A stretch of 64,000 bases of DNA from Gorillibacterium timonense (GTDB lineage: Bacteria > Bacillota > Bacilli > Paenibacillales > NBRC-103111): assembly GCF_001457415.1 (NCBI RefSeq), contig NZ_LN881721.1:248001-312000 (forward strand), read 5' to 3'. This document shows positions 1-64,000 of the stretch, piece after piece. The position numbers were made by a program, and so were the translations under genes. How positions within the stretch are numbered: the first letter of the stretch is position 1; each line of letters opens with the position of its first letter. The notes under the pieces are model-generated. The model had not been told where the DNA came from. It was given only the letters and a program-made list of their open reading frames with translations, and made no database searches.

Positions 1-186
1 GGATAGGTGCATGCATTCGCTGATTTCGCTTGGGGTAACCGGCGGGCTGACCGCCAGGTATTCGAGAATCCGGTATTGCACGGCGGGAAGGCTCTCCGCC
101 TTAACGTCTTTCGTAAGGGTATACTTCACATCGTGGACGGCAGTCGTAAAGTCGACGAACTTCCGGAACAGGCCGGTCATGTCCAT
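1..186 (-). CDS. MarR-family transcriptional regulator, N-terminal part (cut by window edge)
   Basis: Sixty-two residues are visible before the left edge, starting MDMTGLFRKF and containing VQYRILEYLAV..PPVTPSEIS, which fits the first helices of a MarR-type winged helix. The ATG at 186 is preceded by a GAGGTGA ribosome binding site. The gene is divergent from the flavodoxin-fold reductase at 308, and a large inverted repeat lies between them, as expected for a MarR repressor controlling itself and its neighbour. By context it could be an MhqR-like quinone-responsive repressor (inference). The recognition helix is outside the window, so subfamily cannot be judged. Confidence 0.7.
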   Translation of the reverse strand, partial: MDMTGLFRKFVDFTTAVHDVKYTLTKDVKAESLPAVQYRILEYLAVSPPVTPSEISECMHLS

Positions 187-233
187 TGAAATCACCTCAT
201 CCGTTACCATAACAAACTGGTTATCCGAATACA

Positions 234-290
234 ATTATCATTTGACAACTAAATGCCCCTGGAGTAGGATGTTTGTTATCAAATGATAAT
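234..290. promoter_or_regulatory. Inverted repeat operator between MarR gene and reductase gene
   Basis: ATTATCATTTGACAAC (234-249) is repeated in inverted orientation as GTTATCAAATGATAAT (275-290), 15 of 16 positions matching. The left arm overlaps the -35 box of the rightward promoter. Two arms flanking a divergent promoter next to a MarR gene suggest the repressor operator. Confidence 0.7.
242..270 (+). promoter_or_regulatory. SigA-type promoter of the reductase gene
   Basis: TTGACA (242-247), 17-bp spacer, TAGGAT (265-270). The -35 box lies inside the left arm of the inverted repeat, so a bound regulator would block polymerase. Confidence 0.65.
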
Positions 291-307
291 AAAATGGAGG
301 GGGACCC

Positions 308-895
308 ATGAACCTGCTCGTCATCTTCACTCATCCTAATCACGAAAGCTTGAGCTATGCCTTTTTGCAGGAGGTGCTCGAAGGGAGCCGGGAGAATTCC
401 GCCATTCAGGAGGTGAGGGTGCTGGATTTGTATGCGGAGGGGTTCGATCCCGTGCTGACCTTCCATAAGGAAAAGCGTAGGAGAGACATGCACCGCGATC
501 CCGCCTTCGCCCGCTACCGGGAACAGCTTCTGTGGGCGGATAAGCTCGTCTTCATCTATCCCATCTGGTGGGGAAGGCCGCCCGCGATGCTGATGGGCTA
601 CATCGACCAGATGTTTTCCTCTGAATTTGCTTATCGGGACAAAGGGGGGCTCGTGCCGGAAGGGCTCCTGAAGGGGAAGTCCGCCGTCATCATCTCCGTC
701 ATGAAGGGGCCGGCCCATTACCCGCTCCTCTGGCTGAACAATGCCCATAAGGTGCTCATGCGCAGGGCGCTCCTCGGCTATGTCGGGATTCGGCCGGTCA
801 AGTTCTTCGAGTTCGGAAGCATGGAAAGCCGGAAGGGGCGTCATGCTGCCAAACTGGCCCGCATCCGGAAGTATTTCCGGACCGTAGCGCGGTAA
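308..895 (+). CDS. Flavodoxin-fold NAD(P)H quinone oxidoreductase
   Basis: 195 residues, the usual size for the NQO/MdaB/KefF-type family, which reduces quinones by two electrons using FMN or FAD. The N-terminus MNLLVIFTHPNHESLS matches the first strand and phosphate-binding loop. WADKLVFIYPIWWGRPPAML (residues 76-95) is the family's cofactor/active-site segment, and YIDQMFSSEFAY follows it. The ATG has a GGAGGGGG ribosome binding site. The gene is divergent from a MarR regulator and has its own TTGACA promoter inside an inverted repeat, so induction by quinones or other electrophiles is likely (inference). Substrate cannot be told from sequence. Confidence 0.85.
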   Translation: MNLLVIFTHPNHESLSYAFLQEVLEGSRENSAIQEVRVLDLYAEGFDPVLTFHKEKRRRDMHRDPAFARYREQLLWADKLVFIYPIWWGRPPAMLMGYIDQMFSSEFAYRDKGGLVPEGLLKGKSAVIISVMKGPAHYPLLWLNNAHKVLMRRALLGYVGIRPVKFFEFGSMESRKGRHAAKLARIRKYFRTVAR

Positions 896-987
896 TGGGC
901 CTGACTTCCTCTTCCGGCTGAATGGCATGCCTCCGTTGTCCTTGCCGCTGATAAAGGAACGAAGCGGCGGTTCTGCCGAGCCGTCTC

Positions 988-1506
988 TTACGAGAGAGCG
1001 TTCACCAGCGCCTTGCCGAATTCTTCGGCTCCCTGCGGACCGTCGCCGGTGATGATGTCTTTGTGCGCAACGGTGTGCTTCTCAACATAGGTGACGCCGT
1101 TTGCTTGGAGCTGGTCCTTTTGCAGGTCGATGGGGTAGCAGGTCGCTTCTCTTCCCGAGAGCAGTCCGGTTTGCGCGATTGCGACGGAGCCGGCGCAGAT
1201 TCCCGTTACGAGAACGTTGTCCTCATGCGCTTTAAGGATGTAGCTTTGCAGCTCGGCATTACCCCACAGATAATCGTTCGGGCCGGCCCCGCCGATGATC
1301 GAGATGACGTCATAGTCTGAAGCGGCGGTGTCGGTGAACACTTTTTCAGCCACGGCTTTGCCTTCATAGTCTCCCGTAATTGCACCGACTTTGGTACTGG
1401 CGATCGTGACGGCCACCCCGGCTTGTTCCAGAGCTTCCTTCGGCTTAACCAATTCGTCCTCGTTGAACCGCTCGGGCGGGATGATCAAAAGTGCTTTTTT
1501 GCTCAT
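988..1506 (-). CDS. DJ-1/PfpI family protein
   Basis: 172 residues. The nucleophile elbow is at GICAGS with Cys104, and the partner glutamate is probably Glu16 (ERFNEDE), typical of the DJ-1/PfpI/YhbO superfamily. The residue after the cysteine is Ala rather than the His of classic PfpI proteases, so glyoxalase/deglycase or stress-chaperone activity is more likely than proteolysis (family knowledge plus inference). The start has an AGGAGGAATGG leader. It is divergent from the HxlR-type regulator at 1632, a common arrangement for a regulator and its target. Exact reaction unknown. Confidence 0.85.
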   Translation of the reverse strand: MSKKALLIIPPERFNEDELVKPKEALEQAGVAVTIASTKVGAITGDYEGKAVAEKVFTDTAASDYDVISIIGGAGPNDYLWGNAELQSYILKAHEDNVLVTGICAGSVAIAQTGLLSGREATCYPIDLQKDQLQANGVTYVEKHTVAHKDIITGDGPQGAEEFGKALVNALS

Positions 1507-1591
1507 TCTCCATTCCTCCTGTACACTTGGGTTACTATCATCGTACTTCCTGTCAGCAGCTCTGTGAAGAATGCACTTCTTTGTAAGAAGG

Positions 1592-1605
1592 TTACCGGCA
1601 GGTAA
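1592..1605. promoter_or_regulatory. Candidate HxlR operator
   Basis: TTACCGGCAGGTAA is a 5+4+5 palindrome in the 125-bp gap between the divergent PfpI and HxlR genes. Its position just upstream of the HxlR start suggests autoregulation. Weak evidence beyond symmetry and place. Confidence 0.4.
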
Positions 1606-1631
1606 GTAAGGTCCGGAGGCAAGCGAACGAA

Positions 1632-2012
1632 ATGACGGATAAGCTGAGAGAAGAAATCAAAGAAAAGATCGTAAACGGAGACTTCAACTGTGAGAAGGAG
1701 CTGACCCTGTCCATTCTGAGCGGGAAGTGGAAGGTGGTGATTCTTTGGCATCTGGGAGTCGAAGGGCCGCACCGGTTCAGCGAGCTTCAGAAGCTCTTCC
1801 CCAAAATCTCGCACAAAATGCTCACGAACCAGCTGAAAGAATTGATGGAGGATGGGATCGTGCATCGGGAGGTCTATCCCGACGTTCCGCCGAGAGTGGA
1901 ATATTCCATGACAGAGCTGGGAATGACGCTGCTGCCAATCGTGGAGATGATGTACGAGTGGGGAAAGATGCGGATGGCGGACATCAAGCGGCAGATAGAG
2001 CAGGAAGCCTGA
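1632..2012 (+). CDS. HxlR-family (DUF24) winged-helix regulator, YodB-like
   Basis: 126 residues with the full HxlR winged helix: [35 protein letters not shown] (recognition region) and VEYSMTELG. Cys20 stands directly before the first helix ([16 protein letters not shown]), the place of the redox-sensing Cys6 in B. subtilis YodB (recalled alignment). The regulator therefore probably senses quinones or oxidants by thiol chemistry (inference). The GGAGG element is 12 bases from the ATG, longer than usual. Divergent from the PfpI gene, which is its likely target; a hairpin terminator follows at once. Confidence 0.88.
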
Positions 2013-2015
2013 AGG

Positions 2016-2048
2016 CGAGGTCGGCGAAAGCTGGCCTCGTTTGTCTTT
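2016..2048 (+). terminator. Rho-independent terminator of the HxlR gene
   Basis: Ten-pair stem CGAGGTCGGC / GCTGGCCTCG (two G-T pairs) closed by a GAAA tetraloop and followed by TTTGTCTTT, starting 4 bases after the HxlR stop. Confidence 0.8.
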
Positions 2049-2093
2049 CCACGCAGGACCTCATGATCCTCGTTTGTCTTTCCACGCAGGTCC
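2035..2093. repeat. 33-bp period direct duplication of the terminator tail
   Basis: A 26-base segment beginning CCTCGTTTGTCTTTCCACG occurs at 2035-2060 and again at 2068-2093 with one difference. It includes the 3' arm and T-tract of the HxlR terminator, so the duplication copied part of that terminator without its 5' arm. Confidence 0.85.
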
Positions 2094-2195
2094 ATGCTAT
2101 CGTTAGGGGGAGAAAGCAGCGATTCTGCCTGGCGCATATCGGGTTGAATGACCCGGCTAAAAGGCGGAAGCGGCATACCCTACGGAGGTGGATCG

Positions 2196-3212
2196 ATGAA
2201 AGCGTTATTTATCGGCGGCACCGGAACGATCAGTGCGGCCATTACCCGTCAGCTGACGGACACGGACTGGGAGCTGTACCTTCTGAATCGCGGCAATCGT
2301 ACGGAAGACATTCCGGCTGGAGTTCATATCTTAACCGGAGATATCTATCAGGAAGAAGAGATTGCGGCACTTATCGCCGAGCTCGAATTTGATGTGGTTG
2401 CGGATTTCATTGCCTTCGAACCGGCTCATCTGGAGCGGGATTACCGCTTGTTCAAGAACAAGACGAAGCAGTTTCTCTTCATCAGCTCGGCCTCGGCTTA
2501 TCAGAAGCCGCTGTCCGATTACCGCATCACCGAAGGAACGCCTCTATCCAACCCCTACTGGGAATATTCGCGAAACAAGATCGCTTGCGAGGATTATCTG
2601 ATGAAGCTGTACCGGGAGGAAGGCTTCCCCGTGACCCTCGTGCGTCCGAGCCATACCTACAGTGAACGCTCCATTCCGCTCGGGCTGCATGGGGACAACG
2701 GCTCCTGGCAGGTAGCGAAGCGGCTTCTCGCCAACAAGCCCATCCTCATCCACGGAGACGGCACTTCCTTGTGGACCATGACGCACAGCCGCGACTTTGC
2801 CAAAGGATTCATCGGCCTCATGGGCAATATCCATGCGATCGGCGAAGCGGTTCAGATTACCTCGGACGAATCCCTCACTTGGAACCAAATTTACGCGATC
2901 CTCGCGGATGCGCTTGGCGTGAAGCTGAACGCCGTTCATGTCTCGTCCGATTTTCTCGCCTCTTGCTGGAAGGGCGATTTCTGGGGTCCGCTGCATGGAG
3001 ACAAGGCAAACACCGTCGTCTTCGATAATTCCAAGCTGAAGCGGCTCGTTCCCGGCTTCACCGCTACCACCCGCTTTGATCAAGGGCTGAAGGAAACCGT
3101 CGCCCATATCTTGGCCCACCCCGAGCTGCAAAAGGATGATCCGGAGTTCGACGAGTGGTGCGACAAGGTCGTGTCGGCGCTGGAAGCGGCTGCTGCTGCA
3201 GTCAAGGGATAA
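2196..3212 (+). CDS. NAD-dependent epimerase/dehydratase family protein
   Basis: 338 residues. The Rossmann nucleotide-binding loop is at the N-terminus (MKALFIGGTGTISAAI), followed by LLNRGNR. Catalytic-region motifs SSASAYQKP and YSRNK give the extended-SDR Ser/Tyr-Lys set. The start is set at the ATG at 2196, which has GGAGGTG at 2184-2190; an in-frame codon further upstream lacks a ribosome binding site. Similar proteins act on nucleotide sugars or are mRNA-binding-like (CSP41 type), so the substrate is not predictable. It lies between two terminators and is probably a single-gene unit. Confidence 0.85.
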   Translation: MKALFIGGTGTISAAITRQLTDTDWELYLLNRGNRTEDIPAGVHILTGDIYQEEEIAALIAELEFDVVADFIAFEPAHLERDYRLFKNKTKQFLFISSASAYQKPLSDYRITEGTPLSNPYWEYSRNKIACEDYLMKLYREEGFPVTLVRPSHTYSERSIPLGLHGDNGSWQVAKRLLANKPILIHGDGTSLWTMTHSRDFAKGFIGLMGNIHAIGEAVQITSDESLTWNQIYAILADALGVKLNAVHVSSDFLASCWKGDFWGPLHGDKANTVVFDNSKLKRLVPGFTATTRFDQGLKETVAHILAHPELQKDDPEFDEWCDKVVSALEAAAAAVKG

Positions 3213-3296
3213 CGTGAAGGGATAACGCTCAATGGCCCCGATAGGGGTTTCGATAGCGAGCGCCAGCATTCCGCTTCCTCGTCTTGCAAATAGAAG

Positions 3297-3345
3297 AGAG
3301 GCGTCACCTTGAGCAGTTCTACTGCTTGGGGGGCGCCTCTTTTTG
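3297..3345. terminator. Hairpin terminator between convergent genes
   Basis: AGAGGCG (3297-3303) pairs with CGCCTCT (3334-3340), with a further inner stem GAGCAG/CTGCTT, followed by TTTTT. It ends the epimerase gene and contains the stop codon of the convergent AraC-type gene in its loop. Confidence 0.65.
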
Positions 3346-4179
3346 GCTTGAGGAACGGTTTCGCTGCGGCTTGGCTTCAAACAGATTGACACGCTCTTTC
3401 TTCGTGGTTTTCTTATACTCCAGAGGGGATTCTCCCATCGTCCTCGTAAAAATCACGGTAAAGTAATTGGCGTTGTCGTAACCCAACTGCTTCGCGATAT
3501 CCTTTACTTTCATGTTCGTATTGATCAGCAGTTGCTTCGCTTCTCCCATTCTTCTTTGCAGCATGTAGTTGATGGGGGAGTCGTTATACTTTTTCTTGAA
3601 TGTATGGAGAATGTAATACTGATTCATATGAAAAGCTCGGGAGAGGTCCTTCAAGGATGGATGGCATAAATAGTTCTGCTCCAGGTAATCCATAATCTGT
3701 TCGGCGAGAGCCTCGGAGCTTTGCTTGGCAGACCGTTTCGGCGCTTGGGCGAGACGCTGGATGATGATGAGCAGGACCTCAAGAAGACGGCTGCACACGG
3801 TCTCATAGCCCGTGCTCTGCAGCAGGGATTCTTCATACATCATCGAAAATAAGGCTTCGATCTGATGGGCATAGCTCTTGGCCGTGATGCAGGGGGTCGC
3901 TCCTTCGGGGATGAGATTGTTAGGCTCATTTCCTTCTAGAGAGACATTGGTCACACCACAATAGTACATTTCCAGGGGATGGAGAGAAGACGAGGACTCC
4001 TCATGCAGGATTCCTTGATTATAGATGAGCAGATCGCCGGATTGAACGGTGTACATCTGACCGTCGATTCTTACGGTTCCCTCTCCATGGAGAACATAGA
4101 TAATCTCGCTAACATTCTCATGTTTATGGTTGGGGAACTTCCAGGAAGGGTCCTCTTTGAGCTTGCCGATGTACAACAA
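3319..4179 (-). CDS. AraC-family regulator with N-terminal cupin domain
   Basis: About 286 residues. The N-terminal sensor is a cupin (NHKHENVSEIIYVLHGEG...DLLIYNQGILHE, residues 17-70). The C-terminal 100 residues carry both helix-turn-helix units (LSRAFHMNQYYILHTFKKKY and VKDIAKQLGYDNANYFTVIF). The start is uncertain: an in-frame stop lies 18 codons upstream and no ATG lies between, so the gene must use TTG at 4179 (weak SD) or an unusual ATT about ten codons earlier that has AAGGAAGGGGG before it. It is divergent from the MFS exporter at 4387, its probable target. Confidence 0.85.
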   Translation of the reverse strand: MLYIGKLKEDPSWKFPNHKHENVSEIIYVLHGEGTVRIDGQMYTVQSGDLLIYNQGILHEESSSSLHPLEMYYCGVTNVSLEGNEPNNLIPEGATPCITAKSYAHQIEALFSMMYEESLLQSTGYETVCSRLLEVLLIIIQRLAQAPKRSAKQSSEALAEQIMDYLEQNYLCHPSLKDLSRAFHMNQYYILHTFKKKYNDSPINYMLQRRMGEAKQLLINTNMKVKDIAKQLGYDNANYFTVIFTRTMGESPLEYKKTTKKERVNLFEAKPQRNRSSSQKEAPPKQ

Positions 4180-4386
4180 ATTGGGACTACCGTCCTTGAT
4201 TCGAATCGCCCCCTTCCTTCGCTCCCAGGCTTACGCGCCAATAAAGCAAGATCTATCACATGTTGCAAAAGAAAGCCAACATCGTTACTTGTGATTTTTA
4301 TACCTAAATCTTATGATGAATTTCGACATGAAACAACATTTATTATTAAGCTCGATTCCGATTCGGTGCTTACTACAGGAGGCATC

Positions 4387-5604
4387 ATGCGCACACTCAA
4401 CGAACGTGCCCTTATCCTTGCTTTTACATGCATGTCCTTTTTCTTGGGCACCACGGAATATATCATTGTCGGGCTTCTGCCCGAAATCTCAAGCTCGCTT
4501 GGCATTACCCTTGCTGCAGCTGGTAGCCTCGTGTCCGGATTCGCCATCGCCTATGCGGTCGGCACCCCCATCCTCATGGTGCTGCTGAGCCGCTTTTCCA
4601 AGAGAACGGCGATCTTGGGTATTCTCGCCCTGATTGTCGCATTAAACTTGGTCGGCGCCGTATCCGGCTCGTACCTGCTTCTGTTGGCGATTCGGATCTT
4701 AACTGGGGTCTTATGCGGAACCTCCCTCTCCATTTCCCTGTCTGTGCTTAATGAAGCCGTAAACCGCAAAAACGTCGGCAAGTCCATTTCATGGGTGCTG
4801 AGCGGGTTTTCCATTGCCAATGTGCTGGGGGTGCCGATCGGAACCTTTGTGGGCCAGCACCTGGAGTGGCAGGCCGCATTTGTTCTGAACTCCGTGATCG
4901 GAATCGTTGTGCTCGTCTTCGTTGGGCTTTATATTCCGTCTAACCTGTCCAAGCAAAAAGGGTCCTGGAGTGAGCTGGCTGGGTTGCTGACGAATTATCG
5001 GATCGTGCTTGCCTTCCTTATCCCCGTTCTGGGAACGGCGGCCGTCTTCAGCTTTTACACGTACATCACCCCTATCATTAAGAACGTGATGGGGCTTCCT
5101 CTCTATTCGATCAGCTTGGTTCTCCTGCTGTATGGGATAGCGGCCATCGGCAGCAACTGGTTGGGGGGAAGGCTGGCTTCCGGCAATGCGGTCGGCAAGC
5201 TGCGAGGAGTCTTTCTTGCCCAGGCGGTCATCTATCTCGTCTTTTCCTTTGCGGCCGATATTCCCGCAGCCGGGCTGCTTCTTCTCACGGCCATCTCCTT
5301 GTTCTCTTGTGTTTATAACGTAACCGCTCAGTTGAACCTTGTTGAGCTTGCAGTCGAGCATTCTCCGGCTTCAAGAGACCTCGCTTCTTCCCTTCTTCCG
5401 GTAGGCGCCAATATCGGGATTGCGATCGGGTCATCCATAGGCGGGGTAGTGGTCACTACGTTCGGAGTAAGTCATCTCTCCTGGACCGCGGCTTTCCTTG
5501 CGCTGATTGCTTGCCTGGTTACGGTCGGCAACTATCGCCTGAAGAAGCGAACGAATCGAAAGCCGGATGCGGAAGCCGCCAAGAGAACCGCTGTCATTCA
5601 CTAA
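4387..5604 (+). CDS. MFS transporter, DHA1 drug/sugar efflux type
   Basis: 405 residues, about 12 membrane segments. The start MRTLNERALILAFTCMSFFL and LGTTEYIIVGLLPEIS are typical of the AraJ/YdhP/YfmO-like DHA1 branch; the loop 2-3 motif reads VGTPILMVLLSRFSKR. The ATG at 4387 is preceded by AGGAGG at 4377-4382; the frame is open further upstream, but that part overlaps the divergent AraC gene and is not protein-like. Predicted to export a drug or small metabolite by proton antiport, under control of the neighbouring AraC protein (inference). Confidence 0.85.
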   Translation: MRTLNERALILAFTCMSFFLGTTEYIIVGLLPEISSSLGITLAAAGSLVSGFAIAYAVGTPILMVLLSRFSKRTAILGILALIVALNLVGAVSGSYLLLLAIRILTGVLCGTSLSISLSVLNEAVNRKNVGKSISWVLSGFSIANVLGVPIGTFVGQHLEWQAAFVLNSVIGIVVLVFVGLYIPSNLSKQKGSWSELAGLLTNYRIVLAFLIPVLGTAAVFSFYTYITPIIKNVMGLPLYSISLVLLLYGIAAIGSNWLGGRLASGNAVGKLRGVFLAQAVIYLVFSFAADIPAAGLLLLTAISLFSCVYNVTAQLNLVELAVEHSPASRDLASSLLPVGANIGIAIGSSIGGVVVTTFGVSHLSWTAAFLALIACLVTVGNYRLKKRTNRKPDAEAAKRTAVIH

Positions 5605-5623
5605 ATAGGGTGTTAAAAAAAGT

Positions 5624-5671
5624 AGAGCTGTCTTGAGATCACGAAAAGTGACCGAGACAGCTCTGTTTTTT
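5624..5671. terminator. Bidirectional terminator
   Basis: AGAGCTGTCTTG...GAGACAGCTCT stem with TTTTTT on the right and AAAAAAA on the left, so it serves both the MFS gene (+) and the XRE-cupin gene (-). Confidence 0.85.
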
Positions 5672-5705
5672 GCTGCTCTGCTGTTCGATTGCTCTTATGA
5701 GCGTC

Positions 5706-6257
5706 TTACACCATCTTCAGATCATGCGGCTCCTCCGTGTAGACGGAGATCAGGATGAGCGCCGTTTCCTCTCCGATGTTCTCGACCTTGTGAGGGGTGC
5801 AGGCGTGCCAGCTGAAGGAGTCGCCAGCCTCCAGCTCCGTGCGGTCTTCGCCCTGCTCGGCTAAGACGCGGCCTTCGAGGACGAGATGCACCTCCTCGCC
5901 TTCGTGCGCATGAGGGATGTCCCCCGTCGACTGCCCGGGCGGGATCTCCACGAGCACCATGCGCATGTGGCGAGTCGTGCCGATCTGGGAGACACTAAGC
6001 TGATCGGGGCCGCTCGTCGTTTGCCGCCGTTCCCCCTTGCGGACGACGCTCATTCGCTCGTCCTTGCGAAGCAGGAGATAAGCGAGCGGAACCTCCAGCG
6101 CTTGCGCGATATTTTCCAGGGTGCTGATGGAGGGAGACGTCTTGTTGGTTTCGACCTGGCTCATGAATCCTTGAGACAGCCCGGTTCGCTCGCAGATTTG
6201 GGCGATGGTGATGTTTTTGCGTTTACGGATAGCGCGGATTGCAGAACCTATATCCAT
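5706..6257 (-). CDS. XRE-family regulator with C-terminal cupin domain
   Basis: 183 residues. The helix-turn-helix spans residues 2-58 (AIRKRKNITIAQICERTGLS, SQVETNKTSPSISTLENIAQ). The cupin_2 domain spans about 105-178 (HAHEGEEVHLVLEGRV, ELEAGDSFSWHACTPHKVEN) and keeps the metal-ligand type His/Glu pattern. This architecture is typical of PuuR-like regulators. The ATG at 6257 is preferred because AAGGTG stands 6 bases before it; a GTG three codons upstream would overlap that site. Divergent from the doxX operon at 6431, which it may control (inference). Effector unknown. Confidence 0.88.
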   Translation of the reverse strand: MDIGSAIRAIRKRKNITIAQICERTGLSQGFMSQVETNKTSPSISTLENIAQALEVPLAYLLLRKDERMSVVRKGERRQTTSGPDQLSVSQIGTTRHMRMVLVEIPPGQSTGDIPHAHEGEEVHLVLEGRVLAEQGEDRTELEAGDSFSWHACTPHKVENIGEETALILISVYTEEPHDLKMV

Positions 6258-6349
6258 GAGCTTCACCTTCTTATGAGAAATGGAATGAGATCAACTGATA
6301 AGAGAATATAAGTGATAATAAATACAATTCTATATTAGCAATATTTTTG

Positions 6350-6378
6350 TTGACATTCTAGTGGGAAAGGGTTAATTT
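6350..6378 (+). promoter_or_regulatory. Promoter of the doxX-esterase genes
   Basis: TTGACA (6350-6355), 17-bp spacer, TAATTT (6373-6378). The surrounding 100 bp is very AT-rich and holds short inverted elements (AGCAATAT near 6337, ATATTGCT near 6393) that could be regulator sites. Confidence 0.65.
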
Positions 6379-6430
6379 ATTGTTACAAATAAAAAATCTA
6401 TATTGCTTATAAATGAGAGGAGCTTTCTTC

Positions 6431-6829
6431 ATGAAGATGAACATTGTCACCACTATAATGAGAATTGTTCTCGGCATTCTCTTCTTGGCACATGGAATCA
6501 ACAAATTCCAAACCGGCCTCGGCAACGTCGGACAATGGTTTGAGAGCATTCACGTTCCTTCGTTTATGGCTTACATCGTGGCAACGATTGAGCTGGTTGG
6601 CGGGATTCTGCTCATCGCCGGGTTGTTCACCCGCATCGTTTCGGTCGTGCTGATCGCCGTGCTTGCCGGTGCGATCTTTACCGCGAAGCTGTCGGCGGGA
6701 CTCCTCGGCAATGGACAGGGCGCAGGCTATGAACTGGATCTGGCCTTTGTCCTGGTTGCCTTCTACCTCGCGTTTGCGGACCGCTCACCGTTGTCTCTCG
6801 ATCATGCGATCTTCGGAAGGAGAGGGTGA
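6431..6829 (+). CDS. DoxX family membrane protein
   Basis: 132 residues with four hydrophobic segments. The family pattern RIVLGILFLAHGINKF...GLGNVGQWFESIHVP, then VATIELVGGILLIAGLFTR, is clear. The start is the ATG at 6431 with GAGAGGAG 8 bases upstream, rather than an earlier in-frame ATG. In B. subtilis the DoxX proteins MhqP and CatD belong to the catechol/quinone stress regulons with esterases and ring-cleavage enzymes, which is what surrounds this gene. It overlaps the esterase leader, so the two are co-translated. Molecular role of DoxX proteins remains poorly defined. Confidence 0.9.
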   Translation: MKMNIVTTIMRIVLGILFLAHGINKFQTGLGNVGQWFESIHVPSFMAYIVATIELVGGILLIAGLFTRIVSVVLIAVLAGAIFTAKLSAGLLGNGQGAGYELDLAFVLVAFYLAFADRSPLSLDHAIFGRRG

Positions 6830-6834
6830 GACCG

Positions 6835-7497
6835 ATGACCAATCCCGTTCCCTATTCCTATGCTGTCCATCTGCCGGACGCCTATGACAAATCGAAGAGC
6901 TATCCGGTGATCTTCGTACTGCACGGCAAAGGCTCAAACGAGCAAGATCTGTTGCAGCTCGTGAGCCCTCTCGCGGAAGAGTTCATCCTTATCGGAATCC
7001 GCGGCGATCTTCCGCTCGGCCCGGGCTATCAGTATTATGAGCTCAAGAGCCTCGGCAATCCGATCCGCGAGCAATTCGACCGGGCGATCCGTAACCTGGA
7101 GGCTTTCATCGAATTCGCTGACATGGAGTATGCGATTGACAGCTCCCGCCGCTACGTTCTCGGCTTCAGCCAAGGCGCGATCCTGGCGCTCACGCTGGCC
7201 CATGCTCTGGGCGATAAGCTCAAGGGAATCGTCGCTCTGAACGGTTACGTTCCCGATTTCGTGAAGACGGAGTATCCCCTCGGCTCCGGAACGGATAAGG
7301 TAGCGGCATTCGTCTCCCACGGGCAATACGATCAAGTATTCCCGGCGATTATCGGCGAACAGACCGCAGCCTATATGCGAACTCTCACGGAAAGAACTAC
7401 CTTCCATCTGTATCCGGGAGGTCATGAGGTGACCGCAGCCAATCAGCGCGATCTGCTGCAATGGCTCTTGCAGGACAGCGGGCTGTCAGAGAAGTAG
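6835..7497 (+). CDS. Alpha/beta hydrolase, carboxylesterase/phospholipase type (MhqD-like)
   Basis: 220 residues. Oxyanion-loop motif VIFVLHGKGSNEQDL (residues 23-37), nucleophile elbow GFSQG (Ser near 108), an acid at GQYDQVF and His in GGHEV give a complete Ser-Asp-His triad. It belongs to the same family as B. subtilis MhqD (YodD). The ATG at 6835 follows AAGGAGAGGGTGAG, which overlaps the doxX stop codon, so translation is coupled. Together with DoxX and the downstream dioxygenase it suggests handling of aromatic or quinone esters (inference). Confidence 0.88.
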   Translation: MTNPVPYSYAVHLPDAYDKSKSYPVIFVLHGKGSNEQDLLQLVSPLAEEFILIGIRGDLPLGPGYQYYELKSLGNPIREQFDRAIRNLEAFIEFADMEYAIDSSRRYVLGFSQGAILALTLAHALGDKLKGIVALNGYVPDFVKTEYPLGSGTDKVAAFVSHGQYDQVFPAIIGEQTAAYMRTLTERTTFHLYPGGHEVTAANQRDLLQWLLQDSGLSEK

Positions 7498-7517
7498 AGC
7501 TTGACGATGACTGATAT

Positions 7518-7612
7518 GTACGCTGTCAGCTAATAAACCGTGGTTTCCGCACATCGTCCCATACCCATTGACGCAATTCACATCTACACGAGTAGAACTA
7601 ACTGCGCATTAA
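7518..7612. repeat. MITE-like repeat, copy 1 (degenerate)
   Basis: Starts GTACGCTGTCAGC and carries the inner blocks AAACCGTGGTTTCCGCAC and CCATACCCATTGACGC, shared with the copies near 38.9 and 41.4-41.9 kb (the latter in reverse). The far end has decayed, so no second terminal repeat is visible. It fills most of the 327-bp gap between the esterase and dioxygenase genes; nothing else is seen there. Confidence 0.65.
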
Positions 7613-7824
7613 TAACGTGGTTTCGTACCACTGAGAGGATCGAAACGGGCGATTCACACGGCTTGAACAAGAGCCGAAGAGCTCCTATCAGGCTTAACTC
7701 TCTTGATCAGGCGTAACTCTCTTGGCCGACCTTCCGGAATCTGGTTTGAATACAGGCTCTTACTAAATGCTGCTGAAATGAACGAGCATACAAGGAATAA
7801 CAACAACCATAAGGAGTGATTTTC

Positions 7825-8604
7825 ATGATGCCATCCTTTTTCTTCGCACACGGAGCTCCGTCTCTCGTTATTGAAGACCACGAGTACACGCGTTTTCTCA
7901 AGCAATTCGCCAGTACGCTTCCCCGGAGGCCGAAAGGAATTGTGATCTTCTCCGCTCATTATGAAAGCATGATCCAAGAGATCGGCTCCGTGGATTCCTA
8001 CGGAACGATCTACGACTTCTCCGGGTTCCCGGATGAGATGTACCGGATGACCTATGCGGCCCCCGGCGATAAGCCGCTGAGCACTCAGGTTTCGGAGCTG
8101 CTGCTCGGCTCCGGCATCGCCAATCGCCTGGATACCGAGCGCGGGCTGGATCACGGCTCCTGGGCGGTGCTGAAGCTGATCTTCCCGGAGGCGGACATTC
8201 CGGTGGTGGCCTTGTCGGTTAACCGCCATCTGACGAACAAGCAGCAATACGAGCTCGGCAAAGCGCTCGGCAAGCTCCGCGAGCAGGACATCCTGATCAT
8301 CGGCAGCGGCGGCATCGTTCACAACCTGCGGCGGATTTCCTGGGGAGCAGGTCCGAACAGCATCGATTCCTGGGCGATGGAATTCGACAAGTGGATCGAG
8401 GAACGGCTGACCACTTGGAACACGGACGAACTCTTCCGCTATGATGAACTTGCGCCGAACGCCCGCATGGCCGTGCCGACCAACGAGCATTTCATTCCGG
8501 TCCTCTTGGCGATGGGCAGCGGGGATGCAAGCCGCGAAGCGAAGCTTCTGCACCGCAGCTACCAATGGGGCAGCCTGAGCCTGACGGCCTGGCAGTTTAG
8601 CTGA
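7825..8604 (+). CDS. LigB/DODA-type extradiol ring-cleavage dioxygenase
   Basis: 259 residues. Starts MMPSFFFAHGAPSLVIED, the strand and metal-binding His of class III extradiol dioxygenases; FSAHYES, RGLDHGSWAVL and SGGIVHNLR supply the other conserved histidines. The ATG at 7825 lies 8 bases after AAGGAG. Family members open catechols or DOPA using non-haem Fe(II) or Zn(II). With DoxX and the esterase nearby it fits catechol/quinone detoxification, although it is separated from them by a MITE-like repeat that may have split an older operon (inference). Confidence 0.88.
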   Translation: MMPSFFFAHGAPSLVIEDHEYTRFLKQFASTLPRRPKGIVIFSAHYESMIQEIGSVDSYGTIYDFSGFPDEMYRMTYAAPGDKPLSTQVSELLLGSGIANRLDTERGLDHGSWAVLKLIFPEADIPVVALSVNRHLTNKQQYELGKALGKLREQDILIIGSGGIVHNLRRISWGAGPNSIDSWAMEFDKWIEERLTTWNTDELFRYDELAPNARMAVPTNEHFIPVLLAMGSGDASREAKLLHRSYQWGSLSLTAWQFS

Positions 8605-8738
8605 GGGCGGCCCGCTTCGGGGAGTAATGCGATAGGCATGATGCAGGATCATGCACGGGGCAACAGCGCACTCCCGACTGGATCGTCGAGGCTAATACAG
8701 CGGCAGAAAGCCGAGCGCTAGAAATGTTTCAACCGATC

Positions 8739-8774
8739 AGACCCGGAAAGCGATGGCTTTCCGGGTCTGTTTTT
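8739..8774 (+). terminator. Terminator after the dioxygenase gene
   Basis: Perfect 13-pair stem AGACCCGGAAAGC / GCTTTCCGGGTCT with a GATG loop, followed by GTTTTT. Confidence 0.9.
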
Positions 8775-8976
8775 ACTTATACAGGTGTAACCCTTCCTTA
8801 TCTTCCAGCGTCTTGTATGGTAGACTTAGCGTGATGCCCAGATTGTGATAGAGTCACACATCGCTTGAAGCGTAGTCTAAGTCCGCTCTAGTTGGTGTAG
8901 AAAGTACAGTTACTCCAACCTAACTGTGTTCCTCCATGCGGACGAGCTTTCCCAACCCTGATGTTGAATGGGTCGT

Positions 8977-9210
8977 GAAATGTTGCATAAAAGGCATCAT
9001 TTCGAGCGAAACACCGAGCAAAACGAGGAAATGTTGCACAAAAGGCATCATTTTCGGGCGAAACACCGAGCAGAACGAGGAAATGTTGCACAAAAGGCAT
9101 CATTTCGGGCGAAACACCGAGCAGAACGAGGAAATGTTGCATAAAAAGCATCATTTCGAGTGAAACACCGAGCAGAACGAGGAAATGTTGCACTAAAGGC
9201 ATCATTTTCA
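8977..9210. repeat. Tandem array of a 51-52 bp unit, 4.5 copies
   Basis: Units begin at 8977, 9028, 9080, 9131 and 9182 (last one partial). Each opens with GAAATGTTGCA and contains GGCATCATTTCG, GCGAAACACCGAGCA and AACGAG. Copies differ at only a few positions and no unique spacer separates them, so this is not a CRISPR. The core AATGTTGCA...GCATCATT is itself a loose palindrome and recurs at 24.5-24.7 kb. Confidence 0.9.
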
Positions 9211-9320
9211 ACTCGGGGACTGACAGCCCCTCGGTAAATGGGGGTTCTGCTTTTGTTGCGTACGTTAACTTTCCGAATGAACGAGTTTCCTAGATTACGA
9301 GAATAAAGGAGTCGATTGAG

Positions 9321-10577
9321 ATGAAAAGGATTGGACGATTCATGCTTGCGCTTGTGCTGGCCTCGGCAGCAATTCTGCCAGTGGCTGCTCCCGCTCGTGC
9401 AGCGGTCTCCGCTTCCGTCGGTGCTGTGACGATTCTGCTCGACGGGTATCCGCTGCCTTTTCCGGTTGCTCCGATCATCATAAAAGGGACGACGCTCGTC
9501 CCGTTCCGTGCCATCTCGGAGGCGCTTGGGGTCAGCGTCCAGTGGGAGCAGAAGACGGGCCGCATCACGGCGGTCAAGCAGGATAGCACCAGTAAGAAAA
9601 CGATCATACTTACAGTAGGCAGTAAGCAGGCTCTTGTGAACGGCAAGGCCGTGCCGCTCGCTCTTGCCCCTACCGTGATTCAGGGCAGCACGATGATTCC
9701 GCTCAGCTTTTTCAGCCAGCAGTTCGGCGCAAGCGTCTCCTGGACGCAGAGTACCCAAACGGTCACCATCGTGTCTCCGCCCAAAGATATGTACACATTG
9801 GCCTTCTACGCCTTATCCTCTTATGACGAGCGCAGCTACCTGCCGAACTTCGATGAGGTCACCTTCGGCTGGAGCCGGGTCGACCGCAGCGGGGAATTCA
9901 CCACCTCGGGAGCCGAATACCGCTGGCCACAGGCAGATGGAGCGACTACGCCGGAATCCATCGTTCAGGATGCATCAGGCAAGGGGACGCTTCCGTCGCT
10001 AATGGTTTATTCCGTAGACGGGCAGAACGAACTGACTAAAAACCTCGAAGATCCGGCGCTTCAAGAACGCACGGTCCAGGCTATCGTGGATACGGCGGTG
10101 GAAAAAGGCTTCGGCGGAATCACACTCGACCTGGAAGGCCTCGGTATGAACGGCGATATCGCCAAAGCCCGTACTGACTACAACGCCTTCGTGAAGAATC
10201 TCTCTGGCAAGGCTCGCCAAGCGGGACTGAAGCTGACGGTTGTTCTTCACCCCTTGAACAGTGCCTACACCGGTTATGATTACAAGACGCTCGGCATCTT
10301 AGCGGACCAACTGATCTTGATGGCGTACAGCTACGGACCGACGAAGACGCCGGAGCCGCTCGCTAAGGTGGACGAAGCCATTCAACTCGCGCTGAAACAG
10401 ACCTCGAAGGACAAGCTGCTCTTGGGCATCTCCGCCGACAGCGAGAACAGCAGCACCATCGGAGCCAAGGTGGGCCTTGCCAAGCGATATGGCCTGAAGG
10501 GTATCGCGTTGTGGAGGCTTGGCCTTCTGCAAGCGGACTGGTCGGCACTCAGTAAGACGGTGGTGTGGAAGGAGTAG
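9321..10577 (+). CDS. Secreted protein: copper-amine-oxidase-N repeats plus GH18-like domain
   Basis: 418 residues. A signal peptide (MKRIGRFMLALVLASAA, cleavage near ARA) is followed by two copies of the 'copper amine oxidase N-terminal' stalk motif (GTTLVPFRAISEALGVSVQW and GSTMIPLSFFSQQFGASVSW, residues 55-145). Residues 155-418 look like a glycoside hydrolase family 18 barrel: GFGGITLDLEGLG carries the catalytic DxxDxDxE-type strand (Glu near 271) and ILMAYSYGP the next. Such proteins bind and trim cell-wall glycan or spore cortex. AAAGGAG precedes the ATG. Cell-wall role is inferred from the family. Confidence 0.85.
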   Translation: MKRIGRFMLALVLASAAILPVAAPARAAVSASVGAVTILLDGYPLPFPVAPIIIKGTTLVPFRAISEALGVSVQWEQKTGRITAVKQDSTSKKTIILTVGSKQALVNGKAVPLALAPTVIQGSTMIPLSFFSQQFGASVSWTQSTQTVTIVSPPKDMYTLAFYALSSYDERSYLPNFDEVTFGWSRVDRSGEFTTSGAEYRWPQADGATTPESIVQDASGKGTLPSLMVYSVDGQNELTKNLEDPALQERTVQAIVDTAVEKGFGGITLDLEGLGMNGDIAKARTDYNAFVKNLSGKARQAGLKLTVVLHPLNSAYTGYDYKTLGILADQLILMAYSYGPTKTPEPLAKVDEAIQLALKQTSKDKLLLGISADSENSSTIGAKVGLAKRYGLKGIALWRLGLLQADWSALSKTVVWKE

Positions 10578-10585
10578 AGGGAGGG

Positions 10586-10616
10586 AAAGGGGGGCGTAAA
10601 CTGGTCCCTTTTTTTG
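10586..10616 (+). terminator. Weak terminator after the GH18-like gene
   Basis: AAAGGG / CCCTTT short stem followed by a run of T; GC-poor and only six pairs, so modest confidence. Confidence 0.4.
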
Positions 10617-10731
10617 TTGAGGCGAAATTGGAAGGGCCGACTCTGTCCGAACGATCACTATTGTTGATTCGAACACGATCTCAAACAAGAAAAAGCCTAA
10701 AGAATTGCAGCTAGAGAGTATCGGAATATAG

Positions 10732-10956
10732 GCTCATGGTGGTTATGGTGGAACCATAGCCAGCTATGAAACCATCTATGATCTCAGCCTTAAAGGATTG
10801 ACTTTAACGCAGGCAGAAGCCCTCTATCAACAAGAGGTGGTCAGTCAAAGAATCGCGGAAGCATTTGGGCTTGTGACAATAAAGGCAGCGTCAGGGAATA
10901 ATACACAAATATCCTCTAAGCGTGGATACAAGCAGGTAGGAGAATATATCAATTAG
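10732..10956 (+). pseudogene. C-terminal remnant of an unidentified protein, possibly a toxin tail
   Basis: An open frame of 74 codons without a start codon reads GGYGGTIASYETIYDLSLKG and continues LTLTQAEALYQQEVVSQRIA to a TAG 14 bases before the DUF4279 gene. The frame upstream (ITIVDSNTISNKKKPKELQ, near 10650-10725) is also protein-like but in another phase and ends in a stop, so the gene appears broken by a frameshift and 5' loss. Codon use is AT-rich, unlike its neighbours. Its place directly before an immunity-type gene suggests the end of a polymorphic toxin (inference). No domain recognised. Confidence 0.5.
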
Positions 10957-10970
10957 TGAAGGGGTTAGGA

Positions 10971-11375
10971 ATGGAAAACACTACTGTCATGGTGGGTTTT
11001 AGTATCTATGGTGATGAGTTTAATCCTCAAATTATTACAGAGAAACTCAATATCCAACCCAAAAAATATTGGCTTAAAGGTGATACTATTCCTGGAAAGC
11101 CACTTATTCGAAATAAAACTTGTTGGAGTGTTAATACAGAATATCAGGAGTCGCTAGATATTAACGATCAATTAAGTGAAATTATTGACCTTATTCAAGG
11201 AAAATCAAAAGAAATTATTGAATTAATGCGCATACACAACCTTGAAATAATTATTTCAATAGTAATAAACATTGAGAATAATCAGAAGCCAGCAATGTAT
11301 TTAAATAAGCAAGTCATTGAGTTTTTACATTGTATAAATGCAGAAATTGATATTGATCTTTACGTTTATTCGTAA
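10971..11375 (+). CDS. DUF4279 domain-containing protein (immunity-like)
   Basis: 134 residues: MENTTVMVGFSIYGDEFNP, EKLNIQPKKYWLKGD, then CWSVNTEYQESLDINDQLSE. This is the DUF4279 pattern, a small domain often found beside polymorphic toxins and Rhs genes as a presumed immunity protein (family knowledge). ATG at 10971 with AAGGGG and TAGGA before it. The gene is conspicuously AT-rich compared with the surrounding GC-rich genes, pointing to horizontal acquisition. The upstream partner is only a fragment, so this may be an orphan immunity gene. Confidence 0.75.
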   Translation: MENTTVMVGFSIYGDEFNPQIITEKLNIQPKKYWLKGDTIPGKPLIRNKTCWSVNTEYQESLDINDQLSEIIDLIQGKSKEIIELMRIHNLEIIISIVINIENNQKPAMYLNKQVIEFLHCINAEIDIDLYVYS

Positions 11376-11409
11376 TGATCTGCTCGACCTCCTCGGCGAG
11401 CGTTACGGC

Positions 11410-11449
11410 AAGACCGCATATCCCTAGTCCTGGGGTATGCGGTCTTTTT
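11410..11449. terminator. Terminator between convergent DUF4279 and Fe-S genes
   Basis: AAGACCGCATA / TATGCGGTCTT stem with a loop of about 16 bases, followed by TTTTT on the right. Confidence 0.85.
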
Positions 11450-11464
11450 CCGAGAAAGAATCCT

Positions 11465-12262
11465 TTATCTCGTTCGGGAACGGCTCGCCGCCGGCTTGAC
11501 GGTCGCGTCCGCACTAGTCGTTCTTGAACGCCACGTTCGCGTGACAGCGCCCGTTCCGCATGCAGCGGTGCACTCTCCGCACAGGATGCATTCGGTGTGA
11601 TCGGTGCGCCCGGTGCGCACCATATTCGAGACATTTAGGCTCATGGTGCAGACCCTGTCGCATTTGTGGCAGGAGATGCAGCGGTCCTTGTCTCCGGCGA
11701 GTCGCAGGGAGGGGAGATTGAGCCGGTTCTTCAGCTTGCTTCCGGCGATGTTCAGGATGGACATGGGGCATAGGTAATGGCAGGTGGCTCTTTTGCCAAG
11801 GAAGAGGGGGAGAAGCGCCAGCATCAAGACGATAAAATAGGTAAAGATCAGCTTCTGAGCATTGTCTGCAGAGATTCCGTTCTCCGTGAGGTAGAGGGGG
11901 GAGAATTGGAGCGAGCCTTTCACAGCGGAGAAGATGAGTGGGTAGAGGATGAGCCCGGCCCAGATGATGCCGAGTCCATAACGGAAAAAGCGCAGCCAGC
12001 GGATCTCCTTCAGCTTACGACCGAATACCCGGTCCATCGTCATCTGAAGACCACCGTAGGGGCACACATAAGAGCAGGCCGCGCGTCCGATGGCGAGCGA
12101 GGTTACGAAAAAAGCAGCCCAGACGAGGAACGAGCCGGCCAGAATGCCGCGGAATAAACCGTCGATGATGAGATACGGCGAGAAATAATTGAGTGTAACC
12201 GGGAGGAGAAGAAACGAGGTCCACAAGAGCGCCCTGCGCAGCCGTTGATGCCTCATGGTCAT
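11465..12262 (-). CDS. NapH/YccM-like 4Fe-4S membrane protein, frameshifted C-terminus
   Basis: 265 residues as read. About four membrane segments; CSYVCPYGG (63-71) and CHYLCPMS (161-168) are the NapH/RdxA-type CxxxCP motifs. Two ferredoxin clusters follow: CISCHKCDRVC (195-205) and CILCGECTAAC (225-235). These proteins pass electrons across the membrane to a reductase. After Val240 the sequence turns into low-quality text (TRTWRSRTTSADATVKPAAS), whereas the adjacent frame gives ANVAFKND and a stop at 11514. One missing base near 11540 would restore a normal end. The ATG overlaps the TetR stop (ATGA), so translation is coupled. Confidence 0.8.
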   Translation of the reverse strand: MTMRHQRLRRALLWTSFLLLPVTLNYFSPYLIIDGLFRGILAGSFLVWAAFFVTSLAIGRAACSYVCPYGGLQMTMDRVFGRKLKEIRWLRFFRYGLGIIWAGLILYPLIFSAVKGSLQFSPLYLTENGISADNAQKLIFTYFIVLMLALLPLFLGKRATCHYLCPMSILNIAGSKLKNRLNLPSLRLAGDKDRCISCHKCDRVCTMSLNVSNMVRTGRTDHTECILCGECTAACGTGAVTRTWRSRTTSADATVKPAASRSRTR

Positions 12263-12951
12263 GATGACGATTCCCCTTTAGAGTCGGATGGGTGAGACGG
12301 TGAAGCTCCGGAAGAGCTTGCACCGGAGGCGTCCGGCCGGGTGGACGCCTGCGGCTGCTCCTGCATCCCCAGCACACGGGCGAGAACGAGGGAGATGCTG
12401 GCCATGCGTGCGGAGGCGAAGCCGGGATCGACCATCTCCCGGAAATTCCGGTTGATGAAGCCGGTAATGCCGCGCAGCAGGATCGCCGTGACGTCCTCCG
12501 GATTTCCGGTATGAAAGATACCTTCCTGGATGCCCTGGCGGGTGATTGCCACGAGCACCGGCTCCAGCTTGGCGTAGAACCGGTTGGTGAGCTTCATATG
12601 CATCAGGAGATGCCGGTCGTCGTCCGGATCGAGAGAGGCGCCACGGCGGTTATCGCCTCCCTGAAAGATCGCGCCCATGACGGCGTGCAGCTTCTGCGGG
12701 GCGTTCATCTCCGGATGCTCGCAGATGGCGGCTGCGCGTTCTCCAATTCCTTCGACGGTTCTTTCCAGAATGGCGTTCAAGAGTGCGTCCTTCGAAGGAA
12801 AGTGGTGGTAAAACGTTCCTTTGGCTATTCCGATCACAGCCAGCAGCTCGCTGATCGGTACGTTGTCATATCCCTTTTGCATAAAAAGCTGTTCGGCAGC
12901 ATTCATGATTTCGGCTCGCCGCTCCGGTGCGGCTTTCACGATTCGGGTCAT
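12259..12951 (-). CDS. TetR-family transcriptional regulator
   Basis: 230 residues. N-terminal helix-turn-helix is canonical: RRAEIMNAAEQLFMQKGYDN, then ISELLAVIGIAKGTFYHHFPSKDAL (residues 11-58). The C-terminal part is a ligand domain of no recognised subtype, ending in a Ser/Gly/Pro-rich tail. The stop overlaps the start of the Fe-S membrane protein, so both are one operon. A perfect palindrome at 12995-13013 lies just upstream and is almost surely its operator, meaning autorepression. AGGAGG stands 11 bases before the ATG. Confidence 0.92.
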   Translation of the reverse strand: MTRIVKAAPERRAEIMNAAEQLFMQKGYDNVPISELLAVIGIAKGTFYHHFPSKDALLNAILERTVEGIGERAAAICEHPEMNAPQKLHAVMGAIFQGGDNRRGASLDPDDDRHLLMHMKLTNRFYAKLEPVLVAITRQGIQEGIFHTGNPEDVTAILLRGITGFINRNFREMVDPGFASARMASISLVLARVLGMQEQPQASTRPDASGASSSGASPSHPSDSKGESSS

Positions 12952-13290
12952 GTTCGGGTATTCCTCCTCTGATTTCCAATTCCATCATATGATATAGACC
13001 GACGGTCGGTCTAGTGAAGATTTGTCGAACATGATGAGGGCTTGGCTTTTCCGGCTTGCGTTAACAGGGTGGCAGGGATTATTTTTTCGGTACAGGTAAC
13101 GTTAAGGGGCCATTGTGGCACTTAGAGATGCGGGGATGGATGGGGGATGAGTCGCAGGAGTCGTAGGTTGTTGCGGGGATAAGAAGGCATGTGGGCTTGG
13201 GATGAGCGGGAGGCCAAGGATCGGCCTGGATATAAGACATGGAATGAGCCGGATCGAGTGGTTTGGATTACGGGAAAGGGTGTGCAGGGA
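12952..13290. other. 339-bp gap with TetR operator
   Basis: Contains the TetR leader and palindrome. No gene is called in the remainder; the frame of the sigma factor stays open back to 13189, but that part is not conserved-looking. Confidence 0.6.
12995..13013. promoter_or_regulatory. TetR operator palindrome
   Basis: TAGACCGACGGTCGGTCTA is a perfect 9+1+9 palindrome of the GACCGACNGTCGGTC class typical of TetR operators, 44 bp upstream of the TetR start codon. Confidence 0.85.
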
Positions 13291-14871
13291 ATGAGGGAAT
13301 GGATCGAGCAGGCTCAGAGGGGGGATGCCGACGCTTGGGGGGAGATCGTCCGGCGGTTCGGCGGAATGGCGCAGGCCGTTGCTTACGAGCTGCTTCGCGA
13401 TCCGTATCTGGCGGAGGACGCGGTTCAGGAGGCATTTGTGGAGGCCTACAAGGAGATTGGCAAGCTTCATGAACCCGAGGCGTTTCCAGGCTGGTTCAAG
13501 AGAATCGTGCAGAGGAAATGCTACAGACTCCTGCGCCGAAAAAAACACGGAACCGTACCTCTGGACGAGACAGGCGAGTTGGTCTCCCCGGACAGAAGTC
13601 CTGCCGAGCTCGCGATCCGGAAGGAACAGATGAGCCGCTTGTACGAGACGACTGCCGCTCTGTCCGCTCCTCTTCGGATCGCCGTCAATCTCTTTTACTT
13701 CCATGGACTCTCTCTCCACGAAGTATCGGAGCAGCTCAACACCCCCGTTCCCACCTTGAAAAAGCGGCTTTTCGACGCTCGTCGGAGGCTGAAGAGGTCG
13801 CTGCTGCCGGTAACCGATATCACGACCGTATTTCACGAGCTCTATGAAGGAGGAAGAGGGATGCTGCATCTGGTGAATGGCGATCACGCCGCTGATCAGC
13901 TGAGAGAGGCTGGAATTCCGGGAGAGATATTCGTATGGAGGGAAGTGTATCCGTTCGGACCTGTCTATCCCGACCTGACAGACCAAGACCTACGGATGAT
14001 TCGCGCTTGGTATTTGCAGGAGCGGCTCGGGGTGCCTGCTTCGGAATACTTGCGGTATTCCGAAGAGCAGGACCGCTTGCTGGCGAAGCTGAGCAGCTAT
14101 GAGGAAGTCGTGCTCTGGTTCGAGCATGATCTGTTCGACCAAACGATGCTCTGCCAACTGCTTGACCGGCTGTCCCGGCTCGATCTGGGCAAGGCGAAGC
14201 TGAGCCTGCTCTGCATCGGAGAATACCCCGGTATCGAGCATTTTCGCGGCCTTGGTCAGCTGTCGGGACCTCAGCTTGCGACGCTGTCCGGGACCTGGCA
14301 GGCGGTGAGCGGGGAGGAGCTTCGCCTCGGTAGCCGACTATGGCAGGCCTATGCGGCAGCGGAGCCTGGACCGCTCCAGAGTCTACTTGACGAGAATACC
14401 TCCGCCTTGCCTTACGCACGAGAAGCTTTTCTCGCTCACCTGGCACAGTATCCGTCGCTGACGAATGGGCTCGGCGCCGTCGAGCAGGCGGTTCTTGAGT
14501 GGGTTCGGGACGGAGTAAGCGATCCCCGCGAGCTGTTCCAACTGGTCTGCGAACAGTATCCCCTGCTTGGCATGGGGGACTTAGCGTTTCGCGATCTTCT
14601 CACGGCCCTCTCCGCAGGTCCGCAGCCTCTCCTGACATTCACGGGAAGACCTCCCGCTGCGGCTTATGCGCAGCAGGAGGGAACAGACCCGTGGGGCGAA
14701 GGAGCGGCGGCGCTCACGGAGCTGGGGCAAGAGGTTCTGGCGGGCCGTTCGGACCGCGTAGCGGAATGCGGCATCGACGCTTGGTTCGGCGGCGTCCAAC
14801 TGCAAGGGCGGACCGTTGCCTGGCGATGGGACGTCGATAGGGGCAGGCTGAGCGGTCCGGTTCGCGGATAG
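13291..14871 (+). CDS. ECF sigma factor fused to DUF1835/DUF3658-type protein
   Basis: 526 residues. Residues 1-185 form an ECF sigma-70 factor: region 2 (QAQRGDADAWGEIVRRF, YLAEDAVQEAFVEAYKEIGK, FPGWFKRIVQRKCYR) and region 4 (LSAPLRIAVNLFYFHGLSLH, TLKKRLFDARRRLK). From residue 191, MLHLVNGDHAADQLREAGIP followed by GEIFVWREV is the DUF1835 signature, and the C-terminal 200 residues resemble DUF3658. The frame is continuous through the junction. An AAGGAGG plus ATG stands exactly at the DUF1835 start (13861), so a free DUF1835 protein could also be made. No anti-sigma gene is adjacent; the fused part may regulate the sigma domain (inference). Confidence 0.85.
   Translation: MREWIEQAQRGDADAWGEIVRRFGGMAQAVAYELLRDPYLAEDAVQEAFVEAYKEIGKLHEPEAFPGWFKRIVQRKCYRLLRRKKHGTVPLDETGELVSPDRSPAELAIRKEQMSRLYETTAALSAPLRIAVNLFYFHGLSLHEVSEQLNTPVPTLKKRLFDARRRLKRSLLPVTDITTVFHELYEGGRGMLHLVNGDHAADQLREAGIPGEIFVWREVYPFGPVYPDLTDQDLRMIRAWYLQERLGVPASEYLRYSEEQDRLLAKLSSYEEVVLWFEHDLFDQTMLCQLLDRLSRLDLGKAKLSLLCIGEYPGIEHFRGLGQLSGPQLATLSGTWQAVSGEELRLGSRLWQAYAAAEPGPLQSLLDENTSALPYAREAFLAHLAQYPSLTNGLGAVEQAVLEWVRDGVSDPRELFQLVCEQYPLLGMGDLAFRDLLTALSAGPQPLLTFTGRPPAAAYAQQEGTDPWGEGAAALTELGQEVLAGRSDRVAECGIDAWFGGVQLQGRTVAWRWDVDRGRLSGPVRG
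13847..13863 (+). promoter_or_regulatory. Internal ribosome binding site and ATG at the domain junction
   Basis: AAGGAGGAAGAGGG followed by ATG at 13861 inside the sigma-DUF1835 gene. It begins precisely at MLHLVNGD, the usual N-terminus of stand-alone DUF1835 proteins. Confidence 0.6.
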
Positions 14872-14943
14872 CGTCAGCGTCCACATTCCCGATCAAGCCG
14901 CTGGCCGCAGCTTATAGGGGTGGCTTTATGATCCCAGATGGTG

Positions 14944-14981
14944 AAAAGATCGCCCAAAGCTTGTGAAGGGCGATCTTCTTT
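14944..14981. terminator. Bidirectional terminator
   Basis: AAAGATCGCCC / GGGCGATCTT stem followed by CTTT, with AAAA on the left side; it lies between the convergent sigma-DUF1835 and DUF4179 genes. Confidence 0.8.
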
Positions 14982-14996
14982 AGGTCCAGGTCCAGA

Positions 14997-16586
14997 TTAT
15001 TCCGGAATGACGCCTTTCGTCCCGGTCTGCGGAAGGACAAAGGACCAGTCGGCATCCTTGTATTGGCGGTTGACGATGAGTCGGCGAATAGTCAGTTGCT
15101 GGGGCATCTTATCCAGACCGTCGATGACGAGACGAGAATCCGACAACCCGACCGAACCATATTTATCGCGCAAGAACCCCCCAGCGAAGAACGTAGAATA
15201 CTCCTTGCCGTTCTCATCGATCACAACCCAGGTATCCTCGTCGATTTCGTTATTAGCAGTACCCCCAAGCGGAATGTAGGCGGGCTGATTGGGACCGAGC
15301 TTGACCCCTTCAAGCAGAAGCTTATCGCCCGAGTCTTCAAACATGGCGGGATGCTCGGCCGACGTTTGCTCCGGGTCGAAGGTGACGGACGCTTCTCTTT
15401 TTTCCCGAATTACATAGCTGTCCAGTACGAATCGGATCTTCTGTTTGTCGTATGCGAAATTGTTGAATGGATAGAACCATTGGGTCAACCCGCCCCACCG
15501 CTCCAGTTCGGAATGGCGACCGACATCAAACGAAAGGCTTGTTCCGATCAAGTTCCCCTGCTCATCCTCCAGATGAAAGTTAAGCTTGTGGAAGCCGCTT
15601 TGTCCATTCACCGCTCGTTCGGCCGCCCCCGGAGTCAGCTTTGTGGTAAATTCGAGCGAGCCGCCGCTCGGTGTCCGGGTAGCCCCCTGCATGTGAATTT
15701 GGATGCCGCCTGGGGTCTCATAGGTTTGATTGATCTCCGTCAGCAGGGTTTGGGCTTTGGCTTTGGACAGGTCCGCCTCGATAATGAGCGCCCAATTCCC
15801 TTTAATCGTGCTTATGGGACTTCCTTCCTTCATGGTGTCCTTAAAGAGCTTCAGTTCATGGATACGTGCATTCAGCTGCAGCTTATCGGCCAGTACAGGT
15901 CGTAGAAAGTCGAATTCGATTCGGTTGGTCGTCGTGCCCCCTCCCACCATCAGATTATAGGGAACATCGCCAAAGTTGCCTCTTTGGATATCGTGAACAC
16001 TGAAGTCGGCAGTTGTATAATCGATTTCTCCGACCAGGGCATTTCCTTTGTTGTCATAAGCGTCGATCCCGATAATCAGTCGGCTGGAGTCGGCAATCAC
16101 TTCGTTGACTTTCAGGATGTAACCCTGATCCTTGGCGCTGACGCCCGAAATCTGCACCAGACCCGAATTTTGGACGCTTTTCATTCCATCGTCTACATAG
16201 CTATCCTTCGCAAACAGCGACCGGACCATATCGGCGAGGGTGGGTTGCGTATACAGCAGTGTACTGCCCACCAGCACGACGATGGCCGCTGTTGCTCCCC
16301 CGACTTTGAGGCGTGACATGCGCTTGCGGGTGCGATTGCGTTGGACCTGGCTGGCAATGGACGAATCGTACGGGTCGCTATTTCCTTTCCGCTTAGGAGG
16401 CGCAGATGATTCCGGTACCGGCTCGATTTCGATCTCTTCCAATGCCAGCATCACCCGGTCGGTAAACGTGTCCGGTAGATCTTGGGCAAACAGCGCATGC
16501 TCCCAGCTTTTGTCCTCCCACGTCGGTTTGCCGCTATCCGCCTTACGACTGGCTTTTTTTGTTTCGGTACGTTCCCAGAAAGTCAT
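14997..16586 (-). CDS. DUF4179 domain membrane protein, putative anti-sigma factor
   Basis: 529 residues. An N-terminal cytoplasmic part of about 105 residues precedes one membrane segment (VGGATAAIVVLVGSTLLYTQ); the next segment, ADMVRSLFAKDSYVDDGMKS, is the start of the DUF4179 extracytoplasmic region, which fills the rest. Such proteins are encoded just after ECF sigma factors and are thought to hold the sigma factor at the membrane. Here the gene overlaps the sigma gene by 44 bp, and its AAGGAGG lies inside the sigma coding sequence. Function as anti-sigma factor is inferred from architecture and position. Confidence 0.82.
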   Translation of the reverse strand: MTFWERTETKKASRKADSGKPTWEDKSWEHALFAQDLPDTFTDRVMLALEEIEIEPVPESSAPPKRKGNSDPYDSSIASQVQRNRTRKRMSRLKVGGATAAIVVLVGSTLLYTQPTLADMVRSLFAKDSYVDDGMKSVQNSGLVQISGVSAKDQGYILKVNEVIADSSRLIIGIDAYDNKGNALVGEIDYTTADFSVHDIQRGNFGDVPYNLMVGGGTTTNRIEFDFLRPVLADKLQLNARIHELKLFKDTMKEGSPISTIKGNWALIIEADLSKAKAQTLLTEINQTYETPGGIQIHMQGATRTPSGGSLEFTTKLTPGAAERAVNGQSGFHKLNFHLEDEQGNLIGTSLSFDVGRHSELERWGGLTQWFYPFNNFAYDKQKIRFVLDSYVIREKREASVTFDPEQTSAEHPAMFEDSGDKLLLEGVKLGPNQPAYIPLGGTANNEIDEDTWVVIDENGKEYSTFFAGGFLRDKYGSVGLSDSRLVIDGLDKMPQQLTIRRLIVNRQYKDADWSFVLPQTGTKGVIPE

Positions 16587-17121
16587 AGCGCTGTCCCTCC
16601 TTGTCTTCTACGATTTTTCGCAGGCTCGCTTTTGCCCGAAAGACCGTGTTGGTGACCTGTCGGATCGACATCCCGGTAATATCGGCAATCTCTTTAGGGG
16701 TAAGCTGGTTGGTGAAGCGCAAGATCAAGACGAGCCGATAATGCTCGGGCAGTTCCTCCAGCAGGCGGTCCAACTCGGAGCGCAGCTCCTTTTGCAGCAG
16801 CTTCGATTCCGGCGTTTCCCGTTCATAGCGGTCGTCCCGCAACGAATCCGCTCCTTTTCGTCCGGCCCGGTCCTTCTGCAAATGGACGGCAATCGTATAG
16901 ATCCACCCGGCAAAGCTCTGTGTCGGATTATGTGTGGCCAGCTTGCGGTAAGCCTTAAGCAATGTCTCTTGCGTCAGGTCCTGAGCGTCCGCTTCGGAAG
17001 ATCCCATCTTGCGGAACAATCCGTAGAGCTTATTCTGATAGCGCCGGACGATGTCCGCATACGCCTGCTTATTGCCCTTCAGTACGGCTTCAATGATCGA
17101 ATGATCGTCTGTCAGCTCCAC
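16543..17121 (-). CDS. ECF RNA polymerase sigma factor
   Basis: 192 residues from the preferred GTG start. Region 2: SIIEAVLKGNKQAYADIVRR, DAQDLTQETLLKAYRKL, FAGWIYTIAVHL; region 4: LPEHYRLVLILRFTNQLTPK, MSIRQVTNTVFRAKASLRKI. The GTG at 17121 is chosen because AAAGGAGAGGAG lies 6 bases before it; a further GTG at 17163 would add 14 residues but has a poorer site. Co-transcribed and overlapping with the DUF4179 gene, its presumed anti-sigma factor. Likely senses cell-envelope or extracytoplasmic stress (inference). Confidence 0.88.
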   Translation of the reverse strand: MELTDDHSIIEAVLKGNKQAYADIVRRYQNKLYGLFRKMGSSEADAQDLTQETLLKAYRKLATHNPTQSFAGWIYTIAVHLQKDRAGRKGADSLRDDRYERETPESKLLQKELRSELDRLLEELPEHYRLVLILRFTNQLTPKEIADITGMSIRQVTNTVFRAKASLRKIVEDKEGQRYDFLGTYRNKKSQS

Positions 17122-17234
17122 GACGAACTCCTCTCCTTTCACAGTCTGACTTATGTATTTCACTACTAAGACCCCTGATCGACATCATTTCTCTCACTCG
17201 ATTCCGGAAGTTTTTCAACTTCATAAAAAGGATA

Positions 17235-17291
17235 TTGACAGCAAGGAAAAAATCGACAATAATCATATCAAGTTGATATATCGAGTTGATA
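17235..17291 (+). promoter_or_regulatory. Promoter and tandem operators of the PadR operon
   Basis: TTGACA (17235-17240), 17-bp spacer and AATAAT (17258-17263). ATATCAAGTTGATAT (17265-17279) is a perfect 7+1+7 palindrome, and TATCGAGTTGATA (17279-17291) is a near copy beside it. Both cover the transcription start region, consistent with PadR autorepression. Confidence 0.75.
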
Positions 17292-17337
17292 CATAATGGA
17301 GGAGTAAAAAAATCTCCTCTCTGTAATGGAGGTACCT

Positions 17338-17880
17338 ATGATTGATGATATTATCTTGGGAATTTTGATGGAAGGGCCGATGAGCGGATACGACATCAAG
17401 CGGATGATCGACCAATCGGTGGGCTTCTTCTATACAGCAAGCTTCGGAAGCCTGTACCCGGCTCTGAAGCGGTTGACCGAGCAGGATTCCATCGCCGTAA
17501 CGGAGACCGGTAGCAGCAAAAACAAGAAGATTTATACTCTCCTCCCGGCAGGAAAAGAACGCTTCTTAAGCTGGCTGGCGGAACCGCTCACCCGAGTGCG
17601 CAACGAGCATATGCTCAAGATTTTTTTCTATGATTATTTGGAGGAGGGCTTGCGGAAGGAACGTCTTCGCGCCTTTCACTCCAAGCTGCAAGGGGAGTAT
17701 CACCGATTGAAGGCTGTGCAGGAGATCGTCGATAAGGAAACCGAAACAATCGATAATCCGGAGGATTACGTCTACCGGCTGTCGGTGCTCACGTACGGGT
17801 CGCGTTTTTTGGGAATGGTCCGGCAATGGGTTGAAGATCTTGAACAAGTCCACCAGGAGAAAGGAAATCGGAGCAAATGA
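17338..17880 (+). CDS. PadR-family transcriptional regulator
   Basis: 180 residues. Begins MIDDIILGILMEGPMSGYDI, the PadR winged helix, with FGSLYPALKRLTEQDSIAV in the wing region and a C-terminal Vir-type dimerisation helix bundle (residues 90-178), so it is the long PadR class. The ATG at 17338 follows TGGAGGTACCT; an earlier in-frame ATG is part of that ribosome binding site. It overlaps the CPBP gene by ATGA, and palindromes in its promoter suggest autorepression. PadR proteins of this kind usually control the membrane protein or exporter next to them. Confidence 0.9.
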   Translation: MIDDIILGILMEGPMSGYDIKRMIDQSVGFFYTASFGSLYPALKRLTEQDSIAVTETGSSKNKKIYTLLPAGKERFLSWLAEPLTRVRNEHMLKIFFYDYLEEGLRKERLRAFHSKLQGEYHRLKAVQEIVDKETETIDNPEDYVYRLSVLTYGSRFLGMVRQWVEDLEQVHQEKGNRSK

Positions 17881-18704
17881 AACCTTCACAAAACCATGAG
17901 GCTGTGCAAAAAACAGGATTTACCGGCAGACGCCCGATTCTCGCCATCGTATTGATCGAAGTTGCTTTGTTTCTCGCTCTTTTTTCAGCAGGGGCGTACC
18001 TCACGATGAACGAGCTGACAGACCAATCCCCGGTCCCCTATGCGTTTGTTCCGTTTGCGATTGTTCTCGCGGCTTACCTGCTCCTTCATAAGCGCTGGCA
18101 AAGATATGGCTTTCGCAGCATGGCGGGAGTGCCTCGACGAGAGCTGCTCTTCTACCTGCCGCTTGTGATCGACATCCTGGTTGTTCTGACCAATGGGATC
18201 GTAAATGGCTTCGAATTCGTATCGACTTCGCATGTTCTTTATCTGCTGTTCCTGGCTCTCCTGGTGGCTTTTGTCGAGGAGACGATCTACCGCGGCTTGA
18301 TCTTGAACATTCTCCTGCAAAAGGGAGCCCGTACCGCCGTCATCGTGTCGAGTCTGCTGTTTTCACTCACGCATCTCCTCAATTTAATGGGCGGGCAGGA
18401 CCTGGCTGCAACTTTACTTCAATTGTTGTACGCGCTTCTTGTAGGCTTGTCGCTCTCGCTTCTGTTCGTGAAGCACGGAAGCTTGCTTCCGCTCATGGCC
18501 TTCCATTTCCTGCATGACTTTACGCAATTCCTAGTCGCAGACGCCGAGTCGGTTCTGTTCGACAGTCTCGTCGTCGCTGCTCTGCTCTTCTCCTGCATCT
18601 GGCTGATCCTGGACGTTCGAAAGAACGGAAGCACGAGGGCCGGTTTCTCTTCAGACAAGAGCGGGGGCAGCGCTCCGGGAACGAAGCCGACTCTCTCCGA
18701 ATAA
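17877..18704 (+). CDS. CPBP family intramembrane metalloprotease
   Basis: 275 residues, about seven membrane segments. All motifs of the CAAX-protease/bacteriocin-processing (Abi) family are present in residues 125-225: EETIYRG, FSLTHLL and the HFLHD set, supplying Glu and His residues for the metal site. Members cleave membrane peptides or give bacteriocin self-immunity. Start ATG overlaps the PadR stop, so expression is coupled and presumably PadR-controlled. The C-terminal 25 residues are a polar Gly/Ser-rich tail. Substrate unknown. Confidence 0.88.
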   Translation: MKPSQNHEAVQKTGFTGRRPILAIVLIEVALFLALFSAGAYLTMNELTDQSPVPYAFVPFAIVLAAYLLLHKRWQRYGFRSMAGVPRRELLFYLPLVIDILVVLTNGIVNGFEFVSTSHVLYLLFLALLVAFVEETIYRGLILNILLQKGARTAVIVSSLLFSLTHLLNLMGGQDLAATLLQLLYALLVGLSLSLLFVKHGSLLPLMAFHFLHDFTQFLVADAESVLFDSLVVAALLFSCIWLILDVRKNGSTRAGFSSDKSGGSAPGTKPTLSE

Positions 18705-18789
18705 CAAACAACTCTTTCAACGGATATCCAACCTGCGAGACAGTCGAATGATTCCGCCCATTCTCTCTCAAGCTCCACTCTACAAGCCT

Positions 18790-18820
18790 CTCCCGGTGAT
18801 TTGAACCGGGAGTTTTTTTG
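18790..18820 (+). terminator. Terminator of the PadR-CPBP operon
   Basis: Perfect stem CTCCCGGT / ACCGGGAG with GATTTGA loop and seven T. Confidence 0.92.
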
Positions 18821-18923
18821 TTGAGGCATCAGGCAGGGGATGGATTGTAAAGGTTTTGTTAAGATTCATTAAAGGTTTGTCCCTTATGCTGGAAACGAAT
18901 CTACTTGAAGGAGATGGTAAAAC

Positions 18924-21014
18924 TTGATTCGCTTCCTGAAGAAAGGCATTCTTGTAGCGGCATCGGCGGCTCTCGTGGCGACGGCCGCGTTGGGCTTTGG
19001 AGGAATCCCTCCCGCTGAGGCCGCCTCAACAAGCGCAGGCATCGCTCAAGAATACGAGTCCCTTTTTAGCGGCGACCGGATTATCAATGTCAAGGTGACG
19101 ATTGCCGACGACGATTGGCAGAGCATTCTGGAGAGCCCGCTGGACAAGGACTACAAGAAGGTCTCGGTTGAAGTCGATGGGCGCAAGCTAGACAATGTCG
19201 GCTTCTCTACCAAGGGAAACCTGACTTTGAAGGCCGTGGCTTCCATGACCGACTCCGATCGGTACAGCTTCCGCTTGAAATTTGACAAATACGACAAGAA
19301 CCAGACCCTGCTGGGACTGGATAAGCTGACGCTCAACAACAGCTACTCCGACCCGTCCTTTTTGCGTGAATACCTGCATTACGAGGCTCTTCGGCAGCTT
19401 GGAATGGATGCACCCTTGACGGTATTCACCAATCTGTACATTAACGGCGAATTATACGGCTTCTACGTCGGAGTCGAGTCGATCGACGACAGCTATTTGG
19501 CCCGCAACTACGGGGACACTTACAAGGACGGGGTCTTGTACGACACGGAGGAAGGCAGCTATCTTCAATACGAGGAGAGCGGCGAGTACAAGACGATTAC
19601 GGAGGATCTCGGGACCGACGAAAACAAGAGCGCTTTGCAGAATTTCATCAAAACCTTGAATGAAATGCCCGCAGGGGAAAAGGGCAGCATCGAGAGTGTG
19701 CTTGATGTGGATTCGGCACTGAAATATATCGCAGCCAACGCGGTTCTTGGCAACTATGACAGCTACAACGGCGACAAGGGCCATAACTACATGCTCTATG
19801 GTGACGCCAAAGGCAAATTTACGGTTGTCCCATGGGACTTCAACATGTCCTTCAACGGATACAGCGGCGGGGGAGGAAGACCCGGCGGACAAGATGCGGG
19901 AACCGCTACGGATACCGCCACCAACACGTCCACTAATACGCCAACTAATACGTCCACCAAAAATACGGATGCGGTCACGGCGGCGGTTGACCTTCCGGTT
20001 CTCGGAATTGAGATGGACCAGGTTCCGCTGATCAACAATTTGCTGAAGGTGCCGGAGTATAAAACCCGCTATTTGGAGTACGTGAAGGAGTTGACGCAAT
20101 TCCTCAGCGGCGTTCCCGAACGCATCGAGGAGCTTGCGGATCTGATTCGCCCTTCGGTCGAAGCGGACCCGACGAAGTTCTATACGATGGAGGACTTCGA
20201 AGCGAGCATCACCTATTCGGCGAACGAGCAGCAGAGCGGCGGCATGGGCGGCACGCCTCCCACCGGCGCAGCGGAAGGCGGAGCGGGGATGACGCCTCCG
20301 GATGGAAATGCTCCGACGGGAACACCTCCGACTGGAACACAACCAACGGGAACACCTCCTGCCGGTGCGCCTACTGGAGCCAATCCTCCCGAACGGCCCG
20401 ATGGCAGCCAAGGCGGGGAGCCCGCGAACGGGCAGTTCCCCGCTGGTGGCGGCGGACAAGGGATGGGGACGATGAAGGCTGGCTCCATCATGACCTTTGC
20501 ATGGAACCGTCTCGTCAATCTGCAGAAGCAGCTGGGGCTGACGGTTACGGAGCTGCCGAACGCTTCCGGCACGACGGCGGGCGCGGGCACCTCCACTACG
20601 CCGAGCAATCCGGGAACGCCATCCACGACGGGTAATTCCGGCATTTCGGTAACCCTGGATGGCAAGAAGCTGACTTTCCCCGATCAGCAGCCTTATCTTC
20701 ACAATCAACGCACGCTCGTACCGGTCGCCGTTCTGCTGGAGCAGCTTGGCGGGAAGGTCACCTGGAATTCTTCGAACAAGACCGCAACCGTGGTCAAGGA
20801 TAACCAAACGCTCACCTTCACGATCGGCAGCGCGACCGTCGATGTGAATGGCCGGAAGGTGACCATGGCGGAGGCGGCTGCCCTTACCGGCAATCGGACG
20901 ATGGTCCCCGTCGCTTTCCTGGTGGAGCAGCTCGGATACCGGATCACTTGGGACAACGCTACTTCCACCGTCCGGATCAGCAGTCCCGCTGCTGCGGCTT
21001 CACCGGCGGCTTAA
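18924..21014 (+). CDS. Secreted CotH-kinase domain protein with copper-amine-oxidase-N stalk
   Basis: 696 residues. Signal peptide (residues 1-33, ending PAEAAS) precedes a CotH kinase domain (about 45-490): KVSVEVDGRKLDNVGFSTKG, LREYLHYEALRQLGMDAPLT and the active-site block HNYMLYGDAKGKFTVVPWDF. A Thr/Asn-rich insert (TNTSTNTPTNTS, about 330) and a Pro/Gly/Thr-rich linker with GTPPTGTQPTGTPP repeats (about 440-520) lead to a stalk domain at 575-690 with two LVPV-containing copies. CotH proteins phosphorylate spore-coat or surface proteins. The start is TTG at 18924 with AAGGAG 11 bases upstream. Confidence 0.88.
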   Translation: MIRFLKKGILVAASAALVATAALGFGGIPPAEAASTSAGIAQEYESLFSGDRIINVKVTIADDDWQSILESPLDKDYKKVSVEVDGRKLDNVGFSTKGNLTLKAVASMTDSDRYSFRLKFDKYDKNQTLLGLDKLTLNNSYSDPSFLREYLHYEALRQLGMDAPLTVFTNLYINGELYGFYVGVESIDDSYLARNYGDTYKDGVLYDTEEGSYLQYEESGEYKTITEDLGTDENKSALQNFIKTLNEMPAGEKGSIESVLDVDSALKYIAANAVLGNYDSYNGDKGHNYMLYGDAKGKFTVVPWDFNMSFNGYSGGGGRPGGQDAGTATDTATNTSTNTPTNTSTKNTDAVTAAVDLPVLGIEMDQVPLINNLLKVPEYKTRYLEYVKELTQFLSGVPERIEELADLIRPSVEADPTKFYTMEDFEASITYSANEQQSGGMGGTPPTGAAEGGAGMTPPDGNAPTGTPPTGTQPTGTPPAGAPTGANPPERPDGSQGGEPANGQFPAGGGGQGMGTMKAGSIMTFAWNRLVNLQKQLGLTVTELPNASGTTAGAGTSTTPSNPGTPSTTGNSGISVTLDGKKLTFPDQQPYLHNQRTLVPVAVLLEQLGGKVTWNSSNKTATVVKDNQTLTFTIGSATVDVNGRKVTMAEAAALTGNRTMVPVAFLVEQLGYRITWDNATSTVRISSPAAAASPAA

Positions 21015-21022
21015 CTGCCAAG

Positions 21023-21150
21023 GTTTTGTGCTGAACAGCCGCGGTCCTGTGGCTGAACCATCAGGTCTCCGTGGCTGAAAGGCCGCGTAGTCCTTGCGGT
21101 TGAACCGGCCCTCCGTAGCTGAAGGGCCGCAGTCTCTGCGGTTGAACCTC
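21023..21150. repeat. GC-rich 44-bp direct repeats after the CotH gene
   Basis: CTCCGTGGCTGAAAGGCCGC (21067) and CTCCGTAGCTGAAGGGCCGC (21111), each followed by GCGGTTGAACC, give a 44-bp period; a partial unit lies upstream near 21045. No coding signal. Confidence 0.7.
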
Positions 21151-21178
21151 AACTGCTCGCTCATTACTTGTCCGATCT

Positions 21179-21244
21179 AAAGAAAAACCGTTCTATCGAA
21201 TGCATGGACGCGTGTCCATTCTTCGAGAGGAACGGTTTTTCTTC
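21179..21244. terminator. Long bidirectional hairpin between cotH-like gene and thrC
   Basis: AAGAAAAACCGTTC pairs with GAACGGTTTTTCTT, and an inner ATGGACGCGTGTCCAT hairpin forms the apex. A-rich and T-rich flanks make it usable on both strands. Confidence 0.8.
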
Positions 21245-21421
21245 TTGTCTATACGGGGAGACTCGCTCCAGAGTGCTTTCCACTCCAGAACCGTCGATTC
21301 CGTGCTTATCCACTGTCCGGCCACGGAATCCGGACTGGAAATTTTACCCGGGAAATTCGCCCTGGAACTGGCCGTGGCCAAGTTATCGCCGGAGCACAAG
21401 GCGCGGCCAGATCGACCCTTG

Positions 21422-22810
21422 TCAAAAGAATCGCAGCAGCTCGCTCTTGATTGCTTCCGTTGAACCGTCCACGCGCGTGACGTGGCGGGACTTTTCGAAG
21501 AGAGCGGCGATCGGCTCCGGATACGTCTGGCCGATGCCGACAAGCCGAATGGACTCATCGAACTTCGCTGGATGGGCAGTCGCCAGCGTCACGGTGAGCT
21601 CGCCTTCGCTCGCGAGTTTCTCACTGGCCGCCACCCCGCAGGCGGTATGCGGATCAAGAAGATAGCCGGTGCTTTCGTGGCAGGCTCGGATGGCTTCGAG
21701 GCATTCCGCATTTTTTACGCCATAGGCTGCGAATGTGTTCTGCACAGCGGCGCGCTTGTCTGCCGGAATAACGATGCGACCATCCGTCTTCAAAGTGGCC
21801 ATGAGCGAGCTCGTGGCTTCTGCGTCTTCCTCGTACAAGTAGAAGAGGAAGCGCTCGAAGTTGCTCGCCACTTGGATGTCCATCGACGGACTGTACGTGC
21901 TGCGGAACTCGCCCGGCTGATAGACGCCCTCCTGCACGAAGCTCTCGAGGATGTTGTTCTCGTTCGTGGCGAGGATCAGCTTGCCGATGGGCAGTCCCAT
22001 GCGCCCAGCCAAATAACCCGCGAAGATATCGCCGAAATTGCCGGTGGGGACGCTGAAGTTAGGAGCGCTCTGTTCGCCCTCTTTTGCGAGCTGCAGTGCG
22101 GCATAGAAGTAGTAAACGGTTTGGGCCAGAATGCGGGCGATGTTGATCGAGTTGATGGCCCGAAGGTGATAGCTTCTCTTGAAATCAACGTCTGCGAACA
22201 GCTCCTTGATGATTCGCTGGCAATCGTCAAAGGTGCCCTCGACAGCGAGATTCAGCACATTGGCGTCATCCACAGTCGTCATCTGCAGCTCCTGAACCTC
22301 ACTCACCTTGCCGTGGGGATGGAGAATGCAGATGCGAATGCCTTCCTTGCCGCGGACGCCTTCAATCGCCGAAGCGCCCGTATCGCCGGAGGTCGCTCCG
22401 AGAATGTGGATGACCGAGCCGGTTTTCCTGGAGATATAGGCGTAGAGCTGGCCCAGAAACTGCAGGGCGATGTCCTTGAATGCGAAGGTAGGGCCGTGAA
22501 AAAGCTCAAGCACCGCGAGGTCCGGCCGAATCCGCTTCACCGGCGTCACCGCTTCGTCGCGGAAGGTTCCGTAGCTGGAGTCTACCAGCTCCTTCAAATC
22601 CGCACGAGGAATTTCATCGCCCACATAGAGCGAGAAAACCTCCAGCGCAAGCTCCGGATAACTCAGCTCCTGCCATTTTTTCAGCGTTCCGGCATCCACC
22701 TGAGGAATGGATTCCGGTACGAGCAATCCGCCGTCATCGGCGAGCCCCATCAGGACGGAGTCGACGAATCCGATTCCCGCGATTCCGCCCCGCGTGCTTT
22801 TGAACTTCAT
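21422..22810 (-). CDS. thrC: Threonine synthase
   Basis: 462 residues. Converts O-phosphohomoserine to threonine using pyridoxal phosphate. MKFKSTRGGIAGIGFVDSVL followed by ADDGGLLVPE is the N-terminus of the long (class I) enzyme, and HGPTFAFKDIALQFLGQLY holds the PLP lysine. SGDTGASAIEGVRG and PTGNFGDIFAGYLA are the phosphate-binding loops. Length fits the fungal/E. coli-like long type rather than the 350-residue Bacillus ThrC. The gene stands alone, between a terminator and its own extended -10 promoter; no other threonine gene is adjacent. Confidence 0.95.
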   Translation of the reverse strand: MKFKSTRGGIAGIGFVDSVLMGLADDGGLLVPESIPQVDAGTLKKWQELSYPELALEVFSLYVGDEIPRADLKELVDSSYGTFRDEAVTPVKRIRPDLAVLELFHGPTFAFKDIALQFLGQLYAYISRKTGSVIHILGATSGDTGASAIEGVRGKEGIRICILHPHGKVSEVQELQMTTVDDANVLNLAVEGTFDDCQRIIKELFADVDFKRSYHLRAINSINIARILAQTVYYFYAALQLAKEGEQSAPNFSVPTGNFGDIFAGYLAGRMGLPIGKLILATNENNILESFVQEGVYQPGEFRSTYSPSMDIQVASNFERFLFYLYEEDAEATSSLMATLKTDGRIVIPADKRAAVQNTFAAYGVKNAECLEAIRACHESTGYLLDPHTACGVAASEKLASEGELTVTLATAHPAKFDESIRLVGIGQTYPEPIAALFEKSRHVTRVDGSTEAIKSELLRFF

Positions 22811-22844
22811 GCTGACAGCCCCCTAGTCCACATCTTTTTTCATC

Positions 22845-22853
22845 ATTGTAGCA
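22845..22853 (-). promoter_or_regulatory. Extended -10 promoter of thrC
   Basis: TGCTACAAT on the minus strand, 35-43 bases before the start codon; no good -35 box. Confidence 0.4.
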
Positions 22854-23008
22854 GAAAGCATCATGTGCGGGTACCCTTCGACATCCTAACAAGGGAGGAA
22901 ACGAGATAGGCAATTCTTATCGGGTCTATCATCAAAACGGGCAATCGGCACCGGCGAACTCACGCTGATAAGGAGGTGTTGGCGGGAGCGGGTGAGAGCG
23001 CAGGTACG

Positions 23009-23123
23009 CAGTTGCGTCCGATGCAAAAAAGCACTCTTGAAGCAAGAGAAACAACTGCGTCCGATGCGAAAATGCACTCTTGAAGCATAGGAGAAGCAAT
23101 TGTGCCCGATGAAAAAAAGCTCC
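23009..23123. repeat. 43-45 bp tandem repeat, 2.6 copies
   Basis: Units start at 23009, 23052 and 23097 with CAGTTGCGTCCGATGC, CAACTGCGTCCGATGC and CAATTGTGCCCGATG, then A-runs and GCACTCTTGAAGCA. The last copy runs into the ytxH terminator. The region 22811-23173 holds this, the thrC leader and no gene. Confidence 0.8.
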
Positions 23124-23142
23124 TCCTGTTCAGGAGAAGCTT
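23112..23142 (-). terminator. Terminator of the ytxGH genes
   Basis: On the minus strand AAGCTTCTCCTG / CAGGAGGAGCTT with a short loop is followed by TTTTTT. Confidence 0.85.
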
Positions 23143-23173
23143 GGGACTATTACGAGTTTCCATTCCATTTTCC

Positions 23174-23629
23174 TTACTCGGCAGCCTTCGGTTCTTCTGC
23201 TTCTGGTGACTGCTCTACAGGAGCCTCTTCCGTAGGAGGCTCCACCGAAGCAAGTACCGGTTCAACCGTCCGCGTCTCGGTGATGTCGATCATGCTGGGT
23301 GCCCGGAGATCCTTAACCCAGGATTGAACGTTGTCCTTCACGGCCGAGGCGGCTTCAGCTGCATGGATTGCCGTTTCCTTAACCTTGCCACCCAAATCGC
23401 CGGCCGTTTCTTTCACCTGCTTGGCAGCTTCCTTAGCCTTGTCTCCGGCTGCGCCAGCCAGCTCCTTGGTTTTCGCGCCTGCCGTGTGGGCGGTATCCGA
23501 TATATCCTTGCGCAGCTCTTTGCCTGCCTTCGGAGCAAGCAGGAGCGCAGAAACAGCTCCGACCGCCGCTCCGATCACGGCTCCGAGTAGAAATCCGTTA
23601 CCGCCTGTTTTTTTCTCTTCTGTCATCAT
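23174..23629 (-). CDS. ytxH: YtxH domain-containing general stress protein
   Basis: 151 residues. One membrane segment near the N-terminus (GFLLGAVIGAAVGAVSALLL) with the YtxH signature APKAGKELRKDI, then a long Lys/Ala/Glu helix with heptad-like repeats (AAGDKAKEAAKQVKETAGDL) and an acidic Pro/Glu tail. The ATG at 23629 follows GAGGAGAG; an upstream in-frame ATG is part of that site. In B. subtilis ytxGHJ is a SigB/SigH-dependent stress operon. Here ytxG precedes it by 24 bp and a terminator follows, so the pair is one unit. Confidence 0.85.
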   Translation of the reverse strand: MMTEEKKTGGNGFLLGAVIGAAVGAVSALLLAPKAGKELRKDISDTAHTAGAKTKELAGAAGDKAKEAAKQVKETAGDLGGKVKETAIHAAEAASAVKDNVQSWVKDLRAPSMIDITETRTVEPVLASVEPPTEEAPVEQSPEAEEPKAAE

Positions 23630-23653
23630 TGCCACTCTCCTCTTCATTATGGA

Positions 23654-24106
23654 TCAAGCCTGCGACTTTTCGGAATGCGATTTACGGCCTTCCTGCCAGT
23701 TCCGCCATAGGCGGACGCCGGTGGAGGTCCAGTCCAAAGCCTCCGTCCAGCGGCTGCGATTTGTGCGGACCTTGCGCTCCGCCTCTTGAATCGTGTCCGA
23801 TACCGTGACCGAGGCTTGGCGAACGGTTCCTGCCACCTGCTGCACAGCCGTGCCGACCTGTTCCACGGATTGGAACAAAGCGTCCGCCGCGTTCAGCTTG
23901 GCCTGGACATTGTCGCTGATGCCTTGGAATTGCTGCAGCAGCTTGACCGATTCCTCGCTCAGTTGGCCGACCTGCTGCTCCAGAGCGCCGACGGTCTGCT
24001 CCATCCGGCTGATCGTGCTCTTGGCCTGCTTGAGGAGGCCGATGAGGAACCAGGATACCGCCAGCAAGCTGAGGGCAGCGACTGCGGCACTAATTTGGGC
24101 AATCAT
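23654..24106 (-). CDS. ytxG: DUF948 (YtxG-like) general stress protein
   Basis: 150 residues. N-terminal membrane helix (MIAQISAAVAALSLLAVSWF) followed by an alpha-helical, coiled-coil-like region of about 100 residues (SRMEQTVGALEQQVGQLSEE, AVQQVAGTVRQASVTVSD), the DUF948 pattern. ATG at 24106 lies 12 bases after AGGAGG; a TTG two codons earlier is better spaced and could be the true start. First gene of a two-gene operon with ytxH. General stress role is taken from the B. subtilis homologue; mechanism unknown. Confidence 0.8.
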   Translation of the reverse strand: MIAQISAAVAALSLLAVSWFLIGLLKQAKSTISRMEQTVGALEQQVGQLSEESVKLLQQFQGISDNVQAKLNAADALFQSVEQVGTAVQQVAGTVRQASVTVSDTIQEAERKVRTNRSRWTEALDWTSTGVRLWRNWQEGRKSHSEKSQA

Positions 24107-24532
24107 TGGCAAGTCCACCTCCTTTCCATGAACGATCCATTCTCTTCTCTCGAAATAAGATTCGCCGCGAGGCGTCGCTTCCCTCTTTTTACGGAGAGGA
24201 ATGGAAATAGGAGTCATTCTGGGCGAAAAAAAGGTAGAGCGCCAGGGAAAACCTTCCGGAGTGTTTAAAATGGGTCATCTATGGATGACTGAATCAGATT
24301 GCCATTGATATATAAAGAGCGTTTCAAATAAGGAACATCGTTAGGGCGCGGCTCAGGCTCAGGCTCAGAAGAGAACTCTATGGGATGAGTCGAATCGGAT
24401 GAGACGATTATTCCTGTCTTGGATCGGGACATTTGGTTAGGGAATGTAGCCGAGGACAGCTCCGGTCAAGGATAATCCATTTCCTTCTGAGGATCAGATA
24501 TGTACGTTCGAACAACATGCATAAGGAGGAGG

Positions 24533-24712
24533 AATGTTGCACAAAATGCATGATTTCGGTTGAATGAACGAGTGAATTCATAAAATGATGCAATAAATGC
24601 AACATTTTTAACGTTTTTAGGTCATATTGAGCGAAAATGTTGCATGTAGTGCATTATTTCGAAGGAGAAAGCCCTCTTTTAAAAGGAAATGTTGCATAAA
24701 TGTCATCATTTC
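24533..24712. repeat. Dispersed AATGTTGCA motifs, four copies
   Basis: AATGTTGCACAAAATGCATG (24533), AATGATGCAATAAATGCAAC (24585, inverted orientation), AATGTTGCATGTAGTGCATT (24635) and AATGTTGCATAAATGTCATC (24688). Same core as the tandem array at 8977-9210, but irregularly spaced and diverged. Confidence 0.75.
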
Positions 24713-24838
24713 TGAGAATGGCTTTCTTGAGGCCATCAATAAGAATGCGCGCAACGCGCAAAGACAAAACACGAAAAACGCGGGTTGGTTCATTGCCATC
24801 AGCGGCTTACACTTGTGATGAGCATGGGATTGCCACGA

Positions 24839-24920
24839 AATGAACGCGAGATACATGGACGAACTTAAGATGACTCGGAATGAACGCGAGATGAGCTTGA
24901 ACATGGACGAACTTAGGATG
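24839..24920. repeat. Imperfect direct duplication
   Basis: AATGAACGCGAGAT and ACATGGACGAACTTA(A/G)GATG occur twice, at 24839-24872 and 24879-24920, the second with a 7-base insertion between the blocks. Confidence 0.7.
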
Positions 24921-25124
24921 CCGCGAAACGAACTCAGACTTGAGTTGGATCAAGCTTAGAAATGAACACAAGATGAACTGAACTCGAACCTGGGATAGAC
25001 ACAGGATTGACTCGGGATAGATTCACAAAATCGAAATCCTTCATGCCTGGCTTGTTTATCGCATTGACGGCTATGCGGCGAGCTTGAGGCGAGCCTGAGA
25101 TAGCTGCCAAGAAAAAGGGTGGGC

Positions 25125-25889
25125 CTAATCGGAAGAAGAGCCGCAGGGCAGCCCGTTAGCGGCGAACCGCTCAAGGCTGTCCCGCAGCGCTACGCCAGCC
25201 ATCGGCAGGCCGTGGCCGCAGAACAGGGCCTCCGGCTTCAGCCGGGCGAGCTTCTGCACCGATTCGCCAGCGCGATTCCAATCGTCGGTAAAGGGCTCGG
25301 GCGGGCCGTGAACCTCCTCTTCGCGCGCAAGAACCGTGAAGGCCGCTTCCGGCTTCACCGAAAGGATGGCGTCGCCGGCGATCAGGGTTCGATCATCCTC
25401 TCGGAACAGCGAGACATGGCCCTTCGAATGGCCGGGAGTGGCGATCCATCTCCATTCCGGCAGCCCCGGTACCGACCCGTCGGGAGGAAGCGCCAGAACC
25501 TGTTCCCCCAAATCGATTCCCTTATGGGGGTGGCGAGGCACGATGCGAGAGAGGAGTCCGCTTCCGCCGACGAGGACGCTTGCCGGGTAGTCGGCTTTCC
25601 CTGTGAGAAACGGAAGCTCATGCTTATGCGCGTAGACAGGGACATCCCAGCGCCGCAAGAGGCCGGGAAGGGAGCCGACGTGGTCGAAGTGGCCGTGAGT
25701 GAGCACAATGGCCAGCGGCGCCCGTCCCGCAAAAAGCTCGGCCGCCTTGCCCGCTATCGCGGCTGCGAAGCCGGGCATGCCGGCATCGATCAGAATCCAA
25801 TCCGCCCCAGCGCTCTCTCCGATCAGGATGACATTGGAAGCGGCAGTCCTCATATAGTCGATATGGATTGGCATCGCTTCTCGGTTCAT
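25125..25889 (-). CDS. MBL-fold metallo-hydrolase
   Basis: 254 residues. The metal-binding motif THGHFDHVG (residues 82-90), the later His in TPGHSKGHVSLF, Asp in IAGDAILS and the C-terminal CGHG histidine make a complete two-metal MBL site. WILIDAGMPG is the strand before it. Family members hydrolyse thioesters, lactones or phosphodiesters; no specific substrate can be named. The ATG at 25889 follows GGAGGGG with 7-8 bases spacing; the frame is open a further 44 codons upstream without supporting signals. Divergent from the GGDEF-EAL gene. Confidence 0.88.
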   Translation of the reverse strand: MNREAMPIHIDYMRTAASNVILIGESAGADWILIDAGMPGFAAAIAGKAAELFAGRAPLAIVLTHGHFDHVGSLPGLLRRWDVPVYAHKHELPFLTGKADYPASVLVGGSGLLSRIVPRHPHKGIDLGEQVLALPPDGSVPGLPEWRWIATPGHSKGHVSLFREDDRTLIAGDAILSVKPEAAFTVLAREEEVHGPPEPFTDDWNRAGESVQKLARLKPEALFCGHGLPMAGVALRDSLERFAANGLPCGSSSD

Positions 25890-26143
25890 GTCGAGTCCCC
25901 CTCCGCTATAGGATGAGCGGGCAGCCGTCATCGCATCCGTTCCAATTGAGGACAGAGCCAATAAGAGCATGGGTTTGCTCGTCTCCCAGTAGGCTGCTGT
26001 GGCGAGAAGGTCACAACCCATGTAAAGATATTTTTTTCCAATAAGGGAGGAGGAAAAGAAAGGGTAGCGAATTAAGAATATTGTCGAAAAGAAACGGTTT
26101 TTGCGCGCAAGCAGGAACCTGCACCGGGGGGGGGTTGTTCGGA

Positions 26144-29125
26144 GTGAAGAGGAACCTGCACAAAAGTCGTTTGGCCTGTCTGTTCGCCGGTCTGCTTCTG
26201 CTTCAGCTCATCCTGGCGCTGCCTGTTGCCGCCGATTCGGAACCTCCTGTTACATCGAAGGTCCTGATTCTGAATTCCTACCACAAGGGAATGGAATGGA
26301 CGGATGAGGAGACGGAGGGAATCACGAACCGGATTAAGGAAGTGAGGGGCTATACGACCCTATACACCGAGTATATGGATTGGAAAAGATATCCCAACGA
26401 GACAAACATCCGGCACTTTTATGAACGGGTGAAAGCGAAATATGAAGGCGTGAAGTTCGATCTCGTCATCACGACGGACGACATGGCCTTGGAGTTCGCC
26501 CTTGAGCATCGAGATGATCTGCTGGGCAATGCACCGATCGTCTTTTGCGGCGTGAACGAAGTCAGCGCGGAGCGTCTGACGAAGGGTCAGCATGGAGTAA
26601 CGGGGGTTCTTGAGACGCTGGAACCCGGGGGCACGTTGAAGGCGGCCCTTCAGTTGAATCCGAATTTGAAAAAGGTGTATGTCCTCTTCGACAATTCCGA
26701 GAGCGGAATTTCCACCGGAAGAATCGTGATGGAGAAGATTCGATCGGATTTTCCTGGGCTGACCGGAATCCCCATGAACCAGCTCACGCGGGAACAGATT
26801 CTGGATTTAGCCGGAACGCTGATGAAGGACAGCATCTTCCTCATGACGACCTACTTTCAGGATAGCTCCGGCAAAACGATGGAGTTCGACGCCTTTTCCA
26901 AGGAACTGAGCACGAAGAGCAGGGTACCCGTCTATCATTTGTTCAATTTCGGACTGAACAACGGAGGGATTGGTGGAAGCCTGGCCAGCGGCACTCTCCA
27001 GGGAGAGGAAGCGGCGAATCTGGGGCTGCTTATCCTGAACGGGGAAAGGGTCGACAACATCCCCTTCTACGCAGCCGACACCACCCGACTCGCCTTCGAT
27101 TATAACGAGTTGAAACGGTTCTCGATTCCATTCAATCGGCTTCCAAAGGATAGCGAGGTCATCAACCGGCCGTTTTCCTTTTACCGCACGTACCGTTCGC
27201 TTGTAATCGGGACGGCGGCTGCGTTTGCGGTCTTGATCCTGTTCATCGCCATCCTGATTTTCTATGTCGATCAGGTCAGGCGGATCCGCAAGAAGCTGGA
27301 GCAGAGCAATGAGCGGTTTTCGCTTGCAACCTATGGCTCTGCGGCAGTTATCTGGGATATGGATATGCTGAGTCAGAGATATTATTTTTCGGATATTTGG
27401 TACGAGCTGCTTGGCTATGAGCGCGGCGACCTGAATGAAGAGTTCGGGGGGTGGAGAACGATCATTCATCCGGATGACGTTCAAGCCGAAGCCAAAAACA
27501 AGCGTGAGCATATGAGCGGCGAGAAGCCGTATTACTTTTGCGAGTACCGGCTGCTGACGAAATCCGGTTCGTACAAATGGTTTCAAGTGAGGGGGATGGT
27601 GCTCCGCGACGCGCAAGGAGCACCCATCCGGTTCGCGGGTTCCATGACCGATGTGACGGATCGCAAGGATTTCGAGGTCAAGCTGCAGGATAGCTACCAG
27701 GAGCTGGAGTCAACGTACGAGGAGCTGACGGCCGTGCAGGCCGAGCTTCTTGAGCAGTACAACCGTCTGGTGGAGAATCAGACCATGCTCATCCAAAGCG
27801 AAGAGAAATACCGCGAGCTCGCCTACAACGATACGCTCAGCGGATTACCCAACAAGCGCTCCCTCGTGGAGACGCTGGCCCGGTTCACCGAGGAGAACAA
27901 ACGAGCGGCAGCGGCTCTTCTGTTCCTGGACATCGATAATTTCAAATACATCAACGATACGATGGGCCATTCCTTCGGAGATCAACTGCTTGCCGCCTTC
28001 AGCAGCAGGCTGATCAGCCTTTCCGGACCGAACGACGAACACTTCCGGTTTGGCGGGGATGAGTATGTCATCTTCCTCAAGGACATCCAGTCGAAGAAAG
28101 AAGTGCTCGATTACGCCGAGCGCATGATCGAGGCCGTCAAGGAGCCGTTCTCGCTGCATGACAGCCTGCTCCATGTCTCCGTCAGCATTGGGATCGCCTG
28201 CTACCCGGACAACGGAACAACCGTGGAGGAGCTGCTTCAAAAAGCCGATGTGGCCATGTACAGAGCCAAGCAGGCGGGGAGAGGCGTCTATGCTCTGTAC
28301 GAGCAGGAGATGCAGCAGGTTTTCGACGAGCGGATGAGGATTGAGCGGCATTTGCGCGAAGCTTTGCAGAAGGACGAGCTGCTCTTGTATTATCAACCCA
28401 TTACTGTGATCGGGAACGATCAGATTTGGGGCTTTGAGGCGCTTCTTCGCTGGAACAGCCCGGAGCTGGGGTTCGTCTCTCCCTTCCAGTTCATCGAGAT
28501 TGCAGAAGATTGCCGCCTGATCATTCCGATCGGCGAATGGGTGCTTACCTCCGCCTGCCGCTTCATCACTTCCGTGCATGAGCGGGGTAACAAGGATTGC
28601 CGCATCTCCGTGAACATCTCGTTGATTCAGCTCATGCAGGACGATTTTAACGAGATGGTTGTTCGGGTTCTGGATCAGACGGGGCTGACTCCTTCGATGC
28701 TGCAGATTGAAATCACCGAATCGGTCTTGATGAAATCGTTTGGAGCGATCATCAGCAAGCTGGAATTTCTCCGAGGTCTTGGCGTAAGCATTGCACTGGA
28801 TGACTTCGGAACCGGCTATTCCTCGCTCAGCTACCTCAAACAGCTGCCGATCACGACACTCAAAATCGACAAATCCTTCATTAGCGGACTGAGAGAAGAG
28901 AAAGCGGGAGAGTCGCTCGCGGAATCGATCGTCTCCATCGGCCACAATTTGGGGATTGAAGTGACGGCGGAAGGGGTAGAAACTAGAGAGCAATTAGAAG
29001 ACTTGAAACGGATGAATTGTGATAAAATACAAGGATATTACATCAGCCGGCCCATACCCGAAGAGGAAGTACACAACTGGCTCTTGGTCAACAGCGCCTT
29101 TCATGACGGGACTCAAGCCGGATAA
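26144..29125 (+). CDS. Membrane sensor with ABC-sub-bind, PAS, GGDEF and EAL domains
   Basis: 993 residues. Signal/anchor helix (KSRLACLFAGLLLLQLILAL), an extracellular ABC-substrate-binding-like sensor (about 35-330: VLILNSYHKGMEWTDEETEG, DLVITTDDMAL), a second membrane helix (about 360-380), a PAS domain (395-510), then GGDEF with GGDEY at 637-641 and EAL with EALLRW at 765-770. Both catalytic motifs look intact, so it may make or break c-di-GMP. GTG at 26144 is chosen because the signal peptide begins there; a run of nine G stands upstream as ribosome binding site, and a TTG at 26081 is possible. It is 46 bp before the polysaccharide operon. Confidence 0.9.
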   Translation: MKRNLHKSRLACLFAGLLLLQLILALPVAADSEPPVTSKVLILNSYHKGMEWTDEETEGITNRIKEVRGYTTLYTEYMDWKRYPNETNIRHFYERVKAKYEGVKFDLVITTDDMALEFALEHRDDLLGNAPIVFCGVNEVSAERLTKGQHGVTGVLETLEPGGTLKAALQLNPNLKKVYVLFDNSESGISTGRIVMEKIRSDFPGLTGIPMNQLTREQILDLAGTLMKDSIFLMTTYFQDSSGKTMEFDAFSKELSTKSRVPVYHLFNFGLNNGGIGGSLASGTLQGEEAANLGLLILNGERVDNIPFYAADTTRLAFDYNELKRFSIPFNRLPKDSEVINRPFSFYRTYRSLVIGTAAAFAVLILFIAILIFYVDQVRRIRKKLEQSNERFSLATYGSAAVIWDMDMLSQRYYFSDIWYELLGYERGDLNEEFGGWRTIIHPDDVQAEAKNKREHMSGEKPYYFCEYRLLTKSGSYKWFQVRGMVLRDAQGAPIRFAGSMTDVTDRKDFEVKLQDSYQELESTYEELTAVQAELLEQYNRLVENQTMLIQSEEKYRELAYNDTLSGLPNKRSLVETLARFTEENKRAAAALLFLDIDNFKYINDTMGHSFGDQLLAAFSSRLISLSGPNDEHFRFGGDEYVIFLKDIQSKKEVLDYAERMIEAVKEPFSLHDSLLHVSVSIGIACYPDNGTTVEELLQKADVAMYRAKQAGRGVYALYEQEMQQVFDERMRIERHLREALQKDELLLYYQPITVIGNDQIWGFEALLRWNSPELGFVSPFQFIEIAEDCRLIIPIGEWVLTSACRFITSVHERGNKDCRISVNISLIQLMQDDFNEMVVRVLDQTGLTPSMLQIEITESVLMKSFGAIISKLEFLRGLGVSIALDDFGTGYSSLSYLKQLPITTLKIDKSFISGLREEKAGESLAESIVSIGHNLGIEVTAEGVETREQLEDLKRMNCDKIQGYYISRPIPEEEVHNWLLVNSAFHDGTQAG

Positions 29126-29171
29126 TGCAGGCGCGTGAGGGGATGGGACCGGCAGTTGAGGGCGTGATTTC

Positions 29172-30311
29172 GTGCGTTCCAGAAAAATCCGAATCCGATG
29201 GAAAACCGCATTCCTTGCGCTCCTTCTCCTGACTCTGCCTGCTTGCAGGGAGAAAGCGGAGGTCCTACACTTACCTGAACCGAGTCCGCTTCTTTCGTCA
29301 CGACTTCATACGGGAAGCCTGGACGCGAATAGCGGAAGGGAAGCAACCGATCTTTTTCTTCAGCGGGCCATGACCGGTCCATATGGCATTTATACGAATT
29401 ACTTGGAGACGAATCAGGCGGGAGAGCTAGCATCGGGGCATGAGGTGCTGAGCGAGTCCGCTTCTTTGTCCATGCGCATTGCGGCCCGAACCGGCCAGAG
29501 GGAGCGGTTTGAGGCGGCGTGGCGGACGGCCCGAGACACGTTCGAACAGGAGTGGGGCTTCAGCTACCGCTATAGCCCCAAGCAGAACAAGGCGTACGCC
29601 ATGGGCGCTTCGGTGGATGATCTCCGGATGATTCGCGCTTTATACGAAGCGGGAGAAGCCTTTCAAGAACCCGCCTATTCCCGGGAAGCGGACAAGCTCG
29701 GAGAACGCTTCGCCCAGTACAATGTGAGCGCGGGCAGCTTGCGCGATTTCTATGACTCGGTTTCGCATAAGACGAACACGTTCCTAACTTTGTGTTATGC
29801 TGATCTTCGGACGCTGCAGCAGCTGCCTGCGTCGGCGAAGCCGCAGTCCCTGCTGGAGAATACGCTCTCTACGGTAGAGAAGGGATATTTGTCCGACGAC
29901 TTTCCCTTCTATGAAACACGATATGACTATAAGGACAAGCGGTATGAATCGGAGTCGATTCGAACTGTGGAATCGCTTTTGACGATCCTTCACCTGACCG
30001 AGGTAGGCAGAGAGCGGGAAGCCAGCATCCGTTTTATTAAGGAGCAGACGCTCAAGGGGGCGCTTTACGGCGAATATACGCGGGATGGGAAGCCCATGAA
30101 TCAAGTGGAATCGACCGCGATCTACGCCATTGCCGCGATGATCGGGGCAGAACGGGGCGATGCTCAGCTGTACGAGGCCAGCCTCCGAAGGCTTGAAGCG
30201 TTCCGAGTAACGGACACGGCCAGCCCGCTCTTCGGAGGGTTTGGCAATGCAACAACGAAGGAAGCTTATTCCTTCGACAATCTGATGGCGCTCTTGGCGT
30301 ACACCTATTGA
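29172..30311 (+). CDS. YdaJ-like lipoprotein, GH8-type six-hairpin glycosidase
   Basis: 379 residues. The signal peptide ends in a lipobox (LTLPAC, Cys25), so the protein is membrane-anchored outside the cell. The body resembles the (alpha/alpha)6 barrels of glycoside hydrolase family 8: YGIYTNYLE, LSESASLSMRIAARTGQRER, WGFSYRYSP, MGASVDDLRMIRAL and YSFDNLMALLAY. It matches YdaJ of the B. subtilis ydaJKLMN exopolysaccharide operon in type and position. Likely trims or releases the polymer. GTG start with GAGGGCG upstream. First gene of the operon, or second if the GGDEF-EAL gene is included. Confidence 0.82.
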   Translation: MRSRKIRIRWKTAFLALLLLTLPACREKAEVLHLPEPSPLLSSRLHTGSLDANSGREATDLFLQRAMTGPYGIYTNYLETNQAGELASGHEVLSESASLSMRIAARTGQRERFEAAWRTARDTFEQEWGFSYRYSPKQNKAYAMGASVDDLRMIRALYEAGEAFQEPAYSREADKLGERFAQYNVSAGSLRDFYDSVSHKTNTFLTLCYADLRTLQQLPASAKPQSLLENTLSTVEKGYLSDDFPFYETRYDYKDKRYESESIRTVESLLTILHLTEVGREREASIRFIKEQTLKGALYGEYTRDGKPMNQVESTAIYAIAAMIGAERGDAQLYEASLRRLEAFRVTDTASPLFGGFGNATTKEAYSFDNLMALLAYTY

Positions 30312-30335
30312 AACCGACATCAGGGAGGGGACAGC

Positions 30336-31874
30336 ATGATGAACAGCATTGGAGCTCTCAAGAGGATCGGGTTCACTCTCCTGCATCGAATCGCCTCCCC
30401 TTCCTTCCTGGCCGCACTCGGAGTTCTCATCGTAACCGGATGGGCGTTGTTCATCCCTCCGTACATCGGAATGGCCGACAACGGAGACTACTTCCGCATC
30501 CTGTACCCGAACGGCCTCTTCTTCCACCTGCCCGATTATGACAGCCGTTATTTCGGCTATTTTGTCCGCACGTACGGGATCTTCCAATACTACAACGAGA
30601 ATTCCGCGATGGTGTTCACCTCGCAGTCGCTCTTCATCCGTGCGGCGCTCGCTCTCAACAAGCTGCTGTACAGTGGAGAGGTTTTCGACTTGCGCTTTCA
30701 GGCTGCGATCTTCACGGTGCTCTATACGGTCGGCATCTATCTCCTGGTGGAGGGTTTGACCTATAAAGTATCCCGCCGGCGAGGGTGGATCATCGCCGCT
30801 CTCGCCGTGTTTATCTTCGGGGATACCGCTTATACGGCCTACTTTCAATCGTTCTTCGGAGAAAGCGTCATGCTGGTGGCGCTGATCTTTGTTGCGGCTT
30901 CCTGGCTTCTCTTGTGCAGGAGAAGATTCAATGATTATGTGATGCTCGGCCTGTTTGTAGCCTCCGCTCTGCTTCTCACCACCTCCAAGCAGCAAAATGC
31001 CCCTGTCGGCATCCTCCTTGCCATCCTCGGTCTTTCTCTTCTGTTCCTGCGGCGCGGCCGCCCCTACCGACCTCTGGTCATGCTGTCGCTTGTTGGGCTT
31101 TTTGTCGCGGGGGTGGGTACGTACGTGCTCATTCCGCAGGAGTTCGTACATATTAACCAGTACCATGCGATGACACGGGGGGTACTTCTCGGCTCGACGG
31201 ACCCGGAAGAGACGCTTCGCTCGTTCGACATCAACGAGCAGTATGCCATTCTCAAGGACAGCATCTATTATGAGCAGTACTCGACGGTCGACGTCGACTC
31301 GCCTCTGCTCGAACGGGACTTCTACAGCCAGTACGGGTTTGGCTCTGTTCTCGGCTATTACCTGTCTCATCCGGACAAGCTTGGCAATCTGCTGAATGTC
31401 GCCGCCAAGCAGGCGTTCTCGATCCGCCCGGCCGCTATGGGAAATTACGAGATGTCGGCGGGCAAAGGCTTCGGGACGCAAACCCGTTTTTTCTCGGCCT
31501 ACAGCTTGATCAAGAAGCAGGGAGCGCCCAAAACGTTCGGGTTCATCGCGTTGTGGGCGGTGCTCAACCTCGGCTTGCATCTGCCCGGTTTTGTCCAGGC
31601 GTGGAAGAAGCGGGACTTCAGGCAGATGCAGAAGCTGTTCTTGATCGTCGCCTTACTTCTGGCCGGTTTCTCCGGAATCCTGGTCTCGATCATCGGAGCG
31701 GGAGACGCCGACTTGTCCAAGCATGAATTCTTATTTACGCTCGCGTTCGATCTCGTGACCTTCATCACGGTAGCGGATGCGATCTCTCGCCAACTGCTGC
31801 GTCCAGGCAGGTCGACGGTGGAAGCGGCGGGCGTGAGCCCAGAGGCCTCTCCGAAAGGAGGGGAGACGACATGA
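30336..31874 (+). CDS. Multi-pass membrane glycosyltransferase, GT-C/WsfD-like
   Basis: 512 residues with about 11 membrane segments. The first extracytoplasmic loop carries GMADNGDYFRILYPNG, an acidic motif placed like the catalytic Asp of GT-C enzymes, and FFGESVMLVALIFVAASWLL follows. Resembles hexose transferases of the WsfD type (recalled; moderate certainty). B. subtilis ydaJKLMN has no counterpart, so this is an addition to the operon; it may add side groups to the polymer using lipid-linked sugar (inference). ATG at 30336 with GGGAGGGG; the stop overlaps the next start (ATGA). Confidence 0.7.
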   Translation: MMNSIGALKRIGFTLLHRIASPSFLAALGVLIVTGWALFIPPYIGMADNGDYFRILYPNGLFFHLPDYDSRYFGYFVRTYGIFQYYNENSAMVFTSQSLFIRAALALNKLLYSGEVFDLRFQAAIFTVLYTVGIYLLVEGLTYKVSRRRGWIIAALAVFIFGDTAYTAYFQSFFGESVMLVALIFVAASWLLLCRRRFNDYVMLGLFVASALLLTTSKQQNAPVGILLAILGLSLLFLRRGRPYRPLVMLSLVGLFVAGVGTYVLIPQEFVHINQYHAMTRGVLLGSTDPEETLRSFDINEQYAILKDSIYYEQYSTVDVDSPLLERDFYSQYGFGSVLGYYLSHPDKLGNLLNVAAKQAFSIRPAAMGNYEMSAGKGFGTQTRFFSAYSLIKKQGAPKTFGFIALWAVLNLGLHLPGFVQAWKKRDFRQMQKLFLIVALLLAGFSGILVSIIGAGDADLSKHEFLFTLAFDLVTFITVADAISRQLLRPGRSTVEAAGVSPEASPKGGETT

Positions 31875-33337
31875 ACATTCGGAATGGTATGCGGCTGCCG
31901 AAAGGAGCGAAACTGCGGGTAGGAAAGCTTCTTCTTGTCGGATTGCTCCTATTCGCCGCTGCTTTCACGGGAAGCGCCGGAATGGTTGTCTTCGCTGCCC
32001 CATCGTCAGGAGCTGCTCCAGCCGGAGAAGCCCCCGCTCCGGAATCCGTGCTGCTGCTCTATGACAGCTTGGCAAAAGGGACGGCGGACGAGCGCACTCT
32101 TCCGGTAGTGGAGCGTCTGCTCTCCGCATTCGGATCGTCCGTGACACCGGTCAGCCTTGACCGGTACAAGTCGGGAATGCTGGAGGAGTATCCCCGCACC
32201 ATCCTTCTGAGGAACCGGCCGGATCTTGCTCCATCGGAGGAGGTCCTGGCCGAGCTGAACCAGTACGCCGGAAAGCGGTTCGCGTTGTTCGGAAGCGCAG
32301 CCGCCTCGCGCACAGGTGAAGGCTCCGCCGCCGATCCGCTCGCAACATGGGCCGAGAGTCGGGTTTCGCAGCTCCCGACGGGCGCAGATGGAACGCTCAA
32401 GCTGGCGAATGCGCTGCGAGAGTGGTTCGGGGTGAAGAAAGAAGGGGACGTTTACCTGCTGATTAAGGAGGCATATCCCTTCTCCGATTTGGACTTGCTG
32501 GAGGAATTCGCCGATCGGCTCGGCGAAGCGGGCATCCCGTTCCTGCTTGCGACGCGCCCGGTCTTCAGCAATACCGAATATCCGGCCATGCTCCGATACC
32601 TGGAGTCGTTAAAATATGTTCAGTCCCGCGGGGGCTCCATCCTGGTCCAGACCCCGGTAGTCAAGCTGGCAGCGACCCGGGCGGACACTACCCTGCGCTC
32701 GAAGATGGACGGCTTTCTGGATACCTTGATGAACGGAGGGATCGTCCCGCTCGGAGTCGTATCGGAAGCGTATTGGACGTATGATCGGGAATTCGCGGAG
32801 GGCGGTCTGAGCTTCTTCGACTCCGCTGCCCTCCTCCCGGACGTGAATCCGGTTTATATGGAACGCCTGCCGAGCTCGAAGGCGTTTGCCTCCTCTCTGT
32901 ATACCTTTTCTCCCGAGGAGCTGCCGCTGTCGGAGCTATCCCAGGCGAACCTTCCGACTTTTCCAGTCGATACCGCCCTCGCTTATGACCTGCCCGAGAC
33001 GAGGGAGGAGATGGAGGAGCTGCTTCGGCAGCTAAAGGCCTCCTGGCTGGATTATTCCGATTACAAGAACGAGGCTCATACGGTGCGGACGGAGCGTCGA
33101 ATCGCTTCTTCCGCGGATGGGATCCTTACGCTCGATGGACAGCCGGTCAGCATCGATTATGTGCCGCGGCAGGTGAGCGCGGATTTCGAATACGCGACCA
33201 AGGACCCGGTGAGCTTCGCCCGGTTGTTCCGCGCACAGAACCGCTTCTTCCTGGTCATCATCGTGGCGGCCCTAATCGCATTTGTGGCGCTGATCGGGAT
33301 CGGTCGCCGGCTGTACCGGAGGAAATTCCTGAAATGA
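31871..33337 (+). CDS. YdaL-like secreted/membrane protein (DUF2334-like)
   Basis: 488 residues. N-terminal signal (LLLVGLLLFAAAFTGSAGMV), extracytoplasmic body and a C-terminal membrane helix (FFLVIIVAALIAFVALIGIG) with basic tail RRLYRRKFLK. The segment FSDLDLLEEFADRLGEAGIP and FLLATRPVFSNTEYPAM matches the DUF2334/YdaL pattern, a polysaccharide-deacetylase-like fold, although clear deacetylase metal ligands are not obvious. Position between a membrane transferase and the GT2 synthase supports a role in modifying or guiding the nascent polymer. Start ATG overlaps the previous stop. Confidence 0.72.
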   Translation: MNIRNGMRLPKGAKLRVGKLLLVGLLLFAAAFTGSAGMVVFAAPSSGAAPAGEAPAPESVLLLYDSLAKGTADERTLPVVERLLSAFGSSVTPVSLDRYKSGMLEEYPRTILLRNRPDLAPSEEVLAELNQYAGKRFALFGSAAASRTGEGSAADPLATWAESRVSQLPTGADGTLKLANALREWFGVKKEGDVYLLIKEAYPFSDLDLLEEFADRLGEAGIPFLLATRPVFSNTEYPAMLRYLESLKYVQSRGGSILVQTPVVKLAATRADTTLRSKMDGFLDTLMNGGIVPLGVVSEAYWTYDREFAEGGLSFFDSAALLPDVNPVYMERLPSSKAFASSLYTFSPEELPLSELSQANLPTFPVDTALAYDLPETREEMEELLRQLKASWLDYSDYKNEAHTVRTERRIASSADGILTLDGQPVSIDYVPRQVSADFEYATKDPVSFARLFRAQNRFFLVIIVAALIAFVALIGIGRRLYRRKFLK

Positions 33338-33347
33338 GGTGGAGAGG

Positions 33348-34598
33348 ATGGAAATCGCAGACCTTCTCATGGTCATTGCCGTCATCAGCATCTGGTCGCT
33401 ACTGCTCGTGAATGTGGCGCTCATCATTGCTGGATACTTCTATTATATCCGCTGCGAGCGGGAGCGCCCGCCGGAGATAACCGGTGAAACCCCGTTTGTC
33501 TCGATCCTGGTGCCCGCCCACAATGAGGGCAAGGTGATCGGGCAGACGGTCGAGGCATTGCTTGCGCTCGATTATCCTCATGATCGCTATGAGATCATCG
33601 TCATCAACGACAATTCATCCGATAACAGCGCGCAGCTGCTAAGCACCATCCAGAAGAAGAATCCGGGGCGGCAGCTCATCGTCCTGAACACAGACACGGT
33701 TACCGGGGGCAAGGGGAAGTCAAACGCGCTGAACCTCGGGTTCGCCGAGTGCCGAGGCGAGCTGATCGCGATTTACGATGCCGATAACACCCCGGAGAGA
33801 CCTGCTCTCCGTTATCTCGTCGGAGAGATCACCGCTGACCCCACCTTGGGCGCCGTAATCGGCAAGTTCCGGACGCGCAACCGCGACGCAAGCTGGCTCA
33901 CTCGTTTCATCAACATTGAGACGCTGTCGTATCAATGGATGGCGCAGGCGGGAAGGTGGCAGCTGTTCCGCCTCTGCACCATACCGGGAACCAATTTCAT
34001 CATGCGGCGGTCGATTGTCGAGAGCATCGGCGGCTGGGATACGAAGGCCATTGCCGAGGATACGGAGATCAGCTTCCGCATCTATCTGATGGGCTACCGC
34101 ATCAAATTCCAGCCCCATGCCGTTACTTGGGAGCAGGAGCCGCAGACGCTCCGGGTGTGGTTCAAGCAGCGGACGCGCTGGGTGAAGGGAAACATTTACG
34201 TCATCGTCAAAAACCTGCCGCTTCTCTTCCGTTGGTCGGCTCGCCGGATCAGCTTCGACATCCTGTACTACGTCTCGATCTACTTCCTGCTTGTCACGGC
34301 ACTCCTGACGTCGGATGCCCTACTCGTTCTTCATGCGCTCGGCTATGTCCATACCTCCATCGCAGGCCTCAGCACCTTCCTGTGGCTGCTCGCCATCATT
34401 CTCTTCGTGGTAGGAACCTTCGTCACGGTCACAACCGAAAAAGGCGAAATGACCTTGTCCAATTTGTGGCTCATCGTGCTGATGTACATCTCCTACTGCC
34501 AGCTCTGGATGGTGGTGGCGGCTAACGGCCTCTACCAGTACATCAAGGACGCCATCTTCAAGCGCGAAATCAAGTGGTACAAGACCGAGCGGTATTAA
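33348..34598 (+). CDS. Processive family 2 glycosyltransferase, YdaM/BcsA-like
   Basis: 416 residues. An N-terminal membrane helix precedes the GT2 domain: SILVPAHNEGK, VINDNSSDNS, IYDADNTPE (DxD), PGTNFIMRRSIVESIGGWD, AEDTEIS and the processivity motif QRTRWVKG. Four C-terminal membrane helices follow. All catalytic motifs of polymer-forming synthases are intact. Unlike BcsA there is no C-terminal PilZ domain, so c-di-GMP control must come from another protein, probably the degenerate GGDEF protein two genes downstream. ATG at 33348 is preferred; AGGTGGAGAGG stands before it. Confidence 0.9.
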   Translation: MEIADLLMVIAVISIWSLLLVNVALIIAGYFYYIRCERERPPEITGETPFVSILVPAHNEGKVIGQTVEALLALDYPHDRYEIIVINDNSSDNSAQLLSTIQKKNPGRQLIVLNTDTVTGGKGKSNALNLGFAECRGELIAIYDADNTPERPALRYLVGEITADPTLGAVIGKFRTRNRDASWLTRFINIETLSYQWMAQAGRWQLFRLCTIPGTNFIMRRSIVESIGGWDTKAIAEDTEISFRIYLMGYRIKFQPHAVTWEQEPQTLRVWFKQRTRWVKGNIYVIVKNLPLLFRWSARRISFDILYYVSIYFLLVTALLTSDALLVLHALGYVHTSIAGLSTFLWLLAIILFVVGTFVTVTTEKGEMTLSNLWLIVLMYISYCQLWMVVAANGLYQYIKDAIFKREIKWYKTERY

Positions 34599-34624
34599 GC
34601 CGCTCCTAGATAAGGGGGAGCACC

Positions 34625-36874
34625 ATGATCAGAAAGTTGCTCGTTGTCATTCTCTCCGCAGCAATTGTGTATCCGACGCTTCCGGTTTCTGCGGAACCGG
34701 CGGCTCAAGCAAGTCCGTCGGCCCTAGCGAGCCCGTCGGGTTCGGCTGGCTCCACGCTCCAAATGGCGCCTGCCGCTTCGGCAGTTCCAAGTCCCGCTCC
34801 GACGGGTACCCCGGTCCAAGCGGATAATCCCGGCGAGAACGGCGTTACCGGCTCTTCGCCTGTTGGGAAACCCGATCCGAACCATCCGGTTCTCGTCCGG
34901 GATAGCCAGTTCCTGACGGCGGACGTCTCCATGAAGGGACCCGATAGCATCCGCCAGGATTACTTCTATCTGCCCGCCTATTGGCAGCCGGACACGGTCA
35001 CCCTCTCGCTGGATTACCGCATTACCCAGTTGGCCTTGCCCGAACAGACCAGCCTCACCCTGTCGATTAACGGCCACCCGTTCTATTCCCTGCGGCCGAA
35101 GGAGGCCGCCACCGGCAAGCAGCGCCTCACGGTGACGATTCCTCGCGAGCTTCTCGTCACCGGAGACAATCTGTTGAGAATGGAGGGCGTCCTGCGGACA
35201 GAGGTAAACGAAGAGATCTGTCTTGACGAGGAGGCTTCTCCGGCGGAATGGATCCATCTGTATCCGACCTCAACGCTGCGCATCGCTTATCGCGAGACGG
35301 CCCCGGAGGGATCGATCCGCGATTTTTATACCCGCCTCACGGGCTTCGACAAGCTGGAGGCGGGAAAGAGCCTCGTCCTCGTCTCCTCCAAGGAGAGCGC
35401 GGAAGAGTGGGAAGCCGCGGTTCACGCCCTCTCCGGGTTCTCCCGGTCGGACACTCGCGCGGACAAAGCCATCCCGCTTAGCCCTTACGCGACTGACAAG
35501 GAGAAGACGGCGGAGAATACCGTCCTCATCGCCCTCTACGATCAGCTTCCGGCCGAATGGCAGGTGCGGATCGACGGGAGCGGACTGGAGCAGGCGGCCC
35601 GCATTCAGCTGATTCGCGAAGGGCAGCGGTCGGTGCTCGTCGCCACTTCCCGCAGCCCGGAGCTGCTGGTGAAGGCGGGACGCTTCCTCGGCAATCCACA
35701 GCTGATGCAGGAGACGCTTTCGTCCTCGGTGCAGGTTGACGCGAATACCAAGGTGGAGACCCCCGCGGTCGAAATCAGCAAGACCGTGACGTTGACCGCT
35801 GCTGGCGATCAAGTGAAGGGAAGCCGACACCAGGAGCTGTCCTATTACGTTCCGCTTCCCGCAGGGCGGACGCTTGCCAATTCGGGGAAGATTCTGCTCG
35901 ATTTCCGCTATGCGAAGAATCTTGACTTCGACCGATCGATGGTGACGGTGCTGTTGAATGGAACACCTATCGGCAGTAAGAAGCTGACAGCCGAATTGGC
36001 GGATGGGGATACCGCAACCTTGTCTGTCCCGAAGAATCTGAACGTGTCCGGCAATCTCACCGTAACGGTAGCCTTCGATCTGGAGCTTAAGGGCTCCTCC
36101 TGCATCAAGGGCGAGCAGCAGATGCCGTGGGCTTATCTCACGAAGGATTCGAAGCTGCTGCTGCATACCAAGGACAACACGGAGCTTCTGTTCAACAATT
36201 ATCCGAACCCCTTCTTGCGGGACGGAGTGTATAACCAGGTGGGGCTCGTGCTTCCTTCCGAGCGAAGCGAAACGCTCTACCAGGCCGTATCCGACCTGAT
36301 CCACCTGTTTGGCCGTTATACCGAAGGAAATACGGGGGATGTGAAGGTGTTTGGTCCGGGTGCGACGGCGGAAGAGCTGAAGGATCGCAATCTCATTGCC
36401 GTAGGTACCTACGGGGATAATCCCGTGATCCGCAGCAGCAATGACAAGCTGTACTTCCGGTTTAGCGAAGATGGGACGAGAATCGACTCCAACGAGAAGC
36501 TGAGCATTGAAGAGAGCTACGGGCAAACCGTCGGCACGCTGCAGCTGCTGGCTTCTCCCTATGGGGCGGGCAAGGGAATGCTCGCCGTGACCGGACCGAA
36601 GCCGGAAGGCTACAGGCTCGCAGCGGAGCTCTTGGGGAGTGACCAATCGCGCTGGCGCATCTACGGCGATGGGGTTTTGACAGATAAGGACGGTACGGTT
36701 CAAGCCTTCCGCTTCAAGCAGCAAGCAAACGAAGAAGAGTCTACCTTGGTGGAAGATATTCTCCACCGGCCCGATGCCCTTGCGTTTACCTTAACGGTCG
36801 TCACGGTGTTGGTTCTCGCGATCATCGCGCTTCTGCTGCTCATCCGCAAGCACGGGAAGAAGAGGAGGAGATAG
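34625..36874 (+). CDS. BcsB/YdaN-like polysaccharide synthase accessory protein
   Basis: 749 residues. A signal peptide (KLLVVILSAAIVYPTLPVSA), a Pro/Ala/Ser-rich spacer (residues 25-80), then alternating jelly-roll and Rossmann-like parts: FYLPAYWQPDTVTLSLDYRI, LTLSINGHPFYSL, VTVLLNGTPIGSKKL and SCIKGEQQMPWAYL are BcsB signatures. One C-terminal membrane helix (LTVVTVLVLAIIALLLLI) with a basic tail anchors it. BcsB-type proteins guide the polymer out next to the GT2 synthase encoded upstream. Corresponds to YdaN. ATG at 34625 with AAGGGGGAG. Confidence 0.88.
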   Translation: MIRKLLVVILSAAIVYPTLPVSAEPAAQASPSALASPSGSAGSTLQMAPAASAVPSPAPTGTPVQADNPGENGVTGSSPVGKPDPNHPVLVRDSQFLTADVSMKGPDSIRQDYFYLPAYWQPDTVTLSLDYRITQLALPEQTSLTLSINGHPFYSLRPKEAATGKQRLTVTIPRELLVTGDNLLRMEGVLRTEVNEEICLDEEASPAEWIHLYPTSTLRIAYRETAPEGSIRDFYTRLTGFDKLEAGKSLVLVSSKESAEEWEAAVHALSGFSRSDTRADKAIPLSPYATDKEKTAENTVLIALYDQLPAEWQVRIDGSGLEQAARIQLIREGQRSVLVATSRSPELLVKAGRFLGNPQLMQETLSSSVQVDANTKVETPAVEISKTVTLTAAGDQVKGSRHQELSYYVPLPAGRTLANSGKILLDFRYAKNLDFDRSMVTVLLNGTPIGSKKLTAELADGDTATLSVPKNLNVSGNLTVTVAFDLELKGSSCIKGEQQMPWAYLTKDSKLLLHTKDNTELLFNNYPNPFLRDGVYNQVGLVLPSERSETLYQAVSDLIHLFGRYTEGNTGDVKVFGPGATAEELKDRNLIAVGTYGDNPVIRSSNDKLYFRFSEDGTRIDSNEKLSIEESYGQTVGTLQLLASPYGAGKGMLAVTGPKPEGYRLAAELLGSDQSRWRIYGDGVLTDKDGTVQAFRFKQQANEEESTLVEDILHRPDALAFTLTVVTVLVLAIIALLLLIRKHGKKRRR

Positions 36875-36875
36875 C

Positions 36876-37730
36876 ATGAGAAGAAACCGCAGCAGTCTGT
36901 GGTCCGATGTAGCTTTTCTGGCCTTTCTGGTTCTGTGTTACGTGACCATTCTCTACCTCGCGGGGGATCCGGACCGCTATTTGCAAAACCTGTTTTTGCT
37001 CAACATCGTCTTCCTGCTTGCGATCATCACCTATTTCACAACGGTGACGGCGGGACTTGTGCTCAATGTGGCGTTTATTTTTGCCTATGGCGCTTTTATC
37101 CTGTACCGTACGGTCACCGGCGGAGAAGCGATTCAGACGAGCGCTTATTTCTGGATCGTTCTTGCTCCTCTTCTCACCCTCGCGGTGTGGGTGTTTACCT
37201 GGTCGAGCCGGCAGCTCCAAACGGAGAATGACCAGCTTAAGCAGCAAAAGGAACGGCTGGCCACCTTGGATGAAAGCACGGATCTGAAGACGAGCCTCGC
37301 CTTCCAGAAGGATCTGTCGGTCTTCGCGGGCATCTCCGAGCGGTACGATATTCCGCTTACCCTCGTCGTGATCAAAGTCAAGTTCTGGAACGAGATGCGG
37401 CGCTTCATCCGCGCCGAGGAGCTTGCCGACGCCGTGCTCGATATCACCAAGATCAGCCAGGCCAGTATCCGCACGAACGATACCCTTTACCTGCTCGACA
37501 AGGAAAACGTGACGTGGGGCCTCCTGCTTTTTACCGATCGAGAAGGGTCCAAAGTGGTCATGGATCGCATCCGATCGGGGCTCTCGCAATTCAATACCCA
37601 GGATTTCGCTGATAAGTACAAGGTGCAATTAAACCTGAAGATCGGAGCGGTCGAGTACCATAAGGACTCGGTAGAGTCGGCGCTCGATTTCGTCTCGCAA
37701 GCTCAGCGGCAGTTGGAGTATGATGTGTAA
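36876..37730 (+). CDS. YdaK-like degenerate GGDEF protein, putative c-di-GMP receptor
   Basis: 284 residues. About four membrane helices (residues 8-115), a coiled-coil linker (LQTENDQLKQQKERLATLDE), then a GGDEF-fold domain. The active-site loop reads DKENV (208-212) in place of GGDEF, so it cannot be a cyclase. The inhibitory-site motif RxxD is kept as RTND (199-202), exactly five residues before that loop. B. subtilis YdaK is likewise degenerate and binds c-di-GMP at its I-site to activate the Yda synthase (established). The same role here is strongly suggested by order and sequence. Confidence 0.88.
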   Translation: MRRNRSSLWSDVAFLAFLVLCYVTILYLAGDPDRYLQNLFLLNIVFLLAIITYFTTVTAGLVLNVAFIFAYGAFILYRTVTGGEAIQTSAYFWIVLAPLLTLAVWVFTWSSRQLQTENDQLKQQKERLATLDESTDLKTSLAFQKDLSVFAGISERYDIPLTLVVIKVKFWNEMRRFIRAEELADAVLDITKISQASIRTNDTLYLLDKENVTWGLLLFTDREGSKVVMDRIRSGLSQFNTQDFADKYKVQLNLKIGAVEYHKDSVESALDFVSQAQRQLEYDV

Positions 37731-37771
37731 AAGGGCGATGATGGTCGCCCGAAGGAGGGAGGCTGATCGAT

Positions 37772-38002
37772 ATGCCCATTATTCAAGTCAAGCTCACCAA
37801 AGGACGGAGCGTAGAGCAAAAACAGCGGTTTGCCCAAGCCGTGACCCGGGCGGCCGCAGAGCATCTGGGCGTTCGGGAAGAGTGGGTGTCCTTGATTTTT
37901 GATGAGTACGAGCGGGACAATTGGGCCACTGGAGGGACGCTGCATTCGATCAAGTTTGAACCCGGACATGGTAAACAAGGAGCGGGGGAATCCGCTCAGT
38001 AG
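37772..38002 (+). CDS. 4-oxalocrotonate tautomerase family protein
   Basis: 76 residues. After Met removal the N-terminus is Pro (MPIIQVKLTKGRSVEQKQRF), the catalytic base of the family; EEWVSLIFDEYERDNWATGG matches the rest. Members interconvert keto-enol isomers in aromatic breakdown, or have unknown housekeeping roles. A GAAGGAGG site lies upstream. It follows the polysaccharide operon by 41 bp and may be read from it, but a functional link is not evident. Ends at a strong terminator. Confidence 0.88.
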   Translation: MPIIQVKLTKGRSVEQKQRFAQAVTRAAAEHLGVREEWVSLIFDEYERDNWATGGTLHSIKFEPGHGKQGAGESAQ

Positions 38003-38041
38003 CCGCAGAGATGACCGTTTCCATGATTTTGCAACAATAGA

Positions 38042-38090
38042 AGCCCAATGGTTCCCCGAGCTGAATCGCTCTGGAACCATTGGGCTTTTT
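38042..38090 (+). terminator. Terminator after the polysaccharide operon and tautomerase gene
   Basis: Stem AGCCCAATGGTTCC / GGAACCATTGGGCT, perfect over 14 pairs, followed by TTTTT. Confidence 0.93.
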
Positions 38091-38125
38091 GTGTTGGTGG
38101 GAATGAGGGCGTCCCTGTGCGGCTG

Positions 38126-38734
38126 CTAGTAATGGGGAAGGGCTGCGATGTATTCCATGAAGTCGTCACGGTCTAAATCCGGGAACAGGGGATCTTTATA
38201 AACGATCGCGTCGCCCGATACCTCGATAAACGCCTGCTTAGGGTTCAGAAGAGCCATAGGCTTGTCATCCGGATAGCTCTCCAAGAAAAGCAGGTATTGC
38301 TTGTCCTTTTCCAAATAGATCATGTTGTCGACGATCAATTGAGTTTTCCCATCGTCCCCTCCCAATTGCTTAACGGAGAATTCGGTTTTCTCCTTGTCTC
38401 CTTTGATGATCTGATCGGCTTTTACGCGCGACACGGTATAGACCAGATAATGAGGGGACTGTTTATTGGCGCTGATGTTCAATTCTTTTGAAGCTACCTC
38501 TTTAACGGTCACAAGTGCAATAACATCTGCAGAATTATACAGATCTCTAGGAGTTTCATAATACGGATATTCGACTAGCGCGGTTTGCGTGAGTTTCTCT
38601 TGAGCGACAAAATGGTTAGCTTTGGCTTCTTCCTTCAGGGGAGTATGAGTGGCATTCGATTGGACGGTGCATCCGCTAACGACTAGCATGCATGTCCATA
38701 AGGTTAAGACGAGGACCCGCTTGTGATTTTTCAA
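38126..38734 (-). CDS. Predicted lipoprotein of unknown function
   Basis: 202 residues from a TTG start that has GGAGG 8 bases upstream; an ATG six codons earlier overlaps that site. A basic N-region and hydrophobic core end in the lipobox VVSGC, so it is an exported lipoprotein. The mature part (DVIALVTVKEVASKELNISA, SVKQLGGDDG, YLLFLESYPDD) resembles proteins in which a beta-barrel-like domain monitors 'payments' of unknown type; no family is named with confidence. It sits alone, convergent with the tautomerase gene. Confidence 0.7.
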   Translation of the reverse strand: MKNHKRVLVLTLWTCMLVVSGCTVQSNATHTPLKEEAKANHFVAQEKLTQTALVEYPYYETPRDLYNSADVIALVTVKEVASKELNISANKQSPHYLVYTVSRVKADQIIKGDKEKTEFSVKQLGGDDGKTQLIVDNMIYLEKDKQYLLFLESYPDDKPMALLNPKQAFIEVSGDAIVYKDPLFPDLDRDDFMEYIAALPHY

Positions 38735-38928
38735 GTGCGCAACCTCCATCATATGGATAATAGAGAGGAAGATGACTCAACCGTTACGAGTTAAGCGGAA
38801 AGTGCAACGCCACACCGCATCGAAAGCGGATGTTCCGGCAGAAACCGCCAGATCCATCTGAGTGGCGAGGCTTGTCATTCTATCCTGTCTCTATACTAAA
38901 CAAACGGCAGTTGTCGGAGGTTGCACTT

Positions 38929-38991
38929 GTACGCTGATAGCCCTAATCGTGTGGATATGAATCGGCGTCAATGGGTATGAGAAGCTGTACG
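38929..38991. repeat. MITE-like repeat, copy 2 (partial)
   Basis: GTACGCTGATAGCC, then CGTGTGGATATGAATCGGCG and GGTATGAGAAG, aligned with the first half of copy 3. The second half is lost or replaced by unrelated sequence just before the aroA stop. Confidence 0.7.
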
Positions 38992-39020
38992 TTGCCCCTC
39001 GAAGTACCGTCTTGCAGAGC

Positions 39021-40109
39021 TTACCTCGTCGTCGCGGCTGCCGTTTTCATGAGGCCGGAGGCGAGAACCTGGCTGTAAAAGGTGTTGAACTGCTCGATCG
39101 TGAGTTGCTGATCGGCGTCGGATAATGCCGTCTGAGGGTCGGGATGGACCTCCACCATGATGCCGTCGGCTCCTGCCGCGAGCGCCGCCTTGGCGCAGGG
39201 GACGAGGATATCTTTGCGTCCGGTGGAGTGGCTGACGTCGACCAGAACCGGCAGATGCGTCTCCTGCTTCATAATCGGCACAGCGGAGATGTCGAGCGTA
39301 TTGCGCGTCCATTTCTCATAGGTTCGAATGCCGCGCTCGATGAGGATGATCCGGTCGTTGCCGCTGGAGTAAATGTACTCCGCCGCGAAGATGAACTCCT
39401 CCATCGTGGCCGACAGCCCGCGCTTCAACACGACGGGGACGCGGGCTTCGCCAGCAGCCTTCAGAAGCTCGAAGTTCTGCATGTTGCGGGCACCGATCTG
39501 CACGATGTCGATGTACTTGGCGGCCATCTCCATATGCGCCGGATTCACGATCTCGCTGATCGTGACGAGGCCGAACTCGTCGGCCACTTCCTTCAAAAGC
39601 CGCAGGCCCTCTTCTCCGAGTCCCTGAAAGTCATACGGCGAGGTGCGTGGCTTGAAGGCTCCGCCGCGCATGATCGGAACCCCGGCTGCCTTCAAAGCAG
39701 CAGCGACCGTGCGAACCTGCTCGTAGGATTCCACGGAGCAGGGTCCGGCGATCATCACCTGGGTCGGGCCGCCGATGGCGACGTCCTTTACCGTAACGAC
39801 CGTGTTCTCCTCTTGGCTCTTTCGGCTGACAAGCAGATGCTTCTTATGGTCTTTCTCTTGAAGGCCGACGGAGGCCTTGAAGATTTCTTTGAATACATGT
39901 TTAATGGCGGCGTCCTCGAACGGGCCTTGATTTTGCCGCACTAGCTCGTCGAGCATTTCCCGCTCCCGAACCGGATCAAACTTGGGAACACCCATTTCTT
40001 CTTTGATCTTGCCGATTTCGCGGACGATCGCCGCACGTTCGTTGAGCAGGCCGAGCAGTCGGCTGTTGACGCCGTCCAACTGGTCCCGGAGCGCTTCCAG
40101 GTTTTCCAT
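39021..40109 (-). CDS. aroA: Bifunctional chorismate mutase / DAHP synthase
   Basis: 362 residues. The first 90 form an AroQ-type chorismate mutase ([33 protein letters not shown]); the remainder is a DAHP synthase of the AroAII-beta/KDO8P type ([57 protein letters not shown]). It condenses PEP and erythrose 4-phosphate, the first step of aromatic biosynthesis, and the fused mutase gives feedback control by chorismate or prephenate. AAGGAGG precedes the ATG. Its probable T-box leader lies at 41474-41741, now separated by an IS630 element and a MITE-like repeat. Confidence 0.95.
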
Positions 40110-40224
40110 TCGTAACGCCTCCTTATCGATTGTATGGGGCCAAAAGCTTGCGCTAGTAGCTCTTCAATTCTAATAGTATGAAAATGCAATCTGTGGTAAA
40201 GTAGTGGCAAAAAGAGGTAATACG

Positions 40225-40692
40225 ATGCGACCGATAAGCTATCCGATATCACTGTCCGAAGAAGAGCGAAACCAGTTAACCGTGGTGGTATCGAAAGGAA
40301 AGGCAAGCGCTCGTGCCATCCGCCGGGCACACATTCTGCTGGCGGCCGATAAGAATCGTGAAGGCGGGGCCTTAAAAGAACGGGAGATTGCCGAGCGGTT
40401 AGGCGTGCATCCCAATACGGTCTATGCCATTCGTAAAGCGTATACCGAGCAAGGGTTGGATGGAGCAGTGAAGCGAAAAAAGCGGGTGACTCCCCCTGTT
40501 GCTCCCAAAATAACCGGAGAAGTGGAGGCAAGGATCATCGCCCTAAGCTGCAGTGCACCCCCGGAGGGACGAAGCCGCTGGACCCTGCACTTGCTGGCGA
40601 ATCGAGCGGTCGAACTTCAGTATGTGGAGGGGCTCTCCTACGAAACTGTCCGGCAAGTGTTAAAAAAACGAGCTCAAACCCCATCTTCATAA
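40225..40692 (+). pseudogene. IS630 transposase, N-terminal part (frameshifted)
   Basis: 155 residues. Carries the paired helix-turn-helix DNA-binding region: RAIRRAHILLAADKNREGG, EREIAERLGVHPNTVYAIRK and LSYETVRQVLKK. At a run of seven A (40662-40668) the frame diverges and ends in a short tail (RAQTPSS). The continuing catalytic half is in the +1 phase, so an A-tract length change has split the gene. The expected continuation, recalled from relatives, is LKKNELKP. Confidence 0.88.
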
Positions 40693-41365
40693 ATGCTGGT
40701 GTATTCCCCCCGAGCAGAATGCCACATTTGTCGCTGCGATGGAGGATGTGTTGGATGTCTATCGGTTGCCCTATGATGCGGATTGCCCCGTGATCTGCAT
40801 GGACGAGAAACCCTACCAACTGTTGGATGAAGCCAGACAGCCCATCCCTATGAAGCCCGCCCAACCTGAACGTCAGGATAGTGAATATGTCCGAGTTGGC
40901 ACCTGCAGTATCTTTCTTTTCACGGACCCCTTGGGCAGTTGGCGTCATGTGAGCGTTCGGGAGCAACGCACGCGAATCGAGTGGGCGGAACAAATCCGGG
41001 AACTCCTGGACGTTCATTACAAAGACGCACCGAAGATTCGGCTGGTGATGGATAATCTCAATACGCATGCGATCGCTTCACTCTATCAAGCGTTTGATCC
41101 GCAGACCGCTCGTCGTTTAGCTAAGCGAATCGAGGTTCACTACACGCCCAAGCATGGCAGTTGGCTCAATATGGCAGAGATCGAGCTCAGTGTTCTGACG
41201 AGTCAATGTTTGGGACGTCGCATTCCCTCCATTGCCGACTTGACCATTGAAATGTCTGCTTGGGAACAGGCGCGCAACCTTTCCCAAAAGGGAGTCGATT
41301 GGCAGTTTACTACCGAGGACGCTCGCATCAAGCTAAAACGACTTTATCCACGGTTTAAGAATTGA
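40667..41365 (+). pseudogene. IS630 transposase, catalytic DDE part
   Basis: Continues the transposase in the next frame: NELKPHLHKCWCIPPEQNA, then the DDE triad in CMDEKPY, LVMDNLNTH and SWLNMAEIE. The spacing fits the IS630 DD34E pattern and no further defects are seen, so only the A-tract shift disables it. Production of a full protein would need slippage at that tract. Confidence 0.88.
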
Positions 41366-41375
41366 AGAGCTACTA

Positions 41376-41468
41376 GTACGCTGTCAGCCTGAAACGTGTG
41401 GATACGAAACGGCATCGATTGGTATGAGAAGTAGTGCGCTAACCATCGTTTTTGAGTTGACAGCGTAC
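41376..41468. repeat. MITE-like repeat, copy 3 (complete, 93 bp)
   Basis: Bounded by GTACGCTGTCAGCC and, inverted, GTTGACAGCGTAC. Inner blocks: CGTGTGGATACGAAACGGC and GGTATGAGAAG. Sits between the T-box terminator and the IS630 right end. Confidence 0.85.
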
Positions 41469-41473
41469 CAAAT

Positions 41474-41741
41474 AAAAAAGCCGTCTATCAAGGGACGGTT
41501 TGCACCGCGGTACCAGCCTTGTTAGACAGCTTGAATGTCAAGCTTCTCGCTTCAGCACGAATAACGGTGTGCGGCCGGACCTTCCTACCGGGCTCCTGCA
41601 GGCAGCCGTTCAGAGGTCAACTCGAGAGTGAACTTCGGCGGAACGCTCGCTTCGGCAAGCTCTCAATCGGTGGCTCGCCGTCCCTGTCAGGGCTTTCCCG
41701 CTTACTTTTCTCCGTCATCGAAATGTTCGATGTTGAACTTG
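41474..41741 (-). promoter_or_regulatory. T-box riboswitch leader (probably for aroA; specifier likely UUC, Phe)
   Basis: Read on the minus strand: Stem I start GATGACGGAGAAAAGTA (about 41719-41703), a specifier region GAAGTTCACTCTCGAG (about 41635-41620), the T-box AACAAGGCTGGTACCGCGG (41523-41505), and a terminator CCGTC...GACGG with six T (41498-41474). These are the ordered hallmarks of a T-box leader, which senses uncharged tRNA and antiterminates. The codon in the specifier loop is most simply read as UUC (Phe) followed by a purine, though GUU is possible. The next minus-strand gene is aroA, 1.36 kb away across a MITE-like repeat and an IS. Confidence 0.88.
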
Positions 41742-41747
41742 TCCATC

Positions 41748-41776
41748 ATTATAGGCTTCGGAACCGAGAGATGCAA
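41748..41776 (-). promoter_or_regulatory. Promoter of the T-box leader
   Basis: On the minus strand TTGCAT (41776-41771), 17-bp spacer, TATAAT (41753-41748). Transcription would begin near 41741, giving a leader of about 270 nt to the terminator. Confidence 0.8.
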
Positions 41777-41821
41777 GTATCCACCGCGAAGTTTCACTAC
41801 GGTGAAGAAGTAAAGGGGGCG

Positions 41822-41921
41822 GTATGCTGTCAACTTTACTTTTGCGGATAGAAGTCGGTGTGAATCGGTATGGAGAAGGGTGCGGAAACCGAAACCATGG
41901 TTTTCTGAGTCGACAGCGTAC
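41822..41921. repeat. MITE-like repeat, copy 4 (complete, 100 bp)
   Basis: Bounded by GTATGCTGTCAAC and, inverted, GTCGACAGCGTAC. Contains GTGTGAATCGGTATGGAGAAG and GAAACCATGGTTTTC. Lies 46 bp upstream of the T-box promoter -35 box. Confidence 0.85.
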
Positions 41922-42117
41922 TGGGAAGTGTTTGATGTAACGGCTTTGTTGCGGCTGCTGGATGATTCCAGCTCATGGATTTTTCTTGGGAGACGATAAG
42001 TTGAGGTTAGGCGCTAAAACGAATAATAAGGCCCCACATGATGACGGTTGACCATACCTCTTTTCTCTCTAAAGCATAGAATACCTTGGTTTAGCTGAGT
42101 TAGGGGAGGAAGAAGGC

Positions 42118-42468
42118 ATGCCAAGAAAACTCAAGCGGGTTCGCAAGACAAGCACAAGGCAAACCCATGTGCATGAATTCACGGGGAGCACGAAATTGGC
42201 GGAGCAGGGCGCGGAGCGGCATAATCACCGTTTTGCCGGCGTTACGGGTCAAGTGATCCCGTGCGGCAAGAGCCATATCCACGAAATCGATCTGAGTCGC
42301 ACCGATTTTTTTGATCATTTTCATAAGCTCAAAAGGATCAGAACGGGTCGCGCCATTCCGGTAGGAAACGGGAAGCATGTTCATTTTGTAAAAGGAAATA
42401 CGACGCTCGTTGATGGTCACGTTCACCCATTCAACTTCGCCACCCTCATTCAAAAGCCGCTCGTATAG
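42118..42468 (+). CDS. YmaF family protein
   Basis: 116 residues, rich in His: THVHEFTGST, HNHRFAGVTGQVIP, SHIHEI, HFHKL, KHVHFVKG, DGHVHPFNF. This repeated H-x-H pattern over a 70-residue core is the YmaF family, small proteins of unknown function found in spore formers and possibly metal-binding (inference from His content). GGGGAGGAAG precedes the ATG. The gene stands alone and is followed by a hairpin. Confidence 0.82.
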   Translation: MPRKLKRVRKTSTRQTHVHEFTGSTKLAEQGAERHNHRFAGVTGQVIPCGKSHIHEIDLSRTDFFDHFHKLKRIRTGRAIPVGNGKHVHFVKGNTTLVDGHVHPFNFATLIQKPLV

Positions 42469-42535
42469 GAGTCTTGCCCTTCAATGGACAGCGATCTGAC
42501 AAACGGGAATAATCCCCGACATAAGCAAGCATGCA

Positions 42536-42569
42536 AATGACCTTGAAGGGAGCTTCCTTCAAGGTCATT
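42536..42569. terminator. Hairpin after ymaF-like gene
   Basis: AATGACCTTGAAGG / CCTTCAAGGTCATT, perfect 14-pair stem but without a T-tract, so terminator function is uncertain. Confidence 0.55.
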
Positions 42570-42659
42570 CTCGTAACGAGAGGAGGAGCGTAATCATGAT
42601 TAATGGGCTAGCCTTCTTCGTGAAATCGATCTGAATTCGGATTTGATGACACGCTCCAA

Positions 42660-43691
42660 TTAAAATCCTTCGCGGACGACTTCGGCCAGCAGCTCATAGG
42701 AGTGGAGCCGTGCCGCATGCTCGTAGATCTGTCCGGCAGCGATCCACTCATCGGCCTGGGTCAGCTCCTGAAGCTCACGCAGCTTGGCGCGGATCGTGGA
42801 CGGGCTGCCGATGGCGGAAAAACGCTGCTGCCCCTCCACGATCGTCCGCTCGTGCTCGCTCGGCCAGATGCTGTCCATCGAATCGACCGGAGGCTCCAAG
42901 GGGCCGCCTCCACCGCGGATGAGCCGGAGGAATTGGAGCTGCTGCGAGGTGGCGAGCCTGCGCGCTTCTTCGTCCGTATCGGCGGCGAAGACGTTGATCG
43001 CGACCATCGCATGCGGCTTCTCCAGCACGAGCGAGGGCTGAAAGCTCGTGCGGTACAGCTCAAGCGCCGGAAGCACATACTCCGGCGAGAAGTGGCTGGC
43101 GAAGGCGAATGGCAAGCCGAGCCTTCCGGCCAGCTCGGCGCTGAAGCCGCTCGAGCCGAGCAGCCAAATCGGGATGGCGAGGCCGCGGCCGGGAACGGCT
43201 TGGACGCCGATGCTCGTCCCGTCGAGGTAAGAGCGCAGCTCGCCGAGGAGCGCCGGAAAGTCCTGGCCCGAGCTGGTCAGCCCGCGCCGGATCGCCCGCG
43301 CGGCAGGCTGGTCGGAGCCGGGCGCTCGCCCAAGGCCGAGGTCGATGCGGCCCGGGAACAGCGACTCCAGCGTGCCGAACTGCTCCGCGACCATGAGCGG
43401 CGCGTGGTTCGGCAGCATGATGCCGCCGGAGCCGACGCGGATCGTGCTCGTCCCGGCTGCAATATGGCCGATGACGACGGCAGTCGCGGAGCTGGCCACG
43501 CCCGCCATGTTGTGATGCTCAGCGAGCCAGAAGCGCTGGTAGCCCCATTTTTCGGCGTGCTGGGCCAGATCGAGCGAACGGCGGAGTGCATCGGAAGCGT
43601 TGCTCCCGGCGACGATGGGAGCGAGGTCAAGCACGGAGAAGGGGGCATGGTAGCGGCCATCGGCCGATTTTGTGACGGAAGGGTATATGGT
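42660..43691 (-). CDS. LLM class flavin-dependent oxidoreductase (luciferase-like)
   Basis: 343 residues. [51 protein letters not shown] and [10 protein letters not shown]-type text ([20 protein letters not shown]) are those of the single-component luciferase-like monooxygenases related to E. coli YhbW. Uses FMNH2 or F420 in theory; FMN is likelier in Firmicutes. ATG at 43691 lies 9-10 bases after AAGGAGG; an in-frame start 14 codons upstream is not supported. Substrate unknown; no partner gene adjacent. Confidence 0.9.
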
Positions 43692-44003
43692 CATGGAAAG
43701 AAAGCCTCCTTGTATATTGAGCTCATCCAGCAAGAGTAGGTTTGCAAACTGGCTCTTCGCCTCATACGGCCAAGTTGTTTCGCCTGTTTGGAGTCATGTT
43801 GGATCTTTTTAGTCGATGCTCACTGCTGTTCAACCGTATGTTGGGTTTGAAAGCTCACTCTTCTGATTGAGAAAAGTTCTCTCTCTATGATACCCGATCT
43901 CGGAACGAAATGCTTCTACAGCTGCGACAGCTTCGATCGGTTTGGACGCCACTTGTGTTCATGATACACTTACCTCAAATCGATAGACCGAGGAGGGAAT
44001 GTC

Positions 44004-45170
44004 ATGATTCGGGTATATCCGGCAGAATCCCGGTATGTGGCTGACAGGGGCTGGCTCATGAGCAGCGCCAGCTTTTCCTTTGGCGAGTATTTCGATCCGG
44101 CTAACACCGCGTTCAGTGTGATGCGGGTGATGAATGACGACATCGTTCAAGGCGGCAAAGGCTTCGGTCCCCATCCCCACAGCGACATGGAGATCGTGTC
44201 GGTGGTGCTGGAGGGGGCGATCAAGCATCAGGACAGCCTGGGGAATACGGTGGTGACAAAAGCAGGTGGCATCCAGCGGATGACGGCGGGCAGCGGAGTG
44301 GTCCATGCCGAGTACAACGCCTCGGATACGGAACCGATGCGAATCCTGCAGCTGTGGTTCATGACTGATGAGCGGGGGCACGAGCCCTCCTTTGAGACCT
44401 GTGCCTATCCCGAGGAAAAGCTTAGCCATGGCTTGCTGCCAGTAGTCACGCCAGTCGGGGGAGTCGGCCAGGTGAGTATCCATCAGGATCTGACGCTTTA
44501 TTTAAGCCGTCTCCGGCCGGAGAGCGAGCTGATTCATCATCATCAGCCCGATCGAAGCGCTTATCTCTTCATCATCGAAGGCGAACTCGCTGTGAATGGT
44601 AAAGAACTGAAGGAAGGCGATGCCGCTCGCATTACGGAAATACCCGAGCTGTCCATTGTGAGCCGGACCGACAGCTTCTTCATGCTGATTGATCTTCCCA
44701 GAGGTTTTGAGATGCAGGATCACATATCGAGCCGAGCAAGTTCAACAGGGACAACGAACCCAACGGATGCACCGAGCCGAGCAAGTTCAGCAGGATCAAC
44801 GAACCCAACAAGTTCAATTAGCCCGGTAGGCCAATCTAGTACAGCCGCGAGCGAAAAACTCCTGATCAAGCACGCCGTCGGAGGGCGAACTTTTTTGGAT
44901 AGCTCAAAGAATCCCTCCATCCGTTATAAGGTGGAGCCGGAGGGAGAGGGCTGGTTATTTCTAGTAGAGGGAGCGCCTTCCGAAGCTATAGAGCAAATTG
45001 TGGAGTGGCGTGAGGAGCTGAACGTCTTCATCTTCCGCGATGATCTCGACCGGCCAACCGAAAAGTGCTGGTATTACGTCCAAAACGGCCCGGTACACGA
45101 TGACCAGCCGAGCGGGCAGTTGACAATTCATGCTAAATCGCGGATCGAATACATTCCAGACGAATTTTAA
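44004..45170 (+). CDS. Pirin family protein with repeat linker and extra C-terminal domain
   Basis: 388 residues, against about 230-290 for usual pirins. Residues 1-235 are a YhhW-type bicupin: HPHSDMEIVSVVLEGAIKHQD, GGIQRMTAGSGVVHAEYN, LQLWFMTDE, with His/Glu metal ligands; such enzymes are quercetinases. A linker at 247-275 repeats SRASSTGTTNPT and SRASSAGSTNPT. The final 100 residues (KHAVGGRTFLDSSKNPSIRY, YVQNGPVHDDQPSGQL) are a further domain that I do not recognise. GAGGAGGG precedes the ATG. Confidence 0.85.
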   Translation: MIRVYPAESRYVADRGWLMSSASFSFGEYFDPANTAFSVMRVMNDDIVQGGKGFGPHPHSDMEIVSVVLEGAIKHQDSLGNTVVTKAGGIQRMTAGSGVVHAEYNASDTEPMRILQLWFMTDERGHEPSFETCAYPEEKLSHGLLPVVTPVGGVGQVSIHQDLTLYLSRLRPESELIHHHQPDRSAYLFIIEGELAVNGKELKEGDAARITEIPELSIVSRTDSFFMLIDLPRGFEMQDHISSRASSTGTTNPTDAPSRASSAGSTNPTSSISPVGQSSTAASEKLLIKHAVGGRTFLDSSKNPSIRYKVEPEGEGWLFLVEGAPSEAIEQIVEWREELNVFIFRDDLDRPTEKCWYYVQNGPVHDDQPSGQLTIHAKSRIEYIPDEF

Positions 45171-45545
45171 CCAATGGTTAATAACCATGATGAATTTCAG
45201 TCGCGTAAACATATAGAAGCGAACCTAGCGGATAGAGGAAGATGAGACTCGGCCAGCGGGTAACAGGTATGAATTAGAGGGATGTCCATCTATGACGGAC
45301 AATTAGTGTTGTTTTGTCTTTCATAAGGTGGACAGTGATTTCTGAACGAGATAGAGCTGCCCGACGGGTATAGGCGTCTATATATAGTTATAAACTCTTG
45401 TACATTCCTATATGTAGATGTTTTCATGGGACTGACGAGAATAAGGCTTAATCAGTTCCGTGTCCACCTTCTAAAAAACAAAAAGGACAAAAATGTCCTT
45501 CTGTCGCGCACAAATTGGGTGCGTATGAAAAGAAAAAGCAGTATA

Positions 45546-45597
45546 GCAAACAGCCCTTTCACTCTCCGAATAAGAGAGCAGAAGGGCTGTTTGCGTT
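45546..45597. terminator. Large hairpin
   Basis: GCAAACAGCCCTT / AAGGGCTGTTTGC with inner CTCTCC/AAGAGAG pairing, then GTTT. Terminator-like for the plus strand but far (375 bp) from the pirin stop. Confidence 0.55.
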
Positions 45598-45692
45598 TAC
45601 CCATTTACATAACGCGAGAGATCGCTTCTTGCATGTAAGTGCCAGAGGTACAGCGAAGACGCGCGTCCGTTTCAAGAAAGGATTGTGCAAGA

Positions 45693-45845
45693 ATTCGCTG
45701 CCAGCAAACCGCTTCTGCGAATGACTAAGCGAACGCTTTCCGCCCAACAGGCCTTAAGCGAAACGTACACCTTTGATTCGCTGCCAGCAGTCCGCTTCTG
45801 CGAATGATTAAGCGAACTCCTTCCGTCTCAACGGACCGTAAGCTA
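45693..45845. repeat. Two-copy direct repeat, 83-bp period
   Basis: ATTCGCTGCCAGCAAACCGC (45693) and ATTCGCTGCCAGCAGTCCGC (45776), each continuing TTCTGCGAATGA, TAAGCGAAC and TTCCG. The second copy ends against the pepT stop. Confidence 0.85.
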
Positions 45846-45848
45846 ATC

Positions 45849-47081
45849 TTACGCCTTCGCGGCGTACAGCTTGATGATCTCGATGATCACCTTCGTCGCT
45901 TTTTCCATAACGTCTACCGAGGCGTATTCGTACTTCCCGTGGTAGTTCTCGCCGCCGGTGAACAGGTTCGGCGTGGGCAGGCCCATGTAGGAAAGCTGTG
46001 AGCCGTCGGTGCCGCCGCGGATCGGCTTGATCTCCGGCTCGATATCAAGGTTCTTCATCGCTTCCTTGGCGATGTCGACGATTTCGATAACCGGCTCGAT
46101 CTTCTCACGCATGTTGTAGTACTGGTCTTGGAGCGTCAGCGTGACCGTACCTTCTCCATAAGCCGCGTTCAGCTCGGCAATGGCCTTTTCCAGCGTACGC
46201 TTGCGGGCTTCGAAGTTCGTCCGGTCGAAGTCGCGGATATAGTAGCGGAGCTTGGTGTTCTCAACATCTCCCTGCAACGAGTTCAGATGGAAAAAGCCTT
46301 CATACCCCTCCGTATGCTCAGGGGCTTCGATCACGGGCAGCTTGGCGTTTAGCTCCATGGCGATCTTGAGCGAGTTCACCATTTTGTTCTTCGCGGTGCC
46401 GGGGTGGACACTCTTGCCCTTGATGGCGATCTTCGCGACGGCGGCGTTGAAGCTTTCGTACTCCAGCTCGCCCAAAGGACCGCCGTCCACGGTATAGGCG
46501 AATTTCGCCCCGAAAGCGGCGACGTCGAACTTGTGCGGCCCGCGGCCGATTTCTTCATCCGGGGTAAAGGCCACGCGCACCGTGCCGTGCTCGATCTCCG
46601 GATGGTCGATCAGGTAATGAAGGGCGGTCATGATTTCGGTAATGCCCGCCTTGTCGTCCGCACCGAGCAGTGTCGTTCCGTCGGTGGTCATCAGCGTGTG
46701 CCCTTTGTAGCCTGTCAATTCCGGGAATTCTCGTGGAGACAAGACCACGTTCAGCTCGGCGTTCAGCACAAGATCGCCGCCATCGTAGTTTTCCACGATC
46801 TGTGGATTCACGCCTTTGCCGGTGAAATCGGTCGCCGTGTCCACGTGAGCGAGGAAACCGATGACCGGTACGGACTTGTCCGTATTTGCAGGCAGCGTAG
46901 CCATGACATAGCCATTCGTGTCCATGGCTGCGTCGGTGAGCCCGAGTCCCTGCAGCTCTTCCACGAGAAGACGACCCAGCTCGAGCTGTCCCGGTGTGGA
47001 GGGGCAGGTTTCGCTGGCATCGTCAGATTGCGTTTCCATCTTGGCGTATCGGGTTAACCGTTCGATCAATTCTTGCTTCAT
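45849..47081 (-). CDS. pepT: Peptidase T (tripeptide aminopeptidase)
   Basis: 410 residues, the usual PepT length. Removes the N-terminal residue from tripeptides in the cytoplasm. M20B zinc-peptidase motifs: [79 protein letters not shown]. The start at 47081 gives [20 protein letters not shown], matching B. subtilis PepT from memory; two ATGs four codons upstream are in frame but fall on the ribosome binding site. Single-gene unit. Confidence 0.96.
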
Positions 47082-47611
47082 GCGTTCCATCATCTCCCTT
47101 TCTTTCCCTTATTGTAGCATGAACCGCCGAGTGGCATGCAAGCCAAGCGGATCGACTCGAGTTTCCCTCCATTTTGTCACAGGAGAGCGGACTGCGGGCT
47201 TGCTTGCCTTTGTGCACGCGGTCAATGAAAGCCATGACTTGCGTCCCTTTCCGATTACGGATTGAGGTCGACTTTTATCCTCACGAGTCCGAGTAAGGTT
47301 GCCAGCATATCCGCGTTGGTTTCGCTCCAGATCACGGTTCTGCACATTCAAGCGCCCGAGCGTGCTGAGTGGGGGTCACGCCTCGTTTGATGAGCATTTC
47401 GCTGCGAATTTTCCGGTTAGAGGCTCAGGACTGGAAAACCAAGCGAATCTTCGAGCATGGGCCAATTGACGGTCCGTTCTAGGATTCTATACAATTGCAT
47501 TGACCAGATTGGTCAATACTCGATGAATCGATGGCTCACAAACTCAACAAGAACGTTATAGATCAACGATATTCCACGTAGGGAATAACACGAGAAGGAC
47601 GGAATAACGCC
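47082..47611. other. 530-bp divergent intergenic region
   Basis: Separates pepT from the TetR-ABC operon. The left 350 bp show nothing clear; the right end holds the operon promoter and operator. Confidence 0.6.
47466..47516 (+). promoter_or_regulatory. Promoter and operator of the TetR-ABC operon
   Basis: TTGACG (47466-47471), 18-bp spacer, TACAAT (47490-47495), then the palindrome TTGACCAGATTGGTCAA (47500-47516, 7+3+7) over the start site. Placement fits autorepression by the TetR protein encoded first in the operon. Confidence 0.8.
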
Positions 47612-48256
47612 ATGTATGAAAAATTTCACAGCCTAGAGCAGGAGAAGCAGGACCGCATCCTAAACGCCGGGATGAAGGAGTTTGCCGTGAGCGGCTTCGA
47701 GCGTGCGTCCACCAATACCATGGTGAAGGAAGCGGGCATTTCCAAGGGGCTTTTGTTCCACTATTTTGCCAATAAGAAGCAGTTCTTTCTGTATCTCTTC
47801 GATTATGCGGTGGAGCTCAGCATAAAGGAGTTTTTTAAAACGGTCGATTGGAGCGAGCCGGACTTGTTTGTGCACTTGCAGAGGTCGATGAAGACCAAAC
47901 TGGAGGTGTGGCACCGTTACCCGGAGCTGTTCAAATTTATCGAGACGGCCTACCTGGAGACATCCGGTCAAGTCCGGCCGGAGATGGAGGAGAAAATTCG
48001 GGCGCTCCATGCGAAGACGATGCCGGAGATCTTCAAAGGAGTTGATTTCAGCCGATTTCGGGAAGGTCTCGATACCGAAAAAGCAACCCGCATCATCGTC
48101 TGGTCGCTCGAAAAGCTGGGGGATTACCTGCTGGAGGTCTATAAGCCGATCATCCCCGGCGAAAACCGCTATGAGGAGATGACGGTGGAGGCGGAGACGT
48201 ATCTGGGGCTGCTCAAGCACGCCTTTTATTCGGATAAAGGGGGAAGCGCGTCATGA
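47612..48256 (+). CDS. TetR-family regulator of the ABC exporter operon
   Basis: 214 residues. Begins MYEKFHSLEQEKQDRILNAG with KEFAVSGFERASTNTMVKEA and GISKGLLFHYFANKKQFFLY, a full TetR helix-turn-helix (residues 10-58). The C-terminus is a ligand-binding helical bundle. The stop overlaps the ABC ATPase start (ATGA), so regulator and exporter are translationally linked. A palindrome in its promoter is the likely operator. Effector is probably a substrate of the exporter (inference). Confidence 0.92.
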   Translation: MYEKFHSLEQEKQDRILNAGMKEFAVSGFERASTNTMVKEAGISKGLLFHYFANKKQFFLYLFDYAVELSIKEFFKTVDWSEPDLFVHLQRSMKTKLEVWHRYPELFKFIETAYLETSGQVRPEMEEKIRALHAKTMPEIFKGVDFSRFREGLDTEKATRIIVWSLEKLGDYLLEVYKPIIPGENRYEEMTVEAETYLGLLKHAFYSDKGGSAS

Positions 48257-49155
48257 ATGCCATTGAATTGCACGGACTCACGAAAAAGTACGGGAACTCG
48301 CGAGGAATCGACGGCTTGACGTTTGCGGTAGAGGAGGGCGAGACCTTCGGGTTTATCGGGCCGAACGGGGCGGGTAAATCGACGACGATCCGCACGCTGC
48401 TAGCGCTTATCTACCCCACGGCGGGGAGCGCGACTCTCTTCGGCAAGGACTGCATCCGCTGCTCGGCGGAGATCAAGAAGGACATCGGTTATTTGCCCTC
48501 GGAGGTCTTTTATTACGACAACATGCGGGTGAAGGATCTGCTGGCCTATTCCGCGAGCTTTTACAAGAAGGACTGCACGAAGCGCATGAAAGAGCTGTCC
48601 GAGCGCATGGAGCTGGACCTGTCACGTCGGATCGACGATCTGTCCTTCGGGAACAAGAAGAAGGTCGGTATCGTCCAAGGGCTTCTGCATGAGCCGAAGC
48701 TGGTCATTCTCGACGAACCGACGAGCGGGCTCGACCCGTTGATGCAGCAGCGTTTTTTTGAACTGCTGGAGGAGGAAGGGCGCAAGGGCACGACGATCTT
48801 CTTCTCGTCGCACATTCTGAGCGAGGTGCAGCGGCTCTGCAACCGGGTGGCGATCATCAAGGAGGGCAAGCTGGTCCAGCTGGAAAAGATCAGCGAGCTG
48901 ACGGCGAATGCCAACAAGCGCATCCGTTTGGCGACGGCGGCTCCGGTCGCTCCAGACTTCTTCGCCATGCCCGGGGTGAGCCGGGAAGAGCGGCAGGGCG
49001 GGGAGATCCGCTTCCTGTTCCGCGGGGATCTGGGGATGCTGACGGCTAAGCTCGCTTCCATGAGCCTCACCAACCTGTGGATCGAGGAACCGGATCTGGA
49101 GGAGATTTTCCTGCATTATTATGAAAAAGAAGCTCCGGAGGCGGCGCGGCTATGA
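48253..49155 (+). CDS. ABC transporter ATP-binding protein
   Basis: 300 residues. Walker A GPNGAGKST (residues 36-44), signature loop LSFGNKKKVGIVQGL (non-canonical LSFGN instead of LSGGQ), Walker B LVILDEPTSGLDP and H-loop FFSSHILSEV are present. Domain order and C-terminal extension fit the CcmA/DRA family of ABC-2 exporters. Works with the two permeases encoded next. Overlaps both neighbours by ATGA. The substrate is not evident; such systems often export antibiotics or lipids. Confidence 0.93.
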   Translation: MNAIELHGLTKKYGNSRGIDGLTFAVEEGETFGFIGPNGAGKSTTIRTLLALIYPTAGSATLFGKDCIRCSAEIKKDIGYLPSEVFYYDNMRVKDLLAYSASFYKKDCTKRMKELSERMELDLSRRIDDLSFGNKKKVGIVQGLLHEPKLVILDEPTSGLDPLMQQRFFELLEEEGRKGTTIFFSSHILSEVQRLCNRVAIIKEGKLVQLEKISELTANANKRIRLATAAPVAPDFFAMPGVSREERQGGEIRFLFRGDLGMLTAKLASMSLTNLWIEEPDLEEIFLHYYEKEAPEAARL

Positions 49156-49946
49156 ACATCTTTCGCAAGGAATGGCAGGCGCTCCGCAAATCGACCTTCA
49201 CCTGGTCGCTGTCCCTCGCGGCGGTGGCACTCCTCCTGCTTGCGCTGTACCCCGGCTTTGCCCGGGATGCGGAGGACTTCCGCGGGCTGCTCGACGCGTA
49301 TCCAGAATCGGTGCAAAAAGCGTTCGGCCTTTCGCTCGACAGCTTGACCTCGTTCCTCGGCTACTACTCCTTTGTACTTACCTACATCAGCTTAGCGGGA
49401 GCGATTCAGGCGATGAATCTCGGACTCGGGCAGTTGTCGAAGGAGACCCGCGAGAAGACAGCGGATTTTCTTCTGACCAAGCCGGTCAGCCGAACGCGGA
49501 TCATCACCGCCAAGCTGTTCGCCGCGCTCGCGTCTTTATTCGTCACGAATCTGATCTACTTGGCGGCAGCCTTGCTTCTGGCCGGGCAGGTGGCATCGGA
49601 CGTGGACTATGGCACCTACACGTTGCTCACTCTCAGCGTACCGCTGCTTCAGCTTTTGTTCTTCGCCTTCGGCCTCGTTCTGTCTGTCTTGCTTCCGAAG
49701 ATTCGCAGCGTACTGCCGCTGTCGCTCGGCCTTGTGTTCGGATTCTATGTCCTCGGCATGGTCGCTTCGCTGGTCGGAGAGGAGGCGGCGCGGTATGTGA
49801 CCCCGTTCCGGTACTTCGACCGCTCCTACATCATGGCGCATTCCGCCTACGAGAGCGGGTTCGTGATTCTGGAGCTTGTGCTCGTGGTCCTTTTCACGGC
49901 GGGAACCTATCAGATTTACCGGAAAAAGGACATCCATGCGGTGTAG
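49152..49946 (+). CDS. ABC-2 type permease
   Basis: 264 residues with six membrane segments, beginning MNIFRKEWQALRKSTFTWSL. KETREKTADFLLTKPVSRTRI is the cytoplasmic loop typical of ABC-2 permeases (EKxxGT-like). Ends in a short basic tail (YRKKDIHAV). Paralogous to the following gene, with which it probably forms a heterodimer. Coupled to the ATPase gene by an ATGA overlap. Confidence 0.9.
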   Translation: MNIFRKEWQALRKSTFTWSLSLAAVALLLLALYPGFARDAEDFRGLLDAYPESVQKAFGLSLDSLTSFLGYYSFVLTYISLAGAIQAMNLGLGQLSKETREKTADFLLTKPVSRTRIITAKLFAALASLFVTNLIYLAAALLLAGQVASDVDYGTYTLLTLSVPLLQLLFFAFGLVLSVLLPKIRSVLPLSLGLVFGFYVLGMVASLVGEEAARYVTPFRYFDRSYIMAHSAYESGFVILELVLVVLFTAGTYQIYRKKDIHAV

Positions 49947-49963
49947 AAAGGAGCGGCTCTGAG

Positions 49964-50761
49964 ATGAATGTGTTTCGAAGAGAGATGAAGGCCCAGCGCA
50001 AGGCGCTGATCATCTGGTGCGTCAGTGTGTTTCTTCTGATGGTGGCCGGGATGAGCAAATATTCCGTATCGAAGGAGTCCGGTCAGGCCATGAGCGAGCT
50101 CGTGGGTAAGATGCCGCCGGCGGTGCAGGCAATCTTCGGTACTTCGGGGTTTGACATCTCCCAAGCGAGCGGGTATTACGGAGCGATGTTCTTCTATGTT
50201 CTCTTGATGGCCGCCGTGCACGCCAGCATGCTGGGGGCGACGATTCTAGCCAAGGAGGAGCGGGATAAGACGGGGGAATTCCTCTTCGTGAAGCCCTTGT
50301 CCCGCATGGCCATCGTGGGAAGCAAGCTGCTTGCGGCATTCGTGCAGGCTTTGGTATTCAATGCCGTATCCTGGCTCAGCTCCCTCATGGGAATCGCCCT
50401 CTACGCCAAAGGGGAATCGCTCGGCGGGGAAATTGCGCTCCTGATGGCGGGCATGCTGCTGGTGCAGGCGGTGTTTCTGACGGCGGGCGCCGCCAACGCT
50501 GCGATCGGCCGCAAGCCCAAAAAAGCCGCCGCCGGGTCAGCGGGACTCATGCTCGCCACCTTTCTGATCTCTCTCCTCATTGAGATCAGCGGCAAGCTGG
50601 GCGCGCTGAAGATGCTGACCCCATTTCAATACGTGGACGCGCACCGCGTGCTGGAAGGGCGTGGGCTTCAGCCGGGGATGCTCGTCTGGGCGGTGGCTCT
50701 GTGCACTCTGTTCCTGCTGGCTGCCTTTCGCGGATACGGGCGACGCGATCTTCAGGTGTAA
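49964..50761 (+). CDS. ABC-2 type permease, second subunit
   Basis: 265 residues, six membrane segments, beginning MNVFRREMKAQRKALIIWCV; the loop LAKEERDKTGEFLFVKPLSR corresponds to that in the preceding permease, and the tail YGRRDLQV to its C-terminus. The ATG at 49964 follows AAAGGAGCGG. The frame stays open far upstream through the first permease, but that stretch is an antiphase reading and is not coding. Last gene of the operon before a strong terminator. Confidence 0.9.
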   Translation: MNVFRREMKAQRKALIIWCVSVFLLMVAGMSKYSVSKESGQAMSELVGKMPPAVQAIFGTSGFDISQASGYYGAMFFYVLLMAAVHASMLGATILAKEERDKTGEFLFVKPLSRMAIVGSKLLAAFVQALVFNAVSWLSSLMGIALYAKGESLGGEIALLMAGMLLVQAVFLTAGAANAAIGRKPKKAAAGSAGLMLATFLISLLIEISGKLGALKMLTPFQYVDAHRVLEGRGLQPGMLVWAVALCTLFLLAAFRGYGRRDLQV

Positions 50762-50885
50762 GCTCTGCAGCGGACCAGCGGATCGGTGACAAGTGGACCA
50801 GTGGCAATTGCGCCCCTGGATTCCGTGCCGGAGGGTATAGAAGCGCGAGCGGCGGGTAAACTTGACGAAACGGAAACGATCCTCT

Positions 50886-50946
50886 AGACTCTGAATAGGA
50901 AACCTTTCGGTTTCCTATTCAGAGTCTTTTGTATTTTTCTTTGCTT
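50886..50946 (+). terminator. Terminator of the TetR-ABC operon
   Basis: Perfect 19-pair stem beginning AGACTCTGAATAGG, TTTC loop, followed by TTTTGTATTTTT. Confidence 0.95.
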
Positions 50947-50983
50947 ACTGAGAACATCCACACAAAGGGAAGGAGCTCCTCTC

Positions 50984-51442
50984 ATGATTCCATCTGATAA
51001 CCATTTCGCATCCGACGCTTCCGCTGCTCCGCAGCCTTTGCCTGACATTCGCCGGACGATTACCTTGAACGCCCCTATCGATAAAGCCTGGAAAGCAGTA
51101 TCGACCGCGGAGGGAATGGCCGCCTGGTTTATGCCGAGCAACATGGAGGCGGTCGTCGGCCATGAGTTCCTGCTGGAAGCCGGCCCCTTCGGGCAGTCTC
51201 CTTGCCGTGTCACCGAGGTGGAGCCGCCGAACCGCTTGTCCTTCCGCTGGGGCAAGGACTGGACGCTCACGTTCGAGCTGCATGAGCTGGAGCCGGGTAA
51301 GACGGAATTCACCCTGATCCATTCCGGATGGTCGGCGGATCAAGTGACCGAATTCGGTCAACCTCATTCTGTTGTCCGCGAGAACATGGCTGGCGGCTGG
51401 GTTGGCATCGTCGCCAAGCTTGCCAAGCTCCTCGAAGCGTAA
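50984..51442 (+). CDS. SRPBCC / AHSA1-like domain protein
   Basis: 152 residues. IRRTITLNAPIDKAWKAVS-type text (RRTITLNAPIDKAWKAVSTA), EGMAAWFMPSNMEAV, VTEVEPPNRLSFRWGKD and a C-terminal helix (VRENMAGGWVGIVAKLAKLL) form the helix-grip fold of the AHSA1/START superfamily, which binds small hydrophobic ligands. Commonly encoded beside an ArsR-type regulator, as here: the regulator ATG begins two bases after this stop. AAGGAGC upstream of the ATG. Confidence 0.88.
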   Translation: MIPSDNHFASDASAAPQPLPDIRRTITLNAPIDKAWKAVSTAEGMAAWFMPSNMEAVVGHEFLLEAGPFGQSPCRVTEVEPPNRLSFRWGKDWTLTFELHELEPGKTEFTLIHSGWSADQVTEFGQPHSVVRENMAGGWVGIVAKLAKLLEA

Positions 51443-51443
51443 G

Positions 51444-51815
51444 ATGGGCGCACAGGCCGATAGGCGCAAGGAGCCGCCGCACGGCGGGCAGCGGCAATCC
51501 GGCCAGCGCGACGTCTTTCACGCGTTGGCGGATCCGACCCGCAGGCGTCTACTGCAGGAGTTGGCTCAGGGAGAGCAGCCGCTCAATGCCTTGAGCGGGC
51601 AGTTTGACGTGAGCCGGACGGCCGTCTCCAAGCATCTGCGGGTGCTGGCGGAGGCCGGGCTTGTCCGGGAGCGGAAGGCCGGGCGGGAGACGCGCTACCG
51701 GCTGGACGCAGAGCCTCTGCGCGAGCTGAAGGAGTGGGTAGCGTTCTACGAACGCTTCTGGGACAACAAGCTCGCCGCTCTGGAGCGGTATTTGGAGGCA
51801 GAGGATTCCGATTGA
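51444..51815 (+). CDS. ArsR-family winged-helix regulator
   Basis: 123 residues. QRDVFHALADPTRRRLLQEL, NALSGQFDVSRTAVSKHLRV and LAEAGLVRERKAGRETRYRL are the complete ArsR winged helix, followed by a C-terminal helix pair (LKEWVAFYERFWDNKLAALE) typical of the SRPBCC-linked subgroup that lacks the metal-binding cysteines. ATG at 51444 is chosen because it starts right after the SRPBCC stop; a frame from 51372 would overlap that gene. Probably represses the SRPBCC/ArsR pair (inference). Confidence 0.87.
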   Translation: MGAQADRRKEPPHGGQRQSGQRDVFHALADPTRRRLLQELAQGEQPLNALSGQFDVSRTAVSKHLRVLAEAGLVRERKAGRETRYRLDAEPLRELKEWVAFYERFWDNKLAALERYLEAEDSD

Positions 51816-52151
51816 GGAAGCGGAGTATCCCATCTTCCATTGGTTTAGAGTTTAGGGGCTGGCTTAGAAGCAGAGTTTCACCTGCTTGGGGCACAGCCCC
51901 TGATTTATTGAAAGACTGAAAGATGGGGAGCGAGTAGAGATAGGCGAGGTTTGAATCGCGATTTCCGGGTTTCGCAAGGGCGAACCCCCAGGCCGTGAAG
52001 ATGCGTGCTTCCCCGCTTGCTGGAAATACGATATGCTTAAAACAGGGCGATTTGCAATTTTTGAAACATATGGAATCTTGCTTCGTAGTACTGGGTAAGA
52101 GTTGGCACCGCGATTGCAAGGAATTCCGCGAAAGAAGGAGGATAGCTAAGC
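51816..52151. other. 336-bp gap with hairpin
   Basis: Hairpin GGGGCTG (51855) / CAGCCCC (51900) with inner AAGCAG/CTGCTT pairing may end the ArsR gene. The rest shows the NfeD leader with AAAGAAGGAGG near 52131; nothing else seen. Confidence 0.55.
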
Positions 52152-52685
52152 ATGCTGCAACTTTATATCGGTTGTTTGATCTTTGGCGCCTTATTCGCGG
52201 TTGTATCGGTTCTATTGGGCGATGTACTCAGCACCGCACTCGATGGCGCACTCGATTTCCTGTCAGCCGATTACCTCAATCCGACGGTTCTCGCCACCTT
52301 CATCACCATCTTCGGCGGAACGGGAATTATGCTTGATCACTATGCCGTTTTCGGCGCAGTTGGAATCTTCCTGGTCGCTGCTCTGACGGGTTTGGCGGGG
52401 GCGATCCTCATTCACCTGTTCTACGTGAAACCGATGATGAACAGCGAGAATTCCACCGGCTACTCGATCCACGGGCTCACCGGCAAGGTCGGGGAGGTCA
52501 TCGTTCCGATTCCGGCAAATGGCTATGGAGAGATCCTGGTCCGCACTGGAGCGGCGAATTCCAACCAGATTGCCGGAAGCTTTGAGCACACCGACATTCA
52601 AGCGGGAGATCGCGTCGTTATCGTCGAGGTAAAGGACGGTGCGGTGTATGTCTCCCGGTTTGAAAATAATAGCAAAGGGGACTAA
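52152..52685 (+). CDS. NfeD-like membrane protein (YuaF type)
   Basis: 177 residues. Three membrane segments (residues 3-30, 52-95) and a C-terminal OB-fold: GLTGKVGEVIVPIPANGYGE, VRTGAANSNQIAGSFEHTDI and GDRVVIVEVKDGAVYVSRF. NfeD proteins partner with flotillins; B. subtilis YuaF is encoded next to FloT in the same order. ATG at 52152 after GAAGGAGG. Six bases separate its stop from the flotillin start, so they are one operon. Likely supports membrane microdomain organisation. Confidence 0.9.
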   Translation: MLQLYIGCLIFGALFAVVSVLLGDVLSTALDGALDFLSADYLNPTVLATFITIFGGTGIMLDHYAVFGAVGIFLVAALTGLAGAILIHLFYVKPMMNSENSTGYSIHGLTGKVGEVIVPIPANGYGEILVRTGAANSNQIAGSFEHTDIQAGDRVVIVEVKDGAVYVSRFENNSKGD

Positions 52686-52691
52686 AGCGGA

Positions 52692-54287
52692 ATGAATGAT
52701 TTTTTGAACGGGGATTACAGTGTTTGGATAATTCCCATCATTGTGGTTGCGGTTATCGTCCTTCTTGGCATCGCTTTCATGGCGCGCTACAAGACGGTCG
52801 GGCCGGATGAAGCGATGATCGTGACCGGGTCTTTCCTCGGCAGCAAGAATGTCACCACGGATACGGCGGAAGCCTCGAATACCGGCCGCAAGATCAAGAT
52901 CGTTCGCGGAGGCGGCGCCTTCATCTGGCCGATCTTCCAGCAGGCCGAGTACTTATCCCTCCTTTCTCACAAGCTGGACGTATCAACGCCGGAGGTCTAT
53001 ACGGAACAGGGCGTTCCGGTAATCGCCGACGGAGTTGCGATCATCAAGATCGGGGGTTCCGTCGAAGACGTCGCCACCGCTGCCGAGCAATTCATGGGCA
53101 AACCGATTGAAGCGCTTAAGGGAGAAGCCCAGGAAGTGCTGGAAGGGCACCTGCGGGCGATTCTCGGTACGATGACCGTCGAAGAAGTGTACCGCAACCG
53201 GGATCGTTTTGCCCAAGAGGTACAGGGAGTTGCCGCGAAGGATCTGAAGAAGATGGGGCTGCAAATCGTCTCCTTCACGATCAAGGATGTGCGCGACAAG
53301 CAAGGCTATCTGGATGCGCTCGGGAAGCCGCGGATCGCTGCCGTTAAGCGAGATGCGGAGATCGCCGAAGCGGAAGCGGTGCGTGACGCGCGGATTCAGA
53401 AGGCGAAGGCGACGGAAGAAGGCCAGAAGGCCGAGCTGCTGCGCGACACCAACATCGCCGAGGCGGAGAAGGAGCGGGAGCTGAAGGTCGCGGCCTTTAA
53501 GAAGGAACAGGATACGGCCAAGGCGGAAGCTGACCAAGCCTACTTCATTCAGGAGGCCAAAGCCAAGCAGATAGCCGTCGAGGAACAAATGAAGGTAGAG
53601 CTCGTCCGCAAGGAACGGGAGATCGACCTGCAGCAAAAGGAGATTCAAGTCCGCGAAAAGCAATACGACGCGGAAGTGAAGAAGAAGGCGGATGCCGATC
53701 GCTATGCGGTTGAGCAGGCGGCCGAGGCGGACAAGGCGCGCAAAATGCGCGAAGCCGACGCTCTGTCCTATGCCATCGAGCGGGAAGCGAAGGCGAACGC
53801 CGAGCAGAAGCGGCTCGAGGGTGTCGCCACCGCTGATGCCGAACGCGCGAAGGGTACAGCGGAAGCCGAAGTCATCCGCCTGCGCGGGCTTGCCGAAGCG
53901 GAAGCGAAGGAGAAGCTGGCGGAAGCGTTCCAGAAGTTCGGCGAAGCGGCGGTGCTCGACATCATCGTGAAGATGCTGCCGGAGCTTGCCGGCAAGATCG
54001 CCCAGCCGATCTCGTCCATCGACAAGCTGACCGTGGTCGACACCGGCAAGGGCGAAGGCGCGGCTCGCGTCAGCAATTACGTCACCGAGCTGATGGCGAC
54101 CGCTCCAGAGATGCTGAAGGACGTATCAGGAATCGACCTGAATGGGCTCATTCAAGGGCTCATGCATAAGAAGGCACCGGTTGCTGCAGCCGTTCAAGCA
54201 GCGGCTCCGAGCTCTGCCGGGCTCCCTGCGGGTGCGCCAAGTCCGGTAGCCGTTCCGAACCCGATCAATCCGGAAAGCGGACAGTAA
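52692..54287 (+). CDS. floT: Flotillin (FloT/YuaG)
   Basis: 531 residues. One N-terminal membrane hairpin (IIPIIVVAVIVLLGIAFMAR), an SPFH domain (about 30-220: KTVGPDEAMIVTGSFLGSKN, FQQAEYLSLLSHKLDVSTPE, VTIEEVY-like MTVEEVYRNRDRFAQEV, SFTIKDVRDKQGYL) and a long coiled coil rich in Glu-Ala repeats (about 225-430: RIQKAKATEEGQKAELLRDT, AEAEVIRLRGLAEAEAKEKL). Strongly like B. subtilis YuaG throughout. Flotillins scaffold membrane microdomains. Variable C-terminus is Ala/Pro-rich. Second gene of the operon; terminator follows. Confidence 0.95.
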   Translation: MNDFLNGDYSVWIIPIIVVAVIVLLGIAFMARYKTVGPDEAMIVTGSFLGSKNVTTDTAEASNTGRKIKIVRGGGAFIWPIFQQAEYLSLLSHKLDVSTPEVYTEQGVPVIADGVAIIKIGGSVEDVATAAEQFMGKPIEALKGEAQEVLEGHLRAILGTMTVEEVYRNRDRFAQEVQGVAAKDLKKMGLQIVSFTIKDVRDKQGYLDALGKPRIAAVKRDAEIAEAEAVRDARIQKAKATEEGQKAELLRDTNIAEAEKERELKVAAFKKEQDTAKAEADQAYFIQEAKAKQIAVEEQMKVELVRKEREIDLQQKEIQVREKQYDAEVKKKADADRYAVEQAAEADKARKMREADALSYAIEREAKANAEQKRLEGVATADAERAKGTAEAEVIRLRGLAEAEAKEKLAEAFQKFGEAAVLDIIVKMLPELAGKIAQPISSIDKLTVVDTGKGEGAARVSNYVTELMATAPEMLKDVSGIDLNGLIQGLMHKKAPVAAAVQAAAPSSAGLPAGAPSPVAVPNPINPESGQ

Positions 54288-54321
54288 ACGGCACTACTGC
54301 ATCATGCCCGTTAACAGGAAG

Positions 54322-54349
54322 GCCCGAGCGCTGAGCTCGGGCTTTTTTT
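54322..54349 (+). terminator. Terminator of the nfeD-floT operon
   Basis: GCCCGAGC / GCTCGGGC stem followed by seven T. Confidence 0.92.
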
Positions 54350-54382
54350 GCAGTTCTTCATGAGAGGCAGGGGAAAAAGAGC

Positions 54383-54432
54383 TTGCATTTTCAGGGCGAT
54401 ATGGGATAGAATCCTGAATATATGTTCAGTAT
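54383..54432 (+). promoter_or_regulatory. Promoter and operator of the TetR gene
   Basis: TTGCAT (54383-54388), 18-bp spacer, TAGAAT (54407-54412), then TGAATATATGTTCAGTAT (54415-54432), whose core TGAA-N6-TTCA is palindromic. Nearly the same site recurs before the MFS gene (55165-55182). Confidence 0.75.
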
Positions 54433-54447
54433 CGAGGGGGTGCAGAG

Positions 54448-55041
54448 ATGAACAAAAAGCAGCTGCAGAGCGAGCACACGAGAAAAAAGATCATGGATGC
54501 CTCCCGGCCCTTCTTCATCCAAAAGGGGTACAAGGCGACATGCATTGAAGACATCGTGAGCACGACCGGTTGCAGTGCCGGGAACATCTACTATCACTTC
54601 AAAAGCAAGGAAGGGCTGTTTCTATCTCTGCTGGAGGAGATGGATCGGGAATGGGATGAGAGCTGGCGCGCTCGAAAAGGAACCTTTTCGACGATATCCG
54701 AAGAGCTGTACGAATTTGCGAAACAGCTTGCGCTCGATCAGATGAACCACCCGCTCGTAAAAGCCGCAGACGAATTTTACACCGAATCAGAGAAAGCATC
54801 GGACATCAAGGAACGTATGGATCGGATGGTCTCCGAATACCTGCGCTTTAACCGGGAGCTGCTGCAGAGAGGGATCGATAGCGGGGAATTTGCGATGACG
54901 AACGTTGCCGATACGGCTACGATTCTGGACAGCTTGCTGTATGGGCTTAGCCAACATGCCCGAAGAATGAACCAGGAGGAAGCGCTGGCGACTTACCGAT
55001 TGGCGATCGATGTGGTTTTGCATGGCGTTGCCAAGAGATAG
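54448..55041 (+). CDS. TetR-family regulator of MFS transporter
   Basis: 197 residues. MNKKQLQSEHTRKKIMDASR, FFIQKGYKATCIEDIVSTTG and CSAGNIYYHFKSKEGLFLSL form the DNA-binding domain; the remainder is a TetR_C helical bundle (KAADEFYTESEKASDIKERM). The ATG has GGGGGTG before it. Shared operator-like motifs lie before this gene and before the MFS gene at 55217, so it likely represses both. Confidence 0.92.
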   Translation: MNKKQLQSEHTRKKIMDASRPFFIQKGYKATCIEDIVSTTGCSAGNIYYHFKSKEGLFLSLLEEMDREWDESWRARKGTFSTISEELYEFAKQLALDQMNHPLVKAADEFYTESEKASDIKERMDRMVSEYLRFNRELLQRGIDSGEFAMTNVADTATILDSLLYGLSQHARRMNQEEALATYRLAIDVVLHGVAKR

Positions 55042-55164
55042 CGTGTCGTTGTCTCGGATTCCCGCCAACGGAATGCGTCGGTTGGTTCAGCATAACGTTA
55101 GCGTTGAATGCGAGAGTCGGTTTTTTCAAGGCAAGTGGATAGTTCTTTTTTTATCGAATAATCT

Positions 55165-55182
55165 AGAATAAATATTCAGTAT
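55165..55182 (+). promoter_or_regulatory. Second copy of the TetR operator, before the MFS gene
   Basis: AGAATAAATATTCAGTAT matches the site at 54415-54432 in 15 of 18 positions, with the same TTCAGTAT end. Confidence 0.7.
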
Positions 55183-55216
55183 TCGGATCGAAGCATCTTA
55201 GAGTGGAGGAAATGCA

Positions 55217-56437
55217 ATGACGGTCTTACTCAAAAATCGGGGAGCCTTGCTGCTCCTCATGATGAATCTATTTTTAGTCTTCACCGGAATCGGCCTGATC
55301 GTCCCGATCCTGCCCAAGTTCATGACGGAGCTGGGCGTAACGGGGAGCATCGCCGGTCTTTTGGTCGCCGCTTTTTCGCTGACGCAGTTTCTTTTTTCGC
55401 CTCTCGCGGGTCGGCTTGCGGACCGCTTCGGCCGCAAACGGATCATTGTCCTCGGCATGCTCGTGTTTGCCCTCTCGGAGTGGCTGTTCGGAATCGCGAC
55501 GGATACGCTCCTGCTTTTTGTCGCCCGTATGCTGGGCGGGGTGAGCGGAGCCATGATCATGCCGGCTGTTATGGCCTACGCGGCCGATGTGACAACGAAG
55601 GACGAACGCGCGGCGGGAATGGGCTTTATTAACGCCTCCATTACCACCGGCTTTATTATCGGACCCGGGCTCGGCGGATATATCGCGAAGTTCGGGCTGC
55701 GTGTTCCTTTCTACAGCGCGGCTGTAGCGGGGATTTTGGCTGCCGTCATCACCCTGTTGTTCTTGAGAGAAGTCCGGTCCGCTTCGGAGTCGGCCTCGGA
55801 ATCGGCTTCGGAAGCTCCGTCCCGTAAAGAACCGCAAGGCAACCTGTTCACCCAATTGAGGTATTCGTACCGGGAGCCTTATTTTATCAGCCTGGTGTTG
55901 GTTTTCGTCATGTCGTTCGGGCTGGCCAATTTCGAGACGATCTTCGGGCTGTTCGTGGATCATAAATTCGGGTTTGGCCCCGATGATATCGCCTTTATCC
56001 TCACCTTCGGCTCTATCGCCGGGGCAGTCATTCAGGTGACGGCCTTCAGTTGGATACTCAAGCGCTTTGGGGAAAAACGGGTCATTTCCACCTGTCTGCT
56101 CTTCGCAGCCATCTTTATCTTGCTCGTTCTTTTTGCGCATACGTTTTGGCTCATCTTTGCCTTCACGTTCATTATCTTTCTCGCCACCGATATTTTGCGC
56201 CCTACGATCAGCACCGAGATGTCGATGCTGGCAAAGGACCAGCAGGGGTATGTGGCGGGTCTCAATTCCGCCTTCACCAGCCTCGGGAACATCATCGGTC
56301 CCATCGTAGCCGGTGTGCTACTCGACGCCAATGTCAACGCTCCTTATGTGCTCGCAAGCGTGATTCTGCTGCTCAGCTTCTTCTTGTCGCTGAGAACGGG
56401 CAAGCTCCGGCGGCAAAAGACGGCCACAACCGTTTAA
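55217..56437 (+). CDS. MFS multidrug efflux transporter
   Basis: 406 residues, 12 membrane segments. Motif A GRLADRFGRKRIIV follows segment 2, and motif C-like text (GFIIGPGLGGYIAKFGLRVP) marks segment 5, both typical of drug:H+ antiporters of the DHA1 group (NorA/Bmr/TetA-like). A Ser/Glu repeat (ESASESASEA) sits in the central cytoplasmic loop. ATG after GAGTGGAGG. Controlled by the upstream TetR protein, judging from the shared operator. Substrates unknown. Confidence 0.9.
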   Translation: MTVLLKNRGALLLLMMNLFLVFTGIGLIVPILPKFMTELGVTGSIAGLLVAAFSLTQFLFSPLAGRLADRFGRKRIIVLGMLVFALSEWLFGIATDTLLLFVARMLGGVSGAMIMPAVMAYAADVTTKDERAAGMGFINASITTGFIIGPGLGGYIAKFGLRVPFYSAAVAGILAAVITLLFLREVRSASESASESASEAPSRKEPQGNLFTQLRYSYREPYFISLVLVFVMSFGLANFETIFGLFVDHKFGFGPDDIAFILTFGSIAGAVIQVTAFSWILKRFGEKRVISTCLLFAAIFILLVLFAHTFWLIFAFTFIIFLATDILRPTISTEMSMLAKDQQGYVAGLNSAFTSLGNIIGPIVAGVLLDANVNAPYVLASVILLLSFFLSLRTGKLRRQKTATTV

Positions 56438-56615
56438 AAAGCGGATTGTGCCGAGAAGGCCCAATAGGATGTTTTCCCTCAGTGATGGGGACTGGGATAT
56501 TGAAAGTTCCGCGACATATGGATGTCACGTGCGTCTTATCTCATGAGAAAGATATCCATCCGTGCCCCGGTCTGTTTGCCGGCCAGAGGCCCGAACCCGT
56601 AGGAGGTTTCTGTTT

Positions 56616-57158
56616 ATGAGTCAGCCGTTCACCATTCATCGCCTCACCCCGGAGGATCAGCAATCGGCCTTTCAGGTGTTTGAAGAGGCCATTCCGGACG
56701 CGTTCGAGCAGCAAGGAATCGGCGACGATCAGTCATCCATCGCAGGTGAAATTGAAGGCAAGAAGCAGCTTGTCCGACGATCGCTTGATCCGGATGAAGA
56801 CCGCGTCACGTTTCTTGTTGCCAAGCGCGGGGGAGAGGTGGTCGGTACGATTTCATTCGGACCTTGCGGGCATGAAACTCAGGTCTGTACGAATCACGAG
56901 CTGGATGAAGTAGGGGAATTGGGCAGTCTCTATGTGCGGCCAAGCGCTCAGAATCAGGGCATCGGCTCCGCGCTTATCGGAGAGCTGATCGCCTTGCTCA
57001 AAGCAAGAGGAGTCGAGCGCTTCTGCCTGGACAGCGGGTATTGGGCGGCACAGAAGCGATGGCGGAGGAAGTTTGGCGAACCGTATAAGATCGTCGAGGG
57101 CTTCTGGGGACCGGGATCCCCTCATATGATCTGGCTGTGCGAGGTAAAGGACTTCTGA
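56616..57158 (+). CDS. GNAT family N-acetyltransferase
   Basis: 180 residues. FTIHRLTPEDQQSAFQVFEE at the N-terminus, TFLVAKRGGEVVGTISFGPC, ELGSLYVRPSAQNQGIGSAL (acetyl-CoA pyrophosphate loop QNQGIGS) and LIALLKARGVERFCLDSGYW are the GNAT motifs A to D. ATG at 56616 lies nine bases after AGGAGG; an earlier in-frame start is unsupported. Substrate not predictable. Stands alone between the MFS gene and a small membrane protein. Confidence 0.9.
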   Translation: MSQPFTIHRLTPEDQQSAFQVFEEAIPDAFEQQGIGDDQSSIAGEIEGKKQLVRRSLDPDEDRVTFLVAKRGGEVVGTISFGPCGHETQVCTNHELDEVGELGSLYVRPSAQNQGIGSALIGELIALLKARGVERFCLDSGYWAAQKRWRRKFGEPYKIVEGFWGPGSPHMIWLCEVKDF

Positions 57159-57221
57159 CTTCCGAAACCAAACGGACCGTCATCCGTTAGATGAACATAT
57201 CCGTTCTAAGGGAGTGGTAAC

Positions 57222-57485
57222 GTGGAAGTCATGCTCGGTTTGGTCCTGCTTGTGGCGAATATTCCAGTCTACCGATACTTGTTTCGAGTGTTCTTCGGCA
57301 GTCGCGACGAATTTAGGGAGGCGGTCAAGTATTCATTCACACCGGATCTCCTGTCTCTCTTCCGAGGCCGATACTGGAAGGATCAGTTTGGAGAGGCGAA
57401 GCTGTCGTTCTTTTTCTTCTGCTGCGTGATGGCGGTGGTTGTCGAATTTGTTGTGCTGCGTTCCCTCCTGTTGATGATGTTCTGA
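57222..57485 (+). CDS. Small membrane protein of unknown function
   Basis: 87 residues, GTG start with AAGGGAGTGG upstream. Two hydrophobic segments, at residues 2-24 and 61-87, flank a polar, aromatic-rich middle (GSRDEFREAVKYSFTPDLLS, RGRYWKDQFGEAK). No family recognised. The ribosome binding site and membrane-like composition support a real gene; it is followed closely by the agmatine pathway but on current evidence is not part of it. Confidence 0.65.
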   Translation: MEVMLGLVLLVANIPVYRYLFRVFFGSRDEFREAVKYSFTPDLLSLFRGRYWKDQFGEAKLSFFFFCCVMAVVVEFVVLRSLLLMMF

Positions 57486-57630
57486 TGGAGGGCGCTGCAT
57501 CGTGAACAATTGTGAGCGAAGCGCATTTCGGGTATGATGGTAAAGGCTCGGGCTGGTCCGGCGAATGGAGAACAAGCGAGTCTTCTGCAGACCCGTTGCT
57601 CCCTTAGCCGCATGCGGTCCGACACGATTC

Positions 57631-57639
57631 TGTTACAAT
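57631..57639 (+). promoter_or_regulatory. Extended -10 promoter of the agmatine genes
   Basis: TGTTACAAT, 13 bases before the agmatine deiminase ATG. If the start site is 7 bases downstream, the leader is very short. No good -35 box. Confidence 0.35.
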
Positions 57640-57651
57640 GCGAGGGAAGCC

Positions 57652-58680
57652 ATGTATCCGAAAGACTTAACCTATACCATGCCGCCGGAATGGGCACCCC
57701 ATTCCCGTACCTTTATCTCCTGGCCGATCCAGGACTCCATGTGTTACCCGGATGCGTATTCCGAGATCTGCGAAGGATATTCCGAGCTGATTAGGGCCAT
57801 CGCTGAATTCGAGCCAGTGACCGTGATCGTGAACCCGGAGGACCTCGACCGGGTGAAAGCCCGGTTCACCGAGAACAACATCTCCTGCTTGGCGATCGAG
57901 CACAATGACGCGTGGCTGCGCGACAATGGACCGACCTTCGTAGCCGCGCAAGACGGCGCGCTCGCCGGGATCAACTGGCGCTTCAACGCCTGGGGCGGCA
58001 AATACGCTCCTTGGGATTTAGACGATCAAGTCGCTCCGCAAATTCTTGACCATTACGGTGTGCGCCGCTTCGACGCTCCTCTCGTCATGGAGGGCGGCTC
58101 CTTCCATGTGGACGGCGAAGGAACGCTCCTCACCACCGAGGAGTGCCTCTTGAATCCGAATCGCAACCCGGAGCTGTCCCGGGAGCAGATCGAGGAGCAG
58201 CTCCGTCTCCACCTCGGCATCACGAAGGTGATCTGGCTGAAGCGGGGGCTTGCCGGCGATGAGACGGACGGTCACGTGGACAACGCCGCCTGCTTCGCCG
58301 CGCCAGGTCGGGTTATCCTTCAGGTGTGTGACGATCCGGCGGATGAGAATTATGCGATCACCCAGGAGAATCTGCGCATCCTGGAGCAGGCTGTCGATGC
58401 CGCTGGACGCTCCCTTGAGATCGTCAAGCTGCAGCAGCCGCCTTATGCCGAGCATGAAGGCAATCGGCTGACGCTGAGCTACTTGAACTTTTATTTCGTG
58501 AACGGGGGCATCGTTCTGCCCGTATTCGGCGGAGCGGCGGAAGAGACCGACCGCTTGGCCGTACAGGCGCTCCAAGCCGAGTTTCCGGACCGCCGCATCC
58601 GCACGGTGAACGGCATGGCCGTCATCCGCGAGGGCGGCAACGTCCACTGCACGACGCAGCAGATGCCCGCCGTCCGCTGA
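57652..58680 (+). CDS. aguA: Agmatine deiminase
   Basis: 342 residues. Converts agmatine to N-carbamoylputrescine and ammonia. MPPEWAPHSRTFISWP, HNDAWLRDNGPTF, GINWRFNAWGGKY, EGGSFHVDGEGTLLTTEECL, DETDGHVDNAACF and the catalytic-cysteine block GGNVHCTTQQMP are all diagnostic of the family. ATG at 57652 follows GAGGGAAG; an upstream open frame is not protein-like. Next gene encodes the following enzyme, so the pair makes putrescine from agmatine. Confidence 0.95.
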   Translation: MYPKDLTYTMPPEWAPHSRTFISWPIQDSMCYPDAYSEICEGYSELIRAIAEFEPVTVIVNPEDLDRVKARFTENNISCLAIEHNDAWLRDNGPTFVAAQDGALAGINWRFNAWGGKYAPWDLDDQVAPQILDHYGVRRFDAPLVMEGGSFHVDGEGTLLTTEECLLNPNRNPELSREQIEEQLRLHLGITKVIWLKRGLAGDETDGHVDNAACFAAPGRVILQVCDDPADENYAITQENLRILEQAVDAAGRSLEIVKLQQPPYAEHEGNRLTLSYLNFYFVNGGIVLPVFGGAAEETDRLAVQALQAEFPDRRIRTVNGMAVIREGGNVHCTTQQMPAVR

Positions 58681-58689
58681 CTGGCAACT

Positions 58690-58770
58690 GGATGCCATCG
58701 GAACCGTTTGGTCCGTGAGCAGACAAGCAAACAAGCAGACTTGCAAACAAGCAGATAAGCAGGCATTCAC
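58690..58770. repeat. Short AAGCAGAC-type repeats
   Basis: Between aguA and aguB the sequence repeats an 8-base unit: AGACAAGCAAACAAGCAGAC, then TTGCAAACAAGCAGATAAGC. A low-complexity expansion. Confidence 0.6.
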
Positions 58771-58807
58771 ATAGCCCCATCCTTTACCAGACAGGAGGCC
58801 TTAGCCC

Positions 58808-59689
58808 ATGAGAAACGTGAAAGTCGCGGCCACCCAAATGAGCTGCTCCGGCAACATCGAGGAGAACATCGCGAGGGCCGACTCCCTGGTGCGCAAAGCG
58901 GCAGCCGAGGGAGCGCAGATCATTTTGCTGCAGGAGCTGTTCGAGACCCCGTACTTCTGCCAGAAGGAAAAGGCCGACTACTACCGCTACGCTACCGAGC
59001 TTGAAGAGAACAAGGCCGTGAACCATTTCCGCGCCGTAGCTCGCGAGCTGCAGGTGGTGCTGCCGATCAGCTTCTATGAGAAGAAGAACTACGCCCGCTA
59101 CAACTCCCTCGCGGTCATCGACGCGGACGGAGAAGTGCTCGGCCTCTACCGCAAAAGCCACATCCCCGACGGTCCCGGCTACGAAGAGAAATTCTACTTC
59201 AATCCCGGCGACACCGGCTTCAAGGTGTGGAACACACGCTACGCGAAGATCGGTATCGGCGTCTGCTGGGACCAATGGTACCCGGAGACCGCCCGCTGCC
59301 TGACGCTGATGGGGGCGGAGCTGTTGTTCTACCCGACCGCGATTGGCTCCGAGCCGCAGGACGGCTCGATCGATTCGAAGGACCACTGGCAGGCGGCCAT
59401 GCTCGGCCACGCCGCGGCCAACCTGATTCCGGTCATCGCCTCGAACCGCATCGGAGCCGAATCGGATGAGGATTCCGCGATCACCTTCTACGGTTCGTCC
59501 TTCATCGCCGGGCCGCAGGGCAACAAGGTAGCCGAGGCGGGACGGGTCGAAGATGCCGTGCTGACCGCCGAATTCGACCTGGATGCTCTGGAAGTGGGCC
59601 GCCTCGAATGGGGCATCTTCCGCGACCGCCGTCCGGATTTGTACGGCATCATCGCGACCTACGACGGCTCCACACCCGTGAAGCACTGA
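58808..59689 (+). CDS. aguB: N-carbamoylputrescine amidase
   Basis: 293 residues of the nitrilase superfamily. The Glu-Lys-Cys triad is visible: ILLQELFETPYF (Glu), YRKSHIPDGPGYEEKFYFNP (Lys) and IGVCWDQWYPE (Cys). Hydrolyses N-carbamoylputrescine to putrescine, CO2 and ammonia, completing the route begun by aguA. CAGGAGG precedes the ATG. Separated from aguA by 127 bp of low-complexity DNA, yet with no terminator between, so co-transcription is likely. Confidence 0.95.
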   Translation: MRNVKVAATQMSCSGNIEENIARADSLVRKAAAEGAQIILLQELFETPYFCQKEKADYYRYATELEENKAVNHFRAVARELQVVLPISFYEKKNYARYNSLAVIDADGEVLGLYRKSHIPDGPGYEEKFYFNPGDTGFKVWNTRYAKIGIGVCWDQWYPETARCLTLMGAELLFYPTAIGSEPQDGSIDSKDHWQAAMLGHAAANLIPVIASNRIGAESDEDSAITFYGSSFIAGPQGNKVAEAGRVEDAVLTAEFDLDALEVGRLEWGIFRDRRPDLYGIIATYDGSTPVKH

Positions 59690-59776
59690 TACCGTTTGGA
59701 GCAGAGGAAGCAACCGGAAGCAATCGAATTTCGATGATAGCTATCGCGCTCCCATTAAATATTCATCGTCTACTAT

Positions 59777-59824
59777 AGAAGACTCCAGCCGCACTTAACC
59801 GTGGGGCCGGAGTCTTCTTCGTTT
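59777..59824 (+). terminator. Terminator of the agmatine genes
   Basis: AGAAGACTCCAGCC / GGCCGGAGTCTTCT stem followed by TCGTTT. Confidence 0.85.
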
Positions 59825-59838
59825 CGCTCGATTCCCAT

Positions 59839-60060
59839 TCAATCCGCCAACAGCTCTCGTAATAGAGCGGCGGGGTTATTCAGAAATGCCTTGGTGAGCT
59901 GATAATGCTCCGTCTCTTCATAAGGCGTCAGCTTGATCCCGTCTGCGTCCAGCACGTAAATGTCCGCTCCCGGATAGCCGAGCAGAATCGGCGAGTGCGT
60001 GGCGATGATGAACTGGGCGCCTTGACCGACCAGATCGTGCATAGACGAGATGGCAAATCC
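59839..60060 (-). pseudogene. C-terminal remnant of an AAA-family ATPase
   Basis: The last 73 or so codons of an ATPase remain: MHDLVGQGAQFIIATHSPIL, then LGYPGADIYVLDADGIKLTP and a C-terminal NNPAALLRELL. ATHSP is the switch/H-loop of AAA_21-type (SMC-like) ATPases. Walker A, signature and Walker B parts, some 150-200 residues, are missing; upstream text (MGRCGNASRRPFLYG) is unrelated. The gene lost its 5' part at about 60060. Confidence 0.82.
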
Positions 60061-60188
60061 GTATAAGAACGGCCTTCTGGATGCGTTACCACATCTCCCC
60101 AATCTACTAAAATAATCGCCCCGTTCCGCCTATCTATGATACAATTTAAAGCAATTGTGGGCCGGATATCGATAACGTGGAGGACATC

Positions 60189-61859
60189 ATGAGAAGAAAA
60201 GGGTTGCTGACCGCTATCATTCTACTAGGGATCGCCCTGATTGGGGGCGCTTTTGCGCTGGCTCCCGGACAGAGTGCGCTAGATTCGAAGAGTCCGCAGG
60301 TAAATGCGGAGGAAATAAAGGAGACGCAGAACAAAGCGACTCCAAACATCATCGCCATCCAACTGGAATCGTTCCAGTCCTTTGTTTTGGGCAAGACCAT
60401 CGAGGGGCAAGAGATCACCCCGAACCTGAACAGCCTGATGAAGGACTCGCTGACTTATCCGAACTTTTACCTGCAAAATGGTGCGGGCAACACGGTCGAT
60501 GCTGAGTTCATGTTCAATACCTCGCTGCATCCGGTGAAGCCGCCGAATGTGATCGCGTTTACCGACCCGATGAAGGAATTCCCGTCCCTGCCTCGGATTC
60601 TTCGGGAAAAGGGCTATTCGACGATCACCATGCATACGAATAACGCCATGTTCTACAACCGCAAGGAGTTCTACTCGGCGCTTGGGTTTGAGCGCTTTTT
60701 GGATAAAGACTACTTCGGCACTGACGACTTCATCGCCTTCGGCTCCTCCGATGACATTTTATACGATAAGGGAATGGATGCGGTCATCGAGTACGCCAAG
60801 GAGGGCAAACCCTTCTACGCTCAGTTCGTCAGCATGTCGAGCCATCATCCGTTCCGCCTGCCGGAGAAATTCCGCGAGCTCGAGCTGTCCGAGCTGTACC
60901 AGGATAATATGGCGGGAGACTACCTGCAGGCCACCCGGTACACGGACACGGCGATCGGCCACCTGATCGAGCGCTTGAAGAAGGACGGCCTTTGGGAGAA
61001 CACCATTCTCGTGCTGTACGGCGATCATACGGGCATTCAGATGAAAATGGTCGAGGATGCCGAGAAGGCGGCGCTAAAAGAGATTGTCGGTCATGAGTAT
61101 ACGCTGGCGGACGCCTTGCGCGTTCCGCTCATCATCCACGGACCCGGCATCGAGGCGAAGGTGGATGAGACGTACGGAGGGCATATGGATATGCTTCCGA
61201 CTCTACTCAGCCTGACTGGCAATACTCCGGCGAATGCCAAGTTTTTTGGCTATGACCTGACGAGCGGCCAGGCGCATACGATTCCGATCCGCGGGGCCTT
61301 TGCCGATGAAGGCAGCTTCATCGATGAAGGTACCCTGTACAACCCGGTAAAAGAGACCTCGATGGATCTTGCGACGGGGGAGAGCAAGCCCGTTGACAAG
61401 TCGGTGTATCAGGCGAAATATGACGATGTGCTGGCTCGCTTCCAGGCGTCGGAGGAGTATGTCAAAGGGCTGCCGGAGAAGAAGGAAGACTTCGGGGAAA
61501 AGGTTGTGTTGACCGAACCGGCTGAGCTGTATGCGACCGCCGATATGACCAGCCCTCTTGGAATTACCGTGCCGAAGACGACCGTCACATCCAAGGAAAG
61601 CAAGCCGGAGGAAGGCTGGTACAAGATCGAATACGAGGGCAAGAGCGGCTGGATCAAGCCCGAGCGCCCGATTTTGGAGCTGTGGGGACTCATCAAGCCG
61701 AAGAACAAGATGAAGCTGTACAAGGAACCGGATGATACGCTGGAACCGGTGTTATCCGTCGGCATTCAGAATCTGAATGTGACCCAGCGCTGGGTAGGGA
61801 CCAAATGGTACAAGATCGTAACCTGGGCCGGCGAATTCTGGGGCCAAGTGGAAGAATGA
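60189..61859 (+). CDS. LtaS/sulfatase-family protein with SH3-like C-terminus, single membrane anchor
   Basis: 556 residues. One N-terminal helix (KGLLTAIILLGIALIGGAFA) replaces the five helices of lipoteichoic acid synthase. The sulfatase-fold catalytic domain spans about 50-420: NIIAIQLESFQSFVLGKTIE, GAGNTVDAEFMFNTS (Thr nucleophile), TMHTNNAMFYNRKEFYSALG, FVSMSSHHPF and YGDHTGIQ supply the metal and active-site residues. Two SH3-like repeats (GWYKIEYEGKSGWIKPE, KWYKIVTWAGEFWGQVEE) end the protein and may bind the wall. ATG at 60189 after GTGGAGG. Likely a phosphoglycerol transferase or hydrolase at the cell surface. Confidence 0.85.
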   Translation: MRRKGLLTAIILLGIALIGGAFALAPGQSALDSKSPQVNAEEIKETQNKATPNIIAIQLESFQSFVLGKTIEGQEITPNLNSLMKDSLTYPNFYLQNGAGNTVDAEFMFNTSLHPVKPPNVIAFTDPMKEFPSLPRILREKGYSTITMHTNNAMFYNRKEFYSALGFERFLDKDYFGTDDFIAFGSSDDILYDKGMDAVIEYAKEGKPFYAQFVSMSSHHPFRLPEKFRELELSELYQDNMAGDYLQATRYTDTAIGHLIERLKKDGLWENTILVLYGDHTGIQMKMVEDAEKAALKEIVGHEYTLADALRVPLIIHGPGIEAKVDETYGGHMDMLPTLLSLTGNTPANAKFFGYDLTSGQAHTIPIRGAFADEGSFIDEGTLYNPVKETSMDLATGESKPVDKSVYQAKYDDVLARFQASEEYVKGLPEKKEDFGEKVVLTEPAELYATADMTSPLGITVPKTTVTSKESKPEEGWYKIEYEGKSGWIKPERPILELWGLIKPKNKMKLYKEPDDTLEPVLSVGIQNLNVTQRWVGTKWYKIVTWAGEFWGQVEE

Positions 61860-61893
61860 TCGTGACGGCTTAAGGCCGATTAGGAGGAGCTAC

Positions 61894-62802
61894 ATGCAGC
61901 GGCAGGATACGGCGCTATTGTTTTTACTTGCTTCGATCTGGGGAGCGTCCTTTCTCTTCATGCGGATCGCATCCCCTGTGCTCGGCCCGTTCTTTACCAC
62001 CGAGGTTCGGGTAGGAGTGGCGGGAGTGGCTCTCCTGCTGTATGCGGCCCTGCGCGGCAAGCTTCCTCGCCTTCGCGACCGGTGGAAGGCCTATCTGATT
62101 CTCGGTGGGCTCAACGCCGCCATTCCATTCGTACTGATCTGCACGGCGGAGCTTCATCTGAATGCTTCGCTCGCCGCTATTCTGAACGCGACGACCCCGC
62201 TGTTCACCGCCCTCGTCGTCTGGGGCTGGACACGGGAGAGGCTCGGGCGAGGCAAAGCGGTAGGAATGGTCATCGGACTTGCGGGCGTCGCCATCCTGGT
62301 TGGCTGGAGCCCGCTGCCGCTGAACGGAGAGACCGTGCTGGCCATCCTCTTCTCGCTGCTTGCGGCACTGGCCTATGGCTTTGGCACCACCTATGCAGGC
62401 CGGGCCTTTCGGGGCGTAGCGCCGCTAGAGGTCGCCATCGGCCAGCAGTTGGCCGCTGCGATCCTGCTGCTGCCGTTCGCTCTCTACGAATGGCCGCGGA
62501 GCGTACCTCCCTCAAATGTCATCTACTCGCTGCTCGGGCTTTCCCTGCTGTGCACGGCACTCGCTTACCTCATCTTCTACCGGCTGATGGAACGAGTCGG
62601 AGCCGTCAAGACCGTCACCGTGACGTTTCTTGTGCCGATCTTCGGCATCCTCTGGGGGGTTCTGTTTCTGAATGAGTCGGTCTATGTCACGACGGTCATC
62701 GGGCTGCTCGTCATCCTGATGAGCATCGTGCTGGTCAACCAGATTCCGCTTCCAGCGAGGCTGAAGCGCAAGCCTAAAGAAGAAAGGCTGGAGCTTCCTT
62801 GA
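61894..62802 (+). CDS. EamA/DMT-family transporter
   Basis: 302 residues, ten membrane segments in two EamA repeats (AsSIWGASFLFMRIA-like LASIWGASFLFMRIASPVLG at the N-terminus; YGFGTTYAGRAFRG and VTFLVPIFGILWGVLFLNE in the second repeat). These carry amino acids, nucleosides or other metabolites out of the cell. GGAGGAGC precedes the ATG. The stop overlaps a TTG start for the following gene (TTGA). Confidence 0.9.
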   Translation: MQRQDTALLFLLASIWGASFLFMRIASPVLGPFFTTEVRVGVAGVALLLYAALRGKLPRLRDRWKAYLILGGLNAAIPFVLICTAELHLNASLAAILNATTPLFTALVVWGWTRERLGRGKAVGMVIGLAGVAILVGWSPLPLNGETVLAILFSLLAALAYGFGTTYAGRAFRGVAPLEVAIGQQLAAAILLLPFALYEWPRSVPPSNVIYSLLGLSLLCTALAYLIFYRLMERVGAVKTVTVTFLVPIFGILWGVLFLNESVYVTTVIGLLVILMSIVLVNQIPLPARLKRKPKEERLELP

Positions 62803-63425
62803 TCGAGCTTTCTTATTTGACAGACCTGAACGAGGAAGGCTTGCTCGAGCTTCTGGACCGGTTTCGCTCGTTCGGACCGCTGCCCGGAATTGCGCTGCCT
62901 TTCCTCAAATCGTTCATTCCGCCCCTGCCAACGGTCGTGCTGGTCACGGTGAATGCGGCCGTCTATGGATTGTGGCTCGGCGTTCTTTATTCCTGGCTCG
63001 GGCTTGTCAGCGGCTGCCTTGTGACGTTTCTCCTCGTCAAGCTGCTGTCTCGGCATCGGTTCATCGAGCGGTGGAGGCAAAAGCCGAGGGTGCAGAAGAG
63101 CCTGCGCTGGATTCGCCGCAACGAGTTCAGCTACGTGTTCCTGCTCAGCTTGTTTCCCGTGGGTCCGTTTGTCGTGATCAACATCGCTGCAGGCATATCC
63201 GGGATGCGGCTCAAAACCTTCGCGCTAGCGCTGGCATTGGGCAAAGCCTTGATGGTGTTTATGGTCTCTTACATCGGCCGCGACATCGGCGATCCGGTTC
63301 GCCTCTTGGTGCTGGCCCTCGTCGTCGCTGTCTCCATCATCCTCGTTCGCAAGCTGGAAGCGCGTTTCAGCGCGGTTGTGCCGGAGCAGGAGGCGAAGCA
63401 GGCGGGCAAGGATCTCGCACAGTGA
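62799..63425 (+). CDS. TVP38/TMEM64 (DedA-like) membrane protein
   Basis: 208 residues, about five membrane segments. ALPFLKSFIPPLPTVVLVTV, YGLWLGVLYSWLGLVSGCLV, LLSLFPVGPFVVINIAAGIS and FALALALGKALMVFMVSYIG are the VTT/SNARE-associated domain features. Starts with TTG at 62799, overlapping the EamA stop; AAGGCTGGAG lies upstream. Relatives include YtxB/YdjX and may scramble lipids (family knowledge, recent). Last gene of the unit. Confidence 0.85.
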   Translation: MIELSYLTDLNEEGLLELLDRFRSFGPLPGIALPFLKSFIPPLPTVVLVTVNAAVYGLWLGVLYSWLGLVSGCLVTFLLVKLLSRHRFIERWRQKPRVQKSLRWIRRNEFSYVFLLSLFPVGPFVVINIAAGISGMRLKTFALALALGKALMVFMVSYIGRDIGDPVRLLVLALVVAVSIILVRKLEARFSAVVPEQEAKQAGKDLAQ

Positions 63426-63483
63426 ACGCTATTGGAGGCGCGGGCGGCCTTGTCCCCGCTACTGCCCGTGAAGCCGCCCATGC

Positions 63484-63545
63484 AACCTCGTTTCAATCCT
63501 GAGCGTCTATTTGGAGAAGCCATGGATTGAAAGCGAGGTTTTTTC
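63484..63545 (+). terminator. Terminator of the EamA-TVP38 unit, overlapping the next gene's RBS
   Basis: AACCTCGTTTCAATC pairs with GATTGAAAGCGAGGTT around a 31-base loop, followed by TTTTC and then the ATG of the next gene. The GCGAGG in the 3' arm is the only candidate ribosome binding site of that gene. Confidence 0.8.
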
Positions 63546-64000
63546 ATGACTGAAAGATATCGTTTCTGCCCGTTAACCCGCTCATGCGCCGTACTGATGA
63601 CGGTCTTGCTATTCCTTACCGGATGCACAGGGAATGGAGGGGCTGGAACAGGCGTCGCTGTACCCTCCAGTCCTTCTGGACAAGTTTCCTCCTCCGCATC
63701 CTCTTCGACATCGCCCGCGGCGTCGTCTGCCGCAGCCTATAGCGGCGGCGAGAATTCACCATCCTCCTCCTCCGCTCCTCTGCTCGTCCCTACCGTCCTT
63801 CCGGTGGGCGGCGAGTGGACCCCGCGCCATTTCAGTCCCTATTTCCAGGAGCCCTTGCTCCCCGGTAAGCTGGAGACAGCGTCCTCGTCTCATTATGACG
63901 AGGCGGGCATTCCCTATCGCATCATCGAGCAGCAAGGGGAGTGGATTCAAGCGGACAATGGCTCCGGACCGGTCTGGGCGCCGCTCTGGTACGGAACAGC
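63546..64000 (+). CDS. Lipoprotein with Ser-rich linker, 3' end beyond window
   Basis: 151 residues are visible and the frame is open to the edge. MTERYRFCPLTRSCAVLMTV, then a lipobox LTGC (Cys27), make it an exported lipoprotein. A Ser/Ala/Gly-rich linker (residues 28-80, SSSASSSTSPAASSAAAYSG) follows, then a folded part beginning LPVGGEWTPRHFSPYFQEPL and YRIIEQQGEWIQADNGSGP, which resembles a bacterial SH3-type domain. ATG follows a terminator hairpin directly, with GCGAGG as ribosome binding site inside its stem. Function unknown. Confidence 0.75.
   Translation, partial: MTERYRFCPLTRSCAVLMTVLLFLTGCTGNGGAGTGVAVPSSPSGQVSSSASSSTSPAASSAAAYSGGENSPSSSSAPLLVPTVLPVGGEWTPRHFSPYFQEPLLPGKLETASSSHYDEAGIPYRIIEQQGEWIQADNGSGPVWAPLWYGT

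Follow-up and report, generated by a model that had tools for sequence, protein, structure and literature searches.

A phenylalanine-type T-box leader separated from aroA by nested mobile elements in Gorillibacterium timonense

T-boxes precede amino acid biosynthesis genes, and the available part of a 2008 survey (PMC2494555) includes among these chorismate mutase genes and the tyrosine operon of the Bacillus cereus group. In that survey 839 T-boxes were placed no more than 300 nt from the start of a gene and 48 at 300-480 nt, and 40 matches to the lone motif that lay away from genes were discarded. These biosynthetic T-boxes resemble the one described below, but the available text describes none that lies 1.4 kb from its gene, as this one does. 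Within the same bacterial group, the T-box of serA in Paenibacillus polymyxa WLY78 has been studied experimentally (PMC8002221). It too governs a biosynthetic pathway, that of serine, and it differs in being Ser-specific and in that the accessible portion of the report mentions no mobile DNA. For the insertions there are also partial precedents. Certain IS elements target REP repeats, short palindromes found genome-wide (PMC1525189, as excerpted), and thus share a preference for short repeats with the element reported here, where the repeat is instead a 93-bp IS630-type MITE with CTAG ends, adjoined by three copies of the IS. Finally, the 3′ terminators of IS elements and prophages have been exapted as 5′ regulators, the “mobile attenuators” (PMC2965389, as excerpted). 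There, as here, mobile DNA alters attenuation, but at the present locus an existing attenuator appears to have been moved away and none was brought in. In the literature searched, which mostly excluded subscription papers, we recognised no report of a T-box split from its gene by an IS, an absence that is unproven, and in the same literature no paper was found that deals with a T-box, aroA and DAHP synthase together.

The locus was studied in a window of 64,000 nucleotides, the whole stretch of G. timonense DNA that was analysed. The minus strand of positions 41474-41776 contains a complete T-box transcription unit, from promoter to terminator. A covariance-model search of 651 bases with RF00230 matched the entire model (positions 1-219) to window positions 41727-41488 on the minus strand, from Stem I to the antiterminator, with a score of 77.6 bits and an E-value of 4.6e-17. 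A sequence-only reading of this DNA had described a complete left-facing T-box leader with promoter, specifier and terminator, and had proposed a covariance-model search as the check; the match bears this out and disposes of the objection that there might be none. Ahead of Stem I, the sequence contains a promoter (41748-41776, minus strand) made up of TTGCAT (41776-41771), a 17-nt spacer and TATAAT (41753-41748), and a similar TTGC...TATAAT-like pair is present in many of the relatives' leaders that were inspected. An antiterminator with its TGGT bulge, CTGGTACCGCG...CGTCCC, and a competing terminator, CCGTC/GACGG-TTTTTT, are both present. The terminator (41474-41498, minus strand), evident in the sequence and in a terminator scan, consists of a CCGTC-8 nt-GACGG stem (41498-41481) followed by a T-run (41479-41474).

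The score of this leader requires comment. The curated Rfam gathering score for RF00230 is 93 bits, and because 77.6 bits falls below it, a scan of the window at the gathering threshold listed nothing. That empty scan cannot be read as the absence of a T-box, which is ruled out by the E-value scans of the window region and of the genome; the latter recovered the same leader (E 8.8e-17) as one of 23 T-boxes with E no greater than 0.001. Nor is a low score peculiar to this organism. All of the 14 relatives whose aroA leaders were scored, chosen from loci that already had a match to the core pattern, gave a T-box, with 63.3-102.4 bits; 13 of them also scored less than 93 and one reached that value. 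Ranked together with these 14, the G. timonense leader is 10th of 15.

The specifier codon is UUC (Phe), at 41630-41632 on the minus strand; the string GAAGTTCACTC is identical in this leader and in the pheS leader of the same genome. The specifiers of 11 of the genome's 23 T-box leaders could be read by pattern, with gene names assigned from translations of the downstream ORFs. The triplet located 6 nt before GAG is the expected codon of the gene in 10 of these 11 (ileS, valS, argS, leuS, two metG, trpS, pheS, cysE and aroA), the exception without a clear fit being an ilvA-like leader. The other 12, including that of tyrS, gave no reading. When aroA leaders were compared, using a pattern that admitted Phe, Tyr and Trp codons only, TTC was found in 53 of 56, this one included, and three were left unassigned (the 56 represent 53 distinct sequences). 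A Phe specifier fits the pathway of aroA, the gene that this leader is expected to control.

Leftward of the leader, aroA is the next gene, as had been claimed from the sequence. It occupies 39021-40109 on the minus strand and encodes an intact, 362-residue bifunctional DAHP synthase/chorismate mutase, the product of the gene known in Bacillus as aroA. The product matches NF009239 (PRK12595) with 598.2 bits against a cut-off of 279 and contains the Pfam domains CM_2 and DAHP_synth_1; an AAGGAGG ribosome-binding site precedes its ATG.

The relationship between this leader and aroA was assessed in relatives. The protein was searched for in 59 genomes, of which 58 gave a match; the best places were taken as loci, 29 of them from relatives (L025-L053), with some further matches, one at 67% identity, lying outside the locus set. 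A scan of named genomes added 42 loci from Paenibacillus, Cohnella and Saccharibacillus, with a best identity of 77%. Removal of three duplicates left 68 loci, and removal of a paralogue that is 51% identical (L053) left 67 that are orthologous. A T-box core precedes the start codon of aroA in 52 of the 68 loci and was not detected by the core pattern in the other 16, which include the paralogue L053, although at one of these (L093) the covariance model found a T-box that the pattern had missed. A T-box therefore precedes aroA in 53 of the 67 orthologous loci. Nine of the remaining 14 belong to Saccharibacillus (L075, L076, L081-L087, by the core pattern), and the covariance model detected no T-box at L041, L045, L051, L052 and L077, nor at Saccharibacillus L075. 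The sequence-only reading had proposed a comparison with relatives and would have been refuted by this leader preceding another gene there; instead, the relatives' leaders stand before aroA and have the same Phe specifier. The aroA T-boxes of Paenibacillus, Cohnella and their relatives (L025-L095) share with ours the UUC specifier, Stem I, antiterminator, terminator and gene. Of nine other genes of the window (33339-48256), a luciferase-like monooxygenase alone found matches at the 42 named loci (36-40% identity, 8 loci), so that conservation extends to the leader and aroA as a pair but not to their surroundings within 6 kb.

Two of the relatives' loci have features of their own. In Paenibacillus sp. 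NEAU-GSW1 (L093) the T-box (5676-5930) and the aroA match (6001-6804) are about 70 nt apart, and the match begins at residue 90, so the chorismate mutase domain may be missing there. Cohnella thermotolerans (L063) has a second, strong T-box (2921-3152, 122.3 bits) about 3 kb upstream of aroA.

It is in its distance from aroA that the G. timonense leader stands apart. The T-box core is 1396 nt from the aroA ATG, compared with 61-187 nt (median 83.5) in the 52 relatives measured. The T-box is not directly upstream of its gene, and a MITE and an IS element intervene. The sizes given by the sequence-only reading hold, at 1.36 kb from the T-run to the ATG, 93 bp for the MITE-like repeat and 1218 bp for the IS630 element. 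Subtracting the IS together with its TA reduces the spacing from the core to 176 nt, and subtracting the MITE as well reduces it to 81 nt; the IS alone is thus the part that pushes the spacing beyond the range of the relatives. For all 22 of the other T-boxes found in this genome, the start of the longest downstream ORF is offset from the end of the match by -34 to 172 nt. The gap is exceptional by comparison with the relatives, with the genome's own T-boxes and with the 2008 survey in its available part (PMC2494555). Taken as a whole, these data make it probable that the leader is an ordinary Phe-specific T-box attenuator that was displaced from aroA by nested insertions.

The larger insertion, at 40156-41373 on the plus strand, is an IS630-family element of 1218 bp, recognised by its matches to NF033545 and to DDE_3, by its copies and by its ends, which are perfect terminal inverted repeats of 16 bp. 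The element is flanked by CTA and TAG, the TA being duplicated and lying within a CTAG at either end (40153-40156 and 41373-41376). IS630 itself is said to insert at the TA of CTAG, a target attributed to Tenzen and Ohtsubo in 1991 (cited in PMC2170065); that target is shared by the present element, each insertion of which is in addition at the end of a MITE. The transposase (40204-41365, plus strand), identified from its ORFs and from NF033545, is split between two reading frames, 40204-40692 and 40739-41365, and runs opposite to aroA. The C-terminal part matches NF033545 with 125 bits (3.4e-36; cut-off 100) and the N-terminal part with 70 bits (2e-19), alone below the cut-off; the transposase also has a match to Pfam DDE_3. 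The frames are split around TTAAAAAAAC (40660-40669), and the second is open from before TTAAAAAAAC. Since the same split and run recur in relatives' elements (L134, L135; 73% and 72% identity), programmed frameshifting is favoured over a private mutation.

Three full copies of the IS were found in the genome, one in the window and the others at G000:C4:361033-362250 and G000:C5:493022-494239 (L127 and L128). A single base, private to the window copy, distinguishes it from both of the others. Because the copies are nearly identical, the insertion is judged to be recent. With four candidates scored per genome, some match to the IS was found in 13 of 104 family genomes, including this one, and matches longer than 400 bp outside this genome are 66-76% identical.

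The smaller insertion is a 93-bp MITE-like inverted repeat, GTACGCTGTCA...TTGACAGCGTAC, at 41376-41468 (no strand assigned), recognised from its copies in the genome. It has the properties of an IS630-type MITE, being short, with inverted-repeat ends, many copies and a TA/CTAG target. At least 41 places in the genome match it, a lower bound since 40 of 94 candidates were scored, and none of the 103 other family genomes gave a match with up to eight candidates scored in each. The pattern composed of a MITE end and its flanking CTAG, CTAGTACGCTGTC, occurs 119 times with at most one mismatch, against 13 times for the same pattern read backwards. Of 30 copies inspected, 25 have CTAG at one end or both, and in the window copy the TA on the T-box side reads CA. 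Nine stretches appeared to contain lone MITE ends; compared with the MITE by end pattern and BLAST, seven of them matched it in whole or in part and two did not, and these comparisons revealed no autonomous element. More partial or degenerate copies are present in the window at 38929-38984, 41822-41921 and 7518-7574, and of these, one immediately follows aroA and another immediately precedes the T-box promoter.

All three copies of the IS abut a MITE, at one end in two copies and at both ends in the third. The rarity of CTAG bears on whether this is a coincidence. In 135.7 kb (the window and 22 loci of the same genome) there are 86 CTAG sites, or 0.63 per kb, about six-fold fewer than the 3.8 per kb predicted from base composition, and a notable share of these sites are therefore MITE ends. 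By extrapolation there are about 3,300 CTAG sites in the genome, of which the roughly 119 MITE ends would comprise about 4%; the figure of 119 is approximate, as the CTAG is altered in some of these ends and the pattern overlooks any end that has more than one mismatch. If the events were independent, the probability that all three copies would be found at MITE ends by chance is of the order of 1e-4. Possibly, then, the IS630 element targets the ends of the MITE. Three copies are few, however, and a preference for a wider target (GTACTAG) would be inseparable from a preference for the repeat. A simple contributing reason may be that an element that starts with G and ends with C regenerates the site at either flank when it inserts in CTAG.

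From this nesting we infer the order of the two insertions. An IS630-type MITE would have landed first, between the T-box terminator and the ribosome-binding site of aroA, to give a stage with a spacing of 176 nt, still within the range of the relatives. Then, recently, the IS630 element would have inserted into the CTAG at the outer end of the MITE, placing aroA 1.4 kb away.

What this distance means for aroA depends on how the gene is now transcribed; the sequence-only reading, which had neither the recency of the IS and its position at a MITE end nor the second DAHP synthase to go on, offered antisense read-through of the IS, a new promoter or lost tRNA-dependent control as candidate outcomes. 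If the attenuator works as expected, uncharged tRNA-Phe would stabilise the antiterminator and RNA polymerase would leave the leader, but 1.3 kb of untranslated DNA, read antisense to the transposase, would still separate it from aroA. Rho, which is encoded in the genome (666.5 bits), and opposing transcription should remove part of these read-through transcripts. Because read-through must cross this region, control has most likely been weakened and not cleanly kept. We put at about an even chance that aroA retains such a weakened response to Phe-tRNA, while a full response seems improbable; it is somewhat less than evenly probable that the gene either relies on a different promoter or is hardly expressed, these two outcomes taken jointly. 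The most likely reading is therefore a recent, partial uncoupling of the T-box from aroA. Such an uncoupling may be bearable, since besides a second DAHP synthase (C7:885209, 50% identity), around which no T-box was matched within 10 kb, the genome encodes a chorismate mutase of the AroH type (C7:1582423).

Outward promoters are frequent in the ends of IS elements, and a promoter in the IS end or at the junction might drive aroA, which is intact and has a good ribosome-binding site. Control by tRNA would then be lost, expression would be constitutive, and the T-box RNA would be short and terminated or would be an antisense transcript. A candidate, TTTACC-16 nt-TACTAT (40200-40173), is present in the IS end that faces aroA, but it agrees at only four of six positions in each hexamer. 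Two promoter scans and a terminator scan revealed no strong promoter or intrinsic terminator in the gap between leader and aroA; a single weak terminator-like site lies inside the IS, where 2.2 would be expected by chance in the region. The strict scan of the gap returned no promoter-like site, a negative that says little because the same scan misses the leader's own promoter, which matches at three of six positions in the first hexamer. That promoter scores 9/12 in the looser scan, which found no site at 9/12 or better in the gap and four at 8/12, the candidate in the IS end among them, compared with 3.8 at 8/12 or better in shuffled sequences, so that there is no excess, although this is weak evidence. 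On balance we regard transcription from the IS as doubtful, though it is the best placed of the alternatives to partial uncoupling.

Still less probable is that aroA is effectively silenced, with the cell relying on the second DAHP synthase and the T-box-aroA unit on its way to becoming a pseudogene. The presence of that synthase, of the AroH mutase and of Rho would permit this, and one pair of the antiterminator is broken. In the lower helix, beside the tRNA-binding bulge, this pair is C-C; no other leader among the 56 compared (53 distinct sequences) has such a mismatch. Only that of Cohnella thermotolerans (L063) shares the C on the 5′ side, where it is paired with G. When the antiterminator segment was folded without constraint, the lower helix did not form (-6.8 kcal/mol), whereas it formed in the same segment of C. 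thermotolerans (-12.2 kcal/mol), and the mismatch with its unformed helix could mean that some function has already been lost. When the lower helix is imposed, however, the antiterminator is not among the six weakest of the 56; the terminator is the sixth weakest. Despite the unique C-C pair, decay of the leader is not claimed, because its score ranks among those of the relatives and the antiterminator with its imposed helix is not weak. The aroA ORF is likewise intact. Moreover, so recent an IS leaves decay uninformative, and for the same reason the mismatch may have arisen either before the IS arrived or since.

We also consider it improbable that the T-box now regulates the IS in addition to aroA; read-through made while tRNA-Phe is uncharged, being antisense to the whole transposase, could then silence this copy and place the transposition of one IS under amino acid control, with aroA supplied across the 1.4 kb. 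A misassembly at the repeated IS, three copies of which differ by one base at places where misjoins can arise, is rejected as extremely unlikely, since the flanks are a Phe T-box and aroA, a pair that adjoins in the relatives and would be 81 nt apart here without the inserts, and since the window copy has a private base.

Partial uncoupling thus remains our preferred interpretation: to judge from the sequence, the T-box looks intact and its hold on aroA is now in doubt. The arrangement results from a single recent insertion and may be short-lived. With the undisturbed form available in dozens of relatives, it offers a natural experiment on the distance over which an attenuator can still control its gene. 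It also suggests that a MITE may prepare the ground for a larger insertion, because a G...C element inserted in CTAG recreates CTAG at both of its ends, so that a MITE in front of a gene can offer an IS630 element a place to insert.
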